Virus record (IMG/VR): IMGVR_UViG_3300032308_002252
Coordinates: 1 to 39,006 of that record
Strand: one strand, 5' to 3'
DNA length: 39,006 nt
From: a virus
Shown: positions 1-39,006 of the stretch, in pieces
Layout of the letters: every line of letters starts with the position of its first letter
How positions within the stretch are numbered: the first letter of the stretch is position 1
Notes under the pieces: model-generated
The model's database searches: none
What the model saw: the letters and a program-made list of their open reading frames with translations, nothing else
Told to the model about the DNA's origin: nothing
Program-made: the position numbers and the translations under genes

Positions 1-147
1 AACCTTGCCTCTAAAGGTGCGGTTGCTCAATTCATCTCAACTTATCCAACTCAACTACCTGTTGGCGTTGCGGTAAAAATCGCTTGCGATACTCTCGGAA
101 TTAGTGGCACACTTCGTGGCACTCTTACACCCTCAAAATCAAACTAA
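1..147 (+). CDS. 3' end of an unknown protein (start outside window)
   Basis: The frame is open from base 1 and closes with TAA at 145-147, giving the last 48 residues of a protein that begins upstream. The tail is rich in Thr, Ala and Gly and ends in a short basic/polar stretch (TPSKSN). No domain is recognisable from this fragment. It lies 20 bases before the next gene on the same strand and probably heads the same transcript. Confidence 0.7.
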   Translation, partial: NLASKGAVAQFISTYPTQLPVGVAVKIACDTLGISGTLRGTLTPSKSN

Positions 148-167
148 AGAATAGGAAATAAATAAAA

Positions 168-374
168 ATGATAAAAGTACCTCACACTCTAAACTTCGTT
201 ACAGAATTTGACGAAACACATCCAATCGCACAAAGATTTCTTCAACTAGACGAAATCTCACAAGTAAACCTTTTAGAGTCAATGCTAAAGGACCTACTAA
301 TTCCTGCGCTAAAGCCTGCCCTTGATGAAATAAATGCTAGAGGCTCATACGCAATTCTAAAGGTGGCAGAGTAA
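168..374 (+). CDS. Small phage protein of unknown function (68 aa)
   Basis: Starts at an ATG after an AT-rich leader with an AGGAAATAAATAAAA-type weak ribosome site. The protein has a hydrophobic-polar alternating central helix (residues about 25-55) and no Cys or catalytic motif. Its stop overlaps the next start by one base (TAATG), so it is translationally coupled to the 374-571 gene. Function not recognised. Confidence 0.75.
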   Translation: MIKVPHTLNFVTEFDETHPIAQRFLQLDEISQVNLLESMLKDLLIPALKPALDEINARGSYAILKVAE

Positions 375-571
375 TGATGACTCGTAAAGACTATGTTGCC
401 ACTGCTGAAATTCTTAGCAACTATTTTGCTACATCTGTTTTTGATGAGCAAGGAGAAATGTTATTCGCTGATTTAGTGGATGAATTTTCTCTAATGTTCG
501 AAACGGATAATCCAAGATTTGACGCAACTAAATTTGCGCTTGCTTGCTATAAAGAATTGGCGGGTGTGTAA
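374..571 (+). CDS. Small conserved-type phage protein with DNPRFD motif (65 aa)
   Basis: ATGATG start overlapping the preceding stop. The C-terminal segment carries DNPRFD followed by a helix ending in AC; this motif recurs in small actinobacteriophage and other phage proteins of unknown role (recalled, not searched). Stop and next start again share a base (TAATG), so genes 168-723 form one coupled block. Confidence 0.78.
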   Translation: MMTRKDYVATAEILSNYFATSVFDEQGEMLFADLVDEFSLMFETDNPRFDATKFALACYKELAGV

Positions 572-723
572 TGATTTTAGATACTGGAACACTAATCGCA
601 ATCACAATTGCACTCGCTGGATCTGTTGGAATGATGATTGCATTTTGGCAACGCAATGTTAAATTAGAAAAAGAAATTCGCAGACTTCAAGTTACTTTGC
701 GAACTGAACGACTTCTAAAATAA
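571..723 (+). CDS. Single-span membrane mini-protein (50 aa)
   Basis: ATG overlaps the previous TAA. Residues about 6-26 form one hydrophobic membrane segment rich in Ile/Ala/Gly, followed by a charged amphipathic helix (KLEKEIRRLQ). Last gene of its block; eleven bases after its stop comes the 24-nt stem-loop repeat. Function unknown; the size and topology fit a membrane-anchored accessory protein. Confidence 0.7.
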   Translation: MILDTGTLIAITIALAGSVGMMIAFWQRNVKLEKEIRRLQVTLRTERLLK

Positions 724-734
724 AATAAAAAAAT

Positions 735-758
735 CCTGAGCAAGATTTAAAACTGCTC
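735..758 (+). repeat. 24-nt CCTGAGCA stem-loop repeat, copy 1
   Basis: CCTGAGCA, 12 nt, GCTC. GAGCA pairs with TGCTC around an A-rich loop. No T-run follows, so it is not a standard terminator. One of seven copies at the ends of gene blocks. Confidence 0.7.
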
Positions 759-996
759 CACACTCAAAATTTTGGGACGTCGGGGTCGGGCGTGTCGTCC
801 ACAGACTTATCCACAGGGCTATTCGTGTGAGATTTATCACATAGGCTGAGCGTCTCACTATTTGGACTTACTCGCTAGTAACTTGATAAATTGTGTGTAA
901 TAGGCTAAACTTACATAGTAAGAAAAATAAATAAAAGTAATTTGTCAGACCCTAATGGTAGGATAGATTTATCAACAAAAAGAAAGAGGTTGGCAA
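759..996 (+). promoter_or_regulatory. Regulatory cassette 1 (GACGTC, DnaA box, CRP-like site, promoter)
   Basis: Holds GACGTC at 776-781, a GGGCGTGTCG element at about 789, a perfect DnaA box TTATCCACA at 807-815, a perfect CRP/GlxR-like palindrome TGTGA-N6-TCACA at 826-841, and a promoter with TTGTCA at 942-947, 11 bases, then TAGGAT at 959-964. AAGAAAGAGG just before the next ATG serves as ribosome site. No coding frame of note in this stretch. Confidence 0.65.
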
Positions 997-1200
997 ATGT
1001 CAGCAAATGTCTATACAATAGAACACCTACTAGTAGGAACACAGTATCGCTCACGAACACTCACAGGCGAAATTATCTCAGCAGAAAAACACCCTAACGC
1101 AGTTTGGTATCAGGGTTGCGAAAGTTATTTGGTGGAAGTGCGACCAAGTAATTTTGGAAAAGTAGAATGTCGCACAGTAGCAGTAAAGGTAGAAAACTAA
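997..1200 (+). CDS. Small unknown phage protein (67 aa)
   Basis: First gene of a five-gene coupled block (997-2089) driven by the 942-964 promoter; AGAAAGAGG lies upstream of the ATG. The sequence is beta-rich with a TLTGEI and VEVRPSNFGKVECR pattern that suggests a small barrel, but no family is recognised. Its TAA overlaps the next ATG by one base. Confidence 0.8.
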   Translation: MSANVYTIEHLLVGTQYRSRTLTGEIISAEKHPNAVWYQGCESYLVEVRPSNFGKVECRTVAVKVEN

Positions 1201-1343
1201 TGGGATACATAGAGATTTTTAGAATTGACAATGATGGTGCAGGGTGGGTAGACTTAGAGTCTGCAACACCTGATGAATTATTTAATTTGGAAGTGGGCTT
1301 ACTTAATGAAGGCGCACTATTTACAACGAAAGAGGCTAACTAA
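1200..1343 (+). CDS. Small acidic protein (47 aa)
   Basis: ATG shares its A with the previous stop. Acidic protein with a GYIEIFRIDNDGAGWVDLE start and an N/L-rich helical second half. It was too short for a usual ORF cut-off, but the TAATG junctions on both sides make it convincing. Function unknown. Confidence 0.75.
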   Translation: MGYIEIFRIDNDGAGWVDLESATPDELFNLEVGLLNEGALFTTKEAN

Positions 1344-1561
1344 TGAACGAATACCTATACTCAGTAACTACCACTAATGATAACAATACCAAGCCTGATT
1401 GGATTGGTAGATACTCAGATGCACTATCTGCCGTAGAAGTGTATCAAAGATTTATTGACCACGGATTTGCAGATGAATTCCGTACAGTAAATTTATCAGA
1501 GCCAAGTGGCAAGATGCATACAAAGATTTTGTATCGCAGTGGAATTGTAGGAGGTAAGTAA
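1343..1561 (+). CDS. Small unknown phage protein (72 aa)
   Basis: Coupled to the preceding gene by TAATG. An N-terminal beta strand is followed by DWIGRYSDALSAVEVYQRFIDHGFADE, which looks like an alpha-helical pair. No Cys or metal motif. AGGAGG near its end (inside GTAGGAGGTAAGTAAATG) is the ribosome site of the next gene. Confidence 0.78.
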   Translation: MNEYLYSVTTTNDNNTKPDWIGRYSDALSAVEVYQRFIDHGFADEFRTVNLSEPSGKMHTKILYRSGIVGGK

Positions 1562-1846
1562 ATGGGAAGTGTTACAGCAATTGGATTAGCCGATAGCGTA
1601 TTGGATTTAGAAACACAGTTAGCGTATCACTTGCAGGGTAATCACTATCCGCCAGTGCCGCTATCTATGGTTCAGCCTTGCATCGAAGCAATTGACGCAT
1701 ACTATGATGAGGACTATGAGAGATTTATTGCAATGCCTGAAGGCGTATTCTATAAGGGAATGAGCCACGCACCTGCAAGAGCAATTGTAGACCAACACCA
1801 CCTATCTTGGTTTATTGACCCAGTAGACGAATACGATGGTGAATAA
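1562..1846 (+). CDS. Unknown phage protein (94 aa)
   Basis: Starts one base after the previous stop, with GGAGG eight bases upstream. Acidic, mostly helical, with a Tyr/Asp cluster (AYYDEDYERF, residues about 46-55) and a His pair (DQHHLSWF). No known family recognised. Coupled directly to the 1847 gene. Confidence 0.8.
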   Translation: MGSVTAIGLADSVLDLETQLAYHLQGNHYPPVPLSMVQPCIEAIDAYYDEDYERFIAMPEGVFYKGMSHAPARAIVDQHHLSWFIDPVDEYDGE

Positions 1847-2089
1847 ATGTCTGATACAATGATTGCTATGGATTTAATACACGCAGATGATTTAACACCA
1901 GATCAGTTAATGCTTGGTGATTTGGTAAAGATCGGCGATGACATCGTTGAAGTTATTTTTATTGAAAGTGATTCTACTGGAGATAACTATGACATACAAA
2001 CCGAAAATGAATTTGGTGAAAAAGAAATTGTACAATTTACTTACACTGATTTAATTCCTCTCTATGTTTTTATAGAGCAAGAGGAATAA
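1847..2089 (+). CDS. Small acidic beta-rich protein (80 aa)
   Basis: ATG follows the previous stop immediately. Very acidic; the pattern LTPDQLMLGDLVKIGDDIVEVIFI resembles small SH3-like barrels that open with a 'level/line of action' type strand, but I cannot assign a family. Last gene of the block; the stem-loop at 2089-2116 follows at once. Confidence 0.78.
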   Translation: MSDTMIAMDLIHADDLTPDQLMLGDLVKIGDDIVEVIFIESDSTGDNYDIQTENEFGEKEIVQFTYTDLIPLYVFIEQEE

Positions 2090-2116
2090 TTTTTATGCAC
2101 TTCCCCGCATAAAAAT
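2089..2116 (+). terminator. Perfect 10-bp stem-loop after the 997-2089 block
   Basis: ATTTTTATGC pairs perfectly with GCATAAAAAT around an 8-nt ACTTCCCC loop. The A/T arms would give U- or A-tracts in both directions, so it may terminate transcription. It touches the final base of the preceding stop codon. Confidence 0.5.
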
Positions 2117-2291
2117 GCGACGTCGCAGTCGGGCGTGTCGTACACAGTCTGTGGATAACCCCTGTGACCCTTATCACAAATCTTTGACCAGTCAGACCAC
2201 CCGACACGCTGGTTATTTGTCAGACCCCCGTGGTAGACTTTCAGTATAAAGAAAGTGAGAAACTCTCACTAAAACGAAAGGAGTTATCAAA
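2117..2291 (+). promoter_or_regulatory. Regulatory cassette 2
   Basis: GACGTC at 2119-2124; GCGTGTCG (about 2133) and CGACACGC (about 2203) form a long-range inverted repeat; DnaA box TGTGGATAA at 2150-2158; CRP/GlxR-like TGTGA-N6-TCACA at 2163-2178; GACCAGTCAGACC about 2186; TTGTCA 2217-2222, 11 nt, TAGACT 2234-2239. AAAGGAG precedes the next start. The CRP-like site is centred about 75 bases upstream of the likely transcription start. Confidence 0.68.
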
Positions 2292-2429
2292 ATGATGACT
2301 TACTCAATAAATGTAAATGACCTACTATGGTGCGATGAGTGCACTAGCGAGGTTATCGCTATTGATGGCGAGGAGCAGGGTCCAATCTGCCCTACTTGCC
2401 AAACAGGTTTCTACCTAGAAACTCTGTAA
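2292..2429 (+). CDS. Mini zinc-ribbon protein (45 aa)
   Basis: ATGATG start after CGAAAGGAG. Two Cys pairs (CDEC about residues 14-17 and CPTC about 34-37) with an acidic linker form a classic zinc ribbon. Such proteins usually contact nucleic acid or a polymerase; target unknown. First of several mini zinc proteins in this genome. Confidence 0.78.
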   Translation: MMTYSINVNDLLWCDECTSEVIAIDGEEQGPICPTCQTGFYLETL

Positions 2430-2460
2430 GAGAATTAACTAAAAGAAAGGTTCATAATAA

Positions 2461-2607
2461 ATGGATACTTATAACAGAATACTAAAAGAGCAACAAGAAA
2501 AAAGAATTGCTCAATCAATAAAAGATAAGGCAGTTATTGAGGCTATGTTCTCTAATAACAATCGCCCCCTTAATAATAATCACGAACTAAAGAAAGTAGA
2601 AAACTAA
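2461..2607 (+). CDS. Small Asn/Lys/Gln-rich protein (48 aa)
   Basis: ATG 31 bases after the zinc-ribbon gene with AGAAAGG upstream. A charged helix (residues about 5-30) is followed by an Asn-rich tail. The stop overlaps the next ATG by one base. Function unknown. Confidence 0.7.
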   Translation: MDTYNRILKEQQEKRIAQSIKDKAVIEAMFSNNNRPLNNNHELKKVEN

Positions 2608-2801
2608 TGTCACTATCAATAATCAATAAAATCACTGTTGGAAAACTATTCATTTCCAATAATCAGAATTTTCTAGTTAAAGAAATGCTTGAGGTTAATG
2701 ATGAAACTGAATCAGTAATCGCAACACTCACTAACCATAAAGGTGAGGAAGTATTTTTTACTGGTGGATTTTCTCAATGGTTCGAAGGGTTGGTTCAGTA
2801 A
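2607..2801 (+). CDS. Small unknown protein (64 aa)
   Basis: Coupled by TAATG to both neighbours. Beta-rich sequence with VGKLFISNNQNFLVKEML and a GGFSQWFEGL end, again resembling a small barrel. Not assigned to a family. Confidence 0.75.
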   Translation: MSLSIINKITVGKLFISNNQNFLVKEMLEVNDETESVIATLTNHKGEEVFFTGGFSQWFEGLVQ

Positions 2802-2890
2802 TGAAAACACTACAAGAAAAATTAGATTTAGTTTCTAAAGAATTAGAACCAATACTTTGGGAATTATTAGATGAAGTAGAAAAAGAATAA
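2801..2890 (+). CDS. Acidic helical micro-protein (29 aa)
   Basis: ATG overlaps the previous TAA. One amphipathic acidic helix with regularly spaced Leu (LQEKLDLVSKELEPILWELL). Its tight coupling is the main evidence that it is translated. Function unknown. Confidence 0.6.
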   Translation: MKTLQEKLDLVSKELEPILWELLDEVEKE

Positions 2891-2902
2891 ATAAAAACAA
2901 AG

Positions 2903-2931
2903 ATCACAGAAATAAAAACTCTGTGATTTTT
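2903..2931 (+). terminator. Rho-independent terminator
   Basis: ATCACAGA pairs with TCTGTGAT (8 bp) around AATAAAAAC, and a run of five T follows. It closes the 2292-2890 block. Its A-rich loop resembles that of the CCTGAGCA repeats. Confidence 0.75.
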
Positions 2932-3118
2932 GGACGTCGCGTTCGGGTGTGTCTGGGGATAACCTGTGGATAACCTAAGCCTACCGACCAGTAACCAATA
3001 TAAAATTTCTTTAAGAGGAGACTTTTCTTTTCCCAGATCCTAGGCGCAAAAATTTTTGTGATTTTAATCACACGAGTTAGATTTGACATTTTTATTAGAT
3101 GTGTGTTAGTATTACTAT
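2932..3118 (+). promoter_or_regulatory. Regulatory cassette 3 with leaderless promoter
   Basis: GACGTC 2933-2938; GGTGTGTC variant about 2946; DnaA box TGTGGATAA 2965-2973 with a GGGGATAA near-box just before it; ACCGACCAGTAACC about 2984; a CRP/GlxR-like palindrome TGTGA-N6-TCACA at 3057-3072; and TTGACA 3083-3088 with TAGTAT 3107-3112. The expected start of transcription falls at the next ATG (3119). The palindrome is centred about -54.5 relative to that ATG. Confidence 0.68.
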
Positions 3119-3265
3119 ATGAAGAAAACAAATGAGGAACTACGCAGGCTTATGGAACTACGCCGTAGCAACGCTGCCTCTGCCGTGCCTTCTAAGAAAG
3201 TCTACAATAGAAAAAAATGTCAGACCCAAATGCTACAATATAAATATCAACAAAAAGGAGAATAA
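3119..3265 (+). CDS. Basic leaderless mini-protein (48 aa)
   Basis: ATG sits about seven bases after the -10 box, so the mRNA is probably leaderless. Highly basic (many Lys/Arg), helix-forming first half, Gln/Lys-rich end, one Cys. The second promoter (3217-3239) of the following gene lies inside its coding sequence. It may bind nucleic acid, but this is only from charge. Confidence 0.55.
   Translation: MKKTNEELRRLMELRRSNAASAVPSKKVYNRKKCQTQMLQYKYQQKGE
3217..3239 (+). promoter_or_regulatory. TGTCAG-type promoter inside 3119-3265
   Basis: ATGTCA, 11 nt, TACAAT, with the extended TGTCAGACCC shared with the promoters at 942, 2217 and 7480. It drives 3270-3446 and the GP88-like gene. Confidence 0.65.
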
Positions 3266-3269
3266 CCCT

Positions 3270-3446
3270 ATGGGAAATATCGCAGATGAATTCTATGACG
3301 AATACTATGCAACAACCTGTCCGTCTTGTCACGAAAATGCGGTTGACGCATATGAAGATAAATGTACCCATTGCTTACTAGAAGAAATGTCCGCTACCTA
3401 TAATGAAGACATTGCTCTAGAAATGAGTCTAGGACTTGACTACTAA
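3270..3446 (+). CDS. Mini zinc-ribbon protein (58 aa)
   Basis: The ATG at 3270 is preferred over an in-frame upstream ATG (3132) because AAAAAGGAG and a promoter lie directly before it. Cys pairs CPSC and CTHC (about residues 17-20 and 32-35) make a zinc ribbon, followed by an acidic helical tail. Its 3' end overlaps the next gene by eleven bases. Confidence 0.75.
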   Translation: MGNIADEFYDEYYATTCPSCHENAVDAYEDKCTHCLLEEMSATYNEDIALEMSLGLDY

Positions 3447-4170
3447 TACACTTAAACTAAAACGCTCTAATGATAGAAAGGTGGCTAATCTTGTCACAAA
3501 AAATGGAAAGCAAGCCGCAATCGCAAATACCTTTGGCCTACCTGCTGGAAAGGCTTTCTCGTGCCCTGGTGCCACTAGTGTTTGTGAAAGTGTTTGCTAT
3601 GCAGGAAAACTCGAAAAACTCTTCAAGGGTGTAAAGGCCAATCTATTACACAATTGGGACCTGCTTAAGGACGCAGATCAATTAACTATGGAGACATTGT
3701 TAACTGAAATGATTAATGAATTCCGTGCAGACTGTGTAAAGAAAAACGCCCCTATGCTATTCCGTATCCACTGGGACGGAGATTTCTTTAATGATACCTA
3801 TACCAATTCCTGGAAGAATGTAATCAATAACAATCCCGATATTCAATTCTGGGTATACACTCGTGTAAAGAGTGCTGCACTTATTCTTAAGGATGTAACT
3901 AATCTATCACTCTATTTTTCTGCAGATAGTGAGAATGTAAAAACAGCGGTAGATCTAAAAATTAATAGCGGTGTGCGTATGGCATACCTTGCTAAGAATT
4001 TTGCTATTGGCCAGGCAGATGTAAAAGAAATGATAGGTCGCCCTGCTGCTAAGTGTCCTGAAAACAACAGACAAATTCCACTCATATCAACCAATGGTAG
4101 CGCTTGCGTTTCTTGCTCACTTTGTGTATACTCTAAGAGTGATATCATATTCAGTGCAAGTAAAAAATAA
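3436..4170 (+). CDS. GP88-family-like Cys-rich phage protein (244 aa)
   Basis: Resembles the mycobacteriophage gene-product-88 family, whose function is unknown. I chose the TTG at 3436: it overlaps the preceding stop, and no ATG precedes the conserved SCPGATSVCESVCYAG segment. Cysteines cluster at about residues 43, 50 and 54, then at 207, 224, 227 and 230 (last three ACVSCSLC), consistent with an Fe-S cluster or zinc site. The middle (FRIHWDGDFFN, FWVYTR, LSLYFSAD) has a TIM-barrel-like alternation. The cluster arrangement may indicate a radical-type enzyme, but the CxxxCxxC order of radical SAM is only loosely matched. Probably made by the 3217 promoter. Confidence 0.75.
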   Translation: MTTNTLKLKRSNDRKVANLVTKNGKQAAIANTFGLPAGKAFSCPGATSVCESVCYAGKLEKLFKGVKANLLHNWDLLKDADQLTMETLLTEMINEFRADCVKKNAPMLFRIHWDGDFFNDTYTNSWKNVINNNPDIQFWVYTRVKSAALILKDVTNLSLYFSADSENVKTAVDLKINSGVRMAYLAKNFAIGQADVKEMIGRPAAKCPENNRQIPLISTNGSACVSCSLCVYSKSDIIFSASKK

Positions 4171-4242
4171 ATGAACACAATATTCTATATTCTAATGGGA
4201 CTAATAGTCATAATGTCTTTACTTGGTTCCGCTGGGAATTGA
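4171..4242 (+). CDS. Membrane micro-protein (23 aa)
   Basis: ATG starts directly after the GP88-like stop. Almost entirely one hydrophobic span (NTIFYILMGLIVIMSLLGSAG). Coupled position supports translation, but so short a frame could be chance. Confidence 0.4.
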   Translation: MNTIFYILMGLIVIMSLLGSAGN

Positions 4243-4380
4243 CATCCCCCCTGAAAAATGGGACGTCGGCTGACCAGTCATTTGTCAAGCCGACACGCTA
4301 GGTTTACGATGTGATGTTTCTCACACCCAGATTTGTAGGCTTGATTTGTATTTCTGGTATTTTTCTGCTATTATTATAGT
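4243..4380 (+). promoter_or_regulatory. Regulatory cassette 4 with leaderless promoter
   Basis: GACGTC 4262-4267; GTCGGCT and AGCCGAC form an inverted repeat around GACCAGTCATTTGTC; CGACACGCTAGG follows; CRP/GlxR-like TGTGA-N6-TCACA at 4310-4325; TTGTAT 4346-4351, 17 nt, TATTAT 4369-4374. This places the transcription start at or near an ATG at 4381 that is in frame with the next gene. Confidence 0.62.
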
Positions 4381-4437
4381 ATGAAGCAAACAACCAACCT
4401 AGTCCATAGTATGAGATTTTTCTGGCATAATTTGTAT

Positions 4438-4460
4438 TTGTCAGTAGGAAATGCTATACT
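4438..4460 (+). promoter_or_regulatory. TGTCAG-type promoter
   Basis: TTGTCA, 11 nt, TATACT; a TTGTAT 17 bases upstream of TATACT may be the true -35. Drives the 4492 gene. Confidence 0.65.
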
Positions 4461-4491
4461 TGGATTATCAACAAACAAAAGGAGAAACAAA

Positions 4492-4659
4492 ATGACAGTA
4501 AATACAGCAACCTACAAGGTGGGCGACCTCTACACTTCACAGAAGTCAAAGGTAACAGGCACAATCTTGGAAATCGCACCAAACAAGACAGGTGACGCAG
4601 TTCGTGTTAAGTTAGATGTAAATGGTAACACACGCTGGACAACTTGGACGGCTAAGTAA
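4492..4659 (+). CDS. Small basic beta-barrel-like protein (55 aa)
   Basis: ATG at 4492 follows AAAAGGAGAAAC and the 4438 promoter. Thr/Lys-rich beta pattern (YKVGDLYTSQKSKVTGTILEI, RVKLDVNGNTRWTTW), SH3-like in appearance, close in style to the other small barrels of this block. An upstream leaderless ATG at 4381 would add 37 N-terminal residues in frame. Function unknown. Confidence 0.75.
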   Translation: MTVNTATYKVGDLYTSQKSKVTGTILEIAPNKTGDAVRVKLDVNGNTRWTTWTAK

Positions 4660-4673
4660 TCTAATTACTAATT

Positions 4674-4697
4674 CCTGAGCAAGAATAAAAAAGGCTC
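4674..4697 (+). repeat. 24-nt CCTGAGCA stem-loop repeat, copy 2
   Basis: CCTGAGCA, 12 nt with an A-run, GCTC; stem GAGC/GCTC. Located between two genes of one transcript, 14 bases after a stop and 43 before the next start. Confidence 0.7.
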
Positions 4698-4739
4698 AAC
4701 ACAACCCCTCAAACCCACAACAGAAAAGGAAATAACCCA

Positions 4740-5162
4740 ATGGCACGACAGAAAGCAATCTCAGTAAAAATCGCAACACCAAAGGTAATCAAGGCACTAG
4801 AGCAAGCACTTGCTACACTAGAAGTCAATTACACATCACAAGAAGCAAACGAAGCAAAGTATCAGAAGCAACACGAAAAGTGGAAAAAGGAACTTATTGA
4901 CTATGCGGTAGCAAACATCAAGAAGGCAGAAAACTTCCGCACTAACTTCCGTTCTTGGAACAATCAACTAAACATTGACTTTGACCTAACAGTATCAGAG
5001 AAGGACTTGCCTAAAGAGCCTGTAAAGGATTTTGAGTCAATGTCTATCTATAACTATCGTGAGCAGAAAGAGGAAATCTCTAATGCTATTCGTATCCTAA
5101 AGATGACAGATGAGGAAACAGTTTCCACATCAACTTATCAAGCGGTTGCTCGTTATCTCTAA
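4740..5162 (+). CDS. Unknown coiled, Lys-rich phage protein (140 aa)
   Basis: Good AGAAAAGGAAATAACCC leader before the ATG. After a short N-terminal strand (ARQKAISVKIATPKVI), residues about 15-75 form charged helices likely to coil, ending in a segment with EETVSTSTYQAVARYL. Similar arrangements occur in small actinobacteriophage proteins of unknown function. No catalytic motif. The long non-coding stretch 5163-5502 follows. Confidence 0.8.
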   Translation: MARQKAISVKIATPKVIKALEQALATLEVNYTSQEANEAKYQKQHEKWKKELIDYAVANIKKAENFRTNFRSWNNQLNIDFDLTVSEKDLPKEPVKDFESMSIYNYREQKEEISNAIRILKMTDEETVSTSTYQAVARYL

Positions 5163-5215
5163 CTAAATCAACACGACCACAGAAATGCGTGTATAAATAA
5201 ATAGAGTGGAAACGA

Positions 5216-5239
5216 CCTGAGTAAGTCGCTAAAAGGCTC
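5216..5239 (+). repeat. 24-nt stem-loop repeat, copy 3
   Basis: CCTGAGTA variant, 12 nt, GCTC; same total length and A-run before GGCTC. Confidence 0.6.
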
Positions 5240-5402
5240 ACATAATTAAATAATTGGGAGTGGGTTTCAAACTAACCTAGGTGCCTACTCCCTTTATAGT
5301 TGAGGCAAGGGGCTCAGAGCCTCTCTCAATTCGCCAGGCTGATTAGGGCGATCATAGAAATACTATAGAGCAAGGCTCCTGCAGGCCTAAAGAAGCAGAC
5401 AT

Positions 5403-5426
5403 CCTGAGCAGGATCCAAAAAGGCTC
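5403..5426 (+). repeat. 24-nt CCTGAGCA stem-loop repeat, copy 4
   Basis: CCTGAGCA, 12 nt including GGATCC and an A-run, GCTC. Lies 14 bases upstream of TTGACA at 5440. Confidence 0.65.
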
Positions 5427-5502
5427 CCCATAAGGGTCCTTGACAATTGTCAGTGGCCAGTAGTATACTTAAGTAAACCAACAAACAGAAAGCAGGCCCC
5501 TC

Positions 5503-5922
5503 GTGGAACAAACAAACATAACAGTAGTAAATGCAACAGAAGACTTTCTTCGTGACTCACTAGCCAAATCAACATTGCGTGTTGCAGAACTAGAAGAGCA
5601 TATCTCTAAAGTAACTCAGCGCTCATATGGTGAGGCTGCAGAGCGTAACCGTATGCGTAACGAAATGCAAGAGTGGACCTTGGAAGCAATTGATTGCGGT
5701 ACCTTGAATGAATCAGAAGGACAAGAGATTGCAGACATCTGTGGCTTCGAACTAACAAAAGAGTTTGAACTAGAAGTCTCAGTTATGTATTCAGTTACCG
5801 TAAATGCACGGAATGAAGAAGAGGCCCACAACGCAATTCACGATATTGATTTTGATTCAGTGTCATACAATGATGACGCAATTAAATATTTATCTTCAAG
5901 TGTGGATTCAATCGATTCATAA
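5503..5922 (+). CDS. Unknown coiled-coil phage protein (139 aa)
   Basis: GTG start at 5503, preceded by an AAGCAGG stretch and the 5447-5469 promoter. Residues about 18-60 are a charged coiled coil; the second half (ELEVSVMYSVTVNARNEEEAHNAI) matches a beta strand-loop-helix pattern seen in many small phage proteins, with an acidic Ser/Asp tail. No enzyme motif. Single-gene transcript followed by a CCTAAGCA repeat. Confidence 0.78.
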   Translation: MEQTNITVVNATEDFLRDSLAKSTLRVAELEEHISKVTQRSYGEAAERNRMRNEMQEWTLEAIDCGTLNESEGQEIADICGFELTKEFELEVSVMYSVTVNARNEEEAHNAIHDIDFDSVSYNDDAIKYLSSSVDSIDS

Positions 5923-5944
5923 ATTTCCTGTGAGGGGAATACAT

Positions 5945-5968
5945 CCTAAGCACGATGTAAAACTGCTT
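5945..5968 (+). repeat. 24-nt stem-loop repeat, copy 5
   Basis: CCTAAGCA, 12 nt, GCTT. The two end changes (GAGC to AAGC, GCTC to GCTT) compensate each other, so the stem is kept. Confidence 0.65.
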
Positions 5969-6148
5969 TACATTTCCCTCAAATTTTGCGACGTCCCGCC
6001 GACCAGTCATTGTCAAATCGACACGCCGTAGGCTAGGGGTGATCTTTACCACAATGTCCGTTTTATCCATATCTAACTATCCCGATTTGCATATGTCAGT
6101 CAGTCCTGCTATACTTGAAATATCAACACAACAGAAAGAAGGAATATC
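5969..6148 (+). promoter_or_regulatory. Regulatory cassette 5
   Basis: GACGTC 5990-5995; GACCAGTCATTGTC about 6001; CGACACGCCGTAGG about 6019; a degenerate CRP-like palindrome GGTGA-N6-CCACA at 6038-6053, the matching bases changing together so symmetry is kept; ATGTCA 6093-6098, 11 nt, TATACT 6110-6115, with TTGCAT 17 bases upstream of TATACT. AGAAAGAAGG precedes the GTG at 6149. Confidence 0.62.
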
Positions 6149-7162
6149 GTGGCTCACGAACTAGAAACACAAAACGGCGTTGCATCTTTTGCATCATTCC
6201 GTGAACCTGCTTGGCACGGATTGGGAACAGTCTTTACCGAGGAAAAAACAACAGCAGAAATGTTGTCTGCTGCAAATCTTAATGGGTGGAATGTTCGCCT
6301 AGAGGATTTAGAAACTCCATCACATCTAACAAGCGACAAGAATTACCAATATGTCTTGCGTACAAACCCTACCGACAACACACAGACCGATATTCTTGGT
6401 GTAGTTGGTGAGCGTTATCACCCAATGCAGAATGAGGATTTATTTTCATTCGGTGACAACATTCTTGATGGTGGTGGTCGTTGGGAGACTGCTGGCTCAA
6501 TCAAGGGTGGTCGTGTCGTATTCGGTGCATTAGCACTAGAGCGTGAAACAATTCTTGACCCTACTGGTGTTGCAGATAAGGTAAAAACTTATTTGCTCAT
6601 CAACACATCACACGATGGCTCAATCGCTATTCAAGCAAGCATTACACCTGTTCGTGTAGTGTGCGCTAACACTCTCAATCTTGCACTTAACACAACACGC
6701 AAAAAGGGTGGCGTTAAGCAATCATTCAAGATTCGTCACACACAAACTGCAAGCGGTAAGGTTGCCGTTGCTCGTGAGACTCTTGGTCTTGCTCATAAGT
6801 ATATGGACTCTTTTGATGTTATGGCTAACGCTATGATTCAACAAGAAGTATCTGCTAAGATGTTCAACGACATCATTCTTGCTGCATATCCAAAGCCTGA
6901 AAAGGATACTAAGGGTGCGCTAAAGAAATGGGAAAACAAGGTAGATGTTATCAACGACATTTATACTGGTGAATTCAATGGTATGATTGCTGGTAATGCG
7001 TGGGGTGCGTTTAATGCACTTACTGAACGCCTTGACTGGCACCGTTCTGCTCGTGGTGGTTCTAACGAATCTATCCTTGCATCTGCAAGTGGTTTTGACC
7101 CTGCTATCACAGCAGAAAAAAATCGCTTACTAAAAATTGTGCGTGAATTAACTAACGCATAA
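6149..7162 (+). CDS. DUF932 phage/plasmid-like protein (337 aa)
   Basis: GTG start after AGAAAGAAGG. The N-terminus (AHELETQNGVASFASFREPAWHGLGTVF) and the segments GERYHPMQNED, GGRWETAGSIKGG and NTSHDGSIAIQASITPVRVVCANTLNLAL are hallmarks of the DUF932/TIGR03299 family found in phages and plasmids. Its exact role is unknown; members are often near replication or single-strand-annealing genes. Length is normal for the family. It stands alone on its own transcript, followed by a CCTGAGCA repeat and tRNA-Asp. Confidence 0.9.
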   Translation: MAHELETQNGVASFASFREPAWHGLGTVFTEEKTTAEMLSAANLNGWNVRLEDLETPSHLTSDKNYQYVLRTNPTDNTQTDILGVVGERYHPMQNEDLFSFGDNILDGGGRWETAGSIKGGRVVFGALALERETILDPTGVADKVKTYLLINTSHDGSIAIQASITPVRVVCANTLNLALNTTRKKGGVKQSFKIRHTQTASGKVAVARETLGLAHKYMDSFDVMANAMIQQEVSAKMFNDIILAAYPKPEKDTKGALKKWENKVDVINDIYTGEFNGMIAGNAWGAFNALTERLDWHRSARGGSNESILASASGFDPAITAEKNRLLKIVRELTNA

Positions 7163-7183
7163 TAAAAAAACTAAATAAAGATT

Positions 7184-7207
7184 CCTGAGCAAGAATAAAA
7201 ACTGCTC
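7184..7207 (+). repeat. 24-nt CCTGAGCA stem-loop repeat, copy 6
   Basis: CCTGAGCA, 12 nt, GCTC with a 5-bp GAGCA/TGCTC stem. Lies between DUF932 and tRNA-Asp, seven bases before the tRNA, so it could mark a processing site. Confidence 0.7.
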
Positions 7208-7214
7208 ACCATTA

Positions 7215-7288
7215 GGTCCGTTAGAATAGTTGGTTAGTTCGCTACCCTGTCACGGTAGAGGTCACGGGTTCAAGTCCCGTACGGATCG
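7215..7288 (+). tRNA. tRNA-Asp (GTC)
   Basis: Acceptor GGTCCGT pairs with ACGGATC (one G-U), anticodon stem CTACC/GGTAG with loop CTGTCAC, T-arm GGGTTCAAGTCCC. No encoded CCA. Transcribed with the DUF932 gene. Confidence 0.93.
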
Positions 7289-7530
7289 CAAGTAAATAAA
7301 TATGCAACGCAATGCATAAAAATTTCGGACGTCGGCTGTGACCTACATCACATAACATTTCTAATAAAATAACTTTACGATAAGATAATATTTTCCCCAG
7401 ATTTTCTTTACGATAGATTTGATTTTTTCCCCAATCCTTGCTACAATTAATCTATAGCCCAGTAGCAGTGGAAACCCATTTGTCAGACCCCTCTGTTACA
7501 CTTAGAATATAAACCGAACAAAGGAAAGAT
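7289..7530 (+). promoter_or_regulatory. Regulatory cassette 6 with iteron-like repeats
   Basis: TATGCA...TGCATA inverted repeat at about 7301-7320; GACGTC 7328-7333; CRP/GlxR-like TGTGA-N6-TCACA at 7337-7352; two TTTACGATA...TTTTCCCC units between about 7373 and 7434, the same TACGA plus TTTTCCCC combination as the repeats at 11113-11240; TTGTCA 7480-7485, 11 nt, TACACT 7497-7502. AAAGGAAAG precedes the next ATG. No gene seen. Confidence 0.62.
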
Positions 7531-7749
7531 ATGACCCAACAAGTAGCAATATATGAAATGAACTACTCCTGCTCCCCTGGTGGCGTTGACTGCTGGGAAG
7601 CAACCATCAATGGCTACGGTACTAGTAGTACTGCTAGTGATTTTAAAACTGCTGGAGAAGCCCTCAACTGGGTACTTGACAGACACCCTGACGAAATGTT
7701 AGAATTAGTAGTAACATCCCACCAAGCCTACGAAAAGGAATATGTATGA
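7531..7749 (+). CDS. Small unknown phage protein (72 aa)
   Basis: First gene of a large block reaching 8882. Two Cys early (CSPGGVDCW) and the pattern AGEALNWVLDRHPDEMLELVV, a helix then strand, suggest an alpha/beta mini-fold. ATGA overlap (4 bases) with the next gene. Function unknown. Confidence 0.8.
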   Translation: MTQQVAIYEMNYSCSPGGVDCWEATINGYGTSSTASDFKTAGEALNWVLDRHPDEMLELVVTSHQAYEKEYV

Positions 7750-7988
7750 CCCTAGAAACAGAAACAATGGAAGACCCAACAATGTATGCAGAATACTATT
7801 CTTGTGATCTTGCTATCTCTATTACAAATATCAAGGCTAAGAATGCACATCACGCAGAAGCCGTTATGCAAACCTTCATAGATGAAATCGGCAAGATAAT
7901 GACTGATGAACTTAGTTGGGATGACGCTCAATGGGATATAGAAGAAAATGTATTTATCCCTGAACTAGGTGAGTGGCACACAAAGTGA
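7746..7988 (+). CDS. Small acidic protein (80 aa)
   Basis: ATG overlaps the previous stop by four bases. The section CDLAISITNIKAKNAHHAEAVMQTFIDEI is a strand-helix unit much like that in the 5503 gene product (VTVNARNEEEAHNAI), so the two may share a fold. Acidic, with Trp near the end. Function unknown. Confidence 0.78.
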   Translation: MTLETETMEDPTMYAEYYSCDLAISITNIKAKNAHHAEAVMQTFIDEIGKIMTDELSWDDAQWDIEENVFIPELGEWHTK

Positions 7989-8137
7989 ACACCATTAATG
8001 ATTTAATTAATGAAATCTATGAAAGCAATTACTCTCACTTAGAGTTTGAGGAAAATATGGGTGGAGAGGCTTGCGACTGCCATATCCACACTACTCTTAA
8101 TACTATCGCACATTACGCAGGGATAGAGGTAGGCTAA
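7985..8137 (+). CDS. Small protein with CDCHIH motif (50 aa)
   Basis: GTG start in a GTGA overlap with the previous stop. The sequence CDCHIH (about residues 29-34) could bind a metal. The stop shares its last base with the next ATG. Function unknown; coupling on both sides supports the call. Confidence 0.65.
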   Translation: MNTINDLINEIYESNYSHLEFEENMGGEACDCHIHTTLNTIAHYAGIEVG

Positions 8138-8289
8138 TGCTAGGTTATAATAAAACAGATCTAGACGATATGACAGAAGGTTTGTCAGTGGTCTTGGATA
8201 CAATTAAGGATAACCCATATGTTTACAATAGCGTATGGAAAGCAAGAGACCTACTTGAGGGTCTGTGGGCAGAAGGGTATTTTGAATGA
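8137..8289 (+). CDS. Small unknown protein (50 aa)
   Basis: TAATG junction with the gene before and ATGA with the gene after. Mixed acidic helix (LDDMTEGLSVVLDTIKDNPYVYNSVWKARDLLEGLW). Function unknown. Confidence 0.7.
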   Translation: MLGYNKTDLDDMTEGLSVVLDTIKDNPYVYNSVWKARDLLEGLWAEGYFE

Positions 8290-8492
8290 AAGTTAGAATC
8301 AGTCTTGAACAAACCATAGATCTAGATGACGCTATGTCTAATGATATAGGGTTTGAACTATATGGCCCACCTGATATGAGCACGGAAGATAAAGTAGATT
8401 ATCTAATGGCTCGATTTGCTGAGGACATAGATACTATGGTAAAGTATGATGAAGTCTTGGGTAACATCTCAGTAGAATACATAGAGGACTAA
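8286..8492 (+). CDS. Small acidic protein (68 aa)
   Basis: ATGA overlap upstream, TAATG downstream. Strand-helix-helix-strand look (KVRISLEQTIDLDDA ... DKVDYLMARFAEDIDTMV ... ISVEYIED), reminiscent of a small ferredoxin-like half. Function unknown. Confidence 0.77.
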   Translation: MKVRISLEQTIDLDDAMSNDIGFELYGPPDMSTEDKVDYLMARFAEDIDTMVKYDEVLGNISVEYIED

Positions 8493-8677
8493 TGAACATT
8501 GAATCTCGTGAAATTACATACCGCTCAATTGTTGAGCAAATCTTCTTTGAGGACGGAACAGAGTTAGTAGTAACAACTGGCTGGGCTGAAGGTGGTGGAG
8601 ATTTAGATGTTAAATTAGATTGGGTAGAAGGCGAAGCACCTGAGTGGGCAAAGGAGTATGTTCATAATGTGGACTAA
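8492..8677 (+). CDS. Small acidic protein (61 aa)
   Basis: TAATG start. Beta-rich with TTGWAEGGGDLDVKLDWVEGEAPEW; acidic. Its 3' end carries the AAGGAG ribosome site for the next gene, which begins inside it. Function unknown. Confidence 0.75.
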   Translation: MNIESREITYRSIVEQIFFEDGTELVVTTGWAEGGGDLDVKLDWVEGEAPEWAKEYVHNVD

Positions 8678-8882
8678 GTATGATTATCTATGTACTGATT
8701 GTGACGCTCTTATAGAGATTACTGCTTGTGCAGATAAGGTTCTTGATCCCGCCTGCATTTGCGGGGGATTAGGAATAGTTATCCTATTATCACAAGGAGA
8801 TGGAACAGGACCAATCCTGGAGCCTGTGACTAAGGTCACACCACCAAAACTTGTCAAAATCAACACGAACCCCTATAATTAA
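8667..8882 (+). CDS. Zinc-ribbon protein (71 aa)
   Basis: ATG at 8667 chosen over 8658 because AAGGAG (8651-8656) is ten bases upstream of it but only one base from 8658. CTDCD near the start and CICGG in the middle supply four Cys for zinc; the rest is Gly/Pro-rich. Its 3' half contains a CRP-like site and a promoter for the next gene. Confidence 0.7.
   Translation: MWTKYDYLCTDCDALIEITACADKVLDPACICGGLGIVILLSQGDGTGPILEPVTKVTPPKLVKINTNPYN
8825..8840 (+). promoter_or_regulatory. CRP/GlxR-like palindrome inside a coding region
   Basis: Perfect TGTGA-N6-TCACA with N6 CTAAGG. Centred about 54.5 bases before the leaderless ATG at 8887, exactly the distance seen for the 3057-3072 site and ATG 3119. 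Confidence 0.65.
8851..8879 (+). promoter_or_regulatory. Consensus sigma-70-type promoter, leaderless
   Basis: TTGTCA 8851-8856, 17 bases, TATAAT 8874-8879; the start of transcription would fall on or beside the ATG at 8887. It overlaps the 3' end of the zinc-ribbon gene. Confidence 0.75.
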
Positions 8883-8886
8883 TACT

Positions 8887-9090
8887 ATGGACCTAAAAAC
8901 ATTTGAAGAATATGTAAGACTACACCTGCTGTCCTTGGAGCAAGACTCTGAGGAACTACAGAAGCAAATGGGCTTCTATGATGACCTTGACTGTGATGAG
9001 TACAAGGACTTAGAGTTAGAAGATGTTTCTACTACTGGACAGATTCTTGCCTGCTACCACTTTTTGTCAGTACTGGAGGCTACAATATAA
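8887..9090 (+). CDS. Acidic helical protein (67 aa)
   Basis: ATG lies seven bases after TATAAT with no ribosome site, so it is likely leaderless; the longer in-frame TTG start (8851) would coincide with the -35 box. Highly acidic helical sequence (LEQDSEELQKQMGFYDDLDCDEYKDLELEDV). Function unknown. Confidence 0.75.
   Translation: MDLKTFEEYVRLHLLSLEQDSEELQKQMGFYDDLDCDEYKDLELEDVSTTGQILACYHFLSVLEATI
9065..9087 (+). promoter_or_regulatory. TGTCAG-type promoter, leaderless
   Basis: TTGTCA, 11 nt, TACAAT; ATG at 9093 lies six bases after the -10. A usual -35 at 17 bases is poor, so the TGTCAG element itself may matter here. Confidence 0.6.
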
Positions 9091-9092
9091 CT

Positions 9093-9338
9093 ATGATGAA
9101 TACAACATTGAGCCCACGACTACAAAAGCAGGTAGACCTTGGAGAGTCAGGAACTGACATCCTACACGGGGAACTAAAGAACTTTATGTACAATACTGAG
9201 CAACGCCTTGCTGACGCAGACGGAGCAGACCCTGTATACCAATACTTAGAAGGTATGCTTGAAGCATATACTAATGTATACAAACTAACATATGACTTAG
9301 CATTTGCTATCAGTGATAGGGCTAAGACTAATGGATAA
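9093..9338 (+). CDS. Small unknown helical protein (81 aa)
   Basis: Probably leaderless from the 9065 promoter. Long acidic helices (residues about 20-75), no Cys. Overlaps the next gene by eight bases. Function unknown. Confidence 0.75.
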   Translation: MMNTTLSPRLQKQVDLGESGTDILHGELKNFMYNTEQRLADADGADPVYQYLEGMLEAYTNVYKLTYDLAFAISDRAKTNG

Positions 9339-9702
9339 CTTTATTGAGATAGACTTTGATGAATGGTTTGATACCTACAAGCCTATCCCTAATAATATAG
9401 ATAAGAACTCATCCTTTGATGGCCATATGTTTGAAACCTATGGAGCAGAGGTAGAGTTTGTAAAGAAGGCACACCCAAACCATATCTGGACCTATGGGGA
9501 CGGAGACGATGGTGGTCTTTATATATGGAGTGGCTGGTCCTTTGTTAATAGGATTGGTTATTTTATTAGTGAACTTCCATTCCCCGAAAATACCACGATT
9601 CAGATTATGGTTGGAGAGCCTGACTTGACTTGTGATTTCTGCGGTGATATACTTGATGAAGAACTACCCCACGACCCACTATGCGAAGGAATAAACGAAT
9701 GA
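9331..9702 (+). CDS. Unknown phage protein with C-terminal CxxC zinc site (123 aa)
   Basis: ATG at 9331 overlaps the previous stop; a longer TTG-like start at 9304 would intrude further. The central part (YGDGDDGGLYIWSGWSFVNRIGYFISE) is Gly/Trp-rich; the C-terminus has CDFCGDIL and later Cys, fitting a small zinc site. ATGA overlap with the next gene. Similar proteins occur in actinobacteriophages, but no function is known to me. Confidence 0.78.
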   Translation: MDNFIEIDFDEWFDTYKPIPNNIDKNSSFDGHMFETYGAEVEFVKKAHPNHIWTYGDGDDGGLYIWSGWSFVNRIGYFISELPFPENTTIQIMVGEPDLTCDFCGDILDEELPHDPLCEGINE

Positions 9703-9863
9703 CAGAAAAGCAATACACATATGATGTGCAGGTTATCTTTGACGGAACTGGAGATGACTGGATTATCAAAGGTTTTAAGACTTACCTAAGTAATCCAGAA
9801 GATATCAAGTTAGAAGTTAAGTCTTTAATGGTAGTCCGTGTTTGGCCAGAGGAGGTTGAATAA
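9699..9863 (+). CDS. Small unknown protein (54 aa)
   Basis: ATG at 9699 forms ATGA with the preceding stop and has GAAGGA about eight bases upstream. Alternating beta pattern (YTYDVQVIFDGTGDDWIIKGF). TAATG with the next gene, preceded by GAGGAGG. Function unknown. Confidence 0.74.
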   Translation: MTEKQYTYDVQVIFDGTGDDWIIKGFKTYLSNPEDIKLEVKSLMVVRVWPEEVE

Positions 9864-10021
9864 TGAACGAATATACAGTTGAATTAATCCACGAACCTAG
9901 TGGTGCCCATATGAACTTTGTTATGTTTAGTGATTTAAAAGAAGATGAAGTTCAATTGTCCAAAGAGATTTGGGCAGATATGTCAGTTGTAGTATTGGAC
10001 TATAAAGAAGGAGAAGAGTAA
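9863..10021 (+). CDS. Small acidic protein (52 aa)
   Basis: ATG overlaps the previous TAA; strong AGAGGAGG upstream. Acidic, mixed strand/helix. TAATG coupling to the next gene. Function unknown. Confidence 0.74.
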   Translation: MNEYTVELIHEPSGAHMNFVMFSDLKEDEVQLSKEIWADMSVVVLDYKEGEE

Positions 10022-10377
10022 TGGGAGCACGGATCAACTTTGTCTTTAAAGACTCTGAGAAGGGCCCTGTAGTAGTTCTCTACAGTCATTGGGGCCAAGA
10101 CGGATGGGAAAGAGACCTTGCAGCAGCGCTGCAGCATTCTAAGCCACGGTGGGGAGATTCTTCATATGGTACCCGTATGATGATTAGTCACCTTATTCAA
10201 CATAGCATTCTAGATGAGACAGGTTTTGGAATTTATGCAATCGACCAAGACGGTTACGACCTAGGAGAGCAGACAGTGCTCATCGACTTTACTAACAAAA
10301 CTATTACTGATAATGTGTCAGTCGGTTGGGACCTATTCGTGGCCGCATATAGACCAGTTTTAATGGAGCAGATCTAG
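10021..10377 (+). CDS. Unknown conserved-type phage protein (118 aa)
   Basis: Coupled by TAATG; GAAGGAGAAGAG is the ribosome site. Notable segments are VFKDSEKGPVVVLYSHWGQDGWERDLAAAL and TRMMISHLIQ..GFGIYAID; I have seen this general layout in hypothetical actinobacteriophage proteins. Alpha/beta fold, no clear catalytic set. Last gene of its block; a strong terminator follows. Confidence 0.8.
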   Translation: MGARINFVFKDSEKGPVVVLYSHWGQDGWERDLAAALQHSKPRWGDSSYGTRMMISHLIQHSILDETGFGIYAIDQDGYDLGEQTVLIDFTNKTITDNVSVGWDLFVAAYRPVLMEQI

Positions 10378-10402
10378 GGAGTGGGTCCCCTAGACTAATA
10401 AC

Positions 10403-10450
10403 GAGTGGGGCGTAGGGTTTTTGCCTACCTTGCGCCCCCTCAACTTTTTT
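10403..10450 (+). terminator. Strong rho-independent terminator
   Basis: GAGTGGGGCG...TGCGCCCCCTC forms a GC-rich stem with an inner TAGG/CCTA extension around GTTTTTG, followed by AACTTTTTT. It closes the 7531-10377 region. TACAAT at 10453-10458 just after it may be the -10 for the next gene. Confidence 0.85.
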
Positions 10451-10475
10451 GGTACAATGGAATAGAGGAGGGACT

Positions 10476-10712
10476 ATGGCTTATTCAGTACGCAGACCAA
10501 CGCACAATAAAGAAACAAGAGTAGCAGAACAGTTAGGCAGACTCCTTACCCAAGATTTTGCGGTAGATTTAGAAAGAGTAGGATTTTACCTAGTAAGAAA
10601 CCTACCACTAATAAATTATCACAGATTTGAGGTATTAGGTTTGACAGCAATGGAAGAGTATGATAAACTTATGTTAGAGATGAAAGGACCACAAAATGGA
10701 TTTCGCAGATAA
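10476..10712 (+). CDS. Small basic protein (78 aa)
   Basis: ATG at 10476 follows an AGAGGAGGG ribosome site; an upstream in-frame start at 10449 would lie on the promoter -10. Arg-rich first half, then VGFYLVRNLPLINYHRFEVL. Overlaps the next gene by 17 bases. Function unknown. Confidence 0.75.
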   Translation: MAYSVRRPTHNKETRVAEQLGRLLTQDFAVDLERVGFYLVRNLPLINYHRFEVLGLTAMEEYDKLMLEMKGPQNGFRR

Positions 10713-11001
10713 AGCAGGCATACTAGCAACGCTATGGCTTGAGTTTAAAGAGGACGAGGACTTCAGTGCGTTTGTAGATTACAACGACATTGGCTTGCCT
10801 TTAGCCTATTGCCAAGCAAATGGTTTGGTAAAGGAAACAACTCCACTAGGAGAGCAATACATCTTAGAGACAGCACAGATGTTCTTTGATTTGTTGGAGA
10901 TCACAGAAGCAGAGGTTGATGAGTTAGAGGACCAATCGCTAACAGCAATCTTAGTATTTGGATACAACAAGAAAAATCCTGATAAAGAACTCTTTGAGTA
11001 A
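10696..11001 (+). CDS. Acidic helical phage protein (101 aa)
   Basis: Starts inside the preceding gene after GAAAGGACC. Acidic, mostly helical throughout; FKEDEDFSAFVDYNDIGLPLAYCQANGLV gives a helix-turn-helix-like impression without a clear recognition helix. Similar small proteins occur in actinobacteriophages; function unknown. Confidence 0.8.
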   Translation: MDFADKAGILATLWLEFKEDEDFSAFVDYNDIGLPLAYCQANGLVKETTPLGEQYILETAQMFFDLLEITEAEVDELEDQSLTAILVFGYNKKNPDKELFE

Positions 11002-11017
11002 CTATCTTATCCTTGAT

Positions 11018-11042
11018 CCCTGGGCTTGACAAAAGCCTGGGG
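11018..11042 (+). terminator. Stem-loop after 11001
   Basis: CCCTGGGCTT pairs with AAGCCTGGGG across a short loop (two G-T pairs). No T-run follows, so terminator function is only probable. Confidence 0.5.
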
Positions 11043-11265
11043 TTATGGGACGTCCGACGTCAAATCATATCAAATCGGACATAACAGACAAACCACATTT
11101 CTGCAAAAGAAGATTACGAAGGACAAATTCTTTTCCCCATACCAGGGGTATTACGATGGAGCAATTCTTTTCCCCGTACCAGGCAAACCATATTTTCTAC
11201 AAAATAAGATTACGAAGAGCGATTTCTTTTCCCCATACCAAACCTTATACCATACAAACCTTTAT
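11043..11265 (+). repeat. Iteron-like direct repeat array
   Basis: After two GACGTC copies (11049-11054, 11056-11061), a unit of about 50 bases occurs at about 11094-11146 and again at about 11189-11240, with a shorter copy at about 11151-11180. Each unit carries ATTACGA followed by TTTTCCCC and TACCA. Two overlapping open frames here are created by the repeat and are not credible genes. No gene seen in 11002-11300. Confidence 0.7.
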
Positions 11266-11294
11266 ATGTCAAACCTTTATATCGGGTGTATAAT
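11266..11294 (+). promoter_or_regulatory. Leaderless promoter for 11301
   Basis: ATGTCA 11266-11271, 17 bases containing AAACCTT, TATAAT 11289-11294; ATG seven bases later. Confidence 0.7.
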
Positions 11295-11300
11295 GTATTT

Positions 11301-11531
11301 ATGAGTCCAAGACACTTTGCAGCATATGCCAAAAGAGATCCTAAAGGATATCAAGCATTCTCTGATTCTATGTGGAACTCCTTTGTTAGTGTTACCCATG
11401 CTATAGGTTTGTCTAACTATTTTTCTTTCTCCCCGCCGTTTTTGGACGGGCTTGATCCAGAGGCAATTGGCCGTGAACTTGGGACGGTATATAACGAATC
11501 AACCAAAGAAGAAGAAACTCCTATAGTATAA
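11301..11531 (+). CDS. Small unknown protein next to the origin-like region (76 aa)
   Basis: Probably leaderless from the 11266-11294 promoter; no ribosome site. RHFAAYAKRDPKGYQAFSDSMWNSFVSVTHAIGL is helical; the acidic tail ends in PIV. No DNA-binding motif is obvious, although its location between two repeat arrays would suit a replication or copy-control protein. Confidence 0.72.
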   Translation: MSPRHFAAYAKRDPKGYQAFSDSMWNSFVSVTHAIGLSNYFSFSPPFLDGLDPEAIGRELGTVYNESTKEEETPIV

Positions 11532-11961
11532 ACATACCAAACCTTGTCTCCTGGTTTTCTATATTTTATAAATAAATAACAAACCTTTATATATTTTTAT
11601 TACGAAATTCGAATAAATTTCCCTGGATTTGGGGATTTTTTTATGCATAAAATGGGCTTGACAAACCTTGTTTCAAGGTGTATAATGCCCACACAATGCA
11701 TATGAAGGTTTGACAAATAGGGTTTGATATGCTAGAATGCGAGGCTATGAAGGTTTGGGGATATGAGGTTTGGCCCCCAGGGATTACGACGCCATCTATA
11801 AAAGGGCTCCATACTCCACTACTCTCCACTATCCTCCACTTTAACCCTATCTAATAATATAATCAGTAAGATTTATCTGTGGATAACATGTGGATAACTA
11901 TGACATTTTTAGCCTATTGTCCTGTGGATAACTGTTCATCTTGATGTGCTACAATTGATAA
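11532..11961. other. Origin-like region: AT-rich stretch, two consensus promoters, DnaA boxes
   Basis: No convincing gene in 430 bases. Contents: a very AT-rich stretch 11550-11645; TTGACA 11658-11663, 17 bases, TATAAT 11681-11686 whose spacer is a perfect ACCTTG-TTT-CAAGGT palindrome; TTGACA 11710-11715, 17 bases, TAGAAT 11733-11738; CTCCACT repeats 11815-11840; DnaA boxes TGTGGATAA at 11878-11886, 11889-11897 and 11923-11931, all in one orientation (a fourth at 12142-12150). A 35-codon frame (11747-11854) after the second promoter may be chance, or the transcript may be an RNA primer or regulator. Confidence 0.55.
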
Positions 11962-12150
11962 ATGCTAACACTCATCCTAATACTACTAACTTGGTATGCT
12001 ACCAAATACTACTACACACAAACCTTTAAACTCTCAATGCCTACTGTAGATCCTTCTATGACACATATCAGATGCCATAAATGTTCTCAAACCATCTACA
12101 CCCATAGAGATAACCTTCGTGCTCCATTCTATTGTTTAGCCTGTGGATAA
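11962..12150 (+). CDS. Membrane-anchored zinc-ribbon protein (62 aa)
   Basis: TACAAT at 11950-11955 is seven bases before the ATG, so the mRNA is likely leaderless. N-terminal membrane segment (LTLILILLTWYATKYYY), then two Cys pairs (CHKC, CLAC) making a zinc ribbon at the C-terminus. The last nine bases of the gene are a DnaA box. Function unknown. Confidence 0.72.
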   Translation: MLTLILILLTWYATKYYYTQTFKLSMPTVDPSMTHIRCHKCSQTIYTHRDNLRAPFYCLACG

Positions 12151-12169
12151 AAACCAGGGTAAATAAAGA

Positions 12170-12490
12170 TTACGATGACTGCTTTATAGCCCTATTGACC
12201 ATACGGATCAAACCTTTTCGAGTTATCTTCGATGCATCAAATGTCTCCGTATAGCCTCCTTGTGGCATATCCGACTTATCCAGAAAAGACCCATACTTAT
12301 CCGTAAGTGTTTGTACTACTAGGGATTCTATTGCTCTTGCCTTATCCCGCTCAAAAAAATGCCAATATTTTATCAGTATCCAACCCTTGGTCCTATGGGC
12401 TGCAAACCTTCTACCTGAGATATCTGATATGCCTATCTTAATAGCCTTATGTAATGGGCTATAGAGTATATATAGGACTGCTTCGTTCAT
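12170..12490 (-). CDS. GIY-YIG family nuclease-like protein (T5orf172/Mug113 type, 106 aa)
   Basis: AVLYILYSPLHKAIKIGISDISGRRFAAHRTKGW matches the GIY-YIG core as found in the T5orf172/Mug113 group: a YIL-x9-KIGI pair, then the catalytic Arg and His region; GGYTETF near residue 80 matches the usual GG-TE motif containing the metal-binding Glu. These domains cut DNA and are often free-standing in phages. Likely leaderless (TATAAT just upstream of ATG on this strand). It is opposite to its neighbours and may be a mobile insertion. Confidence 0.78.
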   Translation of the reverse strand: MNEAVLYILYSPLHKAIKIGISDISGRRFAAHRTKGWILIKYWHFFERDKARAIESLVVQTLTDKYGSFLDKSDMPQGGYTETFDASKITRKGLIRMVNRAIKQSS

Positions 12491-12503
12491 GCATCTATTA
12501 TAC

Positions 12504-12532
12504 TTGACATACCGTGCTAAATATGGGATACT
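12504..12532 (+). promoter_or_regulatory. Leaderless promoter for 12538
   Basis: TTGACA 12504-12509, 17 bases, GATACT 12527-12532; ATG five bases later. It is divergent from the leaderless GIY-YIG promoter and overlaps it. Confidence 0.68.
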
Positions 12533-12537
12533 TAGGT

Positions 12538-12681
12538 ATGACTAATGAAGAGATAGCAGCGCTACTAGATAAAGAGTCCTATAGGGTTTGGGACACTGCC
12601 AAAGTAATTAAGAACCAAGACTACCACGATGGACTGGTTAAGGGTTTGAAGATGGCTGCTAAGTATGTGGCTAAACTATGA
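12538..12681 (+). CDS. Small helical protein (47 aa)
   Basis: Leaderless start; first gene of a run of six coupled mini-genes. Helical, mixed charge. ATGA overlap with the next gene. Function unknown. Confidence 0.68.
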   Translation: MTNEEIAALLDKESYRVWDTAKVIKNQDYHDGLVKGLKMAAKYVAKL

Positions 12682-12887
12682 TTACGAATATGGAAATTCC
12701 TGATCCATTTCAAACCTTTGTAGCCAAGAAATATGCTAATGCCAAGGGCTTGGTCTATGACTTCTTTGCTAAAGAATGGTACCTTAAGACTGCCTGCTGT
12801 GGTGAAGAACTCTATGCCCCCAACAAAAAGACAATGACTAAGATTAGATTATTCCATACAAGAAATGAGTGTACTGGTGGCTGGTGA
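12678..12887 (+). CDS. Small Cys/His protein (69 aa)
   Basis: ATGA start. KTACCGEEL and later HTRNECTGG provide three Cys and a His in zinc-ribbon spacing. Overlaps the next gene by 23 bases. Function unknown. Confidence 0.72.
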   Translation: MITNMEIPDPFQTFVAKKYANAKGLVYDFFAKEWYLKTACCGEELYAPNKKTMTKIRLFHTRNECTGGW

Positions 12888-13041
12888 TTGTTGTAGCATA
12901 AGTAGGGATGATGATTCCTTTTGGGATACCCATCAAACTATGTCAGATGGTAATATCTGGTGTGCTACTAAGTCTATCGTTGATAAGGTTAAAGCACAGG
13001 TTAAGAGTCGTTACGGAAATAGGAAGAGACATAGGCAATGA
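12865..13041 (+). CDS. Small basic-tailed protein (58 aa)
   Basis: Begins inside the previous gene. GDCCSISRDDDSFW followed by a Lys/Arg-rich end (KSRYGNRKRHRQ). ATGA overlap downstream supports translation. Function unknown. Confidence 0.6.
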   Translation: MSVLVAGDCCSISRDDDSFWDTHQTMSDGNIWCATKSIVDKVKAQVKSRYGNRKRHRQ

Positions 13042-13136
13042 AAGAATGTAGCCATACTTGGTATATGCGTGAAGATGGTATACAATGTACTAAGTGTTTA
13101 ATTCTATGGGATAGGAGCATGGATGAAAGAGCCTAA
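13038..13136 (+). CDS. Micro zinc-binding protein (32 aa)
   Basis: ATGA start. CSHTW...CTKC provides Cys/His ligands for one metal, the short SHTW..dgiqCtkC pattern common in phage mini-proteins. Overlaps the next gene by 14 bases. Confidence 0.62.
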   Translation: MKECSHTWYMREDGIQCTKCLILWDRSMDERA

Positions 13137-13248
13137 GATCGCACAGATGGATTGGCGTAGCCTTGGCTATTGGCCTGTGTGGAAAGATGGAAAGAAAGTG
13201 TGGGTTCCCAAAGATGATAAATCATTCGACAAAAACACAGAGAACTAG
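13123..13248 (+). CDS. Trp-rich small protein (41 aa)
   Basis: AUG inside the preceding gene. DWRSLGYWPVWKDGKKVWVPKDD is Trp/Lys-rich. Function unknown; retained because of serial coupling. Confidence 0.55.
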   Translation: MKEPKIAQMDWRSLGYWPVWKDGKKVWVPKDDKSFDKNTEN

Positions 13249-13321
13249 GATATTTCCATTACGATGGATAGGGAATATATGTGGAGAGTTTGCTGGCAAC
13301 CATATTGTTAAGTGTGTGAAT

Positions 13322-13480
13322 ATGGATGAGGATGAAGAGTATGGTTGGCGTTATAAATACCACGCAAAAATGTACAGAATTCTAAACAAACCTTATGAGT
13401 GGTGGGGAACTTACTACACAATTGATATGGAAATGTGGAGAAAAGATTTAGAAAAACTTGAGGGTGATTTAAATGGCTAG
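13322..13480 (+). CDS. Small Tyr/Trp-rich protein (52 aa)
   Basis: Start uncertain: ATG 13322 (or GTG 13316); neither has a clear ribosome site. Acidic start then YKYHAKMYRILNKPYEWWGTYYTIDMEMW. Overlaps the next gene by eight bases. Function unknown. Confidence 0.58.
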   Translation: MDEDEEYGWRYKYHAKMYRILNKPYEWWGTYYTIDMEMWRKDLEKLEGDLNG

Positions 13481-13577
13481 AACTATTGTATGCCCTGTGT
13501 GCAAGAAAGAGTGGGACTTTAGAGTAGGCTTTGCTCACGAGAGTCTATACAAGCATATGAAGGCAGATCACCGATAG
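13473..13577 (+). CDS. C2H2-like zinc-finger micro-protein (34 aa)
   Basis: CPVC near residues 7-10 and H-x3/4-H at the end (KHMKADH) fit a single zinc finger whose helix would be GFAHESLYKHMKADH. Such fingers usually bind nucleic acid. Followed directly by a stem-loop. Confidence 0.72.
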   Translation: MARTIVCPVCKKEWDFRVGFAHESLYKHMKADHR

Positions 13578-13592
13578 TGCCCGTTTAGGGCA
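13578..13592 (+). terminator. Small stem-loop at convergent gene ends
   Basis: TGCCC/GGGCA around GTTTA, immediately after the zinc-finger stop. No strong T-run. Lies between the rightward run and the leftward 13640 gene. Confidence 0.5.
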
Positions 13593-13639
13593 TAGTTAGG
13601 TTTAAGAACCTCTATTTTGCGCCGAACTTTAAAAGCGTA

Positions 13640-13837
13640 TTAACTAATTTCGCCCGAACCAGAAATCGATCCAGTTCCAGTTACTTGCTTTGTAGGCATT
13701 GTGTATCCAGCCCATGCAATTGTGTCTCCTGGGTAATATGCTTCACCTGGATCACCAATTCTAATGTAGTATGTTCCTTCATAAGAAACGACATCGCCCA
13801 ATGCATATGGTGTTGAGTGATTATAAACTGGTATCAT
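13640..13837 (-). CDS. CBM5/12-like wall- or glycan-binding mini-protein (65 aa)
   Basis: YNHSTPYALGDVVSYEGTYYIRIGDPGEAYYPGDT-IAWAGYTMP follows the carbohydrate-binding module 5/12 plan (Y-x2-GD-V-x-Y-x-G-x2-Y then a Trp). Ends in a Gly/Ser repeat (TGTGSISGSGEIS). It is a paralog of its upstream neighbour, whose stop it overlaps by four bases. Such domains occur on phage fibres and lysins; it may be a tail-tip or decoration piece. Inference only. Confidence 0.7.
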   Translation of the reverse strand: MIPVYNHSTPYALGDVVSYEGTYYIRIGDPGEAYYPGDTIAWAGYTMPTKQVTGTGSISGSGEIS

Positions 13838-14073
13838 GCAATGCTACCTGAACCTGCTACAGATCCCGCTCCATCTATCCCTTTAGGAAATGTATATAGT
13901 GTCCATGAGCCTGTGTCTCCTGGTGGATACCCTGGGTTTCCTGGGTTGCCTGTTCGTATGTAGTAGTATCCATTGATACCGTATGGATTGCCATCTGTAA
14001 GAACTGTGGCTCCGAGTGCGTAGTAGCCTCCATTGTTATAGAGACCTTGATAATTTGGTGGCGTTGTTGGCAT
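13834..14073 (-). CDS. CBM5/12-like protein with collagen-type Gly-X-Pro segment (79 aa)
   Basis: Same plan as the 13640 product (YYALGATVLTDG...YYYIRTG) but with GNPGNPGYPPGDTG in the middle: Gly every third residue with Pro in the third position, as in collagen. Ends in GAGSVAGSGSIA, matching the other copy. Transcribed leftward from a TATAAT just upstream of its ATG. The Gly-X-Pro stretch is a plausible substrate for the prolyl-hydroxylase-like enzymes of this genome, but it is short. Confidence 0.7.
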   Translation of the reverse strand: MPTTPPNYQGLYNNGGYYALGATVLTDGNPYGINGYYYIRTGNPGNPGYPPGDTGSWTLYTFPKGIDGAGSVAGSGSIA

Positions 14074-14094
14074 GAAATTATTATATCATTATAT

Positions 14095-14123
14095 TTGACA
14101 TCCCATGATCTGTACGCTATAAT
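14095..14123 (+). promoter_or_regulatory. Perfect leaderless promoter for 14130
   Basis: TTGACA 14095-14100, 17 bases, TATAAT 14118-14123; ATG at 14130. Divergent from the promoter of the 14073 gene, which lies within the same 60 bases. Confidence 0.8.
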
Positions 14124-14129
14124 TAGTAT

Positions 14130-14339
14130 ATGACTACTTTTAGTAAATTTATATTTTTTATCAATATGGCATTAGTGCCATTGACTACCTTTTTTGCTGG
14201 CTATGCAGCAAACGATACCAATGTAAACCAATATAAAGTTGGATTTTTTATATTGATAGCAGTGGTAAACCTTATGTCTGTAGTTGGATATGTTCGTGAA
14301 AATTATGTAGAGGAAGAGTTTATAAATGAGCATAGATGA
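14130..14339 (+). CDS. Small membrane protein, two spans (69 aa)
   Basis: Leaderless start seven bases after TATAAT. Two hydrophobic segments (residues about 5-25 and 35-55) and an acidic tail (ENYVEEEFINEHR). Could be a holin-like or exclusion protein, but nothing specific is seen. Overlaps the next gene by 14 bases. Confidence 0.75.
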   Translation: MTTFSKFIFFINMALVPLTTFFAGYAANDTNVNQYKVGFFILIAVVNLMSVVGYVRENYVEEEFINEHR

Positions 14340-14499
14340 AATGGCATTAAGGGAAGAGATAGCAAGGGAGATAGAGGCACTTCCTATTGAAGCATCAGTT
14401 ACAAATGCATTGGGTATGCGTCTTGCTGCTGCCCATATAGCAAGAGGAAAAAATAATTATATTACTAGAATGTTTGAAGATCAGGTTGATTTCGAGTAA
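14326..14499 (+). CDS. Small helical protein (57 aa)
   Basis: ATG within the end of the membrane gene, with GAGGAAGAG about seven bases upstream. Helical, acidic N-terminus, then RLAAAHIARGKNNYITRMFEDQVDF. Function unknown. Confidence 0.68.
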   Translation: MSIDEMALREEIAREIEALPIEASVTNALGMRLAAAHIARGKNNYITRMFEDQVDFE

Positions 14500-14526
14500 T
14501 CTTAAATATGCTATAATGTATTTACT

Positions 14527-14655
14527 ATGAAAGATACACAGCACTGCTATTATTGTGATCAAGAAGCAAGATATGCTCAGTTGGTTGGAACGCCTGGGAA
14601 CTATTTTGTGTCCAATGTATGTAAAGACCATCTCCAAATGGGGTTGTCTTCCTAG
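14527..14655 (+). CDS. Mini zinc-ribbon protein (42 aa)
   Basis: TATAAT 14512-14517 is nine bases before the ATG; near-leaderless. CYYCDQEA then VCKDH give a CxxC...CxxH set like DUF7455 proteins. Function unknown. Confidence 0.65.
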   Translation: MKDTQHCYYCDQEARYAQLVGTPGNYFVSNVCKDHLQMGLSS

Positions 14656-14678
14656 AGAAATTATGGTATCCTTAAGAT

Positions 14679-14801
14679 ATGAAAACAACTTACAAATGTC
14701 CAGAGTGTGCAACATCTATTACTATCAATACTAAGGTTCATGAGTTACCTGAATCTATAATCTGTCCCTGCGAAGCCGTGATGCCTAATACATCTAAGTA
14801 G
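14679..14801 (+). CDS. Mini zinc-ribbon protein (40 aa)
   Basis: CPEC near residues 7-10 and CPCE near 31-34 form a zinc ribbon. The next gene starts directly after its stop. TATCCT shortly before the ATG may act as -10. Confidence 0.65.
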   Translation: MKTTYKCPECATSITINTKVHELPESIICPCEAVMPNTSK

Positions 14802-14960
14802 ATGGAAGAAAAAAAAGTAAGAGCCATGTTTGAATTGGCTAACAAACTAGATAAACTTCAATTAGTTTTACTGAATAAATGTGAGGTTTGTGGTCCAATA
14901 TTGCGTGGTGCAGATAAGTCTAGGTATCCAAAGTGTAAGAGACACGATGACCTATACTGA
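14802..14960 (+). CDS. Small protein with C-terminal Cys/His site (52 aa)
   Basis: Starts at the base after the previous stop. A charged helix (residues 1-25) precedes CEVCG...CKRHD. Overlaps the HNH gene by 14 bases. Function unknown. Confidence 0.65.
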   Translation: MEEKKVRAMFELANKLDKLQLVLLNKCEVCGPILRGADKSRYPKCKRHDDLY

Positions 14961-15315
14961 TCCAGAGAAAAATGCTTTAGCCAAAGCCCTGTGGTACCAA
15001 AGAAATAAGGAACTACAGCGAGTAAGGCTTCAGCAAAGAAGATCTCAAAAAAGACAATATGTACATGATATTAAGGAGTCTAATCCTACCTGTACTGATT
15101 GTGGTATTGACTATCCTTGGTACTGTCTTGACTTTGACCATCTTCCCGAATTTAAAAAGTCTTTTGCTTTAAGCAGTACTGGTATGAGAGATAAGACTAT
15201 GGATCAAATTTTAGAAGAGATAAAAAAATGTGAGATTGTTTGCTCTAACTGTCATAGACACAGAACAGAGATGCGTAAAATAGAAAAAAGAATTAACAAA
15301 GATAAGCACCAGTAG
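14947..15315 (+). CDS. HNH endonuclease (122 aa)
   Basis: ATG at 14947 is preferred over an upstream in-frame start inside the preceding gene. A basic helix (residues about 15-40) precedes CTDCG (49-53), the HNH core LDFDH (61-65) and CEIVCSNCHRH (95-105): two structural Cys pairs, the catalytic His65 after Asp64, and Asn101/His105. DNA-cleaving nuclease; small free-standing HNH proteins in phages act in homing or in packaging. Its last ten bases are the first ten of tRNA-Met. Confidence 0.88.
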   Translation: MTYTDPEKNALAKALWYQRNKELQRVRLQQRRSQKRQYVHDIKESNPTCTDCGIDYPWYCLDFDHLPEFKKSFALSSTGMRDKTMDQILEEIKKCEIVCSNCHRHRTEMRKIEKRINKDKHQ

Positions 15316-15379
15316 CCAAGTTGGTCAAGGCCCCGAACTCATAATTCGGTTATCGTAGGTTCAAGTCCTACCTGGTGTA
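15306..15379 (+). tRNA. tRNA-Met or tRNA-Ile2 (CAT)
   Basis: Acceptor GCACCAG/CTGGTGT (one G-U), anticodon stem CCGAA/TTCGG with loop CTCATAA, T-arm GGTTCAAGTCC. CAT could read Met, or AUA if modified to lysidine. No encoded CCA. The HNH stop codon lies in its 5' acceptor strand. Confidence 0.9.
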
Positions 15380-15383
15380 CGAT

Positions 15384-15455
15384 GTCTCCATCGTCTATCG
15401 GTTAGGACAACGCCCTTTCACGGCGTAAAGGCGGGTTCGATTCCCGCTGGAGATA
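15384..15455 (+). tRNA. tRNA-Glu (TTC)
   Basis: Acceptor GTCTCCA/TGGAGAT (one G-U), anticodon stem ACGCC/GGCGT with loop CTTTCAC, T-arm GCGGGTTCGATTCCCGC. Four bases after the preceding tRNA. Confidence 0.93.
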
Positions 15456-15459
15456 CTAT

Positions 15460-15531
15460 ACCTCTGTAACTCAGCGGAAGAGTAGCGGACTTCTAATCCG
15501 TTTGTCGATGGTTCGAATCCATTCAGGGGTA
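15460..15531 (+). tRNA. tRNA-Arg (TCT)
   Basis: Acceptor ACCTCTG/CAGGGGT (one U-G), anticodon stem GCGGA/TCCGT with loop CTTCTAA, T-arm ATGGTTCGAATCCAT. AGA codons are frequent in this AT-rich sequence but would be rare in a GC-richer actinobacterial host. Confidence 0.92.
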
Positions 15532-15601
15532 CTTATGATATAATATAGTTGTCTGCCCATTAGGGGGACAAATTAACTTATTCGCTTGAAAGGGGAATAA
15601 A

Positions 15602-16006
15602 ATGGTAGTAGAAACAATGCTGGGTCTTTTAGATGACCCATTCTTTAATCGATTCAATCAAACAGTCAGAACAACACAAAATAACTATCCACCTTATAAT
15701 GTCATCAAGGTAGGAGAAGATCTATTTATTTTGGAATTTGCATTAGCAGGTTTTGACAAAGAAGAGGTATCGATTACAGTAGAAAACAATCAACTAAAGG
15801 TTAGCGGACAGCGATCTGAAGTTGATGAGGACGAGTCTGTGACCTTCTTGCATAAGGGGATTGCAGCACGAAAATTCTCAACAGTATTCAATTTGCCAGA
15901 GTATATGGAAGTTGAATCGGCATCATTCTCAAATGGGATATTAGAGGTAACTCTAGAAAAGCATATCCCAGAAGAGAAAAAGCCAAAGACTATTGAAATT
16001 CAGTAG
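15602..16006 (+). CDS. Small heat-shock protein, Hsp20/IbpA family (134 aa)
   Basis: Alpha-crystallin domain: NYPPYNVIKVGEDLFILEFALAGFDKEEVSITVENNQLKVSG (about residues 28-69) and the conserved NGILEVTLEK (111-120), with a short C-terminal tail KTIEIQ in place of the usual I-x-I/V (IEI matches). Holds unfolding proteins without ATP. Length fits the compact phage and bacterial class; T4-like cyanophages also carry hsp20, thought to help assembly or infection under stress. CTTGAAAGGGG is the ribosome site; TATAAT near 15541 may be its -10, so it may be co-transcribed with the tRNAs. Confidence 0.93.
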   Translation: MVVETMLGLLDDPFFNRFNQTVRTTQNNYPPYNVIKVGEDLFILEFALAGFDKEEVSITVENNQLKVSGQRSEVDEDESVTFLHKGIAARKFSTVFNLPEYMEVESASFSNGILEVTLEKHIPEEKKPKTIEIQ

Positions 16007-16033
16007 TATAATATATACTATTCCGCAACACAT

Positions 16034-16134
16034 ATCCCTAGGGATTTTTGAAACGGATGCTCTTATGAGAAGAGAGTTGGCAGGAGTTGAGTCTTCGTGG
16101 CCAATAGACCTGAGCAGTAGTCTATAAACTGCTC
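16034..16134. terminator. Convergent-end hairpins, including stem-loop repeat copy 7
   Basis: ATCCCTAGGGAT followed by TTTT (16034-16049) and CCTGAGCA...CTGCTC at 16109-16134 (26-nt variant of the repeat, followed by ATTTTC) lie between the rightward hsp20 gene and the leftward oxygenase gene. They could end transcription from both sides. Confidence 0.5.
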
Positions 16135-16139
16135 ATTTT

Positions 16140-16715
16140 CTATACAAAAGTATAACAAGCAAGAACAGAATGTCTAGAATTTCCAAAACACTCAAGAACA
16201 CCGTGAAGATAGTTGCTTGGGAATATTACTAGGGATCCCAATTCTGGTTTATATGTCAAGTGTTGGGTTGGGAAAAAAAGTTCCCCACCATTATAGTCAT
16301 CGTTTATATAAATCAAAGATGTCATGTGTGCAAGTGGATTTCCATTACTGGCCTCTGCTGGCATATAGTCAAAGTGCTCTTCCATTTTTGTATTTGTAAT
16401 TCTTGAAGCAAATGTCATATTAAATAAAGGCTTTTCTTCTACTTGTATATTAAATTTTTTTAAGTATTCGTTAATGTACTTCGGTATTTTTTTTTCTAGG
16501 TCAGAAAATATTTTAAAAACCTCGGAGTTTTCATCTTTAAACATTTTTTTAGTTAGATATGAAAAGTCGTTGGTAATCTTTTCATTCTTTTCTTTAATAA
16601 AATTATGTAGTATGTCAACAATTTCTTCTGATAAAAAATTATTAATTACTATAATGTTTTCTTCAGATTGGCCGAGTTTTTCAAAGCGGCTTTCTATTTC
16701 TGTTTGGCTAAGCAT
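16140..16715 (-). CDS. 2OG-Fe(II) oxygenase, prolyl-4-hydroxylase-like (191 aa)
   Basis: Double-stranded beta-helix dioxygenase. Iron ligands His114 and Asp116 (EEHFDYM) and His171 (YLHGV), and 2-oxoglutarate-binding Arg181 (SRHSV), are in place. The family signature YINDDYNGGELFFP (136-149) is complete. The N-terminal half (residues 20-90) is helical, as in short P4H-type phage enzymes. Hydroxylates a protein side chain, probably Pro or Lys, with O2, 2OG and Fe2+; the substrate is unknown. Likely leaderless (TATAAT just upstream). Confidence 0.9.
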   Translation of the reverse strand: MLSQTEIESRFEKLGQSEENIIVINNFLSEEIVDILHNFIKEKNEKITNDFSYLTKKMFKDENSEVFKIFSDLEKKIPKYINEYLKKFNIQVEEKPLFNMTFASRITNTKMEEHFDYMPAEASNGNPLAHMTSLIYINDDYNGGELFFPTQHLTYKPELGSLVIFPSNYLHGVLECFGNSRHSVLACYTFV

Positions 16716-16764
16716 ACATCAATTATAGCATACGAGATATCTTACACTATGATATACTTAATAA

Positions 16765-17343
16765 ATGAAAGAACCAATGGATATAAAAATAATTAAAAAC
16801 TTTATGGATCAGGATGATGCAACAAGGTTAATAGAGTACATAGAGACTAACAAACTAAATAAAGATAAGTTTGTATACACAGAATACCTAAGAACAGAGG
16901 AGTCTCAACAAGCCCAATCACAAGTGCCAGAAAGGTTTGCAATAGAAGATCATGCAGAAGTAAAAGATATATATATTAAATATGCTAAAAAATTTATCGA
17001 AGAATGTAAGATTTTTTTTAAAAACACAGAAGGCATTGGGCTTTATGCACAATGGCTAACTATGTATGGGATTGGAAATGAATTACCAAGACATGTAGAC
17101 AATCATACGGGTGCGGAAGAGATTAATTTTAGTGCAGTAATATATTTAAATGATAACTTTACTGGAGGAGAACTACTATTAGAAGACTTCTCATATTTAC
17201 ATAAACCTGAAGCACTTAGCATAATAATATTTCATCCAACCTACTGGCACGAAATAAAGCCAATACTTAGTGGTAAAAGATATGCTATGCCTATTTGGGG
17301 TACTCTAAATGATAAGCATAAACTTGATTTTATCAATGACTAA
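16765..17343 (+). CDS. 2OG-Fe(II) oxygenase, prolyl-4-hydroxylase-like (192 aa)
   Basis: His110-x-Asp112 (PRHVDNH), distal His162 (YWHEI) and Arg172 (GKRYAM) complete the iron/2OG site; YLNDNFTGGELLLED (127-141) is the family signature. Divergent from the 16140 gene with only 49 bases between starts; TATACT lies about ten bases before the ATG, so probably leaderless. The sequence differs enough from its neighbour to suggest a different substrate. Confidence 0.9.
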   Translation: MKEPMDIKIIKNFMDQDDATRLIEYIETNKLNKDKFVYTEYLRTEESQQAQSQVPERFAIEDHAEVKDIYIKYAKKFIEECKIFFKNTEGIGLYAQWLTMYGIGNELPRHVDNHTGAEEINFSAVIYLNDNFTGGELLLEDFSYLHKPEALSIIIFHPTYWHEIKPILSGKRYAMPIWGTLNDKHKLDFIND

Positions 17344-17378
17344 TGCTATACTTGATATAACTAACTAGGAGGATCTTT

Positions 17379-17471
17379 ATGATTCATGTACTTATGCTTG
17401 TTCCCGCTTTTATTCTGGGATACCTTGCTTGCTATTTCTTTATGACCTATGGCGTAGACCAGGGAGAATAA
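17379..17471 (+). CDS. Membrane micro-protein (30 aa)
   Basis: AGGAGGATC upstream gives a strong ribosome site; TATACT at about 17346 may be the -10. A single hydrophobic span fills residues 3-24. TAATG coupling to the next gene. Function unknown; pair-wise membrane genes like this may form one complex. Confidence 0.7.
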   Translation: MIHVLMLVPAFILGYLACYFFMTYGVDQGE

Positions 17472-17689
17472 TGAATCAGTATTGGTCGTGGCTTCTTGCT
17501 GCTATTGGGGTATCTGGTATATTCCTTGTAGGCAGAAAAACAATTTGGGGATGGCTTGTTCTTTGTGTTAATGAATTTCTTTGGATTATCTACGCACTAA
17601 CAACTAAGCAGTATGGGTTTATATTTGCTGCAATTGCATACGGAATTGTGTATGTTAAGTCTTTTATACATTGGAGAAAAACAGAATAA
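17471..17689 (+). CDS. Small membrane protein, probably three spans (72 aa)
   Basis: TAATG start. Trp-rich spans at about residues 7-20, 27-43 and 48-64, basic end. The pattern GRKTIWGWLVLCVNEFLWIIYALTTKQYGFI resembles part of PnuC-like or SdpI-like membrane proteins found in actinobacteriophages; not assigned. Confidence 0.74.
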   Translation: MNQYWSWLLAAIGVSGIFLVGRKTIWGWLVLCVNEFLWIIYALTTKQYGFIFAAIAYGIVYVKSFIHWRKTE

Positions 17690-17690
17690 T

Positions 17691-17828
17691 TTATTCTGAT
17701 TCTTTTTTTGTATGCTTTGGTGTATAAGGCTCTATTTTAGACTTAATTCTTCCATCTTTGTATAGTCTTACTATCCATCCATCTTTAATTTGCATTGAAT
17801 TAAATGCTGTTGCTTTTTTCTTTGGCAT
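17691..17828 (-). CDS. Basic micro-protein (45 aa)
   Basis: TAATG coupling to the oxygenase gene upstream on this strand. Very basic, Lys-rich at both ends with a central beta hairpin (MQIKDGWIVRLYKDGRIKSKI). Too short for usual gene cut-offs; may bind nucleic acid. Convergent with the membrane gene ending at 17689. Confidence 0.68.
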   Translation of the reverse strand: MPKKKATAFNSMQIKDGWIVRLYKDGRIKSKIEPYTPKHTKKESE

Positions 17829-18472
17829 TATTGCTCCGTCCAAAATATAGAAATTGTGTATCTGATTCCTTCTTCAACCATTTTAACTCCGTGAAGATGT
17901 TTAGTGTCTCCTTTAAAACATATTGACAAATTTTTTATTGGCTTTATTGTTAGATCAGAGTATTGGGGAAAGTATAGTTCTCCACCAATAAAATCATCGT
18001 TAAGGTATATTAGTGTTGAATAATTTTTAGTCTTAAAATTTTCTTTAAAGTTTTCAAAAAAATCAGGGCTGTTGCCTTCATATTGCTCAATTACTTTTTG
18101 ATCGTTATCTTCATCGTCTAAGAAATAATCAATGTGTGGAAGTTGATCTCTTCCAACTCTCCATCTATTTAGCAAACATTGCTCAACTTTTACTTTTGTT
18201 TTAAATCTATCTTCTACATCTTTTTTTGCTTTTTCTATGGTTTCTTCAAATTTTTGTTCTGAAAGTATATCAATTGACATACCTTTCCAACCCTTCATAG
18301 ACATCCAGACACTTTCGGAAACATCTTCTTCTTTTGCATAATTTGTATTAAACTCGTGTTCCCATTGGGCTTCTGTTCTTGAATTTAAATAATTTATAAC
18401 ATTTTCTAATTCATCTTTTGTAAAAAAATCTGTATTCATTCTGTAGTTTGGGCTACTATTATCAATTATCAT
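17828..18472 (-). CDS. 2OG-Fe(II) oxygenase, prolyl-4-hydroxylase-like (214 aa)
   Basis: His113-x-Asp115 (LPHIDYF), His194 (KHLHGV) and Arg204 (GIRYT) with YLNDDFIGGELYFP (156-169). An acidic insertion (DDEDNDQKVIEQYEGNSPDFFENFKE, about 119-144) between the first ligands and the signature distinguishes it from the other copies and could shape substrate entry. ATGA overlap with the structural-type gene upstream (18469), which hints that the product of that gene, or its assembly, may be connected with the enzyme. Confidence 0.9.
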   Translation of the reverse strand: MIIDNSSPNYRMNTDFFTKDELENVINYLNSRTEAQWEHEFNTNYAKEEDVSESVWMSMKGWKGMSIDILSEQKFEETIEKAKKDVEDRFKTKVKVEQCLLNRWRVGRDQLPHIDYFLDDEDNDQKVIEQYEGNSPDFFENFKENFKTKNYSTLIYLNDDFIGGELYFPQYSDLTIKPIKNLSICFKGDTKHLHGVKMVEEGIRYTISIFWTEQ

Positions 18473-19050
18473 ATCGAATGCTTTTCTCTTTTAACATTTG
18501 TGTAGTCCTTGCCAAAATCAGCAAACAAACCCTTATCTCTTTCACGATTAACAATTCCTCTCGACCAAGAGAATCCTGCATCTCCACCCCATGCTAACCA
18601 CATGATGTACCCGTTAGAAGGGTTTGCTGTGTTTCCCCAGTCCTTGCCCTTCTTATCTACTTCGTGGCGTGAGAAGTATGAGTACATTCTCTTAACAGTG
18701 CTAAGAGATAAAGATTCTCCTCTTGCTAACTGCCCTGCACGAGTCCAACCAACTTGAGTTCCTGCTCCAGTTGCTTTACCATCTTCTTTAAATTTAATTG
18801 CTCTACGAGCAGCAGATCTTGCTCCTGCTGGTGGTGAATATCCTTCAGCCTTTGATACTGAATCTGTTTCATAAACTACTGAGTCATCATCTTCAAATAG
18901 ATCATCTGCTTTTGCAGCAGGGACACAGTTAGGAACCATCGCACCGTTTTCTCCTGGCTTCATTCCTCTTTGAACATATCCATCCCAGCAAGGTGCTTGC
19001 TTATTATCCTGATAAGTTTGAGTTGGCATCATTGAGTCGTCTTTAATCAT
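18469..19050 (-). CDS. Phage structural-type protein with RMYSYFSRHEVDKKG domain (193 aa)
   Basis: The stretch from about residue 65 to 175 has a conserved phage domain: KATGAGTQVGWTRA..LARGESLS..TVKRMYSYFSRHEVDKKG and GYIMWLAWGGDAGFSWSR. I recognise this block from many phage proteins (often beside or fused to structural and head-assembly genes), but no function is established. The N-terminus is unstructured with two Cys (QAPCWDGYVQRG...VPNCVPA). Likely leaderless. Alternative: a virion protein delivered with the DNA. Confidence 0.7.
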   Translation of the reverse strand: MIKDDSMMPTQTYQDNKQAPCWDGYVQRGMKPGENGAMVPNCVPAAKADDLFEDDDSVVYETDSVSKAEGYSPPAGARSAARRAIKFKEDGKATGAGTQVGWTRAGQLARGESLSLSTVKRMYSYFSRHEVDKKGKDWGNTANPSNGYIMWLAWGGDAGFSWSRGIVNRERDKGLFADFGKDYTNVKREKHSI

Positions 19051-19070
19051 ACAATCATTATATCATATTC

Positions 19071-20192
19071 CTAGTTGATAAGGTTAGAGTACCTGCTTTT
19101 AATCAACTCTATGGTGTCCGCAGGCTCAAAATAAAGAACAGACTCTGGAAAAATTGTTTGCTGGTAATGTGTCCCTGGCTCACCATTTATTCCTGGTATT
19201 TCTGTATACTCTATATTAAAATAATCTGCCAGATCATCATACCAACACCTAAAGTCGTTGTCAAGATTAATAGATATTACCTTTGTGCCTGGCTTAGAAA
19301 AAATCATATTACAAAAACCAGAGGATTTAAGTCCAGCAATATGTGATGCTCTGCTATATAGAATTACCTGATCTGTGAAACTCATATTTTCTGGGAAAAC
19401 TATTTCGTACCCGATTGATTTAAAAAAATCTTCAATCATAAGTTCATCTTTTAAAGAAATAAACCTTGTGTTGTAATAATATGATGATTCTGAAAATTTA
19501 TTTGTATGTCTTCGTTTTTCATTTTCAATTCTTCTTGAAACAAATATTTTTTTATTTTGTTCATGACTGAGCAAGTATCCAAAAGTTTTTAAAAGATTTT
19601 TTTTTGCAACTAAGACAAAGTTTTTGTACTCAGTTGGTGCATTCCAACTTTCAAAAGCATCCCAGGAACCTATATTTTCCTTAAATGGTTTTAAAATTTC
19701 GTTATGTTCAAAAATATAATTATAGGCTTGTCTAAATAAAACATTATGATTATTATTTAAAACTATCATATCTTTCTTATAGTCTATTTTATAAATATTA
19801 AAAATATCACTATAAAGACTTTCAACTAATGAGTTAGCGCCAAAAGAATATGATACAACAGCAATTTTTATATCTGGTACATACTCTTTTATAAACTCAT
19901 ATTGCAATATTTTGTCGTATAAAAGATGAAAGTATGCAAAATGGCTTACATCAAAAATATAAACTGGATCTTCATATATAATGGTTTCTTTATCTATGTG
20001 TATGTTTTTTGAGTATGCTGCAGATGACAGTTCTGCATACTCTTTATCATTATCACTATGTGTTTCTGCATACATTCTTTTGACCATAGTTGGGGCTATT
20101 TCTTTTTCTAGCAGGGGCTGTAAATTTATAAACTTGTATAAAGGTTTTTTTTGGCCTTCTATGGCTATTTTTTCAATTTTTTCAACAGGCAT
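19071..20192 (-). CDS. GT61-like glycosyltransferase (373 aa)
   Basis: C-terminal half follows the GT61 (DUF563) pattern: KKIFVSRRIENEKRR, then GYEIVFPENMSFTDQVILYSRASHIAGLKSSGFCNMIFSKPGTKVISI. Eukaryotic members add xylose or GlcNAc; bacterial ones build capsule and surface glycans. The N-terminal HFAYFHLLYDKI matches the region where these enzymes have HF-H. Acts in the cytoplasm on a nucleotide sugar. TATAAT just upstream of its ATG. Divergent from the 20254 operon. The GA-G motif of typical members is replaced by LKSSGF. Confidence 0.75.
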   Translation of the reverse strand: MPVEKIEKIAIEGQKKPLYKFINLQPLLEKEIAPTMVKRMYAETHSDNDKEYAELSSAAYSKNIHIDKETIIYEDPVYIFDVSHFAYFHLLYDKILQYEFIKEYVPDIKIAVVSYSFGANSLVESLYSDIFNIYKIDYKKDMIVLNNNHNVLFRQAYNYIFEHNEILKPFKENIGSWDAFESWNAPTEYKNFVLVAKKNLLKTFGYLLSHEQNKKIFVSRRIENEKRRHTNKFSESSYYYNTRFISLKDELMIEDFFKSIGYEIVFPENMSFTDQVILYSRASHIAGLKSSGFCNMIFSKPGTKVISINLDNDFRCWYDDLADYFNIEYTEIPGINGEPGTHYQQTIFPESVLYFEPADTIELIKSRYSNLIN

Positions 20193-20253
20193 ATTAACAT
20201 TATACTACATCTTCCTATATGGTGTATAATTGTTATATAATGGAAGGCTTTTG

Positions 20254-21354
20254 ATGAATATTGTAATACCTATGGCAGGTCTTGGATCCCGCTTTCAAAA
20301 TGCAGGAATAAAGACTCCCAAGCCATTAATAGTCGTCAATGGAAAAACACTTATCGAGCACTCAGTAGACTCTCTTGGATTAGATGGAAATTATATTTTT
20401 ATAACAAGAGTATATGATGACCCAAAAGATAATGAAAACTTATCTTCTATATTAAAAAGATTAAAGCCAAATTCAGTAGAAATAAAAATTAATAAAATGC
20501 AATATGGGGCCGCTGATGCATGCCTATATGCTAAAGAATATATAGATAATGAAGAAGAACTTATAATAACAAACTGCGATCAATTGCTAAACTGGGGACC
20601 AAGTGACTTTATTGATTCTGTAAGAAATAACTCTGCAGATGGAGCGATTGTATTGTTTAACTCTTCAGATAGCAAGCACAGTTTTGCTGAGATCCTATCA
20701 AATAGGATTATTAGGCTTGCAGAGAAAGATGTAATTAGTAGCAATGCACTAGTTGGAATTCATTACTGGAAAAGTGGAAAAAGTTTTGTCAGTTCAGCAG
20801 AAAAACTTTTAAAAGAATATAAAAGTTTTGGTTTAAAAGAATGTTATATTTCAAACACATACAACTACTTAATAAATGATGGATTATATATTATGCCATA
20901 CACTATTAAAAACAATATGTTTACTCCATTGGGAACTCCTGAAGACATTGAGATTTATTTAGCAAAGATTAAAGAATTTTACACAGAAAAACCCAAAACA
21001 ATATTTTGTGATATAGACGGAACAATATTAAAACACGCACACAGATTTAGTCATATTGGTAAAGAGCAGCCTATAGATCTTGATGGGGTAATAACTAAAT
21101 TTAATGAGTGGGATTCCAAAGGGCATAAAATTATTCTTACAACGGCAAGAAAAGAATCTGCTAGATATATAACTGAGAAACACCTAAGCGAACTTGGCTT
21201 TTGCTGGGACTATCTTCTCATGGGAATTACCAGCGGGACAAGGATTCTTATTAATGATAAACTAAAAGAGTCTGATCCAGATAGGGCTATAGCCATAAGC
21301 CTTATTACTGATACAGGATTTGTAGATATTGATTGGAAAGGCTTTGATTTATGA
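20254..21354 (+). CDS. Sugar-nucleotidyltransferase/HAD phosphatase fusion (366 aa)
   Basis: Residues 1-245: NTP-transferase fold with MAGLGSRF (7-14), TPKPLI (21-26) and NCDQ (107-110), transferring a nucleotide to a sugar- or polyol-phosphate. Residues 246-345: HAD domain with DIDGTIL (253-259), TTARK (296-300) and ILINDK (331-336), a phosphatase of the type used on sugar phosphates. ATG at 20254 has GGAAGG nine bases upstream. Heads a four-gene operon (ATGA overlap). Together the domains could prepare an activated sugar for the GT61-like enzymes. Confidence 0.88.
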   Translation: MNIVIPMAGLGSRFQNAGIKTPKPLIVVNGKTLIEHSVDSLGLDGNYIFITRVYDDPKDNENLSSILKRLKPNSVEIKINKMQYGAADACLYAKEYIDNEEELIITNCDQLLNWGPSDFIDSVRNNSADGAIVLFNSSDSKHSFAEILSNRIIRLAEKDVISSNALVGIHYWKSGKSFVSSAEKLLKEYKSFGLKECYISNTYNYLINDGLYIMPYTIKNNMFTPLGTPEDIEIYLAKIKEFYTEKPKTIFCDIDGTILKHAHRFSHIGKEQPIDLDGVITKFNEWDSKGHKIILTTARKESARYITEKHLSELGFCWDYLLMGITSGTRILINDKLKESDPDRAIAISLITDTGFVDIDWKGFDL

Positions 21355-22307
21355 GTGTTGAGTATGGAGAAATAAAAAAAATAGATGTAGAAGGTTATGA
21401 AAGAAAAATATATCATATATCTGATGTTGTTTTGAATTCAGAATTAGAAGGAGATGGTAGGAAAATTATTGGAAACTCTTTTATATATTCTATAGATAAC
21501 TGGCAGTATGGGCATGTTCTTCAAGATGTTGTTGGACACTACGAATTTTTAAAAGAGTATGTTCCAGACTTGCAACTTTTAATACTTTCTTCAAATACTA
21601 AAGACTTTAAAAGCGGTGATTTTATAACAATGAGTAAAGTGATAGATAATATAATAGAAAGTTACCCAGACTGTATATTTGTAAACGATAAAGATAATAT
21701 AACTATTGAAAACTTATACTGCCTATTTGGACTTTTTATAAACCCAATTCGTGATATTATAGAAACTAATAGCCCTATTCATTCAGATGAAGATCTAGAT
21801 TTTAAATATCAGATTTTTGCGGCAAAGGCTGTTGCAAAAAAGTTTGGCCCGAAGAATCCAGTAAGTCCAACAAGGAAAATATACATATCTAGATCTTATG
21901 CTGATACTACTTATGAATACAAATCTCGTTCTTACTATAAACGAATGAGAGTTCTTGAAAACTCAAAACTTCTTGAAGATTATCTTGAGTCTCTTGGATA
22001 TGAAATTGTTTTAAACGAAGGCCTTAACATAGAAGAGCAGGCAAAGTTGTATCAAAGCGCTTCTCATGTTGTAACTATAAATGGCACTGGTGCATACAAT
22101 ACAATTTTTTGTAATCCAGGAACAACAATTTTTTTCTTAGAAATTCATACAGAATTTTGGTGGTTTTTTGATATTTTAACAAATGAGGTAACATCAAATA
22201 CTGTACACAAACTGCCAACTATCAAACCATCCCGAGTCGATGAAGGAAAGGCAATTCCTGTAGAAAGAATAATAGAGTGCTTAAAAAGTTATGAGGATGT
22301 ATTATGA
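21351..22307 (+). CDS. GT61-like glycosyltransferase (318 aa)
   Basis: ATGA overlap with the fusion gene. KIYISRSYADT, ENSKLLEDYLESLGYEIVLNEGLNIEEQAKLYQSASHVVTINGTGAYNTIFCNPGTTIFFLEI is the GT61/DUF563 core with the Gly-Thr-Gly-Ala-x-Asn active-site loop (about residues 245-250). NWQYGHVLQDVVGHYEFL matches the N-terminal His motif. Probably transfers the sugar activated by the preceding enzyme to a surface or virion glycan. A distant relative of the 19071 product. Confidence 0.82.
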   Translation: MSVEYGEIKKIDVEGYERKIYHISDVVLNSELEGDGRKIIGNSFIYSIDNWQYGHVLQDVVGHYEFLKEYVPDLQLLILSSNTKDFKSGDFITMSKVIDNIIESYPDCIFVNDKDNITIENLYCLFGLFINPIRDIIETNSPIHSDEDLDFKYQIFAAKAVAKKFGPKNPVSPTRKIYISRSYADTTYEYKSRSYYKRMRVLENSKLLEDYLESLGYEIVLNEGLNIEEQAKLYQSASHVVTINGTGAYNTIFCNPGTTIFFLEIHTEFWWFFDILTNEVTSNTVHKLPTIKPSRVDEGKAIPVERIIECLKSYEDVL

Positions 22308-22636
22308 AACTATCAAGGATAGAAGATGTTGATCGTGGCTGGTTTGTAGGTAATTTTGCAAAGGCTGCTTTTCAAACAGACGCCTGTGAGGTATGTTACA
22401 AGTTTCACACAAAAGGAGAGCACTGGCCTTTACATTATCAGGAAAAAATAACAGAGATAAATCTTATGATTTCTGGAGAAATGAGAATGCACGGAAAAAT
22501 TTTAGTTGCTGGTGATATTTTTATATTGTATCCATACGAAATTGCTGATCCAGAATTCTTAACAGATTGCGAAGTAATTTGCGTAAAGATTCCTGGTATA
22601 CAAAATGATAAAGTTGTAGTGGAAAAAATATTATGA
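22304..22636 (+). CDS. Cupin-fold protein (110 aa)
   Basis: ATGA overlaps on both sides. Cupin motif 1 appears as HTKGEHWPLHYQEKITEINLMISGEMRMHG (His at about 36, 40 and 44, Glu51) and motif 2 as LVAGDIFILYPYEIADPEF. Metal ligands are partly present. Cupins in glycan operons act as sugar epimerases or isomerases, or as small-molecule binders; which one is not clear. Confidence 0.75.
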   Translation: MKLSRIEDVDRGWFVGNFAKAAFQTDACEVCYKFHTKGEHWPLHYQEKITEINLMISGEMRMHGKILVAGDIFILYPYEIADPEFLTDCEVICVKIPGIQNDKVVVEKIL

Positions 22637-23109
22637 AAATAATAGCACACAGAGGGAATGTCAATGGGCCAGATATAGAAAATGAAAATAAGTACTCATA
22701 TATACAAACAGCAATTGAGTTAGGTTTTGATGTAGAAATAGATATCTGGGCTATAGATGGACAACTATATCTTGGTCATGACAAACCACAGTATGCCATT
22801 GATAAGCCGTCAGTAGCCTCTGTAGGACTTAATGGTTGGTTTCACTGTAAGAACCTAGGGGCCTTAGAATACTTCAAAGATAATTTTAATAGTCTTAATT
22901 ACTTCTGGCATCAATCAGATGATTATACTATTACTAGCAGTGGATATTTCTGGACATACCCTGGAAAATTAATAGGAGAACAATCAATAATAGTTTTACC
23001 AGAGATCATAGAAAAATCTAAAGTTATAAAAATGTTAGAATCAAAGCCTTATGGTGTATGTACCGATTATCCAAAACAATATAGAAAAGCAGGCCACCAA
23101 TTAAAGTGA
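22633..23109 (+). CDS. Glycerophosphodiester phosphodiesterase-like TIM-barrel protein (158 aa)
   Basis: KIIAHRGN at the start, ENKYSYIQTAIELGFDVEIDIWAIDGQLYLGHD (Glu and Asp metal ligands, then His) and CKNLGALEYF are hallmarks of the GDPD/PI-PLC-like fold; the end CTDYPKQYR matches the usual barrel-closing strand. It is shorter than normal GDPD (about 240), so the middle of the barrel is reduced. May hydrolyse a phosphodiester in the host envelope or glycan precursor. Its 3' end overlaps a hairpin. Confidence 0.8.
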   Translation: MKIIAHRGNVNGPDIENENKYSYIQTAIELGFDVEIDIWAIDGQLYLGHDKPQYAIDKPSVASVGLNGWFHCKNLGALEYFKDNFNSLNYFWHQSDDYTITSSGYFWTYPGKLIGEQSIIVLPEIIEKSKVIKMLESKPYGVCTDYPKQYRKAGHQLK

Positions 23110-23115
23110 CCTGCT
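23088..23115 (-). terminator. Terminator for the leftward 23129-25802 operon
   Basis: AGCAGG-CCAC and GTG-CCTGCT pair (one mismatch) around CAATTAAA; read on the minus strand the stem is followed by TTTTC. It overlaps the 3' end of the GDPD-like gene. Confidence 0.65.
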
Positions 23116-23128
23116 AAACTACTTAGAA

Positions 23129-23428
23129 TTAAAGGGCTACTGAATTGCCCTTACCTCCGCCAGATGACTTCTTTGCAGGAGCCTTCTTTGCGATCTTCTT
23201 AACTACCTTAGCAGTCTTTAGTGCTTTGTCAACCTCATCAACTGCTGGCATCTTTCCAAATGCCGTGTCTGAAGGATTGGCTGCTCTCAAAATGACTGGG
23301 ACAAGTGCTCCAAGTAGTGAGTATGCCAGTGTCTGTGGATCTGTAACTCCAGAGGCATACATTGCTGTTGCTGCTCCAAGTACTGATCTTCCGTATGATG
23401 CTAGTGCTGCTTTAATTTGTGCGTTCAT
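23129..23428 (-). CDS. Phage protein with hydrophobic core and KKSSGGGKG tail (99 aa)
   Basis: GGAGGAATAAA is the ribosome site. Residues 1-50 (AALASYGRSVLGAATAMYASGVTDPQTLAYSLLGALVPVILRAANP) resemble phage holin-like or membrane-associated proteins with two spans; the second half is Ala/Lys-rich and ends in KKSSGGGKGNSVAL. The same tail type closes the endolysin at 29783 (KKSSGGGGGKSHQVVM). Could be a holin or a capsid-surface part. Confidence 0.72.
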   Translation of the reverse strand: MNAQIKAALASYGRSVLGAATAMYASGVTDPQTLAYSLLGALVPVILRAANPSDTAFGKMPAVDEVDKALKTAKVVKKIAKKAPAKKSSGGGKGNSVAL

Positions 23429-23592
23429 TTTATTCCTCCTATAGGATATTTTTTTGCTTGACTATAATGTAAATCACACAGGTCGACAATTCTGCTTTCA
23501 GAACTTGCCCAAACCTGTGTACTTTCGTCCTCACACATTTCTTCTTCACATATAGACAAGTTAAGGTTACTTGTGTGCTTCAGGACGATCAT
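23425..23592 (-). CDS. Small Cys-containing protein (55 aa)
   Basis: Coupled on both sides (TAATG and ATGA). Three Cys plus His (CEEEMC ... CDLHY), perhaps a metal site like DUF7455 types. Function unknown. Confidence 0.65.
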   Translation of the reverse strand: MIVLKHTSNLNLSICEEEMCEDESTQVWASSESRIVDLCDLHYSQAKKYPIGGIK

Positions 23593-24005
23593 TACTCTAT
23601 TCTATCATAGTCTTCTGGTAGCAACTGCTTTAGTTCTTTGTATGCCCCAGAAATCTTCTTCATCGAGTTATAGTTTGGTTCAGCAGACATTAGGTCTCCG
23701 TAAGTATCAAAGTACATAACTTCAGGCTCAACATCAGTAATAAATTTATCAATCCCAGCCTGCACAGACTCTATGTATTCAAATGCCATGTCTCTTGATT
23801 TAGAAACAAATGAAAGAAAATCATCATTCTGTAAAACTGGTTTTTCCATTTCAGTCTTAAGTTTATCAAAGATAACTGCCTTATCAATGTGAACCTGTAG
23901 ATTTTTTTCTATAAGTTCTAGATTCTTAATCTTAAGTCTCATATTATTAAATGCAAGAAATAAGAATATAATTATTGCAAGACTATACCCTATAATGTCC
24001 AACAT
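23592..24005 (-). CDS. Membrane-anchored coiled-coil protein (137 aa)
   Basis: One N-terminal membrane span (IIGYSLAIIIFLFLAF), then a coiled coil (NMRLKIKNLELIEKNLQVHIDKAVIFDKLKTEME) and an acidic helical C-terminal domain. Topology recalls spanin or Rz-like proteins, but this is not diagnostic. Coupled to the oxygenase gene upstream. Confidence 0.72.
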   Translation of the reverse strand: MLDIIGYSLAIIIFLFLAFNNMRLKIKNLELIEKNLQVHIDKAVIFDKLKTEMEKPVLQNDDFLSFVSKSRDMAFEYIESVQAGIDKFITDVEPEVMYFDTYGDLMSAEPNYNSMKKISGAYKELKQLLPEDYDRIE

Positions 24006-24586
24006 TAGTCATTCTCCTCATAGTCAAATTGATACCATTGTGCTGATGTATATCTGTGTTTTCTAGTAATTGTTTTTACTTCATGAAGATATTGATCGTG
24101 TCCAGGGAATATCATTAGGGTATTTGCTTTTGGTTTTATTTTTTTATCAAAGTTAATAAAGTTAATATCTCCATTTTCATAGTCATCATTAATATAAAAT
24201 ACTGCTGCATAATTATAGTTTTTATATAGGTAGTCATCAACATGTGCATGCATTGACATAGCGGGTTTCCAAACAGTTAAACTTATAAATGATGGATTAT
24301 AATCTCCACACCTAATTGGATAATGTTCGTTAATCTTTTCTTTTCCAGTTTTAAAAATAAAATGCAACATATTTTTTATATTTTCTGGAAGATCACTGCA
24401 GACCCTGTTATACCAAAAGTCATCTGGGTCTGAGGATCCTTCAGTAAATTTTGCCTCTTTGCAATATTCTTGCAAAGTCTTAAGGTCTTCTTCTGACAAT
24501 ATGTTTACAAATTCTTTAATATTATCTTCTGAATTGCCAACTACATTAACAAATTTTTTATATCTCTCTAAATCGACTTTACTCAA
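24005..24586 (-). CDS. 2OG-Fe(II) oxygenase, prolyl-4-hydroxylase-like (193 aa)
   Basis: His115-x-Asp117 (HAHVDDYL; His113 is nearby), distal His168 (YLHEV), Arg178 (KHRYTS). YINDDYENGDINF is a degenerate form of the YLNDDYxGGELxF signature. KPAMSMHAHVDD resembles the 2OG-oxygenase superfamily members of phages. ATGA overlap with the upstream gene (24583). Confidence 0.88.
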   Translation of the reverse strand: MSKVDLERYKKFVNVVGNSEDNIKEFVNILSEEDLKTLQEYCKEAKFTEGSSDPDDFWYNRVCSDLPENIKNMLHFIFKTGKEKINEHYPIRCGDYNPSFISLTVWKPAMSMHAHVDDYLYKNYNYAAVFYINDDYENGDINFINFDKKIKPKANTLMIFPGHDQYLHEVKTITRKHRYTSAQWYQFDYEEND

Positions 24587-24819
24587 TCTTCTTTTCCTCC
24601 CTCTCTTACTAATAAAACAACTGCTCCGTTGTCCTCTAGTGCTTTTTTAACTCTAATCATGTACTCAACTGCATAAACTTTATCTTCTCCAGTTAGAGAC
24701 ATAAAATCTTTTTCAGATGCTCGTACTGATAAAAAATGATCGTTGTCTACTATTGTAAGAGAGAATCCTTTTGGTCCTGCCAATGATCTGACTGCTCTTT
24801 TCATTGAGTCTGTATACAT
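24583..24819 (-). CDS. Small basic-start protein (78 aa)
   Basis: Alpha/beta pattern (FSLTIVDNDHFLSVRASEKDFMSL ... YAVEYMIRVKKALEDNGAVVLLVREGG). The ATG six residues in could also be the start. Adjacent to the AspH-like gene with no gap. Function unknown. Confidence 0.74.
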   Translation of the reverse strand: MYTDSMKRAVRSLAGPKGFSLTIVDNDHFLSVRASEKDFMSLTGEDKVYAVEYMIRVKKALEDNGAVVLLVREGGKED

Positions 24820-25386
24820 TTATAACTCTATATATCTGTTAGGAATTATGTCAAATATTAGATGAATTCTTTGGCTTGGACCAGAGTTGTTAACTGAATG
24901 ATCTTTGGCATTATTAATTTCCCAAAGTTCTCCTTCTTTCATGTTGACTGAATGATTTTGAACTGAAAATGTAACATTCTCGCTAGTAACTATAGGAAGG
25001 TGGTGTCTTCTTGATAACTCAAGGTATGATCCAAAGTCTCTATGGACTGGTATATCACCTTCGTCAACAAGTCTAACAAGAAGAACTCTTCCTGCTTTAC
25101 CATCATGCTTTACTTCCATATCTTTTACAATTGGACTAACATACTTCCAAAAGACTAAATCATCCGCAAGTATAACTGGGTGATAACCATCTGAGATTTC
25201 CCAATTTAAATCAAAGTCCTGTAAGATATATGTTTCCGTATCTTTATGTATTTTGTGTAGTTCTTGTCTTGATGTGTCTATCTTCCACTCGTCAGAATAC
25301 TTAAGTATATGGTCTCTTAGTTCTGCAATGTCATAGTAGCCATGCTGAACCATTGTAAACGCTTCATGCTCTTTTAGCATTAACAT
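24820..25386 (-). CDS. Aspartyl/asparaginyl beta-hydroxylase-like 2OG oxygenase (about 188 aa)
   Basis: AspH family features: HRDFGSYL (one-letter His-x-Asp pair, about 115-117 from this start), RRHHLPIVTSENVTF, then GELWEINNAKDHSVNNSGPSQRIHLIFDI with distal His (about 163) and Arg (about 173). Hydroxylates Asp or Asn, or free acids, with O2 and 2OG. The start is uncertain (ATG 25386, ATG 25380, or GTG 25389). It is a different subfamily from the P4H-like enzymes here, widening the substrate range. Confidence 0.85.
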   Translation of the reverse strand: MLMLKEHEAFTMVQHGYYDIAELRDHILKYSDEWKIDTSRQELHKIHKDTETYILQDFDLNWEISDGYHPVILADDLVFWKYVSPIVKDMEVKHDGKAGRVLLVRLVDEGDIPVHRDFGSYLELSRRHHLPIVTSENVTFSVQNHSVNMKEGELWEINNAKDHSVNNSGPSQRIHLIFDIIPNRYIEL

Positions 25387-25519
25387 CACCTATCCTCGAT
25401 CCTATCCAAATCAATGCGCCGTGACCAAACGGGCAGTCAAATGACATAAAAATCTCTTCTGGAGTTTCAGTAGATATGCATGTTGAGCATGTATAGCACT
25501 TATATATGTTCTTGTTCAT
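25364..25519 (-). CDS. Small Cys-rich zinc protein (51 aa)
   Basis: CYTCSTCIS near the start and CPFGHG in the middle give Cys/His ligands for one or two metals. Ends by overlapping the AspH gene and begins inside the 3' end of the WhiB gene (20 bases), so all three are probably coupled. Function unknown. Confidence 0.65.
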   Translation of the reverse strand: MNKNIYKCYTCSTCISTETPEEIFMSFDCPFGHGALIWIGSRIGDVNAKRA

Positions 25520-25802
25520 TTTCCTCCATAGTCAATGACTTCCATGTACTAGCCCATTGTACCTTATTTCTATGTCTGTTAAACTCTCTTGATATTGATC
25601 CATTTTCTAAGTATATGCCGCCCCAGACTCCCCATTCTTTTTGGGAAACTCCAACTGCAAAGCACATCTTATTTACTGGACACTCCGAGCAAAGTTTATC
25701 TACTGCTGGCCTTAGTTCTTCTTGGTCTTCGTACTTATCAAAGAAGATGTTTGTGTCATAGTCTAAACAAGAACCTTTTTCTTTCCAATCATGCTTAGCC
25801 AT
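25500..25802 (-). CDS. WhiB-family Fe-S transcription regulator (100 aa)
   Basis: Four conserved Cys (12, 38, 41, 47; CSECPVNKMC) bind a [4Fe-4S] cluster; GVWGG (58-62) is the diagnostic turn; basic residues follow (SREFNRHRNK). WhiB proteins are restricted to actinobacteria and their phages, bind the host sigma factor and act as NO or redox-sensitive regulators; phage versions may alter host transcription or exclude other phages. It lacks nothing of the core. Sits in the leftward operon near thioredoxin. Confidence 0.95.
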   Translation of the reverse strand: MAKHDWKEKGSCLDYDTNIFFDKYEDQEELRPAVDKLCSECPVNKMCFAVGVSQKEWGVWGGIYLENGSISREFNRHRNKVQWASTWKSLTMEENEQEHI

Positions 25803-25804
25803 AA

Positions 25805-26014
25805 CTACCTCACAAACTTATCAGGAATCTCCCACCCAACAGTTGAAGGAACAAAACGACTTTGAATGTACCACTTGCCTTTTATGTAAGCACCAGTATT
25901 AGATGTTCTGCCCTTTTCTGAAGGGAAAGAATTAACTACTGTCCAGCCATCCCAGGACATAGTTTTATTTTTTGACACAATGTTTTCCATTTGCGCTAAA
26001 TCTTTTATAATCAT
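25805..26014 (-). CDS. Small Trp/Ser-rich protein (69 aa)
   Basis: Trp-Asp-Gly-Trp in the middle (MSWDGWTVVNSFPSEKGRTSNTGAYIKGKWYIQSRFVPS), beta-rich. Just upstream of WhiB in the same operon. No family recognised. Confidence 0.72.
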   Translation of the reverse strand: MIIKDLAQMENIVSKNKTMSWDGWTVVNSFPSEKGRTSNTGAYIKGKWYIQSRFVPSTVGWEIPDKFVR

Positions 26015-26026
26015 TATAACCTTTTC

Positions 26027-26377
26027 TTAGTACCTAAAAATCCCAGTCTCAATATTTTTGAGTTGGGCACTGCTAACCAGTTTTGATACTGGCTCTTTTG
26101 GATTTGAGAAAAAAGCAAAATAGTTTACATCACTAAAATTTTCTTCAACCCAAGATGGTGCAACTTTATAAAACTTAATCTTCTTACCACGAGACTTCAT
26201 GCCTCGCTCAGATAGATTAACAAACTCCATAACCATCATATTCAAGTTACTTGGTCCTGCACTATAAATGTAAAAATAGGGATCTTCATTTTTTAATGCT
26301 GACATTGATACACCCATAGCACGAAGAAAGACCTGGTAGTCATCAAAACCACTAGTTCCCTGTACTGCTACTATCAT
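26027..26377 (-). CDS. SLOG/DUF2493-like protein (116 aa)
   Basis: IVAVQGTSGFDDYQVFLRAM resembles the start of the DUF2493/SLOG Rossmann fold, which binds nucleotide-derived ligands; VSMSALKNEDPYFYIYSAGPSNLN continues it. I assign it only tentatively. Overlaps the upstream gene by 26 bases. Such proteins are common in actinobacteriophages. Confidence 0.6.
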   Translation of the reverse strand: MIVAVQGTSGFDDYQVFLRAMGVSMSALKNEDPYFYIYSAGPSNLNMMVMEFVNLSERGMKSRGKKIKFYKVAPSWVEENFSDVNYFAFFSNPKEPVSKLVSSAQLKNIETGIFRY

Positions 26378-26771
26378 TTGAATCTCCCTCTTTTAATTGA
26401 TCCATTATAAAAAGCATCTTATCTAATTGTACCTTATTCATACTCATTGTGTCAACTAGTCTTGCTGACTCAGTATCAATATCATGCCCATCCATATCTG
26501 CTACATAAAACAGATTGTCTCTTACAAAGTAAGCCTGACGATCTAAAATAATAACACGGACATTGGTTTTTCTTTCGTGCCTAGATGTCTGAGTTTCTTT
26601 TCTTTTCTTATGAAATGCCTCGTCTGGAAGTATTGGCTTAACCAGTTCAAAAATATGACTCTGGCTGTATCTTAGTTTAATTGGACTTTTCTTATAAGAG
26701 TCATAACTAGATAATTTTAAGAAAATAAATATGACCAAGAAACTAAACATTGATCCAAGAAAATAACTCAT
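26352..26771 (-). CDS. Single-span membrane protein (139 aa)
   Basis: N-terminal membrane segment (FLGSMFSFLVIFIFLKLSSY), then a basic stretch (KKRKETQTSRHERKTNVR), an RVIILDRQAYFVRDNLFYVADMDGHD beta region, and an acidic Ser/Asn C-terminus. Cytoplasmic body anchored in the membrane. Function unknown. Confidence 0.74.
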   Translation of the reverse strand: MSYFLGSMFSFLVIFIFLKLSSYDSYKKSPIKLRYSQSHIFELVKPILPDEAFHKKRKETQTSRHERKTNVRVIILDRQAYFVRDNLFYVADMDGHDIDTESARLVDTMSMNKVQLDKMLFIMDQLKEGDSNDSSSTGN

Positions 26772-26798
26772 TGTTTGCCTCCTAGTATAATTATATCA

Positions 26799-27128
26799 CT
26801 AAGAATCTAAAAGGATTCTTATGATTTCTTTTAAAGTATATTGATGACTTTTATCCAACTTAGATACTTCTGACTTATCTAGTGCTTTTGGAGTTAGTCG
26901 TACCATAGGATTTTTATCAGTTACATCCATATCTAAAAATCCGTGCTGCCAAAGAGCCATTGTCTCTATTGAAAAGTATTTTGAAAACTCATCGTGTAAT
27001 GCTGGATTTATAGTTTTTATTTTGTCTGTAAAATTATAAAGCATCTCCCCAGTTTCAATATCAATTCCAGCAGGCTGAAGTGCACCTTGTAGAATCAAAT
27101 CTTCAATCATCTTATCTTCTTCAGACAC
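26799..27128 (-). CDS. Unknown phage protein, duplicated with its neighbour (109 aa)
   Basis: IEDLILQGALQPAGIDIETGEMLYNFTDKIKTINPAL shares its order and most residues with the product of 27121-27342 (VEHLIMQGAIEMAGIDDKGEMLYSITDKLELVNPEL). A winged-helix-like arrangement (helices then GEMLYxxTDK wing-like turn) is conceivable. This copy has an additional C-terminal helical section. Overlaps its paralog by eight bases. Confidence 0.75.
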   Translation of the reverse strand: MSEEDKMIEDLILQGALQPAGIDIETGEMLYNFTDKIKTINPALHDEFSKYFSIETMALWQHGFLDMDVTDKNPMVRLTPKALDKSEVSKLDKSHQYTLKEIIRILLDS

Positions 27129-27342
27129 GGAGTCTCCAGTTCATAGCCTTTGGTCCTTGCTTAACCATCTGAAACATGTGGTGCTTGTATTGCTCTGTAA
27201 GATCTGCATATAATTCTGGATTAACCAACTCAAGTTTATCTGTGATTGAGTATAACATTTCTCCTTTATCATCAATGCCAGCCATCTCAATGGCTCCTTG
27301 CATGATTAGATGTTCTACCATTGCTTGGCTTTTTAGGTTCAC
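27121..27342 (-). CDS. Paralog of the 26799 protein (73 aa)
   Basis: Short copy of the same unit (see the 26799-27128 entry), ending in a basic NWRLRV. The pair arose by tandem duplication. ATGA overlap with the thioredoxin gene upstream. Function unknown. Confidence 0.74.
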   Translation of the reverse strand: MNLKSQAMVEHLIMQGAIEMAGIDDKGEMLYSITDKLELVNPELYADLTEQYKHHMFQMVKQGPKAMNWRLRV

Positions 27343-27593
27343 AATACCCTCGCAAACTTTAAAAACTCATCTTTTGTTTTTGCACCATTCATTCTGTCAA
27401 CCTCTAAACCGTCTTCAATAAGTATGTAGGTTGGAATAGATTTTATTCCAAACTTTTCTAATAGTTCAATTTCAGTATCAGCATCAATAAACAAGAAATC
27501 AATCACTCCCTCTCGTTTTAGTTCGTCTGCTACTGGTCTAGTTCTTTGACAAGGATTACACCAATCAGCCGTAAAGTAAAGAACATGCCTCAC
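27339..27593 (-). CDS. Thioredoxin-like protein, CNPC active site (84 aa)
   Basis: GTG at 27593 is preferred: it gives the usual thioredoxin N-terminus and forms GTGA with the nuclease stop. WCNPC (11-15) is the redox motif, FLFIDADTEIELLEKFGIKSIPTYILIEDG carries the cis-Pro (SIPT) loop. It is near the minimum length of a thioredoxin. CNPC is uncommon (most have CGPC) and alters redox potential. Might reduce WhiB, the oxygenases or other cytoplasmic proteins. Confidence 0.88.
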   Translation of the reverse strand: MRHVLYFTADWCNPCQRTRPVADELKREGVIDFLFIDADTEIELLEKFGIKSIPTYILIEDGLEVDRMNGAKTKDEFLKFARVL

Positions 27594-27997
27594 TTGCCAG
27601 ACTTCTTTCTGGCTTTTGCAAGTGCTACGAAGTCTTTGACCTTTGTCTCTCCCATATATCCCCATGCATGGCCATCATTAATCATCTTATCATTTATAGA
27701 TTCTGTGTCTCCATCAAGATAGACCCAACCAAGTATACGACCATACTTTTCTGAAGAGTCCATCTTTTCAGTCTTGATCACTACAGACTTAGCACTGTCG
27801 ATAGCATGCTTCAAATAAGCCTTTGCTTCCAGTCCTAAAGCCTTTTCAGCCTTGTCTGCTGTACGAGACTCTGGCGTGTCGATACCAGCCAGTCTCACTC
27901 TAGAACTAAAAGAAATGTCAAACCCTAAATCAATTTCGACATCAATGGTATCTCCATCAACGACCTTTGTTACTTTCTTTACATAATATTCAAACAT
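27590..27997 (-). CDS. Thermonuclease-like (SNase) nuclease (135 aa)
   Basis: ATG at 27997 follows GGAGAAAG. VVDGDTIDVEIDLGF then RVRLAGIDTPE gives catalytic Arg35, Asp40 and Glu43; YGRILGWVYL supplies Arg87. These numbers coincide with those of the mature Staphylococcus aureus enzyme. Calcium-dependent nuclease acting on DNA and RNA; no signal peptide, so it stays inside the cell and may digest host nucleic acid. Confidence 0.92.
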   Translation of the reverse strand: MFEYYVKKVTKVVDGDTIDVEIDLGFDISFSSRVRLAGIDTPESRTADKAEKALGLEAKAYLKHAIDSAKSVVIKTEKMDSSEKYGRILGWVYLDGDTESINDKMINDGHAWGYMGETKVKDFVALAKARKKSGK

Positions 27998-28200
27998 TAC
28001 TTTCTCCCCCATTGTATATAGTTCCATCCACGCTCATGTGCGTAGTAAATAAATATTTTAACTACCGTTTCCCAAAAGGCAATAGTTACAGAAAGACCAG
28101 CATTTCTTGTAATAACATAGGCAACAGCAACAGAAGAAAGCGTTCCCCATATGCGATAACTTAATGCCTTGGCAAAAGATCTAGCCCTGGTTACTGTCAT
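27997..28200 (-). CDS. DUF2061 membrane protein (67 aa)
   Basis: RARSFAKALSYRIWGTLSSVAVAYVITRNAGLSVTIAFWETVVKIFIYYAHERGWNYIQWG is a DUF2061 protein: two spans and the HERxW end. Start at 28200 because the upstream mini-gene overlaps further back. TAATG coupling to the nuclease. Function unknown. A second family member lies at 29583. Confidence 0.8.
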   Translation of the reverse strand: MTVTRARSFAKALSYRIWGTLSSVAVAYVITRNAGLSVTIAFWETVVKIFIYYAHERGWNYIQWGRK

Positions 28201-28288
28201 CAGATCCACCCCATTTTTTGTCAACAAAATGGACAGCAATAGCGGCAACTATAAGTGAAACAACAACTGCAATAGCATTCTCTAACAT
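28181..28288 (-). CDS. Membrane micro-protein (35 aa)
   Basis: One hydrophobic span (ENAIAVVVSLIVAAIAVHFV) and a Gly/Ser tail (KKWGGSDDSNQG). Begins one base after the kinase-fusion stop and overlaps the DUF2061 gene by 20 bases. Possibly a partner of DUF2061. Confidence 0.65.
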   Translation of the reverse strand: MLENAIAVVVSLIVAAIAVHFVDKKWGGSDDSNQG

Positions 28289-29047
28289 TTAAAGTCCCAT
28301 TTCTTTACGCTTTTGTGTGGCAGAAATAGCATGAATATCTGCACCTAAATCTACTTGCTCAATCTTGTAACCTACATCTCTGCCGTATACAATGTTAGTA
28401 ATGTTAGGCAGCCTTAATACTAATGCGCCATCCATAAATTCATCCTTAGCAATATATTCTTTTACCTGATCAAACTTAAGTGGATCTTTCTCACTGGTAT
28501 TATAGGTATTACGGACTCCAAGCAGGACTTGTTCTGTTCTTTTGCCAGCCTCTTTGTAAAGGGCGTGGTGGCCTTCGTGCCAGGGCTGATACCTACCCAG
28601 CATAAGGGTCGTGGGGGCTGTCCAGTCGTGTAACTGGCAAGCAGCAATGATAAGGTCAGCCTCTTCTTCTACTGTCATACCACAAGGAATTCTGACATCG
28701 CATGACTCTGGATCTTCCCACATCTTATTTGTATCTTCAAATCTTCCAGACTCAATTCTGTCTACCCAAATTAAAATATCTGGCTTACCAAATGCTGCAC
28801 GAGTTAGGTCTGTAGGACAAACAAAATCCACGATTACTGGTGCTACACCCTGTTTAGAGATTAGTCTTGCCATCTCTCCCATACGACGGGCCTGCTCAAT
28901 TCTATCATCAGGACTAAAGCCTAAGTCTGAATTGACTGTTGCACGAACCTCATCTGCATTAAGATGGATAGCATTAATACGCTCTTTAAGAGCCTTTGCT
29001 AATTCTGTTTTACCAGAACCAGGAAGACCTATAATCTGAATAATCAT
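28289..29047 (-). CDS. P-loop kinase/nucleotidyltransferase fusion (252 aa)
   Basis: N-terminal half: small-molecule kinase of the APS-kinase/CPT type with Walker A GLPGSGKT (7-14) and an LNADEVRATVN motif. C-terminal half: cytidylyl/adenylyltransferase with GRYQPWHEGHHAL (His157-x-Gly-His160) and ISATQKR (241-247), as in NMN or phosphopantetheine adenylyltransferases. Fusion order resembles phage enzymes once proposed to act in sulphate, NAD+ or nucleotide salvage. Substrates cannot be read from sequence. Possibly remakes NAD+ consumed by host defences. Confidence 0.85.
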   Translation of the reverse strand: MIIQIIGLPGSGKTELAKALKERINAIHLNADEVRATVNSDLGFSPDDRIEQARRMGEMARLISKQGVAPVIVDFVCPTDLTRAAFGKPDILIWVDRIESGRFEDTNKMWEDPESCDVRIPCGMTVEEEADLIIAACQLHDWTAPTTLMLGRYQPWHEGHHALYKEAGKRTEQVLLGVRNTYNTSEKDPLKFDQVKEYIAKDEFMDGALVLRLPNITNIVYGRDVGYKIEQVDLGADIHAISATQKRKEMGL

Positions 29048-29049
29048 TT

Positions 29050-29280
29050 TTATTCCTTAACTAATTTATCTCGTTCATCAACAATACTAATCATAAACGA
29101 CATCATACTATTATATCCATCTGGGATAGCCATTATTTTATTATAGTGATGTCCGCAAAACAATAAGTCTCCAGTAATTCCAGTAACCTTTACTAAGGCT
29201 TCTGCATTACATCTATCGCATCGATCATGTGGTGATAGTAGCCATTCTTGCTTTACTTCATCTTTAATCATTGTAAACAT
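29050..29280 (-). CDS. DUF7455-like zinc-ribbon protein (76 aa)
   Basis: The ATG at 29280 (or the one three codons on) lies after the upstream gene; longer starts would overlap it. CDRCNAEALVKVTGITGDLLFCGHHYNK follows the CxRC...LxxCxHH pattern of DUF7455, common in actinobacteria and their phages. Small zinc protein of unknown role. Confidence 0.8.
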   Translation of the reverse strand: MFTMIKDEVKQEWLLSPHDRCDRCNAEALVKVTGITGDLLFCGHHYNKIMAIPDGYNSMMSFMISIVDERDKLVKE

Positions 29281-29284
29281 TATA

Positions 29285-29470
29285 CTACTTCTTTCTGTTA
29301 TCAGTGGAATAAAATCCACTACCGTTGAATACTGCTCCTATAATAGAGTATACACGAGTTAGATCTGAATTGCAAGTCTCACACTTGTAACCTGGATCAT
29401 TTTCAGAAATAGATCGCTCTTTAAGAAAATTCTCATTGCATTGTGTGCAATTGTATTCATAAATAGCCAT
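29285..29470 (-). CDS. FmdB-family zinc-ribbon protein (61 aa)
   Basis: MAIYEYNCTQCNENF...YKCETCNSDLTRVYS...FNGSGFYSTDNRK has the FmdB/regulatory-protein zinc ribbon (CxxC...CxxC) and the end motif GSGFYxTD. ATG at 29470 preferred over an upstream frame. Putative regulator; its phage role is unknown. Confidence 0.88.
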   Translation of the reverse strand: MAIYEYNCTQCNENFLKERSISENDPGYKCETCNSDLTRVYSIIGAVFNGSGFYSTDNRKK

Positions 29471-29475
29471 AAATA

Positions 29476-29583
29476 TTACTTCTTCTTTTTTGCTTTTACT
29501 GTCCAGTATGGCAAGTTTAGGTTGTCTCCGCCCCATTCATACCCTAAAGTTTTAACAACGAATCTAATAATCTTAATACGCAT
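29476..29583 (-). CDS. Basic micro-protein (35 aa)
   Basis: Coupled by TAATG to the DUF2061 gene upstream. Basic ends (RIKIIRF ... KAKKKK) and a central GYEWGGDNLNLPYW. Function unknown. Confidence 0.65.
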   Translation of the reverse strand: MRIKIIRFVVKTLGYEWGGDNLNLPYWTVKAKKKK

Positions 29584-29783
29584 TATTTAATCCCCTTTCC
29601 AAATTTAGCCCAGACCCTTTCGTGAAGAAAGTATCCAAGTGCTTCCCATCCAATATAAATAAGAGCACCAAGACTAGCATACTCCCACTCACCAGTAAAT
29701 AAATAAATAACACCAGCAACTCCAACAAGGTGAAATGTTTCCCAACTTGCTGTTTTAAGTAGCGTTCTTTTAGTTGATTCCAT
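29583..29783 (-). CDS. DUF2061 membrane protein, second copy (66 aa)
   Basis: KTASWETFHLVGVAGVIYLFTGEWEYASLGALIYIGWEALGYFLHERVW fits DUF2061: two spans and HERVW. It is distant from the 27997 copy (N-terminus differs), so it is an old duplication or separate acquisition. Starts at the last base of the endolysin gene (TAATG), which suits a holin or lysis accessory protein. Confidence 0.8.
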   Translation of the reverse strand: MESTKRTLLKTASWETFHLVGVAGVIYLFTGEWEYASLGALIYIGWEALGYFLHERVWAKFGKGIK

Positions 29784-30436
29784 TACATTACTACCTGATG
29801 TGACTTACCGCCACCGCCACCAGATGATTTCTTTGAACTAGGCTTAATTTCCTTTGGTGCTGCCTTCTTAGCAGGTGCTGCTGGTGTTGCAGAAGCAACT
29901 ATCTTATTAAGTAGTGGAGCATTTTCTTCTCCAGTGTAAACTGGACGACCCCAACCAACTACAGCGTTAACCAACTTCTTCTTATTGTTCTTTACATATG
30001 CACGAGTCTTCTCAACGCACATTCCTCCGTTGCGCTGATCTCCCTTTGCAGTTCCTGAAGTATTTCCTTCAATAACTTGGATAGTTCCATCACCATTGTT
30101 CTTAATGCAAAGACCAACATGTGAAATACGATTTACACCATCATCTGGGAAATCAAAATAGATCCAGTCTCCTGGGGTTGGATCATCATTACGAGCATCT
30201 GACCAACGCTCATTCTTTTTGAACCAATCTGCTGCTTGAACTGTTGATGCAGACTTAGGGAATGATTTTACTCCCGCAGTAAATGCACACCATGAAACGA
30301 AAGACTGGCACCATGGTTGGAAGTTAACCTTCATCCATGCACCGTACTTTGTTTCGTTATCTTTAGGGCCTTCAATTGTGCCCAATTCTTTCTTTGCAAC
30401 CTCAATGATTGCTTCTACTGATCCTTTTACTGACAT
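29783..30436 (-). CDS. CHAP-domain endolysin (217 aa)
   Basis: CHAP amidase/endopeptidase domain at residues about 10-150: Cys43 in WCQSFVSWC, His106 in SHVGLC, Glu123/Asn125 in IEGNT form the catalytic group. PTPGDWIYFDFP is a common CHAP segment. The C-terminus has an Ala/Lys/Pro linker (ATPAAPAKKAAPKEIKPS) and the tail KKSSGGGGGKSHQVVM; there is no recognised wall-binding domain. Cleaves host peptidoglycan at release. Could instead be a virion-associated hydrolase, given the tail shared with the 23129 product. Confidence 0.88.
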   Translation of the reverse strand: MSVKGSVEAIIEVAKKELGTIEGPKDNETKYGAWMKVNFQPWCQSFVSWCAFTAGVKSFPKSASTVQAADWFKKNERWSDARNDDPTPGDWIYFDFPDDGVNRISHVGLCIKNNGDGTIQVIEGNTSGTAKGDQRNGGMCVEKTRAYVKNNKKKLVNAVVGWGRPVYTGEENAPLLNKIVASATPAAPAKKAAPKEIKPSSKKSSGGGGGKSHQVVM

Positions 30437-30720
30437 TACATTTCCTCCTTGTTAGTTTCTACAAAAGACATATGACTCATATCGTGAGCAGTTGATGCTT
30501 CTGGGCTTCCTGATTCCTGTGCAAGTTTTTTATAAGCAGCACAGAGTTGCTCGTATTTTCCATACATAAACGCAAGTTCTGAATTAAGAGTTTCTATGAT
30601 ATGTTGCGCTGCATTCATGACTCCTTCATTTGTAGCCAAAAGTTCTGTAATGTATTCAACAGTTTCTGCTGTAGACTTTACACGAGCATCATTCATATCT
30701 GCAGGATTATTATTTTTCAT
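30436..30720 (-). CDS. Helical phage protein (94 aa)
   Basis: TAATG coupling with the endolysin. Entirely helical with an Ala-rich centre (residues about 15-65) and an acidic, Met/His-rich end. Perhaps an endolysin partner. AGGAGG precedes the endolysin start inside its end. Confidence 0.72.
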   Translation of the reverse strand: MKNNNPADMNDARVKSTAETVEYITELLATNEGVMNAAQHIIETLNSELAFMYGKYEQLCAAYKKLAQESGSPEASTAHDMSHMSFVETNKEEM

Positions 30721-30721
30721 T

Positions 30722-31393
30722 TTATTCCGTTCCGTCTGTATAGACTTTTTTGATCATATTGTGGTACCAGTTTGGCAATGCATACCTGATTCCTTTTGTT
30801 ACACTACTAATTTCATGAACAAAAACATAGTTTGATGGGAAAAATATTGCGCTTCCCGCTTCTGGCTTTACAGAAACTCCGTTTTTTCCAATGTGTGGAA
30901 AAGATATTACTCCTCCATCATAGTCATCGTTTAAGTATAAAACAACTGAAAGTGTTCTGCTGCTGGAACCATGGTCTGTGTGTGCTGGCAAGTACCCAGA
31001 CTCTTCATACTTAAGTATACTCATATTGTCTTCTTTACCTTTTAAATTCCTACTTGCATATGGGTAAACTTCTTGTGAATAATGCTTAAATGCAGTATCC
31101 AGGCCGTTAAAAAGCCTATCAGATATTGATGAGTATTCATTAAAGTATGGATCATTTAAATTTATATCTTCTGTTCTAGGAAGCCATCTTTGTTTGCAAA
31201 AATGTAAATCTCCGTGGTCCCAATTGTGCCAAGGCTTTACCACGCTGCTCTCAGGATTGTGCTCTCCAGACTCAATTGCTTTTGTAACTACGCTATCAAT
31301 ATTTTCAATATCTTCAATAATCTTGTATGGATCAGCAATTAGATTAGTGTAGTAGACTAATCCGTCCCCCAAAATTTCATATTTAAACATCAC
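30722..31393 (-). CDS. 2OG-Fe(II) oxygenase, prolyl-4-hydroxylase-like (223 aa)
   Basis: His138-x-Asp140 (PAHTDHG), His193 (FVHEI) and Arg203 (GIRYAL) with YLNDDYDGGVISFP (153-166). KYEESGYLPAHTD is the classic phage/cyanophage P4H segment preceding the first ligands. Has the longest N-terminal half of the six. The first of an oxygenase island that runs to 34297; four-base overlap with the gene upstream. The neighbour product may hydroxylate the same target in another place. Confidence 0.9.
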   Translation of the reverse strand: MMFKYEILGDGLVYYTNLIADPYKIIEDIENIDSVVTKAIESGEHNPESSVVKPWHNWDHGDLHFCKQRWLPRTEDINLNDPYFNEYSSISDRLFNGLDTAFKHYSQEVYPYASRNLKGKEDNMSILKYEESGYLPAHTDHGSSSRTLSVVLYLNDDYDGGVISFPHIGKNGVSVKPEAGSAIFFPSNYVFVHEISSVTKGIRYALPNWYHNMIKKVYTDGTE

Positions 31394-32214
31394 ATTTGCT
31401 CCTTCTTCTCTACATTATACACTCTCTTGTCATCTTCTGTCAAGCCTTCATCAGTACTAAAAACTGGAGACGGCAGTCCTGGTATTGAAAGAATGTGATC
31501 TACATATAGGCTTTGCCATATTGCCAATCTTTGTTTTTGAAATGCCAGAAAATCTTTATCTGTAATAAAATCATTTCCATAAATATTTTTCCAATGATCT
31601 TTTCTTACTAAATGAAAGAACAGTGCCTTATAGTTTTCTGCAGAGTCGTCTGAGTTCCACGCTGGTCTGTAATGAAAATCTAACTCTGGTTGAACAATAA
31701 TTGCATCATTTGGCTTAGTAATAAATTCTTTGTCATGTGCGACAAAGCCCCAATCACGATTGCCCCCTATGTGAAGATCTACCATGTAGCATCCTGGAGA
31801 CCAATCTAGGTGTACTTGTAAAAAAGGCTTGCGCCCTTCAGCAGTGATTTGATGATGAGCATATAAGTAATACCCTAGTTCAACATCTTTAGTTCCAAGA
31901 ATGTCTTGTGTTCTTTTAATTGCTTTATCAAAAAAGTGTTGTGGTATTTGTATTGCGTCTTCCCATTTATTCATTTGTTTTGTATATGCGATATCTTTTA
32001 CATCTTTTGATTCTAATATTTCTTTTAGTTCTTCAAAGTCTGATTTTTCAAAAAATCCATCAACAATAAATGGATCAAAGAACAAAACATTTTTTCTAAA
32101 TATTTCTTCGAATTTTAAATAATGATCTCTTGAGCAGTGTGTCCATTGGATCATGCCCTCATCTGGATGATTTTCTAGCATTGCAAATTTTGTGTTTCTA
32201 AATTTAATTGTCAT
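31390..32214 (-). CDS. Divergent 2OG-Fe(II) oxygenase-fold protein (274 aa)
   Basis: HQITAEGRKPFLQVHLDWSPGCYMVDLHIGGNRDWGFVAHD then NDAIIVQPELDFHYRPAWN fits the beta-helix fold with candidate ligands His135-x-Asp137 and His181. The usual 2OG-binding Arg after the distal His is not clear; KALFFHLVRK offers a basic residue. The family signature is lost. It may act on another substrate, or be a non-catalytic partner. Located between two P4H-like genes. Confidence 0.68.
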   Translation of the reverse strand: MTIKFRNTKFAMLENHPDEGMIQWTHCSRDHYLKFEEIFRKNVLFFDPFIVDGFFEKSDFEELKEILESKDVKDIAYTKQMNKWEDAIQIPQHFFDKAIKRTQDILGTKDVELGYYLYAHHQITAEGRKPFLQVHLDWSPGCYMVDLHIGGNRDWGFVAHDKEFITKPNDAIIVQPELDFHYRPAWNSDDSAENYKALFFHLVRKDHWKNIYGNDFITDKDFLAFQKQRLAIWQSLYVDHILSIPGLPSPVFSTDEGLTEDDKRVYNVEKKEQM

Positions 32215-32217
32215 TTT

Positions 32218-32763
32218 TTAATCCAAATCTGGGTCAACATGCTCTAGTTGTGTCGTGTGCATGTAAAGTAGAGTTGACCTTGATCCACTTTCCAATGGGG
32301 TAATTCCATGTACCCACTGAATTCCTCTACTTAGGAAGAATACACCAGAGTATTTTTTAGGTTTATAATTAAATCCTAATTTTGGAAAAAAGATTTCTCC
32401 ACCTTCAAACTCCTCGTCTAGATAAATACAAGTACTATACTCAATGAAAGGTTCTGGATCTTGGTCATCAACATGAGGAAGACCATAGCCTCCTGGAAGC
32501 CAGGTAGATCCAAAGGATTTAAATGTTTTAATATCTTTTTGTTCTTCTGGGTTTGCTTTTTGATGAACTTCGTTTGACAGTAGCGCATATTTTTTTTGTA
32601 TTGCTAAAGTTCTAGCATTATATGGGTATCCTGTCCCACCAAATCTAGTCTTGTAGTATTCTGGGTACGGATTAACTTCAGAAGGGCTCCTCAGTTCTTG
32701 CAGAAGAACATCGGCATCCTCTGGAGTAATAAAGTTTTCAATTATAAATGGCTTTGTTATCAT
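32218..32763 (-). CDS. 2OG-Fe(II) oxygenase, prolyl-4-hydroxylase-like (181 aa)
   Basis: His97-x-Asp99 (LPHVDDQ), His152 (WVHGI) and Arg162 (GSRSTL), with YLDEEFEGGEIFFP (114-127) and FNYKPKKYSGVFFLSR before the distal His. Shortest of the group with a compact N-terminal half. TATAAT and AAAGGAG lie upstream on this strand (leadered). Three bases separate it from the 31390 gene. Confidence 0.9.
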   Translation of the reverse strand: MITKPFIIENFITPEDADVLLQELRSPSEVNPYPEYYKTRFGGTGYPYNARTLAIQKKYALLSNEVHQKANPEEQKDIKTFKSFGSTWLPGGYGLPHVDDQDPEPFIEYSTCIYLDEEFEGGEIFFPKLGFNYKPKKYSGVFFLSRGIQWVHGITPLESGSRSTLLYMHTTQLEHVDPDLD

Positions 32764-32794
32764 TTTTTCTCCTTTATTAATTATACCATATGGG

Positions 32795-33637
32795 CTAATA
32801 CATGCTTTTTCCAGGGCTATGGAATCTTTCTGAGGACATTGAGTCTAGGTTCATAACAGGATCATATTCTATATCATTTCTTTCAAAAGGAAGTCTTGAT
32901 AATTTTTGAAAATCATACCCAACTCTACGACTAAGCAATTCAACATTAACTGGTGTTGGGAACAGTTTATTTGGAACAGACTTTAATGTATCTACTACCA
33001 TGTTATAATTACTATTTGGTGAGAATGGAATAAAATCATTATCGTATATGGTTCCAAATGTTCTGTACCAAGGAGTTGATAAAGCATACACCTCTATATT
33101 ATTTACCGCACAAAATAAAGAATACATCTCTTCTATTCCATTATGCTTAAGAAGTGAAAGGTTTGGCATACTTTTAAACCTTTCTGTTGACATAAAGATT
33201 AATTCTTTTTTAACCCAATTTGTTTTTGTTGTTGTCCATATTTCTTTATTGTTATATTTTGTATAAAATTTATATTCTGACAAATCAAAATCTAAAGCAT
33301 GGTTTCCAGATATAATAATATCTCTTCCGCCGTGTCCCATAACCAGTTCCATGTCCCAATTTTTTTCTAAGTATACTTCCCCATCAATATACAAGAAATA
33401 GTCTGAGTTGGAGTTTAGTACATTATTTCTAAGATGCTTAAACTTAGAGTCCATGCTATCCCACTGTATGTGTATATAGTTTCCTTCGTTAAACTTATCA
33501 TTCCTATTTAAATTAGTTTGATCATATACAGTTACAGAGACTCTGTTAGTCCCACTTTGATTTTTTATAAGTTGATTTACAGAGTCTGGTAAGCCTTTAC
33601 TTTTAAACCCATAAACAAATACGTCAATTGTATTCAT
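32795..33637 (-). CDS. GT-A fold glycosyltransferase (280 aa)
   Basis: DVFVYGFKSKGLPDSVNQLIKNQSGTNRVSVTVYDQ and HLRNNVLNSNSDYFLYIDGEVYLEKNWDMEL give a Rossmann-like start and the DxD-type metal site (IDGEV, 84-88) followed by the WD (94-95) seen in Gnt1-like GlcNAc transferases (PF11397 group, which glycosylate hydroxyproline on Skp1 in protists). The match is by pattern only; general GT2-like enzymes share it. Placed between oxygenase genes, it may glycosylate a residue they hydroxylate. Confidence 0.7.
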   Translation of the reverse strand: MNTIDVFVYGFKSKGLPDSVNQLIKNQSGTNRVSVTVYDQTNLNRNDKFNEGNYIHIQWDSMDSKFKHLRNNVLNSNSDYFLYIDGEVYLEKNWDMELVMGHGGRDIIISGNHALDFDLSEYKFYTKYNNKEIWTTTKTNWVKKELIFMSTERFKSMPNLSLLKHNGIEEMYSLFCAVNNIEVYALSTPWYRTFGTIYDNDFIPFSPNSNYNMVVDTLKSVPNKLFPTPVNVELLSRRVGYDFQKLSRLPFERNDIEYDPVMNLDSMSSERFHSPGKSMY

Positions 33638-34297
33638 TTACAGTAGAGGAATCCAGTGCTGCTGAATGGTTCCCTCATTTGAAATAAGAGACTCTAGTGG
33701 TTCAATATCATAGGCTACTGTAATTCTTGAGCCACTCCATTCCCAATCACCCATTGCATGTGGATGTCCCATTTCAGAAACAATTAGTCTATTATTTTTA
33801 TTAACATTGTCAACAATTTGATTGTCATCATTAAATAGTTTGTAGTGTGTAACTGAAGGCTCTGCGTTTACACAGTAGTATCCGTGGAAGTGTGGGGCAT
33901 ATGGTCCGCCATGATCGTGCCAATTTAACTTGCCAACTTCTGCATTGTTAATATTGAACCATCCTTGGACATAGTATTGCTTCTTATCAAAATCAATATC
34001 GTAGTATTTACAAGCCTCTTTTACTGTATCAGATATTGCCTTATACAAGGTATTAAGTCCTGTATGATAAAGTTGAAAAACATTATACTCTCTCCACTTT
34101 ACAGTTGACAAACTTCCAGACTCAATCCAGTACTTCTCATCATTTTCCATTGTATCGACACCACGAAGTTTTGCTGTTTCTATCAACTTATATTTTTCTT
34201 CTAAAAAGTTTTGAAGATCTGGCAAATCAATTTCAAGATGTCTTTCAAAAAACTTGTGTGGCTTTGATGGCGTACCACCATTGTTACTATTAATCAT
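33638..34297 (-). CDS. Putative 2OG-Fe(II) oxygenase, PF13759-like (219 aa)
   Basis: QGWFNINNAEVGKLNWHDHGGPYAPHFHGYYCVNAEPSVTHYKLF then MGHPHAMGDWEWSGSRITVAYDI resemble phage 2OG oxygenases with a NxH-P--SGvyYl-like pattern: ligands His127/His129 (WHDHGG), distal His178 or 180 and Arg191. HDH leaves the usual Asp ligand less certain. Directly follows the glycosyltransferase gene (one base apart) with its own promoter TATAAT and GAAAGG upstream. Confidence 0.72.
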   Translation of the reverse strand: MINSNNGGTPSKPHKFFERHLEIDLPDLQNFLEEKYKLIETAKLRGVDTMENDEKYWIESGSLSTVKWREYNVFQLYHTGLNTLYKAISDTVKEACKYYDIDFDKKQYYVQGWFNINNAEVGKLNWHDHGGPYAPHFHGYYCVNAEPSVTHYKLFNDDNQIVDNVNKNNRLIVSEMGHPHAMGDWEWSGSRITVAYDIEPLESLISNEGTIQQHWIPLL

Positions 34298-34326
34298 TTT
34301 TGTACCTTTCGACTATAACTATTATA

Positions 34327-35073
34327 CTATACTTTCCCTGGCTTCGTGTATTGCTTTTTTCTCCAGGCAAATTTCTTGTAGTGTGCAGTGATGTGGGACC
34401 TTCTATTTTCTGATATCAGGTCATGCTTATCATATGTCTCTTCTGTTGTGTCAACTACTAACTCCCAAGGCTCTCTTTTTATTGGTATTAATTGTGATAT
34501 TGGAGTACCCTCTGAAATTGTTCCTTCAAAATCTCTTTTAATAAAAAATGGAAGGAATACTGGTAGGCCCCAAATATCTGCATCTACCAGTCCTGAAGGA
34601 ACCCAGAACGGTAGATCTGGTCTGTTGAGTGGCATTGTCATTAATAAAGAGTAGTCTTGTGGTGTTTCGTAAAACCATTGCATCTTTACTCCAAATTGTA
34701 TTGGGTGTACATCATGAGGTATTGCCATGTCTACATATGGCCTTTTATCCATTAACATAAAATCTTTTTTCCAAGAAAGTTTTGGCTTTCCATCTTTTGC
34801 TATCTCAACAGTTAGGTCATCTTCTAAACAGTACTGATACCCAAGAGTCATTGCATCCATAAATGGCATACAAAGTTTTGTAGAGACATTAGATCCATCT
34901 CCACCCCTATCATTTATTGGATTAAGTGCTGACAGATCATTGGTATCTACATGTCTTCCTAAATCTCTGTACCATTGAGGTATTTTTTTATATGCTGGCT
35001 CAGGAGATACCAGGCCTGTCTGATTACTAATAAACCTAAGTTCTTTTAAATCGTCAAACTCTTCCATAGCCAT
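34327..35073 (-). CDS. DUF6065-like protein (248 aa)
   Basis: SPEPAYKKIPQWYRDLG, MDAMTLGYQYCLEDDLTVEI and IQFGVKMQWFYETPQDYSLLMTMPLNRPDLPFWVPSGLVDAD...GTPISQLIPIKREPW match the DUF6065-type proteins, beta-rich and found beside oxygenase genes in other phages (recalled). Possibly a small-molecule-binding jelly-roll. Overlaps the 35054 gene by 20 bases. Confidence 0.68.
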   Translation of the reverse strand: MAMEEFDDLKELRFISNQTGLVSPEPAYKKIPQWYRDLGRHVDTNDLSALNPINDRGGDGSNVSTKLCMPFMDAMTLGYQYCLEDDLTVEIAKDGKPKLSWKKDFMLMDKRPYVDMAIPHDVHPIQFGVKMQWFYETPQDYSLLMTMPLNRPDLPFWVPSGLVDADIWGLPVFLPFFIKRDFEGTISEGTPISQLIPIKREPWELVVDTTEETYDKHDLISENRRSHITAHYKKFAWRKKQYTKPGKV

Positions 35074-35722
35074 ACTCTTCCTTTATTTTTAATAGATCTG
35101 AGTCTGAGACGGTTAAACCTATCTCAAACATTGGAGAACCTATATCAATAATACCATACTTGTCGTCTATCATGTGATCACCATTCTTTTTTATATTAAA
35201 GTTTATAAAAGGGGTATTTACGTATTCCTCCTCTTTCTGTGGCGGAACAAAATTAATTGAACCTTCTTCAATAACAAAAGGAGAAAATATTTTTTTTACA
35301 TTGCCTATCTCAATAAGTGTTTCAAATCCCAATATCCACGGCATATAAAATCTATATGTTGCAAAAAAGCAATCATTTGATTTTATTTGTTTTGGTGAGG
35401 GATAAAACTGCCTTTGATGACATTTATCTAAAGCGTAAAGAGATCCGTCCTGCCTTGGCTCTACCCATATTTCTGCGTGTGTTTTTTGCAATAATGTTAT
35501 TTTGTTTTCATTGATTGATAAAATTTCTGGTTTTGGATATAGGTTTGATACATATCTATTTACTGGCTTTATTAATAAACTTTTATACCTTGGCTCAAGG
35601 AGATCGTATCTTGCCCATTTTTGAGGCACAAAAGATTGTTTTTCTAGTTCTGGAAATAAAAGATTTTCTGAATCTACCCAGAAAGGTGATCCAACTATAT
35701 TGTTTTTAGTTTTTGTTGACAT
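35054..35722 (-). CDS. DUF6065-related or jelly-roll protein (222 aa)
   Basis: SPFWVDSENLLFPELEKQSFVPQKWARYD and WILGFETLIEIGNVKKIFSPFVIEEGSINFVPPQKEEEYVNTPFINFNIKKNGDHMI place it near the 34327 family though more divergent. Two such proteins in tandem beside the oxygenase island suggest joint use. Function unknown. Confidence 0.62.
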   Translation of the reverse strand: MSTKTKNNIVGSPFWVDSENLLFPELEKQSFVPQKWARYDLLEPRYKSLLIKPVNRYVSNLYPKPEILSINENKITLLQKTHAEIWVEPRQDGSLYALDKCHQRQFYPSPKQIKSNDCFFATYRFYMPWILGFETLIEIGNVKKIFSPFVIEEGSINFVPPQKEEEYVNTPFINFNIKKNGDHMIDDKYGIIDIGSPMFEIGLTVSDSDLLKIKEEYGYGRV

Positions 35723-35786
35723 TTTGTTTCATCTTTTCTATAAATATAACTTTATTTTTGATATTACACTACAATTATACCACTTG

Positions 35787-35858
35787 CTGGAATGGTAGGA
35801 TTCGAACCTACAACCTGTCGATTAACAGTCGACTGCTCTGCCGTTGCGCTACATTCCA
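35787..35858 (-). tRNA. tRNA-Asn (GTT)
   Basis: Read on the minus strand: acceptor TGGAATG/CATTCCA perfect, anticodon stem GTCGA/TCGAC with loop CTGTTAA, T-arm TAGGTTCGAATCCTA. Between oppositely read neighbours' ends; no CCA encoded. Confidence 0.93.
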
Positions 35859-35871
35859 TTATATAAACCAA

Positions 35872-36963
35872 CTATTTTTTCTTATAACCCTTTGGGCAAA
35901 CTGGTTTAACTCCAGTTACTTTCTTAACAAGTTTTCCCTTCAAACATGTAATCGTTGTTTTCTTAAGCACAGCAGCGTATGCATCTGCCTCTTGTTTTGC
36001 TTTCAATTCTGCAGCGACTTTTGCTTCTGCTTCTTGTTTGGCTTTTAGTTCTGCAGCAGCCTTTGCTTCTGCTTCTTGCTTGATCTTAATATTTGCTTCT
36101 GCAATTTCTTTTTCTACTTCATACTTTAAGTACAATTCTGCTTCATCAATTGCTGACTGATAATAGGCAGCAATATAGTAAACACTAAAAGATTTGTCTG
36201 ACCAAAAAGAATTATTTCTCATCGAATCATCTTTATCTGTTGAGCATGTAATTCCTGAAATACCAGTAAGTGCTCCTATGTATATGTATTCTTTATCTTT
36301 TTTAAAATAAAGAGGGCTTCCTGAGTCTCCAAGACACATAGTTTTGTTTGGTGAATTTATGACATCTATAAAAATATTTGGCTTACTTGCTAATAAATCT
36401 TTTTCTTCTTGGCTATTTCGAGTAAATGAGTTTTTTCCTAACTTGCTTACAAGTTTTTCTGGGTAATTATTTGTAGCAACTATTTTATTAGGAAGTGTGT
36501 ATTTAATTCCGTATCCAATTTGAATAACATCAATTTGATTATTAATTAAGTTTTGTACTTCATTTACTGTAGCAATACGCATAGGTTTTACATCTGCTAA
36601 ATCTTTTTCTAAAATTAAGATCATAAAATCTTGAATAGGTCCTCTACCACAATTATGACAATTATTAAATTCTTTTGGAATAATTTTCTTTATTACTTTG
36701 ACGGGATTAATAGAGTTGTCTAATGATACTGTTGCATCTGGTGGCCAGACATATTCTGAATACCCATGAGCGCAATGCGCTGCTGTGTAAACAATTCTTG
36801 GTGAAATCAAAGATCCTGAGCAGCCAGTCAGCAGGGTTTTTTCTCCAGTGACCAATACGACTCTTTCATCTCCTATTGCTGGAGATCCGTTATATACTGC
36901 ATCTGCACTGCTAGTTCCTAAAAAAGACAGAACTATGGACAAAAATAAAGAATACTTTTTCAC
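35872..36963 (-). CDS. Secreted trypsin-like (S1) serine protease with repeat tail (363 aa)
   Basis: GTG at 36963 with AAGGAG just before it. Signal peptide (KKYSLFLSIVLSFLGTSSADA). Catalytic triad: His63 (TAAHC), Asp112 (QDFMIL) and Ser214 (CLGDSGSPL). A C-terminal coiled tail has two AEAK-AAAELKAKQEA repeats and ends in TITCLKGKLVKKVTGVKPVCPKGYKKK, a Cys-x-Cys-Lys-rich cap I recall from secreted proteins of planktonic actinobacteria. It looks host-derived. Exported enzymes of this type in a phage may process a surface protein or virion proteins, or protect the infected cell. Confidence 0.88.
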   Translation of the reverse strand: MKKYSLFLSIVLSFLGTSSADAVYNGSPAIGDERVVLVTGEKTLLTGCSGSLISPRIVYTAAHCAHGYSEYVWPPDATVSLDNSINPVKVIKKIIPKEFNNCHNCGRGPIQDFMILILEKDLADVKPMRIATVNEVQNLINNQIDVIQIGYGIKYTLPNKIVATNNYPEKLVSKLGKNSFTRNSQEEKDLLASKPNIFIDVINSPNKTMCLGDSGSPLYFKKDKEYIYIGALTGISGITCSTDKDDSMRNNSFWSDKSFSVYYIAAYYQSAIDEAELYLKYEVEKEIAEANIKIKQEAEAKAAAELKAKQEAEAKVAAELKAKQEADAYAAVLKKTTITCLKGKLVKKVTGVKPVCPKGYKKK

Positions 36964-36964
36964 T

Positions 36965-37147
36965 TTACTCCTTAATTTTAACAACTAATTGACAAGGGTC
37001 TCCGCCTGCTTCCCATTCTTCTTGCTCTTCGTCACTCATATAGGGGTCTCCTTCGTGTGTATTACAAAATGGTTCTGTAATCCATCCCCGCTCAATTCCG
37101 TTTTCTATCCAGATCTGAAACTCTAAACTGTCTTCTTCTGTTATCAT
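36965..37147 (-). CDS. Small acidic protein (60 aa)
   Basis: Probably leaderless: TATAAT ends about eight bases before ATG. Very acidic with two Cys (FCNTHEGDPYMSDEEQEEWEAGGDPCQLVVKI), a composition common in small actinobacteriophage proteins. One base from the protease start. Function unknown. Confidence 0.8.
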   Translation of the reverse strand: MITEEDSLEFQIWIENGIERGWITEPFCNTHEGDPYMSDEEQEEWEAGGDPCQLVVKIKE

Positions 37148-37162
37148 ATTATAATTATAGAC

Positions 37163-37687
37163 CTAAAGGCTTACAATGTCAACTGGACCCATACAAGATG
37201 GATTAAATTTAATGGCAGCATTAACTGCTTGAGCAACTCTATTCCTTGCATTTTTTTGTTTATCTGTTGCATATAAAACACCATAGGCATACTCTGCTCC
37301 TGAACCCATAGCAAGATATGGAAGCATGTACTTAGATAAAGACATATCTCCAGAACTGTGTTCGTATATTTCTCCACGCACTGCGATAATTAAACCAAGG
37401 TCTCCGTCTTTAGATGTATCAACCCAGAACTCATTATAGAATTCTTTTAGTTCTTTAATAAATCTGGTTTGCATAAACTTGTCTGTATCTTTAATGTTGG
37501 GAGGGGTTGGTTTAAAATTAAAACGGATTCTTTCTCCGTCCATTGATCCAGCATATCCAATAAGATAAGGGCCTATCTTCCAAACCTTTGGAGCATCAAG
37601 TGCTAAAATAGTTCCATCATCTGAAGCACCACGGTCTCCAGCCATATAAATTTTGTCTTCATGTTTTACTACAGCAATACAGGTCAT
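37163..37687 (-). CDS. Proteasome beta/HslV-like Ntn hydrolase (174 aa)
   Basis: After removal of Met1 the protein starts with Thr1, with Asp17 (MAGDRGAS) and Lys33 (APKVWKI), exactly the proteasome catalytic set. AMGSGAEYAYGVLYA (about 131-145) is the conserved central helix. Length fits HslV-type subunits (about 175). Assembled rings degrade proteins with an unfoldase; a phage copy may serve in protein turnover or as a peptidase in assembly. Own promoter: TTGACA 37748-37743, TATACT 37724-37719 on the minus strand. Confidence 0.88.
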   Translation of the reverse strand: MTCIAVVKHEDKIYMAGDRGASDDGTILALDAPKVWKIGPYLIGYAGSMDGERIRFNFKPTPPNIKDTDKFMQTRFIKELKEFYNEFWVDTSKDGDLGLIIAVRGEIYEHSSGDMSLSKYMLPYLAMGSGAEYAYGVLYATDKQKNARNRVAQAVNAAIKFNPSCMGPVDIVSL

Positions 37688-37693
37688 GGTAAA

Positions 37694-37748
37694 GCCCTCT
37701 CCAGATAGGTGATACTCAAGTATACCATTACCCAGAGAGGGCTGTCAA
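37694..37748 (-). promoter_or_regulatory. Promoter and inverted repeat upstream of the Ntn hydrolase
   Basis: On the minus strand, TTGACA (37748-37743) and TATACT (37724-37719) are 18 bases apart. GCCCTCTC (37694-37701) and GAGAGGGC (37735-37742) are an inverted repeat; one arm lies in the spacer and the other includes the GGAGAGGG ribosome site, so it may be an operator rather than an RNA hairpin. Confidence 0.55.
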
Positions 37749-37764
37749 CTACCGTCAATAATGA

Positions 37765-38049
37765 CTAATTAGCCTTTTTGTCTACCGTCTTAAACGCATC
37801 ATTGATCTCTGCCAATGTGAGTTTTCCATCGTCTAAAAAAGCCCTTGCCAGTCTTTCAATGACTGTTGCTACGCCTAATAGTCCTGCTAAGAATACTGCC
37901 TGCACTGTATCAATTCCTACAACTGCTCCAGCACCAAGTACTGATAGACCAGATGCTGCAAATACTGCTACGATTCTCATCAAGATATTAGTGATTGCCT
38001 TTTGTGGGTGCTCCTTCTTAGGAGGCTCTACTACCTTTTTAGTTGCCAT
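37765..38049 (-). CDS. Holin-like membrane protein (94 aa)
   Basis: The ATG at 38049 has GGAGG seven bases upstream; a longer frame lacks support. Two hydrophobic segments (VAVFAASGLSVLGAGAVVGI and VFLAGLLGVATVIERLARAFL) and charged ends are typical of class II phage holins. The C-terminal DDGKLTLAEINDAF is an EF-hand-like helix that appears in several actinobacteriophage holins (recalled). Confidence 0.76.
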   Translation of the reverse strand: MATKKVVEPPKKEHPQKAITNILMRIVAVFAASGLSVLGAGAVVGIDTVQAVFLAGLLGVATVIERLARAFLDDGKLTLAEINDAFKTVDKKAN

Positions 38050-38051
38050 AT

Positions 38052-38258
38052 TTAGTCCTCCTTTCTTAGCGGGATTGTGATAAGCCAGATTACTGTGGTT
38101 GCAAGTACTGCAATACCAACAATGTCTCTTGCTGATCCCGTCAAAGTTAGCCATGCAATAAAGAAGCCAAGGAGGGTAAAGGCTTGTGCGATTATCTCCA
38201 CCCCTGCATCTTTTAGCCATGTGAAGAATCCCTTCACAACCTTTGTTATTATTTTCAT
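38052..38258 (-). CDS. Small two-span membrane protein, holin-like (68 aa)
   Basis: GAGGAGGTAAT precedes the start. KVVKGFFTWLKDAGVEIIAQAFTLLGFFIAWLTLTGSARDIVGIAVLATTVIWLITIPLRKED has two spans, basic ends. Adjacent to another holin-like gene; actinobacteriophages often have two tandem membrane proteins near lysis genes. Confidence 0.74.
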   Translation of the reverse strand: MKIITKVVKGFFTWLKDAGVEIIAQAFTLLGFFIAWLTLTGSARDIVGIAVLATTVIWLITIPLRKED

Positions 38259-38259
38259 A

Positions 38260-39006
38260 TTACCTCCTCATCCCAATCATTGCACTAGCAATCTGTGAAA
38301 CAATGATTACTGGGACAATTACTTCTTGGGCCTTCTCTCTCTGATCGTCTGTCATATCCATACCTAATTCAGAGAAATTAGATAGGAGTTCTGTAACATC
38401 CACATTAAATACTGCTCCAAGTGGATCCTCAAGGAATGCTTCTGTTTGTACTTCTGTTACCGCATCTGCTAATGTAAATGGCATTGGGGCTTCTCCTGCA
38501 TCCCCTGCTCTTTCTGCGAACTCAACAAATGCTGATGCAACTGCAGGGTCTGACTTCATCGCCTCTGCCACCTTTGCTACTTCTGCTGAAGAGATACCTA
38601 GGTCTGATGCAAGTTCTTGCTTTGCTTCCTGAGTCAAAGACTTAAGCGTCTGACTTACTGCTGCTGTCTGCTCTGGAGAAAGTTTAACTAACTTATTATC
38701 CTTGCTTGTAAGGTTAGCAATAACACCAGACAAATCTTCTGCTGTTCCGCTACCCTTTTCTGGGATAAGTGCTGCTAACTCTGCATCCTTAATAACTGGA
38801 TCAATGTTTTCTGCTGGTTTAAAATCTGGTCTTGGAAGTGGCTTAGGCTCTGGAGAAGGCTCAACAGGAGGCTCTGGTTTAGGTTCTGGCTTGGGTTCAG
38901 GCGTTGGGGCAGGTGTAGGCTTAGGCTCTTCTGGCTTTGTTGGCTCAGGCTTTGGTTCCTCTGGTTTAGGCTGTTCTGGCTTAGGTCCTGGCTGTGTTGG
39001 CTTTGG
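38260..39006 (-). CDS. Pro-rich phage protein, start outside window (248+ aa)
   Basis: Open to the window end. The visible N-terminal part (first about 75 residues) is made of PKPEEPKPEP-type repeats rich in Pro, Lys and Glu; then an acidic Ala-rich helical domain (LTSKDNKLVKLSPEQTAAVSQTLKSLTQEAKQELASDLGISSAEVAKVAEAM) and an IVPVIIVSQIASAMIGMRR hydrophobic end. The TTG at 38733 is inside the frame and not a start. A long Pro-rich spacer suits a virion or envelope protein and gives a possible prolyl-hydroxylase substrate. Confidence 0.75.
   Translation of the reverse strand, partial: PKPTQPGPKPEQPKPEEPKPEPTKPEEPKPTPAPTPEPKPEPKPEPPVEPSPEPKPLPRPDFKPAENIDPVIKDAELAALIPEKGSGTAEDLSGVIANLTSKDNKLVKLSPEQTAAVSQTLKSLTQEAKQELASDLGISSAEVAKVAEAMKSDPAVASAFVEFAERAGDAGEAPMPFTLADAVTEVQTEAFLEDPLGAVFNVDVTELLSNFSELGMDMTDDQREKAQEVIVPVIIVSQIASAMIGMRR

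Follow-up and report, generated by a model that had tools for sequence, protein, structure and literature searches.

Can a phage carry, in a single cluster of genes, the means to hydroxylate a target and then attach a sugar to the new hydroxyl group? The question is raised by a 39 kb record of an uncultivated virus (the window, i.e., the whole stretch of 39,006 nucleotides analysed here), in which a predicted glycosyltransferase (GT) gene is surrounded by genes for oxygenases dependent on 2-oxoglutarate (2OG). The family at issue is PF11397, whose founder we take to be Gnt1. In Dictyostelium and Toxoplasma, hydroxyproline of Skp1 is produced by the P4H enzyme PhyA and then receives GlcNAc from Gnt1 (PMC3515798). 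In the open PMC literature, this P4H-Gnt1 type of hydroxyproline-linked glycosylation is described for eukaryotes, and we found there no description of a prokaryotic, phage or other viral P4H-PF11397 relay.

The locus consists of seven co-directional genes on the minus strand, running from 35722 to 30722 in the order A-B-C-GT-D-E-F. Gene A (222 aa, 35054..35722), a remote homolog of B, opens the conserved block and is followed by B (248 aa, 34327..35073), a phrog_7084 protein which is weakly DUF6065-like, and by C (219 aa, 33638..34297), predicted to have the 2OG-Fe(II) oxygenase fold. Then comes the GT (280 aa, 32795..33637), a predicted GT-A protein and divergent PF11397 homolog with a degenerate DxH motif (DGE). 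The original prediction had placed at 32795 a GT-A transferase with an IDGEV...NWD site, lying between oxygenase genes and one base from one of them, and all of this was confirmed: the site (residues 84-95, 33353..33388) is present and retains WD but not the canonical D-S/A-H, the TAA stop codon of C directly precedes the ATG of the GT at 33637 with a gap of 0 nt, and D starts 31 nt downstream of the GT. D (181 aa, 32218..32763) is a P4H/P3H-like 2OG-Fe(II) oxygenase by its profile, E (274 aa, 31390..32214) is a probable 2OG-oxygenase-like protein, and F (223 aa, 30722..31393), which overlaps E and closes the cassette, is again a predicted P4H-like 2OG-Fe(II) oxygenase. Hydropathy analysis detected no transmembrane-like segment in A-F or the GT. 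A promoter scan gave a number of sites not above that of shuffled sequence, and we therefore claim no operon boundary.

Since the window contains at least nine 2OG oxygenases, at least five of them outside the cassette, adjacency in a single genome means little and it is the conserved order that counts. The neighbourhood does recur. Searches begun from the GT alone yielded 50 distinct GTs, with C immediately upstream in 47 cases, B in 1 and a contig edge in 2, while the downstream gene belonged to an oxygenase family in 50/50 (D in 45, a C paralog in 4 and E in 1). When the loci found through C or E are included, C lies upstream of the GT in 51/51, and the complete A+B+C set precedes it in 48 of the 51 distinct loci, the other 3 being truncated. 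The spacing between C and the GT is mostly -4, -1, 0 or +1 nt, the genes otherwise overlapping to an extent that depends on the choice of start, which is as expected of translational coupling. Selection and an almost fixed gene order in about 50 distinct relatives show that the neighbourhood is not due to chance, and the cassette is conserved across a large and diverse clade of uncultured tailed phages. Named phages offer no context, because none of 50,697 phage records matched in tblastn searches with the GT, C and E. Some cassettes (L122-L144) carry tandem duplications, for example C-B-A-B-C-C-GT-D-F, with a C paralog that lacks the Fe ligands.

Assigning the GT to a family required going beyond the single protein. 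Alone, the GT of the window had no credible match in Pfam, PHROGs, the sequences of the PDB or the 50,697 phage records (sequence searches of the PDB with C, E and B were equally empty), and it did not match PF11397 at the curated cut-off of 21 bits. At the level of the family, 11/34 members matched PF11397 in profile searches (best E 9e-6; the homolog in locus L012, E 5e-4). By profile-profile comparison, the family aligned with the canonical PF11397 proteins of other phages (hhalign, 98.1%, E 8.6e-14, 186 columns) and with some 80 bacterial PF11397 proteins (98.4%, E 7e-15). The characterised eukaryotic members of PF11397 modify a hydroxylated protein. Of the two outcomes that the original prediction named as refuting it, a transferase of a lipid- or polysaccharide-specific family and a neighbourhood that does not recur in relatives, neither came about. 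The two families are also linked by position, since in locus L125 the gene standing in the place of the GT scores higher with the canonical PF11397 profile. The AlphaFold model of the GT is of modest confidence (mean pLDDT 64, pTM 0.66) and is indicative only; its PDB matches are GT-A enzymes with E 1.7e-5 and weaker (GT6, Mimivirus R699, GalNAc-T1), and its matches among viral proteins are GT-A proteins down to E 6.8e-13, including some named 'Glycosyltransferase, GlcNAc'. With dN/dS of about 0.08-0.13 the GT is under purifying selection, so the protein does something, and together with A it is the fastest diverging member of the cassette. Profiles and model identify the GT as a predicted divergent PF11397-type GT-A protein.

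Whether this protein is a catalyst is a more delicate matter. The resemblance of its site to Gnt1-type enzymes, also put forward in the original prediction, did not hold for the metal motif: DxH occurs in 0/34 cassette GTs versus 87/88 canonical PF11397 proteins (as D-S/A-H), and is thus lost in the whole phage family. In the window the site reads I84-D85-G86-E87-V88...N93-W94-D95, and across the family the DxH position is occupied by DGA (12), DGE (3, including the window), NGA (3) and also GDG, SKP, SSI and others, with D85 present in 15/34. The WD and EE motifs of PF11397 are both found in the GT of the window; W94-D95 is kept in 34/34, and E169 and E170 in 24/34 and 27/34, so EE is not strict. 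The strictly conserved residues are W59, W94, D95, F148, G167 and Y258, and D39 (33/34) and D60 (31/34) are candidates for holding a nucleotide; a C-terminal stretch (NDIEYD...LD...RF) is conserved as well. The GT-A enzyme BoGT6a is active with NXN and no metal (PMC3961637), and an altered DXD is therefore not proven inactivity. BoGT6a resembles the GT of the window in being a GT-A protein with an altered DXD, and it appears among its top fold matches; it belongs to another GT family, and its activity is proven whereas the GT of the window is known from its sequence and model. With no DxH in any of the 34 cassette GTs, catalysis is uncertain, and the protein may be either metal-independent like BoGT6a or a pseudo-transferase. 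A pseudo-glycosyltransferase would have a catalytically lost GT-A domain serving C and D as a binding or scaffold subunit (for a peptide, a glycan or a nucleotide), and the chemistry of the cassette would be hydroxylation only. The variety of the replacements at DxH, the location of the strict residues elsewhere and the rapid divergence of the GT and A, set against Fe ligands that stay intact in the oxygenases, argue for this explanation; we nevertheless hold it to be doubtful, given that D39 and D60 could hold a nucleotide and that some GT-A enzymes with an altered DXD work without metal.

The oxygenases themselves fall into different groups. C gave no credible sequence match and no Pfam match to a 2OG family, but its model is confident (AF2 pLDDT 87) and Foldseek matches it to 2OG oxygenases, among them PHD2, the P4H-EF-Tu complex of P. 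putida and antibiotic-tailoring oxygenases such as HygX and AviO1. The candidate Fe ligands H127-D128-H129 and H180, plus R191, are kept in 66/78 cassette copies, the copies without Fe ligands being a diverged paralog. C is thus modelled as a 2OG-Fe(II) oxygenase fold, a double-stranded beta-helix with conserved candidate Fe ligands; by sequence it is not of the P4H type and represents a 2OG subfamily other than that of D and F. Pfam matches of C to Tox-GHH, PoNi_C and BTB_3 were inconsistent between members and were discarded as chance. No relative of C turned up in 84,980 prokaryote genomes, which therefore give no clue to a host or a prophage.

With E values from 8.6e-6 to 2.6e-4, the profile of D matches bacterial P4Hs and prolyl 3-hydroxylase 1. 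D also shows a trace of similarity to Tet_JBP (E 0.15), and its H97, D99, H152 and R162 are present in 48/48 sequences. F matches PF13640 (E 2.9e-15), its profile also finds P3H1 and P4Hs, and H138, D140 and H193 are present in 45/45; D and F are homologous to each other (99.9%, profile-profile). The Fe ligands, the 2OG-binding Arg and the homology to solved P4H and P3H structures point to D and F as prolyl-hydroxylase-like 2OG oxygenases. Enzymes of this class vary in substrate, and the sequence does not decide whether D and F would hydroxylate prolyl residues. E matches phrog_2954 (E 2e-5) and has an HxD...H motif (H135, D137, H181) in 18/18, and its profile link to D is weak (26%, E 7e-4). 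The PHROG labels 'ferrochelatase' and 'DNA endonuclease' attached to E, D and F were rejected, as the same PHROGs match a clear PF13640 oxygenase.

The remaining two proteins, A and B, are homologous to one another (93%, E 3e-7, profile-profile), a relation found with deep alignments and missed with 6-sequence alignments. B matches phrog_7084 with E 6e-31 and DUF6065 with E 0.05, and it also directly adjoins canonical PF11397 GTs in other phages. Further homologs of B occur in about 50 records, nearly all of haloviruses (HF2, HJTV-2), where the gene is divergent to tail-fibre/adhesin genes and has no GT or C nearby (e.g., L151, 8932-9768, and L152, 7932-8816).

PF11397 proteins also occur outside the clade. 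Among bacterial PF11397 loci, 22/80 have a P4H-like oxygenase in the stretch examined, and 21 of those 22 are from SAR86 or other gammaproteobacteria or proteobacteria. A canonical PF11397 GT stands beside a P4H-like oxygenase in 17/20 SAR86 loci and in 4 further gammaproteobacterial loci; in the loci inspected the oxygenase is a divergent neighbour, confirmed as PF13640 for a sample (examples are L156, L205, L206, L226 and others, around 5300-7000). This pair is a bacterial candidate for hydroxyproline glycosylation and lends the phage scheme independent support; its occurrences may represent one inherited event, though separate from the phage clade. It resembles the phage cassette in that a PF11397 GT adjoins a P4H-like PF13640 oxygenase, but it is chromosomal and divergently transcribed, keeps D-S/A-H and has no homologs of A, B or C nearby. 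The canonical PF11397 proteins of other phages (L020-L038, XacN1, RAS14) are of the same family and several have B as a neighbour; unlike the cassette GTs, they keep IDSH and stand beside B or a carbamoyltransferase, not oxygenases. Not every PF11397 gene, then, is linked to oxygenases. In jumbo phages the PF11397 GT is directly followed by the carbamoyltransferase (XacN1, L039, 7992-11709; RAS14, L233, 6995-10812).

Our preferred, still tentative explanation is that the cassette hydroxylates and then glycosylates: the 2OG oxygenases would hydroxylate a target, and the GT, in concert with A, B and the adjoining C, would attach a sugar at the new hydroxyl. The GT would have to dispense with the customary DxH metal site, as a metal-independent GT-A enzyme could. 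We infer both the hydroxylation and the sugar transfer from the observed gene order, selection, folds, Fe-binding residues and PF11397 homology, and we rate their combination as possible, somewhat short of an even chance. The target would most likely be a protein: prolyl residues of proteins are the substrates both of the characterised PF11397 enzymes and of the closest relatives of D and F with a solved structure, and the cassette proteins all look soluble. As to which protein, we can only guess at collagen-like proteins of the tail or at host proteins of translation; collagen-like proteins occur in 7/11 records, but neither in the window fragment nor in three cassette carriers of 98-115 kb, and this patchy distribution leaves them as no more than a guess.

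Compared with the PhyA-Gnt1 pathway of Skp1, the cassette likewise pairs a P4H-type 2OG oxygenase with a GT of the PF11397 kind, that of Gnt1 being a GlcNAc-transferase, but the phage operon has several oxygenases, the extra A and B, no DxH and no Skp1. The narrower proposal, of an O2- and 2-oxoglutarate-dependent phage protein modification that hydroxylates then glycosylates, akin to both PhyA-Gnt1 and the SAR86 PF11397-P4H pair, with a metal-independent PF11397 enzyme and with C alternatively feeding a carbamoyltransferase, is one that we advance with considerable doubt. The loss of the metal motif leaves a working hydroxyproline relay, and the protein that would accept the sugar, putative. 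The original prediction is thus partly supported: its pairing of P4H and GT is borne out by the P4H-like D and F and by the SAR86 pair but not by the abutting C, of a different 2OG subfamily, and its hydroxylate-then-glycosylate scheme has in its favour the PF11397 kinship and the conserved oxygenases, and against it the missing DxH, an EE pair that is not strict, the modest GT model, the possibly single origin of the SAR86 pairs, the placing of phage PF11397 genes outside the clade away from oxygenases and the replacement of the GT by a carbamoyltransferase in sister phages. The phage cassette and the independent bacterial pair make a relay in prokaryotes, and the origin of the Skp1 pathway, testable; if true, the scheme would give a first function to some of the numerous 2OG oxygenases of aquatic phages and to phrog_7084 (B).

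Where C occurs without the GT, it is followed in nearly all long loci by a carbamoyltransferase of the NodU type, which in many relatives also joins the full cassette. In L076, L084, L112, L121 and others, C and this enzyme occupy the genome site of the window's GT cassette. The replacement of the GT after C by this enzyme, whose type likewise has hydroxyls as substrates, fits 'hydroxylate, then conjugate' in general, and it keeps alive a second rival, in which the oxygenases, the GT and the optional carbamoyltransferase would tailor a small molecule, a nucleotide or a glycan, as in natural-product or surface-glycan pathways. The association of C with the carbamoyltransferase alone, the presence of the latter in many cassettes and beside the PF11397 GT of XacN1 and RAS14, and the fold matches of C to HygX and AviO1 are consistent with such a role, which we consider unlikely since the cassette itself has no other biosynthetic enzymes, the nearest matches of D and F are prolyl hydroxylases and no carbamoyltransferase was found around the cassette in the window.

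It is more improbable still that the genes share no pathway and are independent accessory genes that accumulated in an insertion hotspot flanked by the HslV-like peptidase and the CHAP lysin. The site does vary among phages (C with the carbamoyltransferase, the full cassette or C alone), a tRNA-Asn gene (35786-35858) lies just upstream and the window has its other 2OG oxygenases, but the near-invariant A-B-C-GT-D order, with overlapping genes, is repeated in about 50 distinct loci, including phages without HslV nearby. DNA hypermodification, in which oxygenase-made 5-hydroxymethyl bases would be glycosylated or carbamoylated, is disfavoured and in our estimate very improbable: a phage-type carbamoyltransferase has been described for 5hmC (PMC8670742), the phage 5hmC carbamoyltransferase and glucosyltransferase systems likewise make a hydroxyl first and then add sugar or carbamoyl, and D has its trace match to Tet_JBP, but those systems need a cytosine hydroxymethylase or methylase, the profiles of D and F match prolyl hydroxylases, and no source of hydroxymethyl-pyrimidine (a C5-methylase with TET, or a dCMP hydroxymethylase) was seen, PF00145 (C5-methylase) and PF00303 (thymidylate synthase/hydroxymethylase) being absent from 11 records (about 1 Mb) while control genomes gave matches.

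The tRNA-Asn gene separates the cassette from a trypsin-like secreted protein (35872-36984), which adjoins the HslV-family peptidase (37163-37687), and the interval between HslV and the CHAP lysin differs from phage to phage. Elsewhere in the window, a second oxygenase-glycosylation region extends over 16140-25389, with four PF13640 oxygenases (16140-16715, 16765-17343, 17828-18472 and 24005-24586), an Asp/Asn beta-hydroxylase of PF05118 (24820-25389), two GT61 enzymes (19071-20192 and 21351-22307) and an NTP-transferase/HAD fusion (20230-21354). Finally, 28289-29047 encodes a fused kinase (APS-kinase/AAA-like) and cytidylyltransferase-like protein, possibly NadR-like.
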